This document shows, one piece after another, positions 1-42,582 of a stretch of DNA of 42,582 nt; position 1 is the stretch's first letter; the number at the start of each line of letters is the position of its first letter. Where the stretch lies: contig JAFPME010000006.1 in the NCBI GenBank assembly GCA_017402445.1, forward strand, positions 1 to 42,582, in the 5' to 3' direction. Position numbers and translations under genes: made by a program. The stretch is from Prevotella sp. (GTDB taxonomy: Bacteria; Bacteroidota; Bacteroidia; Bacteroidales; Bacteroidaceae). The notes under the pieces were generated by a model. That model worked only from the letters and a program-made list of their open reading frames with translations. It was not told the DNA's origin and did not search any database.

Positions 1-30
1 AGGAAGTGCTTCGTGCAGGGTGAAACACAC

Positions 31-60
31 TCCCCCCCCCTCGGGGGCAGGAGAAGGGGC
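31..60. repeat. GC-rich palindromic intergenic repeat, copy 1
   Basis: A C-run, TC and a G-run form a short palindrome (CCCCCTCGGGGG at 36-47), followed by AGGAG and AGGGG. The same layout recurs at 8116-8142 and, on the opposite strand, inside leuS at 12829-12855. Short GC-rich repeats of this kind are scattered between genes in Bacteroidetes. A hairpin here could end transcription from a gene upstream of the window, but no T-run follows it. Confidence 0.55.
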
Positions 61-89
61 GGTGACATCAATCAAAAACAATAAATAAA

Positions 90-137
90 GTGAGTTCGAA
101 GAATCAACCGTCTTTGTTTTGAATTCGTCGAACTCAC
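90..137. repeat. 10-bp perfect inverted repeat in the leader of the barrel-protein gene
   Basis: GTGAGTTCGA at 90-99 is exactly complementary to TCGAACTCAC at 128-137, with a 28-nt loop. It lies about 110 bp before the start codon at 249. It could be an operator, an RNA leader hairpin or the terminator of an upstream gene; the sequence alone does not decide. Confidence 0.4.
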
Positions 138-196
138 GTTAAATACGTCCGAAAGAAGAAGAAAATACGTAGAAAGGGACTTTTTTGCTTTCTGCA

Positions 197-236
197 GTGT
201 GCGTACACATTAAACTTCTGATGTCGAAACGACATC
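197..236. promoter_or_regulatory. two short inverted repeats just upstream of the barrel-protein start
   Basis: GTGT-GCGT-ACAC (197-208) and GATGTCG-AAA-CGACATC (220-236) sit between 12 and 52 bp upstream of the ATG at 249. The second has perfect 7-bp arms and a 3-nt loop, so it could form an RNA hairpin in the 5' leader or be a dimeric repressor site. No factor can be assigned. Confidence 0.35.
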
Positions 237-248
237 AAAAGAACATCT

Positions 249-2759
249 ATGCAACGATTTATACTTACATGCGTGCTCGTGTTGAGTACTGTTGTGGCGC
301 TGGCGCAGGGAAGCGTGAAGGGTCATGTTTTGGACAAAAAGAGTGACGAAAGTCTGGAGTTTGTAAATGTAGCCGTCTATCAGCAAGGAGACACTTCAAA
401 GATACTGAAGGGCGCCATCACCGACGAGGGTGGCAATTTCCGCATCGGCGAACTGGCCAACGGCCGGTACGAACTGGTACTGTCATACATTGGGTACAAG
501 AACCTACGTCGCAACTTCACCATCAGTAACCAGCATCGCGAGGAGAACTTCTCGCTGCTCTACATGGCTGAGGACACGCGCATGCTGAAAGAGGTGACGG
601 TCACCGGACAACGCGCCTCAGTGAAGCTGGAGGTGGACCGCAAGACGTTCGACGTCAGCCAAGAGATAGCCAACGCAGGCGGCGTGGCCTCCGACGTTCT
701 CGAGAACATCCCGAGCGTGGAGGTGGACCAGGACGGCAACGTCAGCCTGCGCGGCAACAGCAGCGTGGAGGTATGGATCAACGGCAAGGCCAGCGGACTG
801 ACGTCGGACAACCGCGCCGAGATACTGAAACAGCTGCCTGCCGAGAGCATTGAGCGCATTGAGGTCATCGACAACCCGTCGGCGAAATTCTCGGCCGAGG
901 GTTCGGCAGGCATCATCAACATCGTGCTGAAGCGCGACCGCAAGGCTGGCTACTACGGATCGGTGCAGGTGGGCGGCAACTCGGAGGGCAGCGCCAACAC
1001 CAGCTTCAACATCAACTATTCGAGCGGTATCGTCGATGCCTACCTGAACGTCGGTCTGCGCCACCGGCAGAACAAGCAGGGCGGCAGCCTCAGCGAGCAG
1101 GAATACCTGAACACCAACACCTACCAACGCTACGAAGGGAAGAACAGCGACTACGGCAACAACCTCTTCACACGCGCCGGACTGACCTGGCACATCACCA
1201 AGAAGGACGACATCGGGGTGAGCGGCATGTTCATGAAGGGCGGCCGACGGAGCTACGGCTACACGCCTTACCACTACGGCACCATCGGTGCGGCACAGGA
1301 TTCGTACCTGATGCAGCGCGACACCCGTTCGCACGGCGACAACAACATGTGGCATGCCGAGCTGAGCTACCGCCACATGTTCACCGACACACATTTCATC
1401 GACCTCACCGTCAGCCGCGGCAGTTGGTCGGCCGACAACGAGAACACTTACCAAGACAGCACTTTCTACTACGACGGACAGCCAACAGAATACAGCTATC
1501 AGTACCGTCCGGCCTATATCCGCAACCGCAACACCGAAGTGAAACTGGACTACGAAAACCCCATCTCAGACTTTTTCAAGCTACAGGCAGGCTACAACGG
1601 ACGCTTCGGCCACGAGAACACGCCGCAGGAATCGTTTGTGGCACAGAACTGGCAGGGCACAGGACAGCAGGAGGACAAAGCCTTCTTCAACCGTTTCATC
1701 TACGACAACGACATCCACGCCCTCTACGCCACGGCCACCATGAACTTCGGCAAGTTCAGCATCATGGGCGGACTGCGCGGCGAATACTGGCGCGTGAACA
1801 CCGAGAGCTACACTTGGGAGCAGGAACACGACGCCACCAAGCGCTCCGAACCCTTCAAGAAAGACTACTTCCAGCTCTTCCCCAGCATCTTCATGTCCTA
1901 CCAGATCACAGAGAACGACCAGCTGCAGCTCAACTGGTCACGACGTCTGCGCCGGCCGTGGGGTGGCGAGCTGAACAGTTTCAAGGATACGCGCGACGCT
2001 TCGATGGTGAGCTTCGGTAATCCCGAGCTGACGCCCGAGTTCAGCAACTCCTATTCGCTGAACTACCTGAAGACCTTCGGCGAGCATTCGTTCCTCCTCA
2101 GCGCCTACTACCGGCCCACCACCGACGTCATCCAGCGTGTCAGATGGCAGAGCAGCGTGGACGGCGTGATGTACCAGACGAGCAAGAACGTGGCCAAGAG
2201 CACAAGCACGGGACTGGAACTGACGATGAAGAACCGCCTGTTCAAGATCCTCGACATCAACACCAACGCCAACTTCTACTACTACAAGCTCAACGGCTTC
2301 TCATATCTCATCGACGGACAGACCATCACGGGCGAGAGCGACGACAACTTCTCGTGGAACATGCGCTGCCAGGCCTCCATCATCCTGCCCTACGACATCT
2401 CCATACAGGTGACCGGCAACTACCGTGCACGCCAGGTCATCACACAGGGATACCGCAAGGCCAACTACGGCATGAACATCGGCGTGCGGAAGAACTTCTT
2501 CGACAAGAAGCTCACCGTCAGCCTCAACTGCCGCGACGTCCTCGACAGCCGCAAATGGGAAACCTACACCAGCGGACCCACCTTCAACCGTCACCAGAAG
2601 AACTGGCGTGGCGGCCGACGCTTCCAGCTCAACGTATCGTGGAACTTCGGAAACATGAAGCAGAAGAAAGCCGAGGAAGGCGACGGACACCAAGAGGCAG
2701 GCGACAACAACGGTCTTGACAACGGCGGCTACGGACAAGGCGGCGGTGGCGACGAGTAG
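249..2759 (+). CDS. TonB-dependent-receptor-like outer membrane beta-barrel protein
   Basis: This 836-residue protein has a signal peptide (about residues 1-20, ending ALAQ) and then a carboxypeptidase-regulatory-like beta-sandwich domain (about 22-105). A plug-like region follows (about 115-235, with EVTVTGQRASVKLEVDR and ERIEVIDNPSAKFSAEGSAG), and then a long barrel rich in alternating aromatic residues. This is the architecture of the outer-membrane-beta-barrel family related to SusC/TonB receptors. The barrel ends near RFQLNVSWNFG, after which there is an unusual hydrophilic Gly/Asp/Glu-rich tail of about 35 residues. No SusD partner, sigma/anti-sigma pair or transport operon lies next to it, so the substrate is unknown. 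A GH5 gene follows 92 bp later with its own promoter. Confidence 0.88.
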   Translation: MQRFILTCVLVLSTVVALAQGSVKGHVLDKKSDESLEFVNVAVYQQGDTSKILKGAITDEGGNFRIGELANGRYELVLSYIGYKNLRRNFTISNQHREENFSLLYMAEDTRMLKEVTVTGQRASVKLEVDRKTFDVSQEIANAGGVASDVLENIPSVEVDQDGNVSLRGNSSVEVWINGKASGLTSDNRAEILKQLPAESIERIEVIDNPSAKFSAEGSAGIINIVLKRDRKAGYYGSVQVGGNSEGSANTSFNINYSSGIVDAYLNVGLRHRQNKQGGSLSEQEYLNTNTYQRYEGKNSDYGNNLFTRAGLTWHITKKDDIGVSGMFMKGGRRSYGYTPYHYGTIGAAQDSYLMQRDTRSHGDNNMWHAELSYRHMFTDTHFIDLTVSRGSWSADNENTYQDSTFYYDGQPTEYSYQYRPAYIRNRNTEVKLDYENPISDFFKLQAGYNGRFGHENTPQESFVAQNWQGTGQQEDKAFFNRFIYDNDIHALYATATMNFGKFSIMGGLRGEYWRVNTESYTWEQEHDATKRSEPFKKDYFQLFPSIFMSYQITENDQLQLNWSRRLRRPWGGELNSFKDTRDASMVSFGNPELTPEFSNSYSLNYLKTFGEHSFLLSAYYRPTTDVIQRVRWQSSVDGVMYQTSKNVAKSTSTGLELTMKNRLFKILDINTNANFYYYKLNGFSYLIDGQTITGESDDNFSWNMRCQASIILPYDISIQVTGNYRARQVITQGYRKANYGMNIGVRKNFFDKKLTVSLNCRDVLDSRKWETYTSGPTFNRHQKNWRGGRRFQLNVSWNFGNMKQKKAEEGDGHQEAGDNNGLDNGGYGQGGGGDE

Positions 2760-2773
2760 AAAAAGGCTTACGA

Positions 2774-2807
2774 TTGTTGCGCGTATCGGAGTTTTTTTCT
2801 ATCTTTG
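2774..2807 (+). promoter_or_regulatory. Bacteroidetes-type promoter of the GH5 gene
   Basis: TTGTTG at 2774-2779, then 20 nt, then a perfect TAnnTTTG (TATCTTTG, 2800-2807). This matches the known Bacteroides -33/-7 consensus and lies about 45 bp before the GH5 start. It shows the GH5 gene is transcribed independently of the upstream barrel gene. Confidence 0.75.
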
Positions 2808-2851
2808 CAACGTCGTTCCACCGATAATAACAACCTAAGGAAAGAAGCACT

Positions 2852-4228
2852 ATGATAAGAAGATTGGCAACTATCGCACTGCTGGCCGCAGCTCTGACGA
2901 CCCAGGCACAGACAGGTTTCGACACCCCCGTGAAGCAAATGATCGAGCAGATGGCTCCCGGATGGAACCTCGGCAACACCATGGAGGCCGGCAACAACGC
3001 GAACAACTTCACCAACAAGGGCGGACTGGGCGCCGAGACATCGTGGCAACAGACCAAGACCACGCAGCAGCTCATCGACTACGTGAAAGCCCGCGGATTC
3101 AAGTCCGTCCGCATTCCCTGCGCATGGGTCATGGGACATCTCTCCGACGGCAACAACTACACCATCGACCCGCAGTGGATGGCACGCGTGAAGGAAATCG
3201 TAGACTACTGTCTGCAGGCCAATCTCTACGTCATCATCAACGACCACTGGGACGGCGGATGGCTGGAAAACCACATCGCCGACACGAATATCAACACCAT
3301 CAACAAGAACAAAACCATCCTGCATGCGCTGTGGACACAGATTGCCACGGCCTTCCGCGACTACGACGAGCGGCTGCTCTTCGCCGGACTGAACGAGCCC
3401 AACGCCGACAACCAGAATGCCACGAACAACCTGGTGCAGTACGAGCAGGTGTTCATCGACGCCGTGCGCGCCACGGGAGGCAACAACACGCGCCGCGTGC
3501 TCGTCGTTCAAGGCCCGTCGACCAACATCGACCACACCTGCAACTTCATGAAGGACAACCTGCCGCACGATTCGGCCGAAGGACGGTTGATGATTGAAGT
3601 GCACTACTACAACCCCTGGCAGTTCTGGGGAATGGAGAAAGATGAGAGCTGGGGAAAGGTGTTCTACTACTGGGGTGAGGGCAACCACCACCCGGGATCG
3701 CAGCACAACGCCACCTGGGGCGAGGAAGCCGACATGCGCAGCCAGCTGCAGAAGATGAAGACGAACTTTGTAGACAAGGGCATTCCCGTCGTCATCGGCG
3801 AGTTCGGTGCCAACTGGCGCAACATCTCCAACCTCCCGGGCGAGAGTCAGGAGAAGCACAACGCCTCCATCAAGGCGCACTATCGCGAACTGCACCGCCT
3901 GTGCAAGGAGCTTGGCGGCATGGCTCCCTACACGTGGGACATCAACGTGGCCAACCAGAACGGAACGAAGGGCATCATGACGCTCATCAACCGCAGCAGT
4001 CTCTCCATCTACGGCACCTACGCCATGGAGGGCATCAACGAGATTTATCCGGCTCCCGGCTCCGATCCGTCGGGCATCAAGGAGACGTCGGCCGACAGTC
4101 GGCAGTCATCCGCCATTTACAACCTGCAGGGCATGAAGGTGGCCGACAGCAGCCATCAGGCCGATCTCTGCAACGGTATCTACGTGACCAACGGGCGGAA
4201 ATACGTTAAAAGGCGAACTCGGCAGTAA
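2852..4228 (+). CDS. secreted glycoside hydrolase family 5 (endoglucanase-like)
   Basis: This 458-residue protein has a signal peptide (about 1-19, cut near TQAQ) and a GH5 TIM barrel. Visible family marks are GWNLGNTMEA near the N-terminus, KSVRIPCAW, IINDHWDGGW, the acid/base Glu182 in LNEP and the nucleophile Glu317 in VIGEFG. GH5 enzymes retain the anomeric configuration and cut beta-glucans, mannans or related polymers; which one this cuts cannot be read from the sequence. The C-terminal 45 residues (IYNLQGMKVA ... NGIYVTNGRKYVKR) resemble the short tail common on secreted Prevotella proteins and on the S41 protease at 8314. Its last 23 bp overlap the end of the convergent gene at 4206. 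Confidence 0.9.
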   Translation: MIRRLATIALLAAALTTQAQTGFDTPVKQMIEQMAPGWNLGNTMEAGNNANNFTNKGGLGAETSWQQTKTTQQLIDYVKARGFKSVRIPCAWVMGHLSDGNNYTIDPQWMARVKEIVDYCLQANLYVIINDHWDGGWLENHIADTNINTINKNKTILHALWTQIATAFRDYDERLLFAGLNEPNADNQNATNNLVQYEQVFIDAVRATGGNNTRRVLVVQGPSTNIDHTCNFMKDNLPHDSAEGRLMIEVHYYNPWQFWGMEKDESWGKVFYYWGEGNHHPGSQHNATWGEEADMRSQLQKMKTNFVDKGIPVVIGEFGANWRNISNLPGESQEKHNASIKAHYRELHRLCKELGGMAPYTWDINVANQNGTKGIMTLINRSSLSIYGTYAMEGINEIYPAPGSDPSGIKETSADSRQSSAIYNLQGMKVADSSHQADLCNGIYVTNGRKYVKRRTRQ

Positions 4229-5402
4229 GTCCCCACTTCATCATGTTTCCCTTATCAGAACCCTCCAGAGACTTGTACCAGTCAGCATGCAGTCGGGCAT
4301 AATGCTTGCCTACTGCCATCTGAGCGCCGGCACCGAGATAGATACCATAGTGTGAAGTATTGTCCCATGCCACATCCACTATGGTTTTGGACAAGTAGTT
4401 TCTGGTTTCATGGTTTCCAAAATGCAGCACGTAGAATCCTCCGCCACGGACAAGAGGGGTGATTTTCGCTTTGCCAAAGCGTTTCACCACGCCGATAGCG
4501 AACGTCACCCTGCCTTTTTCATACGATGTCAGCGACGGCTCATGACCTCCGAGGACGTTGGTATGATGTTCAAACTTGGTCTTCGGAGAGAACGCGACAC
4601 CTAATTCTACGCTGCCGCCCTTCATCGCCCGTTCGATACCGACCTCCACGCCGATACCCACTTCAAAGGCACCGCCATGATAGTTCTCGTCAGGCAAGTT
4701 CTGAAAGTCGGTCCGCTCATGGGAATAATAGGCAAAGCCCGTGAAGATCTTTACATGCGTTGACATCTTGTCGGATTCTTCCTTGTATTCATACACCATG
4801 CACGAGCCGCCGTCGGTGCAAACGTCGTTGTGATAGTCGCGCACAACGTCGACAAGCTTCTTTCTCGACATATTGTCTTCACTCATGTCGTTAACAGCTT
4901 TCCATGAGTCCTTCAGCAGCAGCTTCACTTTTCCGTATTGTTCTTTCTTCTCTTGCAGACGTTCTTTCTCATCTTGAATGGATGAAGAAGTCAGGAATGC
5001 TCTGCTGGTAAGCTGTGCCATCTCACCATCCTCGCGCTCGAAGAAGAAGTATTCATCATATTTGTCGGCCACGCAGTAAAGGTTCATCTTACCCTGAACC
5101 AAGAACTCGGCAAAGAACAGTTGCGAACTGCCGAAAAGATTCAGTCGGCGCGTGACGAAATACTTTCCGTTGTTGTCGAACCTGAAGCCCTCGATGTCGC
5201 CAGGCTTATATGTCTTCCCTTCACTATCTCCCTCAGGCCAGAAGTCACATTGTTTCGACAGCCGCTCATTGGTACGGAAGTCAATGATTCCCCTGATCGT
5301 ATCACCGTCGTTCGTGATGATATATCCCGGTTTGGGGTTCGTTTGCGCCATTGCCACAGTAGCCGAAACAGCCAACAGGAAAAACAAAACACTCTTTTTC
5401 AT
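4206..5402 (-). CDS. probable small outer-membrane beta-barrel protein, function unknown
   Basis: This protein of about 398 residues has a signal peptide (MKKSVLFFLLAVSATVAMAQ) and then a GYIITNDGDTIRGIIDFR segment. I recognise that segment as typical of uncharacterised Bacteroidetes exported proteins that begin with a small beta-rich domain. A charged helical stretch near residues 140-180 is followed by a C-terminal half of amphipathic strands ending in EFAF; a terminal Phe is a hallmark of barrel proteins inserted by BamA. The ATG at 5402 is preferred: the longer reading to 5414 would need a GTG lying in the simple repeat upstream. It converges with and overlaps GH5 by 23 bp. No specific function is assigned. 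Confidence 0.75.
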   Translation of the reverse strand: MKKSVLFFLLAVSATVAMAQTNPKPGYIITNDGDTIRGIIDFRTNERLSKQCDFWPEGDSEGKTYKPGDIEGFRFDNNGKYFVTRRLNLFGSSQLFFAEFLVQGKMNLYCVADKYDEYFFFEREDGEMAQLTSRAFLTSSSIQDEKERLQEKKEQYGKVKLLLKDSWKAVNDMSEDNMSRKKLVDVVRDYHNDVCTDGGSCMVYEYKEESDKMSTHVKIFTGFAYYSHERTDFQNLPDENYHGGAFEVGIGVEVGIERAMKGGSVELGVAFSPKTKFEHHTNVLGGHEPSLTSYEKGRVTFAIGVVKRFGKAKITPLVRGGGFYVLHFGNHETRNYLSKTIVDVAWDNTSHYGIYLGAGAQMAVGKHYARLHADWYKSLEGSDKGNMMKWGLTAEFAF

Positions 5403-5465
5403 CGTTTTATTCACTTTTTAATTCTTCACTTTTCAATCCTCACGTTTCACTTTTTAAATTCCCCG
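5403..5465. repeat. degenerate A/T-rich simple repeat next to a start codon
   Basis: Imperfect reiterations of TTTTTAATTCTTCACTTTTC-like units lie directly before the start of the minus-strand gene ending at 5402. They belong to the same family of degenerate 7/14-bp simple repeats seen at 11268-11325, 24757-24805 and 41165-41262. Confidence 0.55.
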
Positions 5466-5627
5466 CATGCCATTGTGCTGCAAGCGGCCTGCAAAGGTAC
5501 AAACAAATTCTTGAACAGCAAAAGATTTAATATCAAGAATCATCGGCTTAAACATATATACCATTATTATTGTCGTTGCCATAGCAATTTTTTCCGCAAC
5601 TTGTTTCGTCGTTTGGTAACTTTTTAA

Positions 5628-5635
5628 TACTTTTG
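5628..5635 (+). promoter_or_regulatory. -7 element of the AraC-type gene
   Basis: TACTTTTG fits the Bacteroidetes -7 consensus TAnnTTTG and lies 42 bp before the ATG at 5678. A -33 element is not clear (TTGTTT at 5601-5606 gives 21 nt of spacing). The position implies that the in-frame ATG at 5633 is upstream of the transcript start and is not used. Confidence 0.5.
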
Positions 5636-5677
5636 CATCGGAAACATCTTTACCCATTCATTCACCGTATATATAAA

Positions 5678-6244
5678 ATGGAGAAAAACAAAGATCTGGA
5701 GTCCTTGCAGCAAGAGGTACAACGGCTCACCGAGGAGAACGCAACGCTCATCGAAGCCAACGAGAAGCTCATCGCACGCAACATGATGCTGGCCGAAAAG
5801 CTCGACATCTACTACGAGGTGCGGCGGCGCGTCGACTGGCTCAAGGAGCTCATCCGCCGTCACCGCGAGCTCATGGTGCAGGCCGACCTGCGCGACGACG
5901 AGGAGCTGCTGGCTATCATCGAGGCTCGCATCGAGGAGGACAACATCCCCATCCCTCCCGAGTTCGGGCTCAAGGAGGTGGCCGAGCTTGTGGGAACCAC
6001 GCAGACACGCATCGCCGACCTCTTCAAGACGAAGACCATCTACCACAGCGTGGACAAGTTCCTCGACTTCCTACGACTGATGCGCGCCCTCCGCATGCTC
6101 AAGGAGAACCCCAACTACAGCATCGAGGCCATCGCTCAGGAGGCCGGCTTCAACACCGTGCGCACCCTGAACCGCAAGATTCAGGAGGCCATCGGCATCA
6201 CACCGCGGCAATATCGCGATATTACCAACCCCGAGGAGCAGTGA
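5678..6244 (+). CDS. AraC-type helix-turn-helix protein with coiled-coil N-terminus
   Basis: This 188-residue protein begins with a heptad-rich segment (about residues 5-45, LQQEVQRLTEENATLIEANE), predicted to be a coiled coil that dimerises. The C-terminal 100 residues look like an AraC-type double HTH: LKEVAELVGTTQTRIADLF, then YSIEAIAQEAGFNTVRTLNRKIQEAIGITPRQYR. The final stretch matches the second HTH and the G-x-T-P-x-x-Y-R end of that family. There is no sugar-binding cupin, receiver or periplasmic sensor domain, so it may respond to a partner protein or act constitutively. The ATG at 5678 is chosen because the promoter element lies at 5628-5635. The target is unknown; it stands 140 bp upstream of the sirtuin gene. 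Confidence 0.78.
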   Translation: MEKNKDLESLQQEVQRLTEENATLIEANEKLIARNMMLAEKLDIYYEVRRRVDWLKELIRRHRELMVQADLRDDEELLAIIEARIEEDNIPIPPEFGLKEVAELVGTTQTRIADLFKTKTIYHSVDKFLDFLRLMRALRMLKENPNYSIEAIAQEAGFNTVRTLNRKIQEAIGITPRQYRDITNPEEQ

Positions 6245-6360
6245 TTAGCGAGATTCGAGGTACGAGGTGCGAGGTGTGAAGGTGCGAGATTACTCTCAAG
6301 TCATGAAACCTCTATAGGTATTCTCGAACCACCGTACCACCGAACCACCGCCCCCCCCGA
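6245..6360. repeat. low-complexity intergenic sequence
   Basis: Reiterated CGAGGTGCGAGGT-like units (6253-6292) are followed by ACCACCG units (6329-6351) and a C-run. It lies between the AraC-type gene and the sirtuin gene, and no clear promoter is visible in it. Confidence 0.5.
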
Positions 6361-6384
6361 TCCCCCTAAATAAAAAAAAAGAAT

Positions 6385-7086
6385 ATGGAAAAGAAAAAAA
6401 TAGTGGTACTCACAGGCGCCGGCATGTCGGTGGAGAGCGGACTGAGCACATTCCGCGACGCTGACGGACTGTGGGAGAACTACCCCGTTTCGCGGGTGGC
6501 AACGCACGAAGCCTGGGAAGAGGACCCCGTCTACGTGAACAATTTCTACAATATGCTGCGCTCCAAGCTCGTAGAGAAGAAGCCCAACGAAGGTCACCGA
6601 CTCGTCGCGGCACTCGAAGAGAAGTACGATGTCGTCGTCGTCACGCAGAACGTGGACAACCTGCACGAGATGGCAGGCTCATCGAACGTCATCCACCTCC
6701 ACGGAGAGCTGATGAAAGTGTGCTCAAGCCGCGATGTCGACAACCCACGATACATACGCACCCTGCAGGCGCCCAACCTCACGGTGGCACCGGGCGAGAA
6801 AGCCGGCGACGGTTCGCTCCTACGACCCTACATCGTCTTCTTCGGCGAGGGCGTGCCCAACATCTCGCTGGCAGCCGCCGAGGCCCAGCAGGCCGACATC
6901 TTCGTCATCATCGGCACCTCGCTCAACGTCTACCCAGCCGCCGGACTCGTGCAGTACGTCACGCCCGGACGGCCCATCTACCTCATCGACCCGAAGGAAG
7001 TCAGGGCCGGACAACATGTGAAACACATCATGAAGGGCGCGTCCGAGGGAATGAAAGAGCTGTCACACATCCTCATGGACGAATGA
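6385..7086 (+). CDS. Sir2-family NAD-dependent protein deacylase without zinc cysteines
   Basis: This 233-residue protein has the whole Rossmann core of sirtuins: VVLTGAGMSVESGLSTFRD for NAD binding, TQNVDNLHE, the catalytic His106 in HLHGEL, and IIGTSLNVYPAAGL. Sirtuins remove acetyl, succinyl or related groups from lysines and consume NAD. Only one Cys is present (in KVCSSRD), so the usual four-Cys zinc site is missing; the small module is replaced by a short loop. In CobB/SIRT5-type desuccinylases a Tyr-x-x-Arg pair binds the acyl carboxylate. Here the segment reads F-Y55-N-M-L58-R59, so Arg is shifted by one. It is followed 89 bp later by a YitT gene, possibly co-transcribed. Confidence 0.9.
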   Translation: MEKKKIVVLTGAGMSVESGLSTFRDADGLWENYPVSRVATHEAWEEDPVYVNNFYNMLRSKLVEKKPNEGHRLVAALEEKYDVVVVTQNVDNLHEMAGSSNVIHLHGELMKVCSSRDVDNPRYIRTLQAPNLTVAPGEKAGDGSLLRPYIVFFGEGVPNISLAAAEAQQADIFVIIGTSLNVYPAAGLVQYVTPGRPIYLIDPKEVRAGQHVKHIMKGASEGMKELSHILMDE

Positions 7087-7175
7087 GCCAGCCCCGACAG
7101 CGCATGTTCTAACCTCACAGTAGCCGCCATCAGAAAGGATGACGGCTACTGATGACCGTACATAGACAAAAAACG

Positions 7176-8099
7176 ATGAAACTTACCAAAAAAGAACTCT
7201 ACAAGGAGCTCCACGACTATATGGTGATCCTTTTCGGACTGATGAGCTACACCATCGGATGGGTGGTGTTCCTCCTCCCCAACAACATTGCCACGGGAGG
7301 CGTACCGGGCATCTCCAGCATACTCTACTGGGCATCGGCCGTCCCCGTGCAGGCCACATTCTTCGCCGTCAACGCCGTGCTCCTCGTCCTTGCCCTGAAG
7401 ATCCTCGGACTGAAATTCTGCCTGAAGACCATCTACGGTGTCGTCATGCTCACCATCATCCTCTCCTTGTTCCAGAAAATCGTGGGCGACCTCCACCTGC
7501 TCAAGGACGAACCCTTCATGGCAGCCGTACTCGGAGGATGCTTCTGCGGCATCGGCATCGGACTGGGACTGAGCTGCAACGGTTCCTCCGGCGGCACCGA
7601 CATCGTGGCCGCCATCATCCACAAATACAAGGACATCTCCCTCGGACGACTCATCCTCATGGTCGACCTCCTCGTCATCACCAGCTCCTACGTCGTGCTG
7701 CGCGACTGGGAGCGCGTCATCTACGGATACGTCGTACTCTTCATCTCGTCATTCGTCGTCGACCAGGTGGTCAACTCAGCGCGACAGAGCGTGCAGTTCT
7801 TCATCATCTCCGACCGCTACGAGGACATCGGGCACGCCATCAACACCGGAGCCCACCGAGGATGCACCGTCGTCAACGCCACCGGATTCTACAGCGGACG
7901 CGAGACGAAGATGCTCTTCGTGCTGGCCAAGAAGAGCCAGAGCCCGCTCATCTTCCAGATCATCCACGAGCTCGACCCCAAGGCATTCGTCTCACAGAGC
8001 GCCGTCATCGGCGTCTACGGCGAAGGCTTCGACGCTTTCAAGGTGAAAGCCAACAAGAACATTCCCAAACGGCACGAGGAAATCAACCGAGAGCTGTGA
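7176..8099 (+). CDS. YitT family membrane protein (first paralogue)
   Basis: This protein of about 307 residues has five or so hydrophobic helices in the first 200 residues (FGLMSYTIGWVVFLLPNNIA, FFAVNAVLLVLALKILGLKF, the GSSGGTDIVA loop, LILMVDLLVITSSYVVL). A soluble C-terminal DUF2179 domain follows, with AINTGAHRGCTVVNATGFYS and DPKAFVSQSAVIGVYGEGF. YitT proteins are widespread and poorly understood integral membrane proteins. I chose the ATG at 7176 (MKLTKKELYKEL) over the one at 7152 because it begins where the paralogue at 14962 begins. The two paralogues match over their whole length. Confidence 0.88.
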   Translation: MKLTKKELYKELHDYMVILFGLMSYTIGWVVFLLPNNIATGGVPGISSILYWASAVPVQATFFAVNAVLLVLALKILGLKFCLKTIYGVVMLTIILSLFQKIVGDLHLLKDEPFMAAVLGGCFCGIGIGLGLSCNGSSGGTDIVAAIIHKYKDISLGRLILMVDLLVITSSYVVLRDWERVIYGYVVLFISSFVVDQVVNSARQSVQFFIISDRYEDIGHAINTGAHRGCTVVNATGFYSGRETKMLFVLAKKSQSPLIFQIIHELDPKAFVSQSAVIGVYGEGFDAFKVKANKNIPKRHEEINREL

Positions 8100-8115
8100 T
8101 CAAGGAAAACAGTTT

Positions 8116-8142
8116 CCTCCCCTCGGGGAAGTTAGGAGGGGT
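8116..8142. repeat. GC-rich palindromic intergenic repeat, copy 2
   Basis: CCCCTCGGGG (8119-8128) followed by TTAGGAGGGG has the same layout as the copies at 31-60 and, inverted, inside leuS at 12829-12855. It lies about 20 bp after the YitT stop codon and could form a transcript-end hairpin, although no T-run follows. Confidence 0.55.
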
Positions 8143-8210
8143 TTCCGTTCTCACGTTCTGTCGATTATGCCGTCTTGAAAGAACCATTACGTAAAAAAAG
8201 AGTCATTGTG

Positions 8211-8241
8211 TTTTGTAATAACCAAAATATTTGAATCTTTG
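8211..8241 (+). promoter_or_regulatory. promoter of the S41 protease gene
   Basis: TTTTG at 8211-8215, 18 nt, then AATCTTTG at 8234-8241. This is one base off the TAnnTTTG consensus and sits about 70 bp upstream of the start at 8314. Confidence 0.55.
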
Positions 8242-8313
8242 CCCAAAAAGCTTTTCTATCCTTTTTAGGAAAAGTATGACGATGACATCAATCAGTTAAA
8301 ATAAGAAAAAGAC

Positions 8314-10362
8314 ATGAAGAAAATTTTTGTACTACAATTGGTCCTCATGCTGGCAGCACGCGCGCTGGCTGGCCCCACGTTCACCACAAAGGAGGTGCCC
8401 GTCAACCGTGGCGGTGAGGAGGACGGCACAGTGACATTGTTATTCTACGACGACATGCCGACAGTGCCCTACATCGGCGTGTCCGACTTCCAGGAACTCA
8501 TGCTTCCCGGCACATCCATCGAAGTCACTAAGACCGGCGAAGGTGAGTATCTGCTCAAAGGCCCGTATGCCGAGGCTACCGTCAACACCACGACCGAGGT
8601 GTTCACATCCGACGACTACATGGGCTTCACCAATCTCATGGATCTGCTGCAGGAGGGCATGGACAATGTCTACTACGACGGCGCACCCTTCGTGCGCTAC
8701 AACCGTCAGGAGCTCACACCGGCATCTGCCACGGTGACCTTCGAGTTCCAGAAGTACGGCATCGACCTGCGCAGCGACGACAACACCGTCTACTTCCCCC
8801 TGGCCACCCTCTCCGACATCTACAGCGACCTCTACTACCACGTTGCCGGCTATAACGGCGAGAATGTGGACGTGATTACCGACAACTCTAACGCAAACAT
8901 CGCCAAGTTCAATCCCGAGGGTGTCAAGCGGGTGCTCGCGTCGGAGAGCCGCAGCGCCGACATGGCAGCCTTCAGCTACGGCGAACTGTGCTTCGTGGTG
9001 GACCATTTCTACGGCATGCCCGGACGCTCACCCCTTGAAGAAGCCATCCGCAACGACGGGCTCGACGCTGCCCTCGACAAGGCCGAGCATGGTGCCCAAA
9101 TCAAGACGCTGCTCAAGAGCACCGACATGAAGGAGTACATCTTCGGCATGGACTGTCTGCAGCTGCTGCTCGATGACGGAGGCCACACCGTGACACTCGT
9201 CGACATCATGGCCTCTGAATTCTTCGAAGAAGAAGAGGAGAACGACAACGACGACTACTTCGACGACGACATTGACGACGACGACATCAACAACGATGAC
9301 ATCAACAACGATGATGACGACGACTACTACGACGATGACGATGACGATGACGACAGCGGCGATGACGACGATGACAACATCTTCAACTTAATGATGGATA
9401 AGTATCCTGAACTTGCCTACGCCCTGTACGAGTATTATGAGAGCAACATGACCATGACGTCGCCGAAAGCCACGAAGATTCAGAAAATCAAGAGTGCCCG
9501 TCCCACCGAAGGCACCTATTATAAGAAAGGCGACACGGCCTATCTGCTCCTCGACGCGTTCGGCGAGACCAACTTCGATGCATGGGAAGACTACTACGAA
9601 GGCGGCTGCAAAGGCGATCTGCCGGCCATCGACAAAGAATATCTGGGCGACCTCTCGGTGGTCCTCGATGCTCTGAAGCAGGCCGACGAAGACCCTGAGG
9701 TGAAGAACTTCGTCGTTGACCTGAGCGCTAATCTCGGCGGTTCGCTCGACGTGGTGCTGGCCATGACGGCTCTCATGGGCGGACAGACCCACTTCTACAG
9801 CGAGAACGTGCTGACCGGACAGCGACAGATCATCAGCTACGACGTTGACACCAACTTCGACGGCGTCTTCGACGACAACGACAAGGTCGTCAGACACAAC
9901 CTCAACATCGGCGTGCTCACCACCGACATCGCCTTCTCATGCGGCAACCTCTTCCCCTCGCTGATGAAAGACATGGGATTCCCCATCATCGGTGAGAAGA
10001 GCGGCGGCGGCGCCTGCGCCATCCAGCAGTTCATCACACCCGAAGGACTGCAGTATCAGCTCTCGTCGGCACGTGCACGCCTGACCAACAACCGGTGGGA
10101 GAACATCGACGGCGGCATCGAGCCCGACCTTGTCATCGACCTGTCGGACAACGATGGCATGCAAGACTATTCCGCCCTCTACGACTTTGCCACCATCGGC
10201 GCCTACATCAGCAACGCCATCCAGACCGGCATCCAGGAACTGCCTGCCGCAACGGTTGCCGCCGATGGCCACTGGTTCACCCTCGACGGCCGTCGCCTCC
10301 AAGGCCAGCCCACGACGAAGGGCCTCTACATCCGTGGCGGGAAGAAAATGGTGGTGAAGTAG
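8314..10362 (+). CDS. secreted S41-family protease-like protein with Asp-rich tract
   Basis: This 682-residue protein has a signal peptide (about 1-19). The N-terminal 300 residues are of unknown fold. An acidic tract follows (residues 305-354, almost entirely Asp/Glu/Asn/Tyr), then a C-terminal domain like the tail-specific protease family S41 (about 390-640). Supporting motifs are NFVVDLSANLGGSLDVV, Ser542 in AFSCGNLFP (the expected nucleophile position), IIGEKSGGGAC, and a closing GGIEPDLVIDLS. The catalytic Lys/Glu partners are plausible in this region but not proved. The last 35 residues (WFTLDGRRLQGQPTTKGLYI) are the short C-terminal tail shared by many secreted Prevotella proteins. A hydrolase for peptides outside the cytoplasm is likely; the substrate is unknown. 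Confidence 0.82.
   Translation: MKKIFVLQLVLMLAARALAGPTFTTKEVPVNRGGEEDGTVTLLFYDDMPTVPYIGVSDFQELMLPGTSIEVTKTGEGEYLLKGPYAEATVNTTTEVFTSDDYMGFTNLMDLLQEGMDNVYYDGAPFVRYNRQELTPASATVTFEFQKYGIDLRSDDNTVYFPLATLSDIYSDLYYHVAGYNGENVDVITDNSNANIAKFNPEGVKRVLASESRSADMAAFSYGELCFVVDHFYGMPGRSPLEEAIRNDGLDAALDKAEHGAQIKTLLKSTDMKEYIFGMDCLQLLLDDGGHTVTLVDIMASEFFEEEEENDNDDYFDDDIDDDDINNDDINNDDDDDYYDDDDDDDDSGDDDDDNIFNLMMDKYPELAYALYEYYESNMTMTSPKATKIQKIKSARPTEGTYYKKGDTAYLLLDAFGETNFDAWEDYYEGGCKGDLPAIDKEYLGDLSVVLDALKQADEDPEVKNFVVDLSANLGGSLDVVLAMTALMGGQTHFYSENVLTGQRQIISYDVDTNFDGVFDDNDKVVRHNLNIGVLTTDIAFSCGNLFPSLMKDMGFPIIGEKSGGGACAIQQFITPEGLQYQLSSARARLTNNRWENIDGGIEPDLVIDLSDNDGMQDYSALYDFATIGAYISNAIQTGIQELPAATVAADGHWFTLDGRRLQGQPTTKGLYIRGGKKMVVK
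9226..9375 (+). repeat. (GAY)n microsatellite encoding a poly-Asp tract
   Basis: About 150 bp are built almost only from GAC/GAT/AAC codons inside the S41 gene, giving residues 305-354. GAC and GAT alternate, so the tract is not a pure trinucleotide run, but it is a likely place for in-frame length changes. Confidence 0.8.
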
Positions 10363-10401
10363 CTCCTGGTGTGAAAGCTGTTTGAACTATTGTCATATCA
10401 C

Positions 10402-10434
10402 GAAGAGGGTGTTCTTATCTTGAACATCCTCTTC
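10402..10434 (+). terminator. hairpin after the S41 gene
   Basis: A 13-bp inverted repeat (GAAGAGGGTGTTC / GAACATCCTCTTC) with one G-T pair and a 7-nt loop lies 40 bp after the stop codon. There is no T-run, so it may be an RNA-stabilising 3' hairpin rather than a true terminator. Confidence 0.45.
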
Positions 10435-10532
10435 TGCTTGATGATGGTTGCACTAAGAGTATTCTGCTTGAAGGTGAACATGTTCTTTTTTACATTCATG
10501 TTCCTCTGTCAGCGAAGTAAAAGTTAAAAGAA

Positions 10533-10580
10533 AAACGGACCGCCCGCTCTCCATCATCGGGGAACGGGCGGTTTCGTTTC
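10533..10580. terminator. bidirectional terminator between S41 and RteC-like genes
   Basis: ACCGCCCG (10539-10546) pairs with CGGGCGGT (10565-10572), and the stem can be extended by AAACG/CGTTT. On the minus strand the stem is followed by CCGTTTTTCTTTT, a good rho-independent terminator for the gene ending at 10626. On the plus strand it is followed by TTCGTTTCCTTCTT. Confidence 0.7.
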
Positions 10581-10625
10581 CTTCTTGTCGCAGCGGCAAG
10601 AGGATGAGAGAAGCGGAGTAAGGGC

Positions 10626-11051
10626 TCAGGGGGCCTTGCTGACCAACTGCAACAACGGACGGCATCCTTTGCCGTGGCTCTGCAACAGGCAGTAGCGGTC
10701 GAAAAACGACTGTCGCTTCACACCTTTGCGATAGCGTCCCCGTGAGGCAAGCGCCGTGGGGTTGCTGGGAACCGGATGTGCGAACAGCCGACACGCGTGG
10801 TTCACGATTTCCTTGAACGTGCACGGCTGTCCCTGGTCGTTGTGCAGGTTGCCGAAGAGATAGGCAGTGTGGAGTGCTTCCATCAGGTCGGTCTGCGAGC
10901 CGTGCCACACCAGCTGTTCGTTTTCTGTTTGGTTGAGCAGTTCGCTCACTTCGCTGATGAGCATCTGCAACGACTCTTCTCTCTTGTGTTTTCTCATGGT
11001 TTGGACGTCACCGTCTCGGCCGTCCTTCTTGTCTTTTTCGGTGTAATACAT
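10626..11051 (-). CDS. small RteC-like protein
   Basis: This 141-residue protein is highly charged at the N-terminus (residues 1-28). Residues 45-115 resemble the C-terminal domain of RteC, the regulator of excision of Bacteroides conjugative transposons. The visible match is LVWHGSQTDLMEALHTAYLFG followed by FKEIVNHACRLF and a basic RGRYRKGVKRQSFFDRY segment. The larger N-terminal part of RteC is missing. No integrase, mobilisation or transfer gene lies nearby, so it is either a domesticated regulator or a stand-alone member of a family with the same domain. A TAnnTTTG element at 11087-11094 precedes it, and a good terminator follows. Confidence 0.65.
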   Translation of the reverse strand: MYYTEKDKKDGRDGDVQTMRKHKREESLQMLISEVSELLNQTENEQLVWHGSQTDLMEALHTAYLFGNLHNDQGQPCTFKEIVNHACRLFAHPVPSNPTALASRGRYRKGVKRQSFFDRYCLLQSHGKGCRPLLQLVSKAP

Positions 11052-11086
11052 TGCTTTGATTATTGAAGGTTATCCTATGTCGGTTG

Positions 11087-11094
11087 CAAATGTA
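11087..11094 (-). promoter_or_regulatory. -7 element of the RteC-like gene
   Basis: Reading the minus strand, TACATTTG fits TAnnTTTG and lies 36 bp upstream of the start at 11051. TTTG at 11111-11114 is a possible -33 element, with rather short spacing (16 nt). Confidence 0.5.
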
Positions 11095-11267
11095 GGGGGT
11101 TTTCATGCACAAAGAGTTCGTGACCACGGGAACAAACGTTAAAGTATGATGAAGTGCCGGGAGCTGCAGTCTCTGTTTTCGGGTATGGTCAAGGCTTGTT
11201 CGGGATATTTGAGCGTTTCCGACAAACGGGAAAGGCGGCGGAACGGCGTGAATAGCGGCGGAACAAA

Positions 11268-11325
11268 TGAGAGTTGAGAACAGAGAGTTGAGAGTTGAAA
11301 ACTGAGGATTGAGAACTGAGATTGT
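11268..11325. repeat. degenerate GAGAGTTGA simple repeat
   Basis: Imperfect GAGAGTTGA / GAGAACTGA / GAGGATTGA units, of the same general class as the degenerate repeats at 24757 and 41165. It lies next to palindrome element A. Confidence 0.6.
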
Positions 11326-11339
11326 AAAGATTTTTATAA

Positions 11340-11700
11340 AAAAAGCTACTCTGAAAAATTTTCTCTTTTTTCCAAAATGAATGCGGTTGTTTTGGTAAAA
11401 GAATCATACAAAACCTGAGTGTTTTTCATTTTGTTTTTCAAAACGGCCTGTTTTACTTTTCAAAACGGCCCGTTCTGCTCGCCAAAATGAATCATTCTGC
11501 GCGGCAAAATGGGCCATTTTAAAGAGTAAAACGGGCCATTTTGAAAGTCGGGAAAAATGTAAAGAAAATACAAGCCGCTTGATTTCAGCGTTTTAAAACT
11601 TTCTCATCATTCGCACGTACGTGTCCACCTGATTATTATTTTGGAAAAACGCCGTATTTTAGTAAAAATATGTTATTTCGTAAATATAATTCAGCAGTCG
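11340..11700 (-). repeat. interspersed palindrome element, copy A (inverted)
   Basis: Five 17-bp palindromes start at 11439, 11461, 11483, 11505 and 11527, an exact 22-bp period; for example CAAAACGGCCCGTTCTG and CAAAATGAATCATTCTG. The region 11544-11700, read on the minus strand, matches the left flank of copy B. Shared stretches include GAAATAACAT, TTTTCCAAAATAA, GGACACGTACGTGCGAA and TTTCTTTACATTTT. A looser match, including GGTTTTGT and ATTCTTTT, continues on the other side (11340-11438). It lies between the RteC-like gene and leuS. I cannot assign it to a known repeat family. Confidence 0.85.
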
Positions 11701-11890
11701 CACATCCTTGTCATAGCCCCTTCGGCCTACGCCGCTGTTCCGGTCGTTCCGCCGCCTACCAGTCGTCTTTTCCGATGAACGGGAACGCTCAAAAACGGCC
11801 CGAGCAGTCGCCTGCTTACCGTTGAAGGAATTGAAAGAGAGAGTAGGAAGGAGAAAAAATGTGAGATACAGATGCTAAACTCATATTTTT
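11701..11890. other. gene-free stretch before leuS
   Basis: Between palindrome element A and the leuS promoter I see no gene, RNA or convincing repeat. There are short GC-rich segments (around 11720-11760 and 11790-11810) with no clear hairpin. Confidence 0.5.
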
Positions 11891-11894
11891 TGTG

Positions 11895-11902
11895 TAAATT
11901 TG
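11895..11902 (+). promoter_or_regulatory. -7 element of leuS
   Basis: TAAATTTG matches TAnnTTTG and lies 47 bp before the ATG at 11950. No good -33 element is seen. The transcript start it implies (about 11909) excludes the in-frame ATG at 11872. Confidence 0.55.
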
Positions 11903-11949
11903 CAGCGGTTTTAATTGAAAAATTAAAAAAATATATACACAAAAAGACA

Positions 11950-14823
11950 ATGGATTACAATTTCAGAGAGATTGAGAAGAAGTGGCAGTCGCGCTGGGTG
12001 GAACAGAAAACCTACCAGGTGACCGAGGATGCAACGAAGAAAAAGTACTACGTGCTCAACATGTTCCCCTACCCCAGCGGTGCCGGACTGCATGTGGGAC
12101 ATCCGCTGGGATACATCGCCAGCGATATCTACGCGCGCTTCAAGCGCCAGCAGGGCTTCAACGTGCTCAACCCGATGGGCTACGATGCCTATGGCCTGCC
12201 TGCCGAACAGTATGCCATACAGACAGGTCAGCACCCGGCCATCACCACCGAGGCGAACATCAAGCGCTACCGCGAGCAGTTGGACAAGATAGGCTTCTGC
12301 TTCGACTGGGACCGCGAGGTGCGCACCTGCGAGCCGGGCTACTATAAGTGGACGCAGTGGGCGTTCCAGAAGATGTTCAACTCGTTCTACTGCAACAAAT
12401 GCCAGAGCGCGCAGCCCATTGAAAAGCTCGTCGCCCATCTGGAAGAAAAGGGAACAGAGGGTCTCGACGTGGCTCAGAGCGAGGAACTGTCGTTCTCGGC
12501 CGACGAGTGGAAGGCCATGAGCGAGAAGCAGCAACAGGAAGTGCTGATGAACTACCGCATTGCCTACCTGGGCGAGACGATGGTGAACTGGTGTGCCGGA
12601 CTGGGTACGGTGCTGGCCAACGACGAGGTGGTCGACGGCGTGAGCGTGCGCGGCGGCTTCCCCGTTGTTCAGAAGAAGATGCGCCAGTGGTGCCTGCGCG
12701 TGAGTGCCTACGCACAGCGTCTGCTCGACGGACTGGACACCATCGACTGGACCGACTCGCTGAAAGAGACACAGCGCAACTGGATAGGCCGTTCGGAAGG
12801 AACGGAGATGCAGTTTAAGATAGCAGAGGCCCCCCTGTCGTCCCCCGAGGGGGACACAAGTGTTCCTGCAACTAAAAGGCCCGATTCCTTCACCATCTTC
12901 ACCACGCGTGCCGACACCATCTTCGGCGTCACGTTCATGGTGCTGGCTCCCGAGAGCGAACTGGTGGACCAGCTGACCACTCCTGAGCAGCGCGCCGCCG
13001 TAGACGAATACCTGGCCTACGTGAAGAAGCGCACCGAGCGCGAGCGCCAGATGGACCACAAGGTGACGGGCGTCTTCTCAGGTTCCTATGCCATCAACCC
13101 GCTGACGGGCCAACAGATTCCTATCTGGATTGCCGAATACGTGCTGGCAGGCTACGGAACGGGCGCCATCATGGCCGTTCCGGCTCACGACTCGCGCGAC
13201 TATGCCTTCGCCAAGCATTTCAACCTGCCCATCGTGCCGCTCATCGAGGGCGCCGACGTGTCGGAAGAGAGCTTCGACGCGAAGGAGGGCATCGTGATGA
13301 ACAGCTCGAACGGCGAGTTCTCGCTCAACGGACTGACCGTGAAAGAAGCCATTCAGAAAACAAAAGAATACGTCACGGAGAAGCAGCTGGGCCGCGTGAA
13401 GGTGAACTACCGCCTGCGCGACGCCATCTTCTCGCGTCAACGCTACTGGGGCGAGCCGTTCCCCGTCTACTACAAGGACGGAATGCCCTACATGATTCCC
13501 GAGGAATGCCTGCCCCTGCAGCTGCCCGAGGTGAGCCAGTACAAGCCGACGGAAGACGGACAGCCGCCCCTGGGCCACGCCAAGAAGTGGGCCTGGGACA
13601 CCGCCACCTGTTCCGTAGTCGATTGTAGTACAATCGACAACAAAACTGTGTTCCCGTTGGAGCTGAGCACCATGCCGGGCTTCGCCGGTTCGAGTGCCTA
13701 CTACCTGCGCTATATGGACCCGCACGACGATCAGGCACTGGTGAGCCGCGAGGCCGACGACTACTGGCAGAACGTCGATCTCTACGTCGGCGGCACCGAG
13801 CATGCCACCGGTCACCTCATCTACTCGCGCTTCTGGAACAAGTTCCTCCACGACTACGGCGTGTCGTGCAAGGAAGAGCCGTTCCAGAAACTCGTCAACC
13901 AAGGCATGATACAGGGTCGCTCCAACTTCGTCTACCGCGACAACGTGGCCAGCAAGGAGAAGGGACACCCGGTGTTCGTGAGCTTCGGTCTGCGTAAAAA
14001 CTACGCCGACGTGACGCCAATCCACGTGGATGTGAACATCGTTTCGAACGACGTGCTCGACGTGGAGACCTTCAAACAGTGGCGCCCTGAATACAACGAC
14101 GCCGAGTTTGTGATGGAAGACGGCAAGTATGTCTGCGGATGGGCCATCGAGAAGATGTCGAAGTCGATGTTCAACGTGGTGAATCCCGACATGATCGTGG
14201 AGCGATACGGCGCCGACACACTGCGCCTCTACGAGATGTTCCTCGGTCCGGTGGAGCAGTCGAAGCCTTGGGACACTAACGGCATCGACGGCTGTCACCG
14301 CTTCCTGAAGAAATTCTGGAACCTGGCAACCAGTGCCGACAGCGATGCCGCCGCCACCAAGGAAGAGCTGAAAAGCCTGCACAAACTCATCAAGAAGGTG
14401 TCGCAGGACATTCCGCAATTCTCTTACAACACGAGCATCTCGGCATTCATGATCTGTGTGAACGAGCTGGCTGCGCTGAAATGCAACAACCGCGCAGTGA
14501 TGAAGACGCTGGCCACACTCATTGCACCCTTTGCCCCGCACATCGCAGAGGAGCTTCACGAGCTGCTGGGCGGCGAAGGCTCGGTGTGCGACGCACCGTG
14601 GCCCACATGGGACGAACAGTATCTGGTGGAGAACAGCGTCAAGCTGGGCGTTGCCTTCAACGGTAAGACACGCTTGGAGATGGAGTTTGCCGCCGATGCC
14701 GACAACAAGACGATAGAAAGCACCGTTCTGAACGACGAGCGTGCGAAGAAATACCTCGAAGGAAAACAGGTGGTGAAGGTGATCATCGTGCCGAAACGCA
14801 TGGTGAACATCGTTGTGAAATAA
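11950..14823 (+). CDS. leuS: leucyl-tRNA synthetase
   Basis: This 957-residue class I synthetase charges tRNA-Leu. It has the HIGH motif as H48-V-G-H51, preceded by [11 protein letters not shown]; the WIGRSEG entry to the CP1 editing domain (278-284); the editing motif [12 protein letters not shown]; the zinc-like/connective region; KMSKS at 735-739; and a C-terminal anticodon-binding domain ending in [14 protein letters not shown]. The start at 11950 ([13 protein letters not shown]) is the conserved one. Oddly, residues of about 292-311, between WIGRSEG and TIFTTR, are encoded by a GC-rich palindromic repeat (see 12823-12882) absent, as far as I know, from Bacteroides LeuS. The length is otherwise normal for bacterial LeuS of this group, and the gene should be active. 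The yitT, rdgB and porZ genes follow on the same strand. Confidence 0.97.
12823..12882 (-). repeat. GC-rich palindromic repeat inserted in frame within leuS, copy 3
   Basis: GTCCCCC-GA-GGGGGAC (12840-12855) is a perfect 7-bp inverted repeat. Read on the minus strand, CCCCCTCGGGGG followed by ACGACAGGGGGG repeats the layout of the intergenic copies at 31-60 and 8116-8142. It adds about 18-20 residues ([18 protein letters not shown]) between two conserved motifs of LeuS without breaking the frame. Confidence 0.7.
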
Positions 14824-14858
14824 GCTGCCAAGAGGCTGGGTGAAGCTCTGCCAGCACG

Positions 14859-14872
14859 CCGAGAGCGCTCGG
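14859..14872 (+). terminator. short hairpin after leuS
   Basis: CCGAG-AGCG-CTCGG lies 36 bp after the leuS stop. It has no T-run, so it is more likely a processing or attenuating hairpin than a full terminator. Transcription may continue into the YitT gene at 14962. Confidence 0.35.
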
Positions 14873-14961
14873 AATGTTTGAATATACCAAACAGCAGGTA
14901 TGCTTTTCCCAGTCTCTTCCGCCGAACAATAACTAAAAATCCTATATAGAAAGCAGATACT

Positions 14962-15882
14962 ATGGACAGACAATTATTGTGGAACGAAGTGAAGGACTAT
15001 GCAGGCATCACCATGGGCCTGATTCTCTACTCGTTCGGCTTCACGTTCTTCCTGATGCCCTACGAGATAGTGACAGGCGGTGTGGCTGGTATCGCAGCCA
15101 TCGTGGAGTATGCCACGAGCTTCCCGAACCAATACACCTACTTCCTGGTGAACTTCGCCCTGCTGGTGATGGCGCTGAAGATATTGGGACTGAAATTCCT
15201 GATGAAGACCATCTACGCCATCTTGATGCTGACCTTCCTGCTGTGGCTGATGAAACAGTTAGTACCGCGCGACGAAGCGGGCGTGATGATCAAGATACTG
15301 GGAGAAGGCCAGGACTTCATGTCGCTCATCATCGGGTGTATGATGACGGGTTCGGCGCTGGGCATCGTGTTCGTGAACAACGGTAGTACGGGCGGTACAG
15401 ACATCATCGCCGCTACGGTGAACAAGTTTTACAACATGTCGTTAGGCACGGTACTGGTGTTTGTGGACTTCATCATCGTTGGTAGCTGTCTGTTTATTCC
15501 TCAATTCGGCACGCTCCTGGAACGAGGCTACATGGTGGTGTTCGGCTTCTGTACGCTGGTAATCGAGAACTACATGTTGGACTATATCTACAATAGGCAG
15601 CGGTCGTCGGTGCAGTTCATGATTTTTTCAGACAAATGGCAGGAAATAGCCAACGCCATCGGCACACAGATGGACCACGGCGTGACCATTCTCGACGGTC
15701 ATGGCTGGTATACGGGTCAGAAACGGAAGGTGCTTTGCATCCTGGCAAAGAAGAACGAGAGCACGATGATATTCCGCATCATCAAGCATCTTGATCCGAA
15801 TGCGTTCGTTTCGCAGAGTGCTGTCATCGGTGTATTCGGCGAGGGTTTCGATGCCATCAAGGTGAAAGTGAACAAGAAATGA
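14962..15882 (+). CDS. YitT family membrane protein (second paralogue)
   Basis: This 306-residue protein has hydrophobic helices in residues 10-195 (GITMGLILYSFGFTFFLMPY, YFLVNFALLVMALKILGLKF, the GSTGGTDIIA loop, LVFVDFIIVGSCLFI). A C-terminal DUF2179 domain follows (SVQFMIFSDKWQEIANAIG, DPNAFVSQSAVIGVFGEGF). It aligns end to end with the YitT at 7176, sharing the long ALKILGLKF.MKTIY segment. The function of the family is not established. It is 43 bp upstream of rdgB and probably shares a transcript with it. Confidence 0.9.
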   Translation: MDRQLLWNEVKDYAGITMGLILYSFGFTFFLMPYEIVTGGVAGIAAIVEYATSFPNQYTYFLVNFALLVMALKILGLKFLMKTIYAILMLTFLLWLMKQLVPRDEAGVMIKILGEGQDFMSLIIGCMMTGSALGIVFVNNGSTGGTDIIAATVNKFYNMSLGTVLVFVDFIIVGSCLFIPQFGTLLERGYMVVFGFCTLVIENYMLDYIYNRQRSSVQFMIFSDKWQEIANAIGTQMDHGVTILDGHGWYTGQKRKVLCILAKKNESTMIFRIIKHLDPNAFVSQSAVIGVFGEGFDAIKVKVNKK

Positions 15883-15925
15883 ATGAAGTGAGGATTGAAA
15901 AAAACAAGCAGAAAGGAAAAAGAAT

Positions 15926-16513
15926 ATGAAAATTGTCTTTGCAACCAACAATGCACACAAGCTGTCGGAAATCAGAGGCATACTGGGTGAAAGCTTCGAA
16001 GTGCTATCACTGAACGACATAGGTTGTCATGAAGATATACCCGAAACGGGAACGACACTGGAAGAAAACGCTCTGCAGAAAGCGGAGTATATATATAATA
16101 AGTATGGTTACGACTGCTTCGCTGACGACACAGGACTGGAGGTGGAAGCCTTGAACGGCGAACCGGGCGTGTTCTCGGCGCGTTACGCCGGCGGTGAGGG
16201 TCACGACAGCGAGGCAAACATGCAGAAGCTGCTGCACAACCTGGAAGGAACAGAGAACCGGAAAGCTCGGTTCCGCACCATCATTGCCTTGGTGAGACGG
16301 GAAGAGGGCGGAACAGAATGCGTTCACCGGTTTGAAGGCATCGTGAACGGATGCATCACCAAAGAGAAAAGCGGTGCTGAAGGGTTTGGTTATGATCCCA
16401 TCTTCCAGCCTGAAGGTTACGACAAGACGTTTGCTGAGCTGGGAACGGAAGTGAAGAACAAGATTTCTCACAGGGCCAGGGCCGTTGGTAAACTTGCTGC
16501 GTTCTTGATGTAA
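15926..16513 (+). CDS. rdgB: XTP/dITP pyrophosphatase (RdgB/HAM1 family)
   Basis: This 195-residue cytoplasmic enzyme hydrolyses dITP, XTP and ITP to monophosphates and so keeps deaminated purines out of DNA and RNA. Family marks are the opening [14 protein letters not shown], then [17 protein letters not shown], the catalytic [46 protein letters not shown] and the closing [14 protein letters not shown]. The length is that of the family and the start follows a purine-rich AAAGGAAAAAG. It is the third gene of the leuS-yitT-rdgB series. Confidence 0.96.
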
Positions 16514-16562
16514 GCTGGCTGCATTCTTGCTGCAAGCTGGTCCGTTCAGCCGTTTGCGGCAG

Positions 16563-16581
16563 ACTGCGACAGTGTCGCAGT
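16563..16581. promoter_or_regulatory. 19-bp perfect palindrome upstream of the glycosyltransferase gene
   Basis: ACTGCGACA-G-TGTCGCAGT has perfect 9-bp arms around a single base and lies 20 bp before the start at 16601. Such symmetry suits a dimeric DNA-binding protein. As RNA it would form a short stem that might end rdgB transcription, but only TTTAC follows. Confidence 0.5.
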
Positions 16582-16600
16582 TTACTTAACAGAGAGGAAT

Positions 16601-17491
16601 ATGAAGAAAGAACTTTCCATATTGCTGCCTACGTATGAGTGTCTGTGCGTTGAACTGGTGAAGGAACTGCACAGACAGTGCGAACAATGTGCCATTCAGT
16701 ATGAAATCGTGGTGGCTGACGACGGTTCAAAGAACCGCTCCTGCGTGGAGAAGAACATCGAGATAGAACAGCTTTCAAACGTGGTTTATCTGAAGGAAAA
16801 GGTAAATCGCGGCCGCGCCGCCATCCGAAACCTGCTGGCTCGGTACGCACAATACGAATGGTTGATCTTCTGCGACGGCGACATGGGATTGGAAAACCCG
16901 ATGTTCATACAGAATTACTGTAACGCAGAAGGCAGTGTCGTCTACGGCGGCTACACTATTGGCAGCCGCAAAGGTGTCACGCAGCATAACCTCCGCTACG
17001 AATACGAGAAAGACTTCGAGCCTAACCACTCGGCAGAAAAGCGCCGTCAGCATCCCTACCACGACTTCCACACCAGCAATTTCCTCGTCCGACGCAGCAT
17101 CATGTTGGAACATCCCTTCGACGAACGCTTCCGGCACTACGGCTACGAAGACGTGTTCTGGGGCAAGGTACTGCTTTCAAACGGCATCTTTATTGCTCAC
17201 ATCAACAACCCACTATGCTTCATCGACTTTGAAAACAATCCGAACTTCGTGGAGAAGACAGAAGAGTCGCTGCGCACACTGAACGACTTCAGCGAGGAAC
17301 TGACAGACTATTCAGGACTGCTGAAGCTGACACAAAAACTAAAAAAACTGCATCTGCTGCCAATGGTTAATTTTTCATATAAAACAGTAGGCCAACTGCT
17401 TCGCAACAACCTCACAGGCAATAATCCGTGGCTTTTTCTGTTCTTTATATACAAGCTCATGTACTTCGTACATTTAAAGGAAAAGAAATAA
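16601..17491 (+). CDS. family 2 glycosyltransferase
   Basis: This 296-residue protein opens with LSILLPTYE, with D40-D41-G-S and then D92-G-D94, the metal/nucleotide-sugar ligands of the GT-A fold. GGYTIGSRKG, HDFHTSNFLVRRS and YGYEDVFWGK follow; the last corresponds to the usual ED catalytic motif. GT2 enzymes transfer sugars to lipids, polysaccharides or proteins; the donor and acceptor are unknown here. A purine-rich AGAGAGGAAT precedes the ATG, one of the few recognisable ribosome-binding sites in the window. The stop is 15 bp before porZ, so the two are probably translated from one mRNA. A role in a surface glycan handled by the type IX system is an inference from position only. Confidence 0.9.
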   Translation: MKKELSILLPTYECLCVELVKELHRQCEQCAIQYEIVVADDGSKNRSCVEKNIEIEQLSNVVYLKEKVNRGRAAIRNLLARYAQYEWLIFCDGDMGLENPMFIQNYCNAEGSVVYGGYTIGSRKGVTQHNLRYEYEKDFEPNHSAEKRRQHPYHDFHTSNFLVRRSIMLEHPFDERFRHYGYEDVFWGKVLLSNGIFIAHINNPLCFIDFENNPNFVEKTEESLRTLNDFSEELTDYSGLLKLTQKLKKLHLLPMVNFSYKTVGQLLRNNLTGNNPWLFLFFIYKLMYFVHLKEKK

Positions 17492-17506
17492 AAACAATCA
17501 CCCGAT

Positions 17507-19864
17507 ATGATCAAGAAAATCGTTCTGATGATAGCCGTGCTGATGTCATTCGTAACGGCACAGGCTGCTCAGGTGGGACAGTGGACCACCTATCTTCCCT
17601 ATTGGAACATCACCGACATTGAACCCGGACAAAACAAAATATTCGTGCTGGCATCGAAAAACCTCTATGCCTACAACACGAAAGACAACAGCGTGGAAGC
17701 CATTGACAAGACAAACATGCTGAACGACACCGACATTGACTTCATTGCCTGGTGCAACGATGCCAAAAGACTGGTCATCGTCTATAGCAACTACAACATA
17801 GACTTGCTGGACGAACAAGGCAACGTGACCAACATGTCGCAGTACTACTACAAAGGTATGACCTACAGCAAGAACATCAAGAACATATCTGTGAACGGTA
17901 TCTATGCCTATCTGACAACGGACTTCGGCATTCTGAAGATAGACGTGAAGAATGCTGCCATCAACAACACTTACATTCTGGACGACGAGATAGACGATGC
18001 CGTGAGCATGAACGGATACATCTACGCCATTGCACACACAATCAGGGACAGCAATAACAACATCACCCGCATGGGGTACATTATCAAAGGAAAGGAAAGC
18101 GAAAATCTGCTGAACAAGAACAACTGGGAGAAAACACTGGAAGAACATACATTCAACCGAATCTTCAACGTCAACGGACAGCTGATAACGGCCAGCGCGT
18201 TCTATATCGTCAAATACCTGAACTTGCCCGACCGGGAATTCCAGCCCATCTACATCCACGGCAGCTACCCGAACATCATGGAATCGTTCTGCTGCAACAA
18301 CGGTAAACTGATTGCCAACACCCCGGTGTCCTCCATTATCTGCGACAACGAAAACGTGCAGGAAGTGAACAGAGAGAACATCACCGTCATGGCATACGAC
18401 AAACAGCACAACAGCTACTGGTCCAACTACCAGACAAGTACGCTTCAAAACATAACAATCGATGAAAACGGACAGCTGACGACTACGCTGACCGGTATCA
18501 AGATGGACGGTCCGAAATGGAACTACCACTTCTTCAGCAAGTTCTTCGGCGACAAACTCTACACCACGGGGGGCGGCAACAGCAAAGGGTCGTACCTGTA
18601 CAGAAAAGGCTGCGTGCAGCGTTGGGACGGCGAAAACTGGAAAGTATTCCAAGAACAATTCGAGCTTGACAACAATTCTGAATACTACGATGCAAACGGC
18701 TTAGCCGTTGATCCACGCGACGAAAACCACGTCATGGTGGCAACACACTCGGGCATGTACGAATTTCAGGACGGCACGTTTGTCAAACAGTACAACATTG
18801 ACAACAGTCCGTTCTCGGAAGTGGACAGCAACGACCCGTACAACTACACCATCATCCACGCACTGCTCTACGAAGAAAACGGAGACCTCTGGATATTCCA
18901 CAACCGACGCACACGACAGCTGATCCTGCTGACGGCCGACGGCGAATGGGTGAACAAGACACCGACAGACTTCAGAAACACCATCAACGCCGCCGGCGGC
19001 ACGAGGTCGCTACGCTCGCCGTTCTTCGACAGCCGCGGTCTGCTGTGGTTTACCAACGACGACAGCGTCTTTCCGGCACTGTTCTGCTACAACAAACAGA
19101 CGGAATCGGTAACCATCTACAACAAGTTCATCAACCAGGACGGCACTGAAGTGTCGCTGTCGGCAGGTGCCGCTGCCGGTGTGCGCTGTGCCGTTGAAGA
19201 CAAGGAAGGCAACATCTGGATCTGCACCAACGTTGGTCCGGTGTACCTCAGTGCGTCCGAGATAGCCTCGAACGGCACTACGTTCACTCAGGTGAAGGTG
19301 CCGCGCAACGACGGTACGAACTTCGCCGACTATCTGCTGACAGGCGTTGACATCAGTTGCATGGCCATTGACGAAGCCAACCGCAAATGGTTCGGTACGT
19401 ACACAAACGGTGCCTACCTGATCAGTGCAGACAACTTGGAGGAAGTATACCACTTCACGACCGACAACAGCAGTCTGCTGGACAACAACATAGAGTCGAT
19501 CAGCATCAACAACAACACGGGTGAAGTGTTCTTCGGAACAGCTAAAGGACTCTGCTCGTTCAAGAGTGACGCCACGAAACCAGCGGACGAGATGGTGAAA
19601 GACGGAGTGTACGCCTATCCGAATCCCGTTCGTCCTGACTACACGGGACCCATCACGATTACCGGACTGTCGCAAAACGCCGACGTGAGAATTGTGACTT
19701 CGAGCGGTTCGCTCGTTGCCAAGGGCATCAGTACGGGCGGCAGCTACTCGTGGAACGGCTGCGACCTGAACGGCCGCCGCGTGGCCAGTGGTGTCTACAT
19801 GGTGCTGACGGCCACGAGCGACGGAAAGAAAGGCACGGTGTGCAAGATAGCCATCGTGAACTGA
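17507..19864 (+). CDS. porZ: PorZ-like component of the type IX secretion system
   Basis: This 785-residue protein has a signal peptide (about 1-20) and starts with VGQWTTYLPYWNITDIEPG, as in the PorZ family. Two beta-propeller-like regions follow (about 25-330 and 345-680), with repeated two-component-regulator-propeller motifs such as GNIWICTNVGPVYL, RKWFGTYTNGAYLI and NNTGEVFFGTAKGLCSF. Residues 701-785 form a type A C-terminal sorting domain, with YPNPV (704-708), GSYSWNGCDLNGRRVASGVY and a closing KIAIVN. In Porphyromonas gingivalis PorZ is surface-exposed and delivers anionic LPS to the PorU sortase, which fixes cargo to the cell surface. Its presence implies a type IX system in this organism, although no other component lies in this window. 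Confidence 0.85.
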   Translation: MIKKIVLMIAVLMSFVTAQAAQVGQWTTYLPYWNITDIEPGQNKIFVLASKNLYAYNTKDNSVEAIDKTNMLNDTDIDFIAWCNDAKRLVIVYSNYNIDLLDEQGNVTNMSQYYYKGMTYSKNIKNISVNGIYAYLTTDFGILKIDVKNAAINNTYILDDEIDDAVSMNGYIYAIAHTIRDSNNNITRMGYIIKGKESENLLNKNNWEKTLEEHTFNRIFNVNGQLITASAFYIVKYLNLPDREFQPIYIHGSYPNIMESFCCNNGKLIANTPVSSIICDNENVQEVNRENITVMAYDKQHNSYWSNYQTSTLQNITIDENGQLTTTLTGIKMDGPKWNYHFFSKFFGDKLYTTGGGNSKGSYLYRKGCVQRWDGENWKVFQEQFELDNNSEYYDANGLAVDPRDENHVMVATHSGMYEFQDGTFVKQYNIDNSPFSEVDSNDPYNYTIIHALLYEENGDLWIFHNRRTRQLILLTADGEWVNKTPTDFRNTINAAGGTRSLRSPFFDSRGLLWFTNDDSVFPALFCYNKQTESVTIYNKFINQDGTEVSLSAGAAAGVRCAVEDKEGNIWICTNVGPVYLSASEIASNGTTFTQVKVPRNDGTNFADYLLTGVDISCMAIDEANRKWFGTYTNGAYLISADNLEEVYHFTTDNSSLLDNNIESISINNNTGEVFFGTAKGLCSFKSDATKPADEMVKDGVYAYPNPVRPDYTGPITITGLSQNADVRIVTSSGSLVAKGISTGGSYSWNGCDLNGRRVASGVYMVLTATSDGKKGTVCKIAIVN

Positions 19865-19892
19865 CACGTCATGAGTGATGTAAAAAAATGGC

Positions 19893-19922
19893 TTTCCCAC
19901 TCTACAGATGACGATTGGGAAA
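19893..19922 (+). terminator. weak hairpin after porZ
   Basis: TTTCCCA (19893-19899) pairs with TGGGAAA (19916-19922) across a 16-nt loop, 30 bp after the stop. There is no T-run after it. Confidence 0.3.
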
Positions 19923-20285
19923 ACGCTGAATAATGCTTACAAAATAACATTTATTATACGAAATTACGGCCGGTTTTCCAAAATAAAAGTCAGGCGGACG
20001 CGTATGAGCGAAATATGAGAATGTTATAAAGCACTGAGAAAAAGCGACTTGTGTTTTCTTTACATTTTCCGGGCTTCCAGAATGACTCATTCTGCACGCG
20101 AAAACGGCCCGTTCTGCTCGACAGAATGAATCATTCTGAACGGCAAAACGGGCCGTTTTGCGATGTAAAATGGGCCATTTTGAAAAACGGAAAGAAAAAT
20201 CTTCCGGTTTTGTTCCATTCTTTTGACAAAACGAGAGCTTCCGTCATCGTAGAATGAAAGAAAATGAGAACCCGTTTTTTCGGTA
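19923..20285 (+). repeat. interspersed palindrome element, copy B
   Basis: Five 17-bp palindromes start at 20078, 20100, 20122, 20144 and 20166, an exact 22-bp period: for example CAGAATGACTCATTCTG, CAGAATGAATCATTCTG, CAAAACGGGCCGTTTTG and TAAAATGGGCCATTTTG. Changes are paired across each arm (A-T against G-C at positions 3/15, C-G against T-A at 6/12, G-C against A-T at 8/10). The left flank (19923-20077) matches copy A for about 150 bp and copy C for about 90 bp. The right flank (20183-20285) has a looser match to both. It fills most of the gap between porZ and nadA; I see no coding potential in it. Confidence 0.88.
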
Positions 20286-20340
20286 TGAAATGTTGACAAT
20301 CACCGTTCTCCGTTCTCAACTTTCTTTTGTCATGCCAGTT

Positions 20341-20368
20341 CCCAAAAAGTAATAACACGTTTGTTATT
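20341..20368 (-). terminator. probable terminator of nadA
   Basis: On the minus strand AATAACA-AACG-TGTTATT is followed by ACTTTTT. The stem is AT-rich but perfect, and the T-run follows at once. It lies 60 bp after the nadA stop. Confidence 0.5.
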
Positions 20369-20427
20369 GCCCTTAGGCTTTCGCCGTCTCACGTTTACCG
20401 GGAACGATGAAACATCCCAGACAGGCG

Positions 20428-21426
20428 TTAACTCAGGCTGAGCATGCGCTCAATGGGCTTCACGGCCTCGCGGCGCACTTCCTCGGGCACATCGACCACA
20501 GGCCACTCGTACTTCAGCGTATTATAGATTTTCTGGAGCGTGTTCATCTTCATATAATCGCATTCGTTGCAGTGACAACCAACAGACCCTTCGCTGACTT
20601 CGGGCGGAACGGGATAGAACGTCTTGCCTTCACACTGCCGCTCTATCTCGTGCAGGATGCCTGCTTCGGTGGCAATGATGAACTCCTTGTGCTCGCTTTC
20701 TATGCAGTACTTCAGAATGACTGCCGTGGAACCCACCACGTCGGCCAGTACCAGCACCGGGCCCTTGCACTCTGGATGGGCCAGCACGACGGCATCGGGA
20801 TGCTCTTCCTTGAGACGTAGGATGGCTTCAGGCGAGAAACGCTCGTGTACATGGCATCCGCCTTGCCACAAGAGCATCTTCCTGCCCGTGATGCTGTTGA
20901 TGTAGCTGCCCAGGTTGTAGTCAGGACCGAAGATGATTTTTGCATCCTCGGGGAATGTATCGATGATTTTCTTCGCATTGCCGCTGGTGACCACCACGTC
21001 GGTCAGTGCTTTCACGGCAGCCGTCGTGTTCACATAGCTCACCACCTCGTAGCCAGGATGCTCGTCTTTGTATTTCTTCAGGTCCTCAGCCTTGCAACTG
21101 TCGGCCAGCGAACAGCCGGCATTCAGGTCGGGACAGAGCACAAGCTTTTCCGGACAGAGTATCTTGCACGTCTCGGCCATGAAATGCACGCCGCACATGA
21201 CGATGACCTTCGCATCCGTACGGGCTGCCTGCTGTGCCAGTGCCAGTGAGTCTCCGATGAAGTCGGCCACTTCCTGTACTTCGCCCCTGGTGTAGTAATG
21301 GGCGAGGATGACCGCATCCTTCTCCTTAGCCATTCGTCTGATTTCAGCCTTCATGTCCGTTCCTTCTTCTACGGGTTCGTCGATGAATCCTTTCTCCTTC
21401 CACACTTTTTTGATTTCCATAATCAT
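20428..21426 (-). CDS. nadA: quinolinate synthase
   Basis: This protein of about 332 residues condenses iminoaspartate with dihydroxyacetone phosphate to quinolinate in NAD synthesis, using a 4Fe-4S cluster. Visible marks are AVILAHYYTRGEVQEVADFIGDSL, MCGVHFMAETCKIL, PDLNAGCSLADSC, VVAHPEC-type ligands (VLAHPECKGPVLVLADVVGST), GTEAGI-like IIATEAGILHEIE and CHCNECDYMKMNTL. The ATG at 21426 (MIMEIKK) or 21420 (MEIKK) is the likely start; reading further upstream adds 27 residues that look untranslated. The partner genes nadB and nadC are not in this window. Upstream lies the AT-rich spacer with DnaA-box-like sites. Confidence 0.95.
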   Translation of the reverse strand: MIMEIKKVWKEKGFIDEPVEEGTDMKAEIRRMAKEKDAVILAHYYTRGEVQEVADFIGDSLALAQQAARTDAKVIVMCGVHFMAETCKILCPEKLVLCPDLNAGCSLADSCKAEDLKKYKDEHPGYEVVSYVNTTAAVKALTDVVVTSGNAKKIIDTFPEDAKIIFGPDYNLGSYINSITGRKMLLWQGGCHVHERFSPEAILRLKEEHPDAVVLAHPECKGPVLVLADVVGSTAVILKYCIESEHKEFIIATEAGILHEIERQCEGKTFYPVPPEVSEGSVGCHCNECDYMKMNTLQKIYNTLKYEWPVVDVPEEVRREAVKPIERMLSLS

Positions 21427-21518
21427 TATATTTTTAGTTTTTATTTTTTTAAAAAAAAGAATGATCTGTATGATATGCCGTTGAAAAGTGCAAAACTTTT
21501 TCAGCAAATGCTTGCGTA

Positions 21519-21783
21519 TTTCATTATCAACTTGAGAAAATGGTTTATCAACATTTCTTTCTGATTGTTATTCTTTTATTCATAGGTGATTAAGTAGGTT
21601 TTCCACTTTTTCCTTTTTCGGTGCAAATATAATAAGTTTATATCTTTTTCCGTTAAAAATCGTGGAAAACTTTTCTTTTATCACTTGAAAACTTGGTTGA
21701 TTTCCACATATATCGGGTTGGAAAAAGGAACGCCGTGGATATGCACAGACTTATCCACGGCGTTTTCCACAAAGTTATCCACA
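21519..21783. other. AT-rich spacer with a 12-bp-periodic row of DnaA-box-like 9-mers (possible origin)
   Basis: Four 9-mers lie head to tail at an exact 12-bp spacing: ATATGCACA (21739), TTATCCACG (21751), TTTTCCACA (21763) and TTATCCACA (21775). The last is a perfect match to the TTATNCACA DnaA box; the others are one base off. Further near-matches lie to the left: TTATCAACA (21545), TTTTCCACT (21599), TTTTCCACG on the minus strand (21661-21669) and ATTTCCACA (21700). An AT-rich stretch (21622-21660) sits between them. This is the layout of a replication origin (boxes plus unwinding element), but dnaA and dnaN are not in view. Confidence 0.45.
21731..21762 (-). terminator. terminator of the histidine phosphatase gene, overlapping DnaA-like boxes
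   Basis: CGCCGTGGATA (21731-21741) and TATCCACGGCG (21752-21762) form a perfect 11-bp stem with a 10-nt loop. On the minus strand it is followed by TTCCTTTTTCC and lies about 32 bp after the stop at 21794. The right arm contains the TTATCCACG 9-mer. Confidence 0.65.
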
Positions 21784-21793
21784 CTCTTGGTGG

Positions 21794-23077
21794 TTATTCC
21801 TGATAGCTGTCGAGCTTCTGCAGATAGTAGCTTCTGACGTCCTCCCATTTATAATAAGGTGACAGACTTTGGTCACTCAAGGGCAGCGTGGCTTCGTCTT
21901 CGTTGAGCAGCACTTTGACGAGCAAGGGTCCTTTTTTCTTGTTTCGGTAGAAGATGAACTGAATGTTGGCTCCCATGGGGAAGATGTTGTAGTTGTGCCA
22001 GCCGCTGGCATTGACCTGGTTGAGGTCGTCGATGGGTTCTCCGTAGCCGTTGAGGTTGAGCAGACAGGTCAGCGGCATGACCATGGTTTCATGTCCGAAG
22101 CGTAGTGTTGCTCCCGGATGTTCAAGCTGCAGGCATGAGTCGGCCTGCTGTATGATGTTTCGGAGCAGGTTGCGCTGTGAGAAAGGCTGTACGCCGCCGC
22201 TGAGTGGTGAGGGTCCGTAGGTGATGTACCACCATGCATTGGCTTGCTGCCAGAATTCGTAGAGCTCTTCCTTGGTGAACAGGTCGTAGAGTGTGATGTC
22301 TTTTCTCAGTTCAGTGCTTTGCAGGTTGCAGGCATGTTTGAAGAGCAGGCTGACGAGCCGTTCGCCATCCACGTCGTAAGTAGCGTAGTCGTTGTCATTG
22401 AAAAGCGAGTTGAGCACACGGCTGTAGTTGTTGTGCTGACGTTTGTACTCGTCGTATTTCAGCTGTGCGCGTCGTGGCATCTTCATGTTGTACAGCTTGT
22501 CGTCTTGCTGATTCATGAAGTACATGTCGTGTTCGCTGGCATCGTGAGTGATGCGCAGTCTGGGATTCTTGATGAGCAGCTCCTGCAGTTCGTTTTCCAT
22601 GGACAATATGCAGCGGATGACCACAGTGCTCTTGGCATCAATGCAGACGTCGCCTTGGAATACTTCCGGGAATCGTTCGTACATGCGGCGTGCTATCTGG
22701 CGGTGTTGCAATGCGCCCAAAGGCGACAGTTCGCCTGTTCGTTTTCTGGCTTCGTTGCGAATCATGTTCATTCTGCGCAGCACGTCCTTGCCCAACGGTG
22801 AGAGTTTGTTGAGGCTGTCTGCCTTTTCGAGTGTCTGAACGGGCCAGTTGTAGTCTGTGTCGCCAATGAGGTAGCGCGACCCATGTCGGCCATAATGGCT
22901 GATGTAGAACGGCTGATAGCCTTTCGGTGCTTTGGTGAGTTGCTTCTGCGGTCCCCTGTATGCCAGATAGTTGCTGCCCGTCAATGCGATGTTCTGCATG
23001 ATTTCCTCTTTTGCTTCCTGTGCCATGGCTGTCAGCATGAAGCCCGCCATGATGGTTCCCAAGACTATTCTTTTCAT
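21794..23077 (-). CDS. secreted histidine-type phosphatase (acid phosphatase/MINPP-like)
   Basis: This 427-residue protein has a signal peptide (about 1-19, ending AMAQ). The catalytic R64-H65-G-S-R68 motif is in YISHYGRHGSRYL, where His65 would carry the phosphate. A conserved C-terminal half contains LRFGHETMVMPL, in which HE replaces the HD of classic acid phosphatases. HxE forms are known in multiple inositol polyphosphate phosphatases, including a Bacteroides enzyme, so phytate or another phosphate ester outside the cytoplasm is a reasonable substrate; this is an inference. A -7 element lies at 23211-23218 and a good terminator follows the gene. The neighbours give no further hint. Confidence 0.85.
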   Translation of the reverse strand: MKRIVLGTIMAGFMLTAMAQEAKEEIMQNIALTGSNYLAYRGPQKQLTKAPKGYQPFYISHYGRHGSRYLIGDTDYNWPVQTLEKADSLNKLSPLGKDVLRRMNMIRNEARKRTGELSPLGALQHRQIARRMYERFPEVFQGDVCIDAKSTVVIRCILSMENELQELLIKNPRLRITHDASEHDMYFMNQQDDKLYNMKMPRRAQLKYDEYKRQHNNYSRVLNSLFNDNDYATYDVDGERLVSLLFKHACNLQSTELRKDITLYDLFTKEELYEFWQQANAWWYITYGPSPLSGGVQPFSQRNLLRNIIQQADSCLQLEHPGATLRFGHETMVMPLTCLLNLNGYGEPIDDLNQVNASGWHNYNIFPMGANIQFIFYRNKKKGPLLVKVLLNEDEATLPLSDQSLSPYYKWEDVRSYYLQKLDSYQE

Positions 23078-23448
23078 TATTATAATATGTAAAGGTTTTG
23101 AATAATACTCTGTATTCTTTTTGTATTGTGTGTTTCAGCGTTTTCGGTGTACGCATTCTCAAGGTGTTCGGAATGAAAGCAGTAAAGTTGCTGAGACACC
23201 GGCACACTTGCAAATATATGGTTTTTCCGCGAATTGGCGTATAAACAGAATCCTAATTTAACATTCTTTGATTGGTATTATACACATGGTTATCCACATG
23301 ATTGTTGACTTGAGTTTTTTATTGTTGTACCTTTGCAATGTCAAACGGAACAAGGGGCTTCTGAAAAGATGATGAGCGCTCGGCCCTGATGCGACGTGCG
23401 ACAGAGTGAACCAATCTTAATAATCATCCATTAAAAACAAGAAAAACT
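23078..23448. other. divergent promoter region between the phosphatase and HU-like genes
   Basis: This 371-bp region holds a minus-strand TATATTTG (23211-23218) for the phosphatase, giving an untranslated leader of about 125 nt. It also holds a plus-strand promoter for the HU-like gene (23305-23335) and one more perfect DnaA-box 9-mer, TTATCCACA at 23290-23298, just upstream of that promoter. No gene is visible in it. Confidence 0.6.
23305..23335 (+). promoter_or_regulatory. promoter of the HU-like gene
   Basis: TTG (23305-23307), 20 nt, then TACCTTTG (23328-23335), a full TAnnTTTG match. The DnaA-box-like TTATCCACA at 23290-23298 lies directly upstream and could let DnaA influence this promoter. 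The implied leader is about 105 nt. Confidence 0.7.
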
Positions 23449-23922
23449 ATGAGTATTTTTTATCGTTTGCAGAAGAACAACATGAAGGAGACCAAGATGT
23501 TTGGTAAGTGGTATGGAAAGGCTGTGCACACCGATGTAGTGAACACTGCGAAGCTGGCTGCCACCATGCAAGAGAACTGTACAGTGAAGCATTCTGACAT
23601 TCTTGCCGTGCTGACCGAGCTGGTGGCCACGATGAAGAAGGAGTTGCTCGACTCGAAGCGCGTGAAGATCAACGGTCTGGGCTCGTTCAAGGTCAGCATT
23701 TCGAGCAGTGGCGTGAACAATCCGAAGGACTATTCGGCGAAGGACTGCGTGAAGCGTTTCCGCGTGCTTTTCCAGCCTGAGATCAGTTTTGATGAGAATG
23801 GTCACCGCTCGCACGAACTGTTGCGAGGAGCGAAGGCCCAGGAGCTTCCGAAGAATGCAGTTGACAAGAGCGAGGGAGCTGACGACGATCCTGCTGCTGG
23901 TGGCGACGATCAGAATCCTTAA
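23449..23922 (+). CDS. HU-like DNA-binding protein (HU-HIG type)
   Basis: This 157-residue protein has residues 1-120 resembling the HU/IHF fold in the variant common in Bacteroidetes. The match runs through GKAVHTDVVNTAKLAATMQE, DILAVLTELVATMKKELLDS, the turn VKINGLGSFKVSISSSGV and then VKRFRVLFQPEISFD. The DNA-gripping arm is therefore present. An acidic, low-complexity tail (about 130-157, rich in Asp, Ala and Gly) follows. These proteins bend or coat DNA; many copies per genome are usual in Bacteroidetes and their separate roles are unknown. It has its own promoter and a strong terminator. Confidence 0.85.
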   Translation: MSIFYRLQKNNMKETKMFGKWYGKAVHTDVVNTAKLAATMQENCTVKHSDILAVLTELVATMKKELLDSKRVKINGLGSFKVSISSSGVNNPKDYSAKDCVKRFRVLFQPEISFDENGHRSHELLRGAKAQELPKNAVDKSEGADDDPAAGGDDQNP

Positions 23923-23956
23923 TCAGCTGCTGTCTGTAAAAAGGACATGAAGAACA

Positions 23957-23987
23957 GGGGTGTGCCTACGGGCATGCCCCTTTGTTT
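23957..23987 (+). terminator. terminator of the HU-like gene
   Basis: GGGGTGTGCC-TACG-GGCATGCCCC forms a 10-bp stem with two G-T pairs and a stable TACG-type loop, followed by TTTGTTTTC. It lies about 35 bp after the stop. Confidence 0.8.
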
Positions 23988-24046
23988 TCAGATGAGGCTG
24001 AGCTGGTAGAGATTTTAATAAAGTAGAAATAAAAAGGTGTGTTTCG

Positions 24047-24078
24047 TTTTGTGTTTTAATCACTTATTTGTATCTTTG
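24047..24078 (+). promoter_or_regulatory. promoter of the gene at 24107 (and probably rpoN)
   Basis: TTTTG (24047-24051), 19 nt, then TATCTTTG (24071-24078): a near-perfect Bacteroidetes promoter. The transcript would start near 24085, after the in-frame ATG at 24068 and before the ATG at 24107, which fixes the start of the gene. Confidence 0.8.
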
Positions 24079-24106
24079 CAAAAAGAATAAGAGAAAACGA
24101 AACATC

Positions 24107-24763
24107 ATGGCAAACAACAGCAGATTGTGGTCGGATGAGTACTGGTTGCTGCTCATGCAACTGTACCTGAAAAAACCGGAAGGACTGAAGCCTATCTATT
24201 CGCGACCCATGGTAGAGCTGGGTCTTGAGTTGCATATTGAACCAGCGTTTCTTTATGAGCAGATGTTCAAGCTTAGGCAACTGGAGACACCGCGCATGGA
24301 AAAACTGTGGGAGCGCTACGGCAACAATCCGAAACGTCTGGCCAAAGGCGTAAAGCTGCTGAGAGCCATGAAAGGCATGGGCAACGCGGAACAGTTCTAT
24401 GAAGGAGTGGAAACACAGGAACAGTTGTGGGAACAGGACTTCAAGCCGTTGGAAGAAGAACCGTCGCTCAAACCCGTGATGCTGTTGTTGACGCTCGACT
24501 TGTATTTCCGTCTGACACCCAACACGATGGTTGCAGAAACTCCCGAGATACAGGAACTGGCACGACTGATGCGTGTGAAGGAAGCAAAAGTGGTCGAAAT
24601 CATGGACATCTATCAGGTGTGCGACCCTTATCTGAACCGCTCAGAGATTGTGTTGAGTCCGTTGTTGCGGGCTTGTCAGCGGATGTGGAATCGTTTCGGC
24701 AACGCCAATCCTGAAAAGCTGGCAGCTCTCGCTGCTCAGATGAAGGAATACTTTAGGAGTTAA
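24107..24763 (+). CDS. conserved-looking hypothetical protein upstream of rpoN
   Basis: This 218-residue soluble, mostly helical protein has no signal peptide, membrane helix or metal motif. Segments such as LWSDEYWLLLMQLYLKKPEG, LELHIEPAFLYEQMFKLRQLE and FGNANPEKLAALAAQMKEYF suggest packed amphipathic helices. A helix-turn-helix-like stretch (ETPEIQELARLMRVKEAKVV, about residues 145-164) could contact nucleic acid, but this is weak. I do not recognise a family. It shares a strong promoter with, and lies 99 bp before, rpoN, so a link with sigma-54 control is possible. Its stop codon is supplied by the start of a simple repeat. Confidence 0.7.
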   Translation: MANNSRLWSDEYWLLLMQLYLKKPEGLKPIYSRPMVELGLELHIEPAFLYEQMFKLRQLETPRMEKLWERYGNNPKRLAKGVKLLRAMKGMGNAEQFYEGVETQEQLWEQDFKPLEEEPSLKPVMLLLTLDLYFRLTPNTMVAETPEIQELARLMRVKEAKVVEIMDIYQVCDPYLNRSEIVLSPLLRACQRMWNRFGNANPEKLAALAAQMKEYFRS

Positions 24764-24805
24764 GAGTGAAGAATTAAGAATTAGGAGTTAAGAGTTAAGA
24801 ATTAT
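24757..24805. repeat. degenerate GTTAAGAATTA repeat overlapping a stop codon
   Basis: Units such as AGAGTTAAGAATTA recur several times. The TAA at 24761-24763 that ends the preceding gene is inside the first unit. The same unit type at 41165-41262 ends another gene in the same way. Confidence 0.7.
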
Positions 24806-24862
24806 CAAAGCAAACAATTTGTAAACTCGTTAACGAAAGTAACAATTGTCAACTAAAGATAT

Positions 24863-26371
24863 ATGTCGCAGAGACTAATACAGAGCCAGGAGCAGAAAAT
24901 GGTGCAGCAGCAACGGCTCACCCAGCAGCAGATGCTGCAGGTGAAGCTGTTGGAAATGCCGTTGGCAGAACTGGAAGAAAGCGTCCGCACGGAACTGGAC
25001 GACAATCCGGCTCTGGAGTCGCAACCCATGGACGACGTGCAGGACTACGACAGCGAGGCTGATGGAGGTTCCGACATGTTGTCGGACGACGGTGCTCTGG
25101 ACGACTATGAGCGTGAAGAGCGTCAGGATGCTTTGGATGCTGCCTTGGAACGGCTGGGTGGTGACGATGAAATGCCAGAGCCTTCGATGTATGGCAGACA
25201 GAACAACCAGAATGCTGAGTATGAGGAGATCACATACGGCGACCGTACTTCTTTCTATGACACATTGCGCGAGCAGATGGTGGAGACACAACTTTCGGAT
25301 GAGGAGCGCGAAATCATGGAGTATCTGATCGGTTCACTCGACGGTGATGGTCTTCTGCGCAAGAAAATAGATGATCTGTGCGACGAATTGGCCGTACATT
25401 TCTATATCAATGTATCGGAAGAGGAGGTGGAGAAAGTGCTTCACAAACTCCAGGAATTCGATCCGGCTGGCATCGGAGCCCGTTCGTTGCAGGAATGTCT
25501 GTTGTTGCAGGTGGCACGCCGCGAACCTTCGTCTCTTCGTACGTTGATGCAGCAGGTGATAGAAGAGTGCTTCGACCTCTTCATGAAAAAACAATGGGAC
25601 AGGATTGCCCACCAACTGAGCTTGACTGAAGAAGCCATGAGCGTGGTAAGACAGGAAATATTGAAGCTGAATCCTAAACCGGGATCATCGCTCGGAGAAA
25701 CGGAAGGCCGCAGCATACAGCAGATAACGCCTGACTTCATCGTGGATACATCTGACGACGGAACGGTGACGTTCACTATAACACGTGGCAATGTGCCTGA
25801 TCTTTACGTGTCGCATGAATTTGCCGACATGGTGGATGAGTACCATCGCAACAAGGAGAACATGAACCGACAGCAGAAAGAGGCACTGCTCTATGCCCGC
25901 GAGAAAGTGGAACGGGCCAAAGGATACATTGAAGCAGTGAAGCAACGTCGCAGAACGCTGTTTATCACCATGAAGGCAATCATCGATCTTCAGAAAAAGT
26001 ATTTCCAGGATGGCGATGAAAACGATTTGCAGCCGATGGTTCTCAAAGATGTTGCTGAACGGACGCAGCTCGACATCAGTACAGTGTCGCGTGTATGCAA
26101 TGCAAAATATGCTCAAACACGATGGGGAACGTTCCGTCTGCGCCATTTCTTCAGCGAGGGTGTACGGACAGAAGGAGGTGTAGAGACGAGCATTCGTCAG
26201 CTGAAGCTGGTGTTGCAGGACATTGTGAAGGGTGAGGACAAGCATAAACCTATGAATGACGACGAACTGGCTGACGAAATGAAGAAGCGTGGATTCCCCA
26301 TTGCGCGTCGTACGGTGAGCAAATACCGCATGCAGTTGGGAATACCTGCTGCACGTCTGCGAAAAGAATGA
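24863..26371 (+). CDS. rpoN: RNA polymerase sigma-54 factor
   Basis: This 502-residue protein shows the order of sigma-54 regions. A Gln-rich N-terminal activator-interacting region comes first (RLIQSQEQKMVQQQRLTQQQ ... LKLLEMP-type segment, residues 1-45). It is followed by an acidic linker (about 60-110), the core-binding region (about 125-310), and the DNA-binding HTH (VLKDVAERTQLDISTVSRVC). The RpoN box is A481-RRTVSKYR-489, one residue from the canonical form. Sigma-54 needs enhancer-binding ATPases to open promoters; none is in this window. The gene probably shares the promoter at 24047-24078. Confidence 0.97.
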   Translation: MSQRLIQSQEQKMVQQQRLTQQQMLQVKLLEMPLAELEESVRTELDDNPALESQPMDDVQDYDSEADGGSDMLSDDGALDDYEREERQDALDAALERLGGDDEMPEPSMYGRQNNQNAEYEEITYGDRTSFYDTLREQMVETQLSDEEREIMEYLIGSLDGDGLLRKKIDDLCDELAVHFYINVSEEEVEKVLHKLQEFDPAGIGARSLQECLLLQVARREPSSLRTLMQQVIEECFDLFMKKQWDRIAHQLSLTEEAMSVVRQEILKLNPKPGSSLGETEGRSIQQITPDFIVDTSDDGTVTFTITRGNVPDLYVSHEFADMVDEYHRNKENMNRQQKEALLYAREKVERAKGYIEAVKQRRRTLFITMKAIIDLQKKYFQDGDENDLQPMVLKDVAERTQLDISTVSRVCNAKYAQTRWGTFRLRHFFSEGVRTEGGVETSIRQLKLVLQDIVKGEDKHKPMNDDELADEMKKRGFPIARRTVSKYRMQLGIPAARLRKE

Positions 26372-26424
26372 GAGCATGAAACAGCCAGAAACAACAGAAA
26401 TCCTTTATGAAAGAGCATTGAGAG

Positions 26425-27042
26425 ATGAGTGAGCGTAACATCATTTTCATAGCCAAAGTGCTGAGCGCATTTTTCAATCCATTTTACCTGCCGGTAGTGG
26501 GACTGATTCTTCTGTTCATATTCAGCTATATGCAACAGATGCCGATAGGCTACAAGTTTCAAGTAGTGACTGTGGTCTATCTTTGCACGGCTTTACTGCC
26601 CACCTTGCTGATTCGTCTCTACCGGCATTACCAGGGCTGGACGCTGATGGAACTGGGCACGCGAGAGCGACGCATGATTCCTTATATCATTGCTATCATG
26701 TGTTATTTTCTCTGTTTCTATCTGATGGATGTCCTGCGCATTCCTCATTTTATGTGCAGCATTGTCGTGGCTGCTTTGAGCATACAGGTCATCTGTGCCC
26801 TGATTAACCTTTCATGGAAAATCAGTACCCATTCGGCTGCCATCGGTGGCGTGGCAGGTGCACTGGTGGTCTTCTCGCTCGGCTTCCGGTTCAATCCCGT
26901 ATGGTGGCTCTGTCTGGTCATTATCGCAGGAGGACTGGTGGGTACGAGTCGCATGATCTTGCGTCAGCATACACTGGCACAAGTGGTCAGTGGTTTTCTC
27001 TTGGGTGCGTTCATCTCATTTGTAGCCATCCTTCGTTTCTAA
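26425..27042 (+). CDS. PAP2-like membrane protein
   Basis: This 205-residue protein has six hydrophobic helices. The C-terminal half carries PAP2-superfamily signatures: S-T-H136-S in WKISTHSAAIGG (the PSGH-type motif) and S175-R176 ... H182 in TSRMILRQHTLAQVVSGFLLG (the SRxxxxxHxxxD-type motif, with Gln in the last position). The first motif (Lys/Arg-rich RERRMIP, about 80-86) is also recognisable. PAP2 proteins remove phosphate from lipid phosphates such as phosphatidate or undecaprenyl pyrophosphate; the replacement of the final Asp leaves activity open. It follows rpoN by 53 bp and precedes purE by 35 bp. Confidence 0.78.
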   Translation: MSERNIIFIAKVLSAFFNPFYLPVVGLILLFIFSYMQQMPIGYKFQVVTVVYLCTALLPTLLIRLYRHYQGWTLMELGTRERRMIPYIIAIMCYFLCFYLMDVLRIPHFMCSIVVAALSIQVICALINLSWKISTHSAAIGGVAGALVVFSLGFRFNPVWWLCLVIIAGGLVGTSRMILRQHTLAQVVSGFLLGAFISFVAILRF

Positions 27043-27077
27043 ACTGAAAAAACTATTTTTTTTATATCATATACAGA

Positions 27078-27587
27078 ATGAATCCGATCGTTAGCATTAT
27101 CATGGGCAGTACCAGCGACCTGCCCGTCATGGAAAAAGCCATGAAGTTTCTCGACGATATGCAAGTACCGTTTGAAGTGAATGCACTTTCTGCCCACCGT
27201 ACACCCGATGCCGTGGAAGAGTTTGCCAAATCGGCTAAAGACCGTGGCATACGTGTCATCATTGCAGGTGCAGGTATGGCAGCTGCTCTGCCTGGCGTGA
27301 TAGCAGCCAGCACGTCATTGCCGGTAATAGGCGTTCCTATCAAGGGCAGTGTGCTCGACGGCGTGGATGCGCTCTACAGCATTCTACAGATGCCACCGGG
27401 AATTCCTGTGGCCACGGTCGCCATCAATGGTTCTATGAATGCTGCCATTTTGGCTTGTCAGATGATTTCACTTGCCGACGCAGACTTGGCTCAGAAGATG
27501 GAAGATTACAAGGCCGGACTGGGTAAGAAGATTGAAAAGGCAAACAGAGAACTGGCTGAAGTGAAGTACAAGTTCAAGACGAACTGA
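27078..27587 (+). CDS. purE: N5-carboxyaminoimidazole ribonucleotide mutase
   Basis: This 169-residue protein is a PurE of class I, which converts N5-CAIR to CAIR in purine synthesis. Motifs are IIMGSTSDLPVMEKA, the substrate-binding SAHRTPDAVEEFA, IIAGAGMAAALPGVIAA, PVIGVPIKGSVLDGVDALYS and GIPVATVAINGSMNAA. Length and all glycine-rich loops are normal. PurK, which makes its substrate, is not in this window. Two T-rich stretches precede the gene but no good promoter is seen, so it may be read from upstream. Confidence 0.96.
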   Translation: MNPIVSIIMGSTSDLPVMEKAMKFLDDMQVPFEVNALSAHRTPDAVEEFAKSAKDRGIRVIIAGAGMAAALPGVIAASTSLPVIGVPIKGSVLDGVDALYSILQMPPGIPVATVAINGSMNAAILACQMISLADADLAQKMEDYKAGLGKKIEKANRELAEVKYKFKTN

Positions 27588-27689
27588 TGCCGTTTCTCTC
27601 TTTTCTTACATGAATGCTATCTATTATGATTGATAAAGGCAGAGGTATTTCATGAATGATTGTATTAATGTGAATAAAACAACTGGTCG

Positions 27690-29087
27690 ATGAATACGTC
27701 TTCTCTATATAAACGGCGCGTCTCTACGGTTGCTCAAGTAGGCAATATTGGAATCGGTGGGAATCATCCTATCCGCATACAATCGATGACAACGACGAAC
27801 ACGATGGATACGGAAGGCTGTGTGGAACAGGCTGTCCGAATCATTGAGGCTGGGGGCGAACTGGTCAGGCTTACAACACAGGGTACGCGAGAGGCTGAAA
27901 ATATGAAGAACATACGTGATGGTCTGCGTGCCCGCGGCTATCAGACACCTCTGGTGGCCGACGTCCATTTCAATGCCAAGGTGGCTGATGTAGCGGCACA
28001 TTACTGTGAAAAGGTGCGTGTGAACCCAGGTAACTATGTGGACCCTGGGCGTACGTTCAAGCATTTGGAGTATACCGATGAGGAATATGCTGAAGAACTG
28101 AAAAAGATTGAACGGCAGTTTGTGCCTTTTCTCAACATTTGCAAGCAGCACCATACGGCAGTACGAATTGGAGTGAATCACGGTTCGCTTTCCGACCGTA
28201 TCATGAGTCGCTACGGAGATACACCGGCAGGAATCGTAGAAAGCTGCATGGAGTTTCTCCGGATATGCACGAAGGAATCGTTTAATAACGTCGTCATCAG
28301 CATTAAAGCCAGCAATACGGTTGTCATGGTGCAGTCGGTACGTTTGTTGGTTGAGAAAATGGATCAGGAGAATATGCACTATCCGTTGCATCTTGGTGTC
28401 ACCGAAGCTGGAGAAGGCGAGGACGGGCGAATCAAGAGTGCCGTAGGAATCGGTGCGTTGCTCACCGAGGGCATTGGTGATACCATTCGTGTGTCGCTGT
28501 CTGAAGAGCCAGAATGTGAGATTCCTGTTGCCCGCAAGCTGGTAGACATGATAGAAGAATGTACGGAACTGCGAGCTGAAGCAGAGGCTACCATCAAGGA
28601 TGATACTGTCTGTCTGCGTCTGAACGAGACGGATTGGTCAACATTGCAGCTGAAAGCCGCCATGAGCGTGGGAGCCCTTTTCATCGATCAGAAGGCTCAT
28701 CAACTTGTCATTGAATGCGATTCTTTCACAAAGGAACAGCTCACAACACTCTCTGATGCTATTCTGCAGGCTGCCCGTATCAAGTTCACTAAGACGGAAT
28801 ACATCTCTTGTCCCGGTTGCGGACGTACGCTTTACAACCTGCAAGAAACAATTGCACGCATTAAGGCAGCAACAGCTCATCTGGTAGGTTTGAAAATCGG
28901 CATCATGGGATGTATCGTAAACGGACCGGGCGAAATGGCGGATGCTGACTATGGTTATGTGGGTGCTGCCCGTGGAAAGATTTCTCTCTATCGTGGCAAG
29001 GAATGTGTCATGAAGAATATTCCAGAGGAAGAAGCTGTTGACCGTCTTTTGGAGCTTATAAATAACAATCCTATAACACAAGAATAA
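27690..29087 (+). CDS. ispG: 4-hydroxy-3-methylbut-2-enyl-diphosphate synthase, short-insert form
   Basis: This 465-residue IspG makes HMBPP in the MEP isoprenoid pathway. The N-terminal TIM barrel (1-275) has IQSMTTTNTMDTEGCVEQA, PLVADVHFNAKVA, RVNPGNYVDPGRTF, IRIGVNHGSLSDR-like RIGVNHGSLSDRIMSRYG and HLGVTEAGEGEDGRIKSA. The C-terminal 4Fe-4S domain has C374-PGC377, C408 in GIMGCIVNGPGE and Glu415. The domain between them, which in Bacteroides is about 200 residues (total over 600), is cut to about 90 here. All iron ligands remain and the frame is open. It stops 2 bp before the aldo-keto reductase start, so the two are probably co-translated. Confidence 0.95.
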   Translation: MNTSSLYKRRVSTVAQVGNIGIGGNHPIRIQSMTTTNTMDTEGCVEQAVRIIEAGGELVRLTTQGTREAENMKNIRDGLRARGYQTPLVADVHFNAKVADVAAHYCEKVRVNPGNYVDPGRTFKHLEYTDEEYAEELKKIERQFVPFLNICKQHHTAVRIGVNHGSLSDRIMSRYGDTPAGIVESCMEFLRICTKESFNNVVISIKASNTVVMVQSVRLLVEKMDQENMHYPLHLGVTEAGEGEDGRIKSAVGIGALLTEGIGDTIRVSLSEEPECEIPVARKLVDMIEECTELRAEAEATIKDDTVCLRLNETDWSTLQLKAAMSVGALFIDQKAHQLVIECDSFTKEQLTTLSDAILQAARIKFTKTEYISCPGCGRTLYNLQETIARIKAATAHLVGLKIGIMGCIVNGPGEMADADYGYVGAARGKISLYRGKECVMKNIPEEEAVDRLLELINNNPITQE

Positions 29088-29089
29088 TT

Positions 29090-30055
29090 ATGATTCTCCC
29101 TCCCTATCAAGCCAACGAATCGCGTTACGACAACGGTATGCAGTATGAACGCTGTGGAAGAAGCGGTGTTCTGCTGCCTAAAGTAAGTCTTGGCTTCTGG
29201 CACAACTTCGGTAGTGTTGATTCTTATGAGCGCAGTCGCGAGATTACACGATTTGCTTTCGACCACGGTATCACTCATTTTGACCTGGCCAACAACTATG
29301 GTCCTGTCTACGGCAGTGCCGAAGAGACGATGGGCCGACTGATGGACGACACATTCCGTCCCTATCGTGATGAGCTCTTCATTTCAACAAAGGCTGGTTA
29401 TGATATGTGGCCCGGACCTTATGGCGACCACGGGTCGCGCAAGTATCTCATGGCTTCCATCGATCAGTCATTACGGCGGATGCACCTCGACTATGTGGAC
29501 CTGTTTTACAGCCACCGTTTTGATCCTGACACTCCGTTGGAAGAGACGCTTCAGGCGCTTGTAGACATTGTTCGGGCTGGAAAAGCACTTTACATTGGAA
29601 TCTCCCGTTGGCCGCTTGAAGCGCTGAAGTTCGCAGACGAATACCTTCGACAGCGTGATGTTCCGCTCCTCATTTTCCAAGATAAATTGAACATGCTCAA
29701 CCGCGAGCCGCAGCAAAAGGGCATTCTTGACTATTGCTATGAGCACGGCATCGGTTTCATTTCGTTCTCACCTTTGGCACAAGGACTTCTTACCGACCGT
29801 TATCTTCACGGTATTCCTAAGGATAGCCGTATGGCTAAAGAGCATTTTCTGAAGTCAGACATGCTGACTCCGGAGCTTTTGCAACAGCTACGTGAGTGGA
29901 ACGAACAGGCACAGCAGCGCAACGAGTCGCTTGCTGAAATGGCACTTGCCTGGATTTTGGCGCAACGTGGCGTTACTTCGGTTCTCGTTGGTGCGAGCAG
30001 TACACAACAATTGGCAAAGAATATCAAATGTGTGAACGCTCAGCCATTTGAATAG
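29090..30055 (+). CDS. aldo-keto reductase, GAP-reductase (YghZ)-like
   Basis: This 321-residue NADPH-dependent TIM-barrel oxidoreductase has the full catalytic tetrad: Asp65 and Tyr70 (HFDLANNYGP), Lys101 (ISTKAGY) and His142 (LFYSHRFDP). The MWPGPYGDHGSRKYL segment is typical of the branch that includes E. coli YghZ/GpR, which reduces L-glyceraldehyde 3-phosphate and methylglyoxal. The C-terminal cofactor region reads TSVLVGASSTQQLAKNI. The start is 2 bp after the ispG stop, so the pair share an mRNA. Neighbouring isoprenoid synthesis does not explain its role. A strong terminator follows. Confidence 0.92.
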   Translation: MILPPYQANESRYDNGMQYERCGRSGVLLPKVSLGFWHNFGSVDSYERSREITRFAFDHGITHFDLANNYGPVYGSAEETMGRLMDDTFRPYRDELFISTKAGYDMWPGPYGDHGSRKYLMASIDQSLRRMHLDYVDLFYSHRFDPDTPLEETLQALVDIVRAGKALYIGISRWPLEALKFADEYLRQRDVPLLIFQDKLNMLNREPQQKGILDYCYEHGIGFISFSPLAQGLLTDRYLHGIPKDSRMAKEHFLKSDMLTPELLQQLREWNEQAQQRNESLAEMALAWILAQRGVTSVLVGASSTQQLAKNIKCVNAQPFE

Positions 30056-30125
30056 ACATGGAATTTGACTGTATGGAAAAGTAAACTGTTTCAGGCACTT
30101 CTTTTTCTGTACGAGGAATCAGTTT

Positions 30126-30178
30126 AAGCATGACTTATTCAAGATGTTTTTCATTTTGATAAGTCATGCTTTTTATTG
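30126..30178 (+). terminator. terminator of the ispG-aldo-keto reductase transcript
   Basis: AAGCATGACTTAT (30126-30138) and ATAAGTCATGCTT (30159-30171) form a perfect 13-bp stem with a 20-nt loop. It is followed by TTTATTGTTTC. It lies 70 bp after the stop codon. Confidence 0.75.
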
Positions 30179-30294
30179 TTTCATACAAATTTGAAATGGA
30201 TTTGTGACATTTCATTCACGTTTGAAATGGTCTTTCGAAAATGCTGAATGGTTTTCTGAAGTAATCCATCAGCGAGCAGTGGTCAAGCATTTGA

Positions 30295-30939
30295 TCAAAG
30301 CTGTCCGCTCTCGACGAGCCTCACTATACGTTCTGTCAGACGGTCAGTTTTTTCTGGATCGTATTTCTTGGTGAGGCTTGCACCGAACGCCCATGCGAAA
30401 GCTTGATAGAACCCAGCTCGAACAGGTCCCAAGAAGGCCTGAATGAGTTCGTATCCCGACGAGTTACATTCACGATATACCAGTTTGATGAGCAGCTTGC
30501 CTTGACTGTATGTGAGTTTTTTCATGCGTGGACCATATTCTTTCTTCAGGCTGACTTCCACGCGTTTCATGTGTTCTTCGCGTGCTTCCTTATTGGGCAG
30601 TGTCTGCAGATATTCGTATGTTTCGATGATGACCTGATTCACTTCCTTGGCGATGGGCAGCACCTTTTTTACGTTGTGCACCAGTCGGTTGAAAGCCTGC
30701 CGTTGTTTCTCGCTCTTGAATTCCATCTTAGGAGAAACATAGATGTCGCCAAGCTCTACATATTGCAAGCTGTCACCGCCTCGTTCTACTTTCGACACTT
30801 TGATCATGGGCACGAACGTAGGATTGTCCATGTCAACCTCGCGGTCTTCGGGAGGCACATAGCCTGGTCGCTGCGTCTGTGCTGCCGCAATTATCGGCAG
30901 CCACAGCGTCCATGACAGCAGAAGTATGTTGCGTTTCAT
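30295..30939 (-). CDS. DUF4294 family exported protein
   Basis: This 214-residue protein has a signal peptide (about 1-20, ending AAAQ) and then a family I recognise as DUF4294, found across Bacteroidetes and of unknown function. Characteristic segments are LQYVELGDIYVSPKMEFKSE, RLVHNVKKVLPIAKEVN, KKLTYSQGKLLIKLVYRECN and AFLGPVRAGFYQAFAWAFG. The body is mainly helical and charged. It starts 14 bp after the OPT transporter stop on the same strand, so the two are probably one operon. Confidence 0.85.
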   Translation of the reverse strand: MKRNILLLSWTLWLPIIAAAQTQRPGYVPPEDREVDMDNPTFVPMIKVSKVERGGDSLQYVELGDIYVSPKMEFKSEKQRQAFNRLVHNVKKVLPIAKEVNQVIIETYEYLQTLPNKEAREEHMKRVEVSLKKEYGPRMKKLTYSQGKLLIKLVYRECNSSGYELIQAFLGPVRAGFYQAFAWAFGASLTKKYDPEKTDRLTERIVRLVESGQL

Positions 30940-30953
30940 TATTCTTTGATGTT

Positions 30954-32948
30954 TCAGACTTCACCACCCTTCTTCCTTGTGGCCACGATGAAGTAGGCAA
31001 TAAGCAATAGATATGCAGCCAGCGACAGTGCTTCCGACAGCGGATTGGCCAACCACGTCTCGTTGATGGGGTTGAAGCCCACGAAGCGCAGCAGCGCAGA
31101 TACAACGCCCATCAGTGCACCGCCGGCAATGAATCCGCTGGCAATGAGTGTACCTTTCTCGCCGCGCTCGTCGTTCTCCTTCTGATCGGTTGAACGTGAT
31201 GTGACGAACCAGTTCACTGCACCGCCTACCAACAGCGGAATGTTGAGCTGAATGGGTATGAACATGCCCAGTGCGAACGGCAGTGCAGGCACTTTGCACA
31301 GCGTCAGCACCACGGCGATGGCGGCACCGATGGCATAGAGCAGCCACGGGGCACCTACACCGCTCATCAGCGGTTCTATGACGGCAGCCATGGCGTTGGC
31401 CTGCGGTGCAGCGAGTTCGCCCGATGCGAAGTCGTAGGTTTGGTTGAGCAGCATCATCACGCCGCCCACGGTCAGTGCCGATACCAGTGTGCCGAGGAAC
31501 TTCCACTGTTCCTGCTTCTGCGGCGTCGTTCCCAACCAGTAACCGATTTTCAGGTCGGTGATGAACGAACCGGCCACCGACAGTGCCGTGCAAACCACAC
31601 CACCCATAATCAGTGCAGCCAGCATGCCGCCAGGTCCTTTCAGACCCACGGCCACCATCACCACAGAAGCCAGGATGAGCGTCATCAGCGTCATACCACT
31701 CACTGGGTTAGAGCCCACGATGGCAATGGCATTGGCAGCCACGGTGGTGAACAGGAAGGCGATGAAGGCCACGAGCAAGATGCCCACGACGGCAAACAGC
31801 AGGTTGTCCATCACGCCGAACCAGAAGAAGAGAAACGTCACCAAGATGGTCACCACGCTTCCGATGGCGATAATCTTGAACGAGATGTCGCGCTGCGTGC
31901 GCAACTGGTCGCGGCTGGCACCCGAACCGCCTTTCATCTCGCGTGCAGCCAGACCCACGGCACTCTTGATGATGCCCCACGAGCGGATGATGCCAATCAC
32001 ACCGGCCATGGCGATGCCGCCGATGCCGATGCTCTTGCCATACGAGGTGAAGATCTGTTCGGCCGACATGTCTCCCACGGCGGTCGTGATCGACGGATCC
32101 CACATGTTCAGCACGTCGTGAGGGAACAGCAGTGCCATTCCCGGCACGATGATCCACCACACGGCCAGCGAGCCGAGACAGATAATGAAAGCGTATTTCA
32201 GTCCGATGATGTAGCCCAGTCCGAGCACGGCGGCACCTGTGTTCACCTTCAGCACCAGCTTGGCGCGGTCGGCCAGGTCGGCTCCCCACCCTATCATGCG
32301 TGACGTCACATTCTCGTTCCACCAGCCGAAGGTAGCCACGATGAAGTCGTACAGACCGCCCACCAGACCAGCCATAAGCAGCGGTTTGGCCTGCGAGCCG
32401 CCCTTCTCGCCCGAGATAAGCACCTGCGTGGTGGCTGTTGCCTCGGGGAACGGATACTTTCCGTGCATGTCGCTGACGAAGTACTTGCGGAATGGTATCA
32501 GGAAGAGAATGCCGAGCACGCCGCCGAGGAGCGACGATAGGAAGATGTTCAGGAACGAAGCCGACATCTCTGGGTACTTCGCCTGCAGGATGTAGATGGC
32601 TGGCAGCGTGAAGATGGCACCGGCCACGACAGCTCCCGAGCAGGCACCGATGCTCTGTATGATGACATTCTCGCCCAGACCCTGCTTGCGTTTTGCTGCT
32701 GTAGAGACACCCACGGCAATGATGGCTATTGGAATGGCAGCCTCGAACACCTGGCCCACTTTCAGTCCTAAGTAGGCAGCGGCAGCCGAGAAGAGGATAG
32801 CCATGAGGATTCCCCACGTCACCGACCAGCCGTTCACTTCGGGATACACCTTCTTCGGCGACATCACCGGCTCATACTGTTCTCCGTCCTTCAGCTCCCT
32901 GAACGCGTTCTCGGGCAGCTGCACCTGTTGTTTCTCGTTTTGTACCAT
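30954..32948 (-). CDS. OPT family oligopeptide transporter
   Basis: This integral membrane protein of about 664 residues has some 14-16 hydrophobic helices. The OPT family marks are KKVYPEVNGWSVTWGILMAI with AAAAYLGLKVGQVFEAAIPI at the N-terminus, SSLLGGVLGILFLIPFRKYF, PFPEATATTQVLISGE, and NPVSGMTLMTLILASV. OPT proteins import oligopeptides or metal-chelator complexes with protons; bacterial members are mostly uncharacterised. The start at 32948 (MVQNEKQQ) is chosen because the -7 element TATCTTTG lies at 33003-33010; longer readings would begin upstream of the transcript. DUF4294 follows by 14 bp. Confidence 0.93.
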   Translation of the reverse strand: MVQNEKQQVQLPENAFRELKDGEQYEPVMSPKKVYPEVNGWSVTWGILMAILFSAAAAYLGLKVGQVFEAAIPIAIIAVGVSTAAKRKQGLGENVIIQSIGACSGAVVAGAIFTLPAIYILQAKYPEMSASFLNIFLSSLLGGVLGILFLIPFRKYFVSDMHGKYPFPEATATTQVLISGEKGGSQAKPLLMAGLVGGLYDFIVATFGWWNENVTSRMIGWGADLADRAKLVLKVNTGAAVLGLGYIIGLKYAFIICLGSLAVWWIIVPGMALLFPHDVLNMWDPSITTAVGDMSAEQIFTSYGKSIGIGGIAMAGVIGIIRSWGIIKSAVGLAAREMKGGSGASRDQLRTQRDISFKIIAIGSVVTILVTFLFFWFGVMDNLLFAVVGILLVAFIAFLFTTVAANAIAIVGSNPVSGMTLMTLILASVVMVAVGLKGPGGMLAALIMGGVVCTALSVAGSFITDLKIGYWLGTTPQKQEQWKFLGTLVSALTVGGVMMLLNQTYDFASGELAAPQANAMAAVIEPLMSGVGAPWLLYAIGAAIAVVLTLCKVPALPFALGMFIPIQLNIPLLVGGAVNWFVTSRSTDQKENDERGEKGTLIASGFIAGGALMGVVSALLRFVGFNPINETWLANPLSEALSLAAYLLLIAYFIVATRKKGGEV

Positions 32949-33002
32949 TGTTTCTGTTTGTTTTCTTATTTCCTGTGTCAGCAGGATGTTTTTCTTTGCG
33001 TG

Positions 33003-33010
33003 CAAAGATA
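33003..33010 (-). promoter_or_regulatory. -7 element of the OPT transporter gene
   Basis: On the minus strand TATCTTTG is a full TAnnTTTG match, 55 bp before the chosen start. No clear -33 element is visible. Confidence 0.6.
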
Positions 33011-33228
33011 ACACATTATTTTCAATTAAGCCCTCTTCGCTAACATTTTTTCCAGTTTGCCCACTTACTCTTAACACACACGTACTTTCATTTTCCGCAG
33101 CCAACCGAAAAGCATGCGGACAACCTGCTTTCTGCTTCCTTTTTCAGCTGAAAGCGTTTTTTAAGCCACTTTCCTTCAAGAAAAAGCAAATTATTCCTTC
33201 TGTTAGCCCATAATTCGGAAATTTTGTC

Positions 33229-33236
33229 TATATTTG
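33229..33236 (+). promoter_or_regulatory. -7 element of the miaB operon
   Basis: TATATTTG matches TAnnTTTG and is 24 bp before the ATG at 33260. It places the transcript start near 33243, after the in-frame ATG at 33224, which is therefore not used. Confidence 0.65.
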
Positions 33237-33259
33237 CACACAATTCAGATTTGAAGTCA

Positions 33260-34606
33260 ATGAAGAAGCTCTATATTGAAACCTACGGGTGCCAGATGAA
33301 CGTGGCCGACTCGGAGGTGGTGGCATCCGTCATGCAGATGGCCGGTTACGAAGTTTGTCAGGCCGAAGCTGACGCTGATGCCGTTTTTCTGAACACCTGC
33401 TCGGTGCGCGACAATGCCGAACAGAAAATCTTCCACCGGCTGGAAGTGCTGAACGCACAGAAGAAAAAACGCCAAATCATCATCGGCGTGCTGGGCTGCA
33501 TGGCCGAGCGCGTGAAGGACGACCTCATCGAGAATCATCACGTCGACCTGGTGGCCGGCCCTGATGCTTATCTCTCTCTGCCCGACCTCATCGCTCAGTG
33601 TGAGCTGGGCCATAAAGCCATTAACGTAGAGCTCTCCACGACCGAGACCTATCGCGACGTCTTGCCCCAGCGACTGCATGGGGCAAAGATCGGAGGGTTT
33701 GTCAGCATCATGCGCGGCTGCAACAACTTCTGCCACTACTGCATCGTGCCCTATACGCGTGGCCGAGAACGGTCGCGCGACGTGGAGAGTATCCTGCGCG
33801 AAGTGCGCGACCTGCAACAGAGAGGCTTCAAGGAGGTAACGCTGCTCGGGCAAAACGTCAACAGCTACGGACTGTCGCCAGCTGGAAAACCCGTCCCCGG
33901 CGGCACCAGTTTCGCCGAACTGCTGCGCCGCGTGGCACGCGAAGTGCCGCAGATGCGCGTCCGCTTCACCACGAGCAACCCCGAGGACATGAGCGAGGAC
34001 ATTCTCCATGCCATCGCCGAAGAGCCCAATCTCTGTCGGCACATCCATTTCCCGGCGCAGAGCGGCTCCGACAACACGTTGCGACTGATGAACCGCAAGT
34101 ACACGCGCGAAGACTATCTCCGCAAAGTGGAAGCCATCCGGCGCATCATTCCCGACTGCGGATTGTCCACCGACATCTTCGTGGGCTACCATAACGAGAG
34201 CGAGGACGACTTCCAGCAGACGCTCTCGCTGGTGCGCGAGGTGCAGTTCGACTCCGCGTTCATGTTCAAGTATTCCGAGCGACCCGGCACCTACGCTGCC
34301 AAGCACCTGCCCGACAACGTGCCCGAAGCCGAAAAGATACGCCGTCTGAACGAGCTCATCGCCTTGCAGACCGAAATCTCAGCCCAGCGTAACGCCGCCG
34401 AGGTGGGCAAGGTGTTCGATGTGCTGGTGGAAGGCTTCAGCAAGCGCTCGCGCCAGCAGCTCTGCGGTCGCACCGAACAGAACAAGATGGTGGTTTTCGA
34501 CAAGGGAAACCACCACATCGGCCAGACCGTCCGTGTGAAGATAACCGATTCAACAAGTGCCACGCTCATGGGAGAGGCACTTGACAACGAAGGCTCTACG
34601 ATATGA
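33260..34606 (+). CDS. miaB: tRNA-2-methylthio-N6-dimethylallyladenosine synthase
   Basis: This 448-residue radical-SAM enzyme adds a methylthio group to i6A37 of tRNAs that read UNN codons. The N-terminal domain holds three Cys for the auxiliary 4Fe-4S cluster: C11 in ETYGCQMN, C47 in LNTCSVRD and C80 in VLGCMAER. The radical-SAM cluster is C154-NNF-C158-HY-C161. HFPAQSGSDNTLRLMNRKYT and a C-terminal TRAM domain (about 380-445) complete the family. The start at 33260 is set by the -7 element at 33229. Its TGA overlaps the ATG of the ABC exporter (ATGA), so translation is coupled. Confidence 0.96.
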   Translation: MKKLYIETYGCQMNVADSEVVASVMQMAGYEVCQAEADADAVFLNTCSVRDNAEQKIFHRLEVLNAQKKKRQIIIGVLGCMAERVKDDLIENHHVDLVAGPDAYLSLPDLIAQCELGHKAINVELSTTETYRDVLPQRLHGAKIGGFVSIMRGCNNFCHYCIVPYTRGRERSRDVESILREVRDLQQRGFKEVTLLGQNVNSYGLSPAGKPVPGGTSFAELLRRVAREVPQMRVRFTTSNPEDMSEDILHAIAEEPNLCRHIHFPAQSGSDNTLRLMNRKYTREDYLRKVEAIRRIIPDCGLSTDIFVGYHNESEDDFQQTLSLVREVQFDSAFMFKYSERPGTYAAKHLPDNVPEAEKIRRLNELIALQTEISAQRNAAEVGKVFDVLVEGFSKRSRQQLCGRTEQNKMVVFDKGNHHIGQTVRVKITDSTSATLMGEALDNEGSTI

Positions 34607-36435
34607 AAGAATTCCTGAAAGTGCTGCGGCGATTCGTGCCGCCATACAAGAAATACCTGGTGCTTACAGTGGTGTTCAACATCCTGTCAGCACTGCTGAA
34701 CATCTTCTCGTTCATGACCATCATCCCCATTCTGAACATCCTGTTCCAGACTTCCGGCATGCGCGAGACCGACTGGATTCCGTGGAGCGAGATGACCCTC
34801 AGCACCTGCACCGACGTGGTGAGCAACAATGCCAACTGCTTCGTGCAAGACTTGGTGTTCGACTGGGGAGCAGCCACCACACTCCTCATCATCGGCCTCT
34901 TCCTCGCCTTCATGACATTCCTCAAGACGGGGGCCTACTTCCTCTCATCGGCAACCATCATTCCTATCCGAACAGGCGTGGTGCGCGACATACGCAACCA
35001 GCTCTACCAGAAAATCACGTCGCTGCCACTCGGATTCTTCAGTGAAGAGCGCAAGGGCGACATCATCGCACGCATGAGCGGCGACGTGCAGGAAATAGAG
35101 ACCAGCATCATGTCCAGCCTCGACATGCTGTTCAAGAACCCCATCCTCATCATTGCTTACTTTGCCACGCTGATCGTCATCTCGTGGCAGCTGACGCTCT
35201 TCACCATCATCTTCGTGCCCATCGTCGGATGGTTCATGGGATTCGTCGGGCGCAAGCTCAAGGCCAAGAGCATCAAGGCCCAGAGCCTGTGGAGCGACAC
35301 CATGAGCCAAGTGGAGGAGACGCTGGGCGGCCTGCGCATCATCAAGGCGTTCAATGCCGAGGAGAAGATGAACCGCCGCTTCAACCACGTGAACACCGCC
35401 TACCGCAACGACATCATGCGTGTGAACATACGCCAGTCGATGGCCCACCCGATGAGCGAGTTTCTCGGCACGCTGATGATTGTCATCGTGCTCTGGTTCG
35501 GAGGCTCGCTGGTGCTCAACAAGATGGCCCTCTCCGGACCCACGTTCATCTACTATCTCGTCATGCTCTACAGCATCATCAACCCGCTGAAAGAGTTCTC
35601 CAAGGCCAGCTACAACATTCCCAAAGGCCTGGCCTCGATGGAGCGCGTGGACAAGATTCTGCTGGCCGAGAACAATATCAAGGACCCGAAGCATCCCAAG
35701 CACATCGACAGCTTCGAGCATCAGATTGAATTCCGGAACGTGTCGTTCAAGTACGGCGAGCAGTGGGTGCTGCGCGACATCAACCTTGTCATCGAGAAAG
35801 GCAAGACCATCGCCCTCGTGGGCCAGAGCGGATCAGGAAAGTCCACGCTTGTCGACCTCATTCCGCGCTACTACGACGTGCAGGAGGGCGAGGTGCTCAT
35901 CGACGGCATCAACGTGCGCGACCTCGGCATTCACGACCTGCGACAGCTCATCGGCAACGTGAACCAGGAAGCCATCCTCTTCAACGACACCTTCTTTAAC
36001 AACATCTCCTTCGGCGTCGACAATGCCACGCAGCAGGAAGTGGAGCAGGCAGCGCGCATCGCCAACGCCCACGACTTCATCATGGCATCCGAACAAGGCT
36101 ACGACACCAGCATCGGCGACCGCGGCGGACGACTCTCGGGCGGACAGCGACAGCGCGTCAGCATTGCCCGTGCCATCCTCAAGAACCCGCCCATACTCAT
36201 CCTCGACGAAGCCACGTCGGCTCTCGACACCGAGTCCGAGCGTCTCGTACAGGATGCCCTCGAGCGGCTGATGAAGACACGCACCACCGTGGCCATCGCC
36301 CACCGCCTGAGCACCATCAAGAATGCCGACGAGATTTGCGTGCTCCACGAGGGACGCATCGTGGAGCGGGGCCCCCACGACATGCTGATGAAGATGGACG
36401 GCTACTACAAGAAGCTACACGACATGCAGTCATAG
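34603..36435 (+). CDS. MsbA-like ABC exporter (fused membrane and ATPase domains)
   Basis: This 610-residue half-transporter has an N-terminal six-helix membrane domain (about 15-330) and a C-terminal ATPase. Walker A is G407-QSGSGKST-415, the signature is L511-SGGQ-515, and Walker B is I531-LILDE-536, followed by the H-loop AIAHRLSTIKNADEI. Two subunits form the active pump. The place before an LpxL-like acyltransferase and a GT4 enzyme suggests lipid A/lipid-linked glycan flipping as in MsbA, but drug or other lipid export cannot be excluded. It overlaps miaB by 4 bp and ends 3 bp before the next gene. Confidence 0.92.
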   Translation: MKEFLKVLRRFVPPYKKYLVLTVVFNILSALLNIFSFMTIIPILNILFQTSGMRETDWIPWSEMTLSTCTDVVSNNANCFVQDLVFDWGAATTLLIIGLFLAFMTFLKTGAYFLSSATIIPIRTGVVRDIRNQLYQKITSLPLGFFSEERKGDIIARMSGDVQEIETSIMSSLDMLFKNPILIIAYFATLIVISWQLTLFTIIFVPIVGWFMGFVGRKLKAKSIKAQSLWSDTMSQVEETLGGLRIIKAFNAEEKMNRRFNHVNTAYRNDIMRVNIRQSMAHPMSEFLGTLMIVIVLWFGGSLVLNKMALSGPTFIYYLVMLYSIINPLKEFSKASYNIPKGLASMERVDKILLAENNIKDPKHPKHIDSFEHQIEFRNVSFKYGEQWVLRDINLVIEKGKTIALVGQSGSGKSTLVDLIPRYYDVQEGEVLIDGINVRDLGIHDLRQLIGNVNQEAILFNDTFFNNISFGVDNATQQEVEQAARIANAHDFIMASEQGYDTSIGDRGGRLSGGQRQRVSIARAILKNPPILILDEATSALDTESERLVQDALERLMKTRTTVAIAHRLSTIKNADEICVLHEGRIVERGPHDMLMKMDGYYKKLHDMQS

Positions 36436-36438
36436 ACC

Positions 36439-37365
36439 ATGAACATCGGCTACTACATCCTCTACCCCATCGCCTACGCTTTCTCCTTGTTGCCCTACAA
36501 GGTGCTCTACTGCTTTTCCGATTTCTTCTTCATCCTGGTCTATCACCTCATCGGCTATCGCCGCACCATCGTGAAGAAGAACCTCACCACCAGTTTCCCC
36601 GAGAAGACAGACGACGAAATCAAGCGCATCGAGCGCGATTTCTATCACTGGCTCTGCGACTACTTTGTGGAGACACTCAAGCTGCTCAGCGTCTCGCGAA
36701 GCACGCTGAAGAAGCATTTCGAGTTCCGAAACCTCGAACTGCTCGAACAATACTTTGACAAAGGACAGTCATGCGCAGCCATGCTCGGCCACTACTGCAA
36801 CTGGGAGTACCTCTCGGCCACCAAAATCTACTTCCAGCGGTGGGAGCAGAAGGCAGTACTCGGACTCATCTACCACCCCCTGCGCAACAAGACTGTCGAC
36901 CGGCTCTTCTTTCGTCTGCGCGAACATCAGGGCGGAGAGCCCATTGCCAAGCAGGACATACTGCGGAGGCTCGTGGCCCTGAGGCGCGAGAACCGGCGCA
37001 CCATCTTCGGTTACATTCTCGACCAGAGCCCCAAGTGGGAGAACATCCATCTGTGGCTGCCCTTCATGAACCACGACACGGCCGTCTTCACAGGCGCTGA
37101 GCGCATTACGCGAAAGATGCAGGACGCCGTCGTCTACGTGGACCTTGAACGGCCCAGACGCGGCCTGTACGTCTGTACGCTCCATCTCATCACCGACCGT
37201 CCACAGGACCTGCCCCCCAACGAGCTCACACGCCTGTCGTTCGAGTGGCTCGAGAAGAGCATCAGGCGCGCCCCGCAGTACTATCTCTGGACGCACAACC
37301 GCTGGAAGCGCACGCACGAGGAATACGACCGGCTGGTGAACGAGGGGAAGCTGAAAGCCAGGTGA
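36439..37365 (+). CDS. LpxL/HtrB-like lysophospholipid acyltransferase
   Basis: This 308-residue protein has an N-terminal membrane anchor (about 5-38). The HX4E motif, typical of the Lpx late acyltransferases, is H118-Y-C-N-W-E123. Further segments are LGLIYHPLRNKTVDRLFFRLRE, TIFGYILDQSPKWENIHLWLPFMNHDTAVFTGAERI (a shared substrate-pocket region) and LTRLSFEWLEKSIRRAPQYYLWTHNRWKR at the end. Such enzymes add secondary acyl chains to lipid A or make aminolipids in Bacteroidetes. It is 3 bp downstream of the ABC exporter, an arrangement that makes sense if the acylated lipid is its cargo. Confidence 0.9.
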   Translation: MNIGYYILYPIAYAFSLLPYKVLYCFSDFFFILVYHLIGYRRTIVKKNLTTSFPEKTDDEIKRIERDFYHWLCDYFVETLKLLSVSRSTLKKHFEFRNLELLEQYFDKGQSCAAMLGHYCNWEYLSATKIYFQRWEQKAVLGLIYHPLRNKTVDRLFFRLREHQGGEPIAKQDILRRLVALRRENRRTIFGYILDQSPKWENIHLWLPFMNHDTAVFTGAERITRKMQDAVVYVDLERPRRGLYVCTLHLITDRPQDLPPNELTRLSFEWLEKSIRRAPQYYLWTHNRWKRTHEEYDRLVNEGKLKAR

Positions 37366-37415
37366 CCCTCGCCGCCGACCATGATTCCTTCAACAAACAC
37401 AACAAAAAGAGAAAG

Positions 37416-38540
37416 ATGAAAATAGGATTCGATGCCAAGCGCATCGTGCACAACAACACAGGACTGGGCAGCTACGCCCGAACGCTGGTGAACGACCTCT
37501 CCGAAGCCGTGACCGACGACACGCAACTGCGGCTCTACGCGCCCGACCAGGGCAACGAACGGCTGCGCAGACAGGTGGTAGCGAGGCCCAACATCGTCTA
37601 CTGCTACCCTCAGCACGCTACCTTCAAGTGGCTCTGGCGCAGTCACGGCATCGTCGCCGACCTCGTGGCCGACGACGTCGACGTCTATCACGGACTCTCA
37701 GGCGAGCTCCCCGTGGGCATCAGCAAGGCGGGCGTCCGCAGCGTGGTCACCATCCACGACCTCATCTTCCTCCGCCATCCCGAATACTACAACAGCTTCG
37801 ACCGCGCCATCTACACCTGGAAGTTCCGGCGGACCATTGCCGAAGCCGACCGTATCATCGCCATCAGCGAGTGCACCAAGCGCGACATCATGTTCTACGG
37901 CAACGTCAGTCCCGACCGCATCAGCCTCATCTACCAGTCGTGCAGCACCTTCTTCAAGCTGCGCGAGAGCGAGGACAAGCTGCAGGACGTCAACGCGCGC
38001 TACATGCTGCCGCCGCGATACATCGTCTGCGTGGGCACCATCGAGGAGCGGAAGAACGTGCTGCTCGCCGTGAAAGCCCTCCACCGCCTGCCCGAAGAAC
38101 TCTCGCTCGTCATCGTCGGGCGCAGCAAACCCTATTGCAGCAAGGTGCGCGAGTACATCGAGCAGAACAGACTCAACAAGCGCGTGCTCATCCTGAACGA
38201 CGTCTCCAACGAAGACCTGCCCGCCATCTACCAAATGGCAGAGGCATCCGTCTATCCTTCGCGCTACGAAGGCTTCGGCATACCCATCATCGAAGCCATA
38301 CAGAGCGGACTGCCCGTCGTGGCCTGCACAGGAAGCTGTCTGGAAGAAGCCGGAGGCAACGACTCTCTCTACGTCGACCCCGACGATGTCTACGGCATGG
38401 CCGACGCCATCGCCAGCGTGCTCAAGGGCGCTCCGGGCCGCGAGCAGCGCGTAGAGCGTGCCCAGCAGTACGTACGCCGCTTCGAGAACAACAATGTTGC
38501 CGAGCAGATGCTGCAGGTTTATTTGAATGAAATGAAATAA
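37416..38540 (+). CDS. family 4 glycosyltransferase
   Basis: This 374-residue GT-B enzyme has an N-terminal acceptor domain (KIGFDAKRIVHNNTGLGSYARTLV, then DVYHGLSGELPVGISKAG). Its C-terminal donor domain has YIVCVGTIEERKNVLLAVKAL, LSLVIVGRSKPYCSKVREYI, ASVYPSRYEGFGIPIIEAIQSGLPVVACTGS and LEEAGGNDSLYVDPDD. The EGFGIPIIEA stretch is the E-x7-E nucleotide-sugar site. It probably works on a lipid-linked or surface glycan. It begins 50 bp after the acyltransferase. The ATG at 37416 follows AAAGAGAAAG; upstream reading is antisense-like filler overlapping the previous gene. Confidence 0.92.
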   Translation: MKIGFDAKRIVHNNTGLGSYARTLVNDLSEAVTDDTQLRLYAPDQGNERLRRQVVARPNIVYCYPQHATFKWLWRSHGIVADLVADDVDVYHGLSGELPVGISKAGVRSVVTIHDLIFLRHPEYYNSFDRAIYTWKFRRTIAEADRIIAISECTKRDIMFYGNVSPDRISLIYQSCSTFFKLRESEDKLQDVNARYMLPPRYIVCVGTIEERKNVLLAVKALHRLPEELSLVIVGRSKPYCSKVREYIEQNRLNKRVLILNDVSNEDLPAIYQMAEASVYPSRYEGFGIPIIEAIQSGLPVVACTGSCLEEAGGNDSLYVDPDDVYGMADAIASVLKGAPGREQRVERAQQYVRRFENNNVAEQMLQVYLNEMK

Positions 38541-38628
38541 GAGAGTGTCTTTCGTCCTTGCTTCGCCTCTGCCCCGTCTCGGTTGGCCGTCTGTCAATTT
38601 TAAATGCTGACGCGAAGCAACGACCTTG

Positions 38629-38700
38629 TAGTCCCACCGAGAATCGAACTCGGATCTAATCTTTAGGAGAGACTTGTTCTATCCATTGAACTATGGGACC
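38629..38700 (-). tRNA. tRNA-Arg (anticodon CCU)
   Basis: The minus strand folds as a 72-nt tRNA: acceptor GGTCCCA/TGGGACT, D-arm GTTC...GAAC, anticodon stem AGTCT/AGATT with loop CTCCTAA (anticodon CCT, reading AGG), a 4-nt variable loop, T-arm CCGAG-TTCGATT-CTCGG and discriminator A. CCA is not encoded. A strong promoter lies just upstream. Confidence 0.95.
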
Positions 38701-38717
38701 CCATATTAAACCGTCTG

Positions 38718-38749
38718 CAAAGATACGATGTTTGTGCGGGATAAACAAA
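38718..38749 (-). promoter_or_regulatory. promoter of tRNA-Arg
   Basis: On the minus strand, TTTG (38746-38749), 20 nt, then TATCTTTG (38718-38725), 17 bp before the tRNA. It is the most complete promoter match in the window. Confidence 0.8.
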
Positions 38750-38950
38750 TAAATCGCCGTTTTTTTCGATTCCCGTCCTTTCAAGAACGATGATTCATGT
38801 ACATTCGCATGCGTTCAACCGCACGGTTACCCGTGCGCCTTTGTGCATGAAAATGTCCGTGAACGCTCGCCAGAGCCATCGTTCGTGACCGCCTGAGTGC
38901 CCTCGCTGTATCTATTCCTGGACTTTTGCGCCGCAAAGACTATTGCTGAA

Positions 38951-38990
38951 AAAAACGAACAAAAAGTTCGTTTTTGCCTTCCGTGAAGGC
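38951..38990. repeat. two adjacent hairpins next to palindrome element C
   Basis: AAAAACGAAC-AAAAA-GTTCGTTTTT (38951-38975) is a perfect 10-bp inverted repeat ending in a T-run. GCCTTC-CGT-GAAGGC (38976-38990) follows at once. The first could act as a terminator on either strand. The stretch 38750-38950 before it holds no gene that I can see. Confidence 0.55.
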
Positions 38991-38999
38991 CAACGTTCT

Positions 39000-39305
39000 G
39001 AAAAAAAAATCTGGTGGACGCGTACGCGCGAATTATGAGACAGTTGTAAAGAACTGAAAACAAACATCTTCCGTTTCCTTTACATTTCTGACGCTTGCAA
39101 AATGACTCATTTTACGCCGCAAAACGGCTCTTTTCAGCGAGCAGAATGGCTCATTCTGACGAGCAGAACGGCCCATTTTGCGATGTAAAACGGCCCATTC
39201 TGAAAAACAGCCTGTCTTTTTTTCATTTTCTGTATGAACTTTTTACCGATTCAACGGCTTTCATGCTTCTAAAATGAAAAAAAATCTGTACCCATTTTTT
39301 TGATC
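39000..39305 (+). repeat. interspersed palindrome element, copy C
   Basis: Five 17-bp units start at 39098, 39120, 39142, 39164 and 39186, again at an exact 22-bp period; for example CAGAATGGCTCATTCTG and TAAAACGGCCCATTCTG. The second unit has lost much of its symmetry. The left flank shares GGTGGACGCGTACGCGCGAA and TTTACATTT with copies A and B, and the spacer CGATG before unit 5 is identical in B and C. The outermost part of the flank seen in A and B is replaced here by the hairpins at 38951-38990. Confidence 0.85.
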
Positions 39306-39526
39306 ATTTTATTTTACTTTCTGAAAAGCTTTCCTCCCCTGCCCTACCGTTCCCGGCTCGTTCTTTCCTTCGTCGTGGCCCATGCTCTCCGGCGTTCAGT
39401 CACACGTGCTGCGCCGTTTTTTTTCGGTATTGAATGCTTTTAGTGCGGACCCAGAAGTCTGTTTCCGGTTGAAGCAGCTTGTCGCTGTTCTCTCGTGGCG
39501 ATGGAAAAATATATGTGTGGCGATGG
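39306..39526. other. gene-free stretch before the propeller gene
   Basis: I see no gene, RNA or repeat with support here. T-rich and GC-mixed segments alternate, and short readings have no recognisable protein features. Confidence 0.5.
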
Positions 39527-39527
39527 G

Positions 39528-39556
39528 TTGTATGTCGGAAAAAAGTTGTAAATTTG
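39528..39556 (+). promoter_or_regulatory. promoter of the propeller/zinc-ribbon gene
   Basis: TTG (39528-39530), 18 nt, then TAAATTTG (39549-39556), a full -7 match, 37 bp before the ATG at 39594. Confidence 0.6.
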
Positions 39557-39593
39557 TGGCGAAAACGACAGATTATCATTAACTTGACGAATC

Positions 39594-41186
39594 ATGAAGC
39601 ATTTTGTTTGGATTGTATGTGTGCTGTTGACGATGACAGCCTCTGCTCAGGTGAACAAGAAAACGACGGAGATAAGGAAGACTGCGGCGAAGAACAGCTC
39701 CGCCTCGGCCTTGCCGCTGGTGCATCCCGCCATGGGGGCAACGGCTGAGAGTGCCGACGGCAGCATACGGCTGAAGCTGGTGGGACAGAAACAGAATTTC
39801 GGCGGGCCTGCAGAGACGCGCGATGCTGACATTCACAGCCCGAAATCCATCAATATCCATCCCGACGGAAAGAAGTATTACGTCAATTCGCTGGAAGGCT
39901 GCACGACGGTCAGCTACGACTTCACGACGAACACGAAGCTGAAGGTGATTCGCCACTCGTTTCGCGAAGGGCGCGACGACGCACTGTGGGCTCCTGAGTC
40001 GGGGCTTTACCCTTGGCGACACTACACGAAGGACCTGAACACGTTCTCCGGCAAACCCGTGGAGAGCACGTTCTCGCACAACGGGCGCTACTTGTGGGTG
40101 CCTTACTACCGCCGCACGTTCGACATCAACGCCCAGGATCCGTCGGCCGTGGCTGTCATCGACACGAAGACCGATGCCATTGTCAGGCTGATGGAGACGG
40201 GTCCGCTGCCGAAGATGATCACCACGTCGCCCGACGGGCACACGGTGGCCATCTCGCACTGGGGCAACAACACGGTGGGTCTGATCGACATCAGCTCCCC
40301 CACTCCATCGGACTGGCACCACACGCAGGTGCTCACGGTGGACTACGAGCTGAAGTTGGACTTCCCGCTGGACCGCTCGGTGGACCGTGACAACGGCAGC
40401 GGCTATGCACTGCGCGGCACGGTGTTCACGCCCGACGGCCGTTACCTGCTCGTGGGCTGCATGGGTGGCGGCGGCGGCATTGCCGTCATCGACATACCGA
40501 ACCAGAAATATCTGGGCCGCGTGATGGGAATGATGGCCAACGTGCGCCATCTGGTCATCTCTAACGGCTATCTCTACCTCAGCATCAACAAGGCCGGCTA
40601 CGTGCAGCGCATCCGTCTGCAGACGTTCATGGACGCAGCGCGCCGCATGACAGGCCGTACGACGACGGTCAGCGGCTGGCAGAACGCGAAGGTGGGAGCC
40701 GGGGCGCGCACCATCTGCATCACGCCCGACGGCCGCTACGTGTTTGCTGCCTGCAACATGGAGAGCAAACTGTACGTTGTTGACACGCAGACGATGAAGA
40801 CGGTGTGCAAGATTGATGTCGATTCCTACCCCGTCGGCATGGATTTGTCGAGCGACGGCCGCTATGTCTTCACCACTTCGCAGGGCCGCGGCAACCAGGG
40901 CGGTAACTCGGTGTGCATCTTCGAGGTGGAATACAAGACGCCTCCGACGGCACGCCACTGTGCGAACTGCGGTGCGCAGCGCACGGGGAGCGAACCGAAA
41001 TGTGCGAAATGCGGCATTGCCTTTTCCGGAACGTATGCCATGGCAGACAGTTCGGACGTCAGCGACGATGCCAACCTGATGGCCGAAACAGAGAATTCCT
41101 CCGCCTCCAGCTGGTTGTTGCTGGGCGGAGGAATTCTCATTCTGCTGGCTGCGGGAGCCTTTTATAAGTTAAGAGTGAAGAATTAA
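39594..41186 (+). CDS. exported beta-propeller protein with zinc ribbon and C-terminal membrane helix
   Basis: This 530-residue protein has a signal peptide (about 1-18, ending ASAQ) and a linker. A seven-bladed YncE/cytochrome-d1-like propeller follows (about 70-447), with repeated blade motifs such as SINIHPDGKKYYVNS, VAVIDTKTDAIVRLMETG and TICITPDGRYVFAACN. A compact zinc ribbon comes next (C456-ANC459 ... C470-AKC473), then an acidic spacer (about 480-500) and one membrane helix (about 505-524). The propeller and zinc ribbon should therefore face the periplasm or the outside. Zinc ribbons of this kind are usually cytoplasmic, so the arrangement is odd. The last residues and the stop are encoded by a simple repeat. 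No function can be assigned; a scaffold or binding role is a guess. Confidence 0.82.
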   Translation: MKHFVWIVCVLLTMTASAQVNKKTTEIRKTAAKNSSASALPLVHPAMGATAESADGSIRLKLVGQKQNFGGPAETRDADIHSPKSINIHPDGKKYYVNSLEGCTTVSYDFTTNTKLKVIRHSFREGRDDALWAPESGLYPWRHYTKDLNTFSGKPVESTFSHNGRYLWVPYYRRTFDINAQDPSAVAVIDTKTDAIVRLMETGPLPKMITTSPDGHTVAISHWGNNTVGLIDISSPTPSDWHHTQVLTVDYELKLDFPLDRSVDRDNGSGYALRGTVFTPDGRYLLVGCMGGGGGIAVIDIPNQKYLGRVMGMMANVRHLVISNGYLYLSINKAGYVQRIRLQTFMDAARRMTGRTTTVSGWQNAKVGAGARTICITPDGRYVFAACNMESKLYVVDTQTMKTVCKIDVDSYPVGMDLSSDGRYVFTTSQGRGNQGGNSVCIFEVEYKTPPTARHCANCGAQRTGSEPKCAKCGIAFSGTYAMADSSDVSDDANLMAETENSSASSWLLLGGGILILLAAGAFYKLRVKN

Positions 41187-41262
41187 CTTTTAACTCTCAA
41201 TTCTCAATACTTAATTCTTAACTCTTAATTCTTAACTCTTAACTCTTAATTCTTAACTCACC
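41165..41262. repeat. degenerate TTAACTCTTAATTC repeat between converging genes
   Basis: Units of about 7/14 bp (TTAACTC, TTAATTC, in both orientations) fill the gap between the propeller gene and the CapA-like gene. The TAA stop at 41184-41186 and the last codons (KLRVKN) lie in the first units. Confidence 0.75.
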
Positions 41263-42409
41263 TAAGCGGGTACTCCTTGATAGCTCCTTTGTTGTTTTTC
41301 TCGAAGAGACGACGCATGGAAGCACGGATGATGTTGCGCTTCGTGCGCTCGGCGGCTGTCAGCGCGCTGTCGGGTTCGTCGATGGGCAGGATGCGGTATT
41401 GGTGGCGATGACCGCTGTCGGCCGGGCGGCTCACCCAGTAGAGCGTGTAGCCGCAGTCGGAGAGTGTTGTGACGGAAGAGGTGATGGAATCGAGCTTGGT
41501 GAACTCCATGCGCACCATATAGCCGCCGTAGGTGTTGGGCTTAGATTGGTTGCTGATGAAGTTACCGAGTGAATAGGCCACCAGGTTGCGGCCGTTGTTG
41601 AGCAGTTCGAGGGGCTGCGCCACGTGTGGATGGCCTCCGATGACGTGGTCCACGCCTTGACGGATGAGCCAGTCGGCGATGTGTCGCTGCTCTTTCGACG
41701 GCAGTGTCTGATATTCTATGCCCCAATGCGGGATAGCGACGATGACGTCGGGCTTCATCTGCTTCGCTTTCTCGATGTCTTCAGCTATCTGCAGCGTGTC
41801 CATATAGTTCACGACGTTGGGCTCCTTCACCTTCAGGCCGTTGGTTCCGTAGGTGAAATTGAGCAGGACCACGCGGATGCCGTTCTGTTCGAGCAGGAAT
41901 GGATATTTCTGTTGGCGCTCCTGCGCGTTGACGTAGGTGCCGAGATGGGGTACGCCGAGCGAGTCCATGACGTGGATGGTGCGCTCCAGTCCGCGCTGAT
42001 AGCTGTCGAGACAGTGGTTGTTGGCCGTGAGCATGATGTCGAAGCCCGCGTCGATGGCAGCGTTCAGATAGGAATCGGGGCAGCTGAACTGCGGATATCC
42101 TTTGTAGGGAGGTCCGCCGAGGGTCACCTCGAAGTTTCCGATGGCCACGTCGGCGCGTTCTATCTCCGGTTTTACGCGGGCGAAACACTCGTCGTAGTTG
42201 TACGTGCCGTCGGAGCGACGGGCCGCTTTTATCTGTGGGTCGTGCTGCATCAGGTCTCCGGCGATGAGCAGACTGAGCCGGTGTTCCTGCGGAACGGGAA
42301 TCGTGTCCTTGTTGGGTGTGGACTGGTTGCTGTTGCCGTTGCACGAGATGGTCGTGACAATGAATGCGCAAAGCGCAACGGCGTAACGGGGGGAAATTTT
42401 ATAGTTCAT
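41258..42409 (-). CDS. CapA-family (PGA_cap) lipoprotein
   Basis: This 383-residue protein has a lipoprotein signal: hydrophobic residues 9-22 and Cys23 in TTISCNGN, so it is anchored in a membrane. The rest is a calcineurin-like fold of the poly-gamma-glutamate CapA family: LLIAGDLMQHDPQ (first metal ligand), VAIGNFEVTLGG, MLTANNHCLDSYQRGLERT (the NNH motif), VIVAIPHWGIEYQ and VIGGHPHVAQPLELL. In Bacillus CapA is tied to poly-glutamate capsule, but in Bacteroidetes members lack the capBC genes, as here, and their role is unknown. The start codon is part of the heptamer array that fills the upstream region. Confidence 0.9.
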   Translation of the reverse strand: MNYKISPRYAVALCAFIVTTISCNGNSNQSTPNKDTIPVPQEHRLSLLIAGDLMQHDPQIKAARRSDGTYNYDECFARVKPEIERADVAIGNFEVTLGGPPYKGYPQFSCPDSYLNAAIDAGFDIMLTANNHCLDSYQRGLERTIHVMDSLGVPHLGTYVNAQERQQKYPFLLEQNGIRVVLLNFTYGTNGLKVKEPNVVNYMDTLQIAEDIEKAKQMKPDVIVAIPHWGIEYQTLPSKEQRHIADWLIRQGVDHVIGGHPHVAQPLELLNNGRNLVAYSLGNFISNQSKPNTYGGYMVRMEFTKLDSITSSVTTLSDCGYTLYWVSRPADSGHRHQYRILPIDEPDSALTAAERTKRNIIRASMRRLFEKNNKGAIKEYPLR

Positions 42410-42582
42410 AGTTTATAATGCATAATGCATAATTCATAATGCATAGTTCATAATGCATAATTCATAATGCATAATTCATAATGCATAATTCATAATGCAT
42501 AATTCATAATGCATAATTCATAATGCATAATTCATAATGCATAATTCATAATGCATAATTCATAATGCATAATTCATAATGC
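42400..42582. repeat. heptamer tandem array (CATAATG/CATAATT), reaching the window end
   Basis: From about 42400 the sequence is 7-bp units: mostly CATAATG alternating with CATAATT (14-bp higher unit), with variants CATAGTT and TATAATG near the gene. At least 25 units are present and the array continues past the end. The first units overlap the start codon of the CapA-like gene. Confidence 0.92.

Follow-up and report, generated by a model that had tools for sequence, protein, structure and literature searches.

Five palindromes phased at a 22-bp period in a high-copy intergenic repeat of Prevotella, probably related in design to PINSR: a putative platform for a dimeric DNA-binding protein

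What kind of element is repeated three times in a 42,582-nucleotide stretch of Prevotella DNA, each time carrying five short palindromes at the same spacing, and what might such a spacing serve? The stretch – from here on, the window – is contig C23 of the genome that we call G000 (a MAG of 1.87 Mb, 50.7% complete). The initial annotation had described five 17-bp palindromes with 5-bp linkers, i.e. a period of 22 bp, in each of three copies, A, B and C, with copy A inverted relative to the other two. We scanned the entire window for sets of five evenly spaced 17-bp dyads, at periods from 16 to 30 bp. At period 22 the top three places are arrays B, A and C (37, 33 and 29 of 40), the fourth scores 22, and the maximum in 50 dinucleotide shuffles is 25; at the remaining periods the best score is 30, inside a 14-bp satellite near 42.4 kb. 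The described array starts are exact in all three copies, the geometry is far above chance, and the inversion of copy A is confirmed (Table 1). A flank common to the copies is present as well, but its proposed length of 90–150 bp is too short: as read by eye, copies A and B have in common a block of ~375 bp with recognisable ends. The window also holds 14-bp tandem repeat arrays of the ATAATTCATAATGC and TTAACTCTTAATTC types at 42373-42582, 41183-41259 and 24752-24805, the first of which runs off the contig end.

Table 1. Features of the three element copies in the window (positions in nucleotides from its first letter; R1 is the model defined in the text).
Feature	Position	Strand	Remarks
Copy A, element	11321..11693	-	inverted; ends approximate: left from similarity to copy B, right by eye
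Copy A, R1 model match	11424-11625	minus	
Copy A, five-unit array	11439..11543	-	17-bp units at 11439, 11461, 11483, 11505, 11527; dyad score 33/40
Copy B, element (young subfamily)	19927..20300	+	ends approximate, from alignment of young copies and end searches
Copy B, five-unit array	20078..20182	+	units at 20078, 20100, 20122, 20144, 20166; dyad score 37/40
Copy C, element (older subfamily)	38945..39310	+	ends uncertain; flank compared by eye with L038-type copies
Copy C, R1 model match	39017-39213	plus	
Copy C, five-unit array	39098..39202	+	units at 39098, 39120, 39142, 39164, 39186; dyad score 29/40
Segment bounded by inverted copies A and C	11424..39213	.	ends joined the other way round in G224

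When G000 is searched with one unit sequence at two mismatches or fewer, there are 168 forward and 166 reverse matches, as compared to 2 and 3 for the reversed control. From 37 distinct copies (202 nt aligned in 204 columns) we built R1, a model of 202 positions that uses sequence alone; it finds 78 places above 100 bits, approximately one per 24 kb, and one split place, a 79th copy in which six units can be read by eye. The 105-bp array fits without gaps in 78/78 strong copies. All five units are kept, with at most one mismatch in the six arm letters, in 77 of the 78, and a weaker unit lies in register beside the five in 31. The proposal of an interspersed element with constrained geometry is thus borne out by 78 indel-free copies, far beyond the three seen at first, and the 22-bp period is kept elsewhere in the genus (see below). 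The array has one internal variation: unit 3 with its two linkers (the central 29 bp) occurs in both orientations, in 36 and 42 of the 78 arrays, and its orientation score has two peaks.

Such a high copy number is also what one would expect of the main rival to a binding platform, a selfish non-autonomous mobile repeat (MITE- or REPIN-like), in which a trans-acting mobilising protein would bind the array, the host would gain nothing, and conservation would merely reflect copies that were active recently. There is, indeed, a young subfamily of 22 copies (copy B counted) that are at least 83% identical to copy B, with common ends and imperfect subterminal inverted repeats, copy B itself included, as judged by eye. 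However, end matches in G000 invariably fall within 51 bp of an array (28/28 on the left and 31/31 on the right), so no gene-carrying version is seen in this about half-complete genome, and no target-site duplication is visible by eye at copies with distinct flanks. With the conservation and turnover data described below also weighed, we regard the selfish reading as possible but rather unlikely. By eye, some young copies (e.g. L009, L012 and L022) are flanked on either side by a ACGCCAGTT-like motif that has the same orientation on both; it is perhaps an older nested repeat.

The arrays lie outside long coding regions. Using a mechanical ORF caller, we find no overlapping ORF of at least 100 aa for 52 of the 78 arrays in G000. 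Eight overlapping ORFs are longer than 160 aa, and in each the array coincides with the mechanical start or lies no more than 144 nt from it, these starts probably being called too early; the other 18 are 155 aa or less. Gene context in G000 is mixed: of the 67 copies flanked by called genes on either side, 26 are in convergent, 17 in divergent and 24 in tandem placement. In a second genome, G084, where 8/37 arrays lie within mechanical ORFs of at least 100 aa, gaps of 190 bp or more hold an array in 14/24 convergent, 2/19 divergent and 13/51 tandem cases, array-bearing gaps being long partly owing to the array itself. Since placement in G000 is mixed, the convergent bias of G084 is not general. 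Nineteen arrays of P. nigrescens, classified by eye after two of 21 matches were dropped as chance-like (L320:4574 and L322:26260), are 4 convergent, 2 divergent and 13 tandem, with two inside small hypothetical CDSs.

The bias in G084 is nevertheless of the kind that a structured RNA or terminator at gene ends would produce, and the arrays do fold: in all three window copies, the 105 nt form one long hairpin on either strand, at -33 to -62 kcal/mol (z -3.7 to -11.3). Against an RNA speak the mixed placement in G000, the lack of Rfam matches other than to a tRNA, and the terminator-like sites of copy B, one found versus 0.9 expected. Neither the unit hairpins nor the unit pairs of the long hairpin covary, as detailed below. 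We consider an RNA or terminator function very improbable.

The 78 copies give the unit consensus c-A-R-A-A-y-G-r-n-y-C-r-T-T-Y-T-g, in which A4, A5, G7, C11, T13 and T14 are near-invariant; the linkers are fixed in length and variable in sequence. Symmetric positions within a unit hold 2499 complementary cells as compared to a mean of 2502 with shuffled arms, and the sole clear excess is at positions 8/10 of unit 1 (62 observed versus 43 expected). The two arms thus vary almost independently in sum, which argues that base pairing, be it in an RNA hairpin or in a cruciform, is not the feature that is conserved; as far as can be judged from the alignment, the dyad looks like the sequence symmetry of a site for a dimeric protein rather than a base-pairing constraint. 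The long hairpin fares no better: its unit pairs show no covariation (z 0.65), and complementarity between linkers that face each other in register is below expectation (z -6.3). With the linkers shifted by one base it is above expectation (277 versus 215 and 252 versus 192), an excess that may be explained by the two orientations of the central segment. Despite the strong fold, then, the missing covariation leads us to reject an RNA hairpin or cruciform as the conserved feature, and the string of hairpins that had been put forward as one of two options is not supported.

Which positions, then, are held in place? As conserved positions could be chosen circularly, we defined the invariant set in one half of the copies and scored terminal-branch changes in the other. 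Changes affect 1.2% of invariant-set unit positions, 9.0% of other unit positions and 10.6% of linker positions, and over 200 splits the lowest linker-to-invariant ratio is 5.3; the invariant positions change approximately 5–9 times more slowly than the linkers, in a test that is only partly independent because the training and test halves are related. Slow change is limited to this set: unit positions outside it change nearly as fast as the linkers. Conservation on terminal branches would be unexpected for the decaying dead copies of a selfish repeat. The degenerate unit positions change by 134 transitions versus 45 transversions, as compared to 53 versus 49 in the linkers. A wedge model predicts a curvature of 106 degrees for the array versus 45 in shuffles, but the best period is 21 (185), followed by 20 (122) and 22 (117).

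How far does the design extend beyond G000? In a genus sample of 398 genomes (G000 counted), the sequence-specific model R1, with six candidates scored per genome and rough E-values, has a match at E of 0.001 or lower in 109, many of them with one weak match, and none in 289. Among the 28 best loci outside the close relative G224 (L070–L097), 24 fit five units at 22 bp with no more than 6/30 arm-letter mismatches; the four exceptions include L078 and L085, where arrays with other arms can be seen. The palindromes at these loci vary between species. When no sequence model is used, 80 tryptophanase neighbourhoods (1.48 Mb) yield 14 five-dyad arrays scoring at least 25 at period 22, versus 1–6 at each of the other periods from 17 to 30, an excess that is gone at lower thresholds and is small with an arm-based detector. 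The period stands out more sharply in individual genomes. Evenly spaced samples of G084, 400 kb in total, contain 41 five-unit arrays with the 22-bp period (~1 per 10 kb), as compared to 0–1 for every other period from 16 to 29. G194 has 13 such arrays in 200 kb and none at other periods, 5 of its 10 stretches having been picked at known matches, which precludes a density estimate. In 200 kb of G061 (probably P. koreensis; one stretch picked at a match), 11 arrays are detected by dyad score at 22 bp, versus 0–3 at other periods, and no five-unit array is detected by the arm-based method; the arms are therefore not universal.

At the level of the order, a broader model, R2, matches 15/393 genomes (G000 counted), mostly once and weakly, and several of these matches are at best repeats of 18, 20, 21 or 23 bp. 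Outside the family, G749 is the only genome with R2 matches that clearly resembles the design, with 10 matches among those listed. This genome, from another family of the order, has four AAAACCTATCGTTTT-type units at 22 bp at loci L303 and L316. The window element has no blastn match in plasmid or phage records, and the G084 element has none in phages. Common to all arrays are dyad units at a 22-bp step; there are five of them in G000, and the arms are A/T in most species seen.

Arrays with such a period are familiar from iterons: at plasmid origins, direct repeats with a period of ~22 bp place several protein sites on one face, in a single array beside a rep gene. The period is similar, but here the units are palindromic and there are ~80 dispersed copies. 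REP, BIME and REPIN repeats are species-specific in sequence and form hairpins, and the genomes that carry REP or REPIN repeats typically encode a RAYT (Y1) transposase. While they too are short intergenic palindromes in many copies (PMC3733652, available text), the window element shows no summed compensatory change over 78 copies, one symmetric pair excepted, and, unlike them, has five phased units per element. Within the Bacteroidales, the BrickBuilt MITE of Porphyromonas gingivalis is an intergenic repeat composed of a leader, a short-period internal repeat and a tail, and the accessible part of its description reports that leader-to-tail forms without the repeat are absent (PMC4596501). 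Its 19 copies contain 1 to 22.8 direct repeats of 23 nt without spacers, whereas the units here are palindromic, 22 bp apart with 5-bp linkers, and number five in 77/78 copies.

The closest described repeat is PINSR, which is intergenic, 188 bp long and reported from two P. intermedia strains (177 and 184 copies) as well as from P. nigrescens, P. falsenii and P. disiens (PMC4755523; DNA Res 2015). According to the available text of that report, PINSR is non-coding and mostly absent from strain-specific mobile elements, one copy is placed downstream of tnaA, some inversions and translocations lie between PINSRs, and the function is given as unknown. The same text describes PINSR as clade-specific and without terminal inverted repeats, and uses 'palindrom' for CRISPR only, leaving palindromes in PINSR undescribed in the part available.

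In G084, whose TnaA shares 98% identity with the P. falsenii protein, an array with the 22-bp period lies immediately downstream of tnaA. A conserved 189-bp block is common to the 37 model-found elements of G084 and is bounded by GTAAAGATAATTC and GAAAAATATTTAC, which are inverted at 10/13 bases; these imperfectly inverted ends set it apart from PINSR as reported, while the length is close to 188 bp. The G084 element matches 12 places of a P. nigrescens replicon, 299 kb of which contain 21 four-unit arrays at 22 bp versus 0–1 at other periods, with no array in a 50-kb stretch that is mostly conjugative transposon, and a 22-bp-period array is present in P. falsenii as well. Because PINSR-positive P. 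nigrescens has the arrays and G084 has one downstream of tnaA, PINSR is very probably the P. intermedia-group version of the 22-bp design, a conclusion drawn from array geometry and gene position.

Like PINSR, the window element is high-copy, intergenic, non-coding and found at some rearrangement sites. It differs in being ~375 bp long and in having other palindromes, and the P. nigrescens replicon is among the plasmid records in which it has no blastn match; and while PINSR is clade-specific by report, other members of the genus have the 22-bp design, as opposed to the PINSR sequence. We take the window element to be a related design that differs from PINSR in sequence. The earlier statement that no named family has this design holds in part: our literature search on palindromic or interspersed repeats in Prevotella found no description of a phased palindromic array, nor did one on nucleoid proteins with palindromic sites in Bacteroidetes, within the text available, but PINSR is very probably of the same design. 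Neither the phased arrangement of palindromes nor its occurrence across the genus is described in the literature that our search covered; the neighbouring repeat was already known.

The close relative G224, with ~36 copies of the element, makes it possible to see how the array changes between species. The palindrome centres are species-specific: TGACGCA is the centre of 44/120 units in G224 and of 0/390 in G000, the G224 count covering 24 copies with a locus, excluding L069 as being of the G000 type and including copy L297, which was placed two units off, so that two of its five windows are non-units. L069, on G224 contig C15, is a single young copy of the G000 subfamily, possibly a recent transfer or a binning artefact. 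Seven pairs of G000 and G224 arrays share at least one flank, most of them one only; both flanks are common to L272/L036 and L270/L121, and also to L291/L109, where the array is inverted. Every G224 array of the seven pairs has at least one TGACGCA unit and none of the G000 partners does. The partners differ at 17/210 arm, 87/245 centre and 55/140 linker positions. The L270 (G224) and L121 (G000) loci are 98% identical over ~3.1 kb, element included, with the centres of units 3 and 4 being of the G224 type at one locus and of the G000 type at the other.

Is the new centre a response to a changed protein? In six pairs the flank-sharing partners are no closer to each other than random pairs (ranks 31, 3, 4, 69, 1 and 76 of 78, the last being unreliable since identity was computed ungapped and the flank of copy A has a one-base insertion), and flank identity is higher within species (0.70) than between species (0.62). 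As judged from these comparisons of sequences, the whole element is evolving in concert, as a selfish repeat also could, which means that no protein is required to explain the new centre; drift, carried along by turnover, may suffice.

The same comparison brings in another explanation, that the arrays are sites of recombination or rearrangement, being recognised as such or breaking as cruciforms and thereby joining distant loci. When two 20-kb pieces of the window are aligned with G224 (contigs C30 and C33), collinearity is lost at copies A and C. The first junction connects window position 11841, read leftwards, with 39712, and an array lies between them; the second connects 11078 with 38766, from where the window again runs leftwards, and contains no array. 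From the two junctions together we infer an inversion of ~27 kb between A and C, with further rearrangements inside the segment. A tRNA gene on the minus strand (38629-38700) adjoins copy C and one of the junctions. Among the five other pairs, three have a 96–100% identical flank that stops at the element on one side. Both inversion junctions at copies A and C, these abrupt flank ends, the occurrence of the central unit and its linkers in either orientation (42 and 36 copies) and, in the text available, the inversions and translocations between PINSRs (PMC4755523) all agree with such a role. On the other hand, any repeat promotes rearrangement, the loci that we examined were picked for carrying the element, and one of the inversion junctions is without an array. 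We consider rearrangement as the function of the arrays improbable.

The explanation that best fits the geometry and the conservation is one of the two options of the initial annotation, dimers arrayed cooperatively along one face of the DNA, the binding being putative. The element is a non-coding interspersed repeat that carries, as its payload, five operator-like palindromes in phase. A putative homodimeric, sequence-specific DNA-binding protein would occupy each 17-bp site and, with the 22-bp period being close to two helical turns, five dimers would line up on one face, where they could bind cooperatively and form a compact nucleoprotein platform. Such platforms might act as chromosome-organising or insulating sites. 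Spread and homogenisation of the element within a genome, by turnover or gene conversion, would give each species its own palindrome centres. To the core of this proposal – that PINSR-class repeats are cooperative same-face platforms for a putative dimeric DNA-binding protein – we give roughly an even chance. More tentatively, and as a possibility that we think falls short of probable, the platforms may constitute a genus-wide system of chromosome marking, with tens to hundreds of platforms of the same geometry per species read by a fast-evolving dimeric protein; the common 22-bp phase, the A/T arms of most species, the species-own centre and the rewriting of loci together would be the traits of such a system.

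PINSR has been on record since 2015 with its function unknown, and the array design offers a testable mechanism for it and for related repeats, namely a protein that binds five phased palindromes. As two close species have different centres, co-evolution of repeat and protein can be tested directly, and the elements sit at rearrangement breakpoints. If the chromosome-marking reading is true, Prevotella would provide a case of co-evolution between a bacterial repeat and its binding protein that marks self DNA or folds the chromosome.
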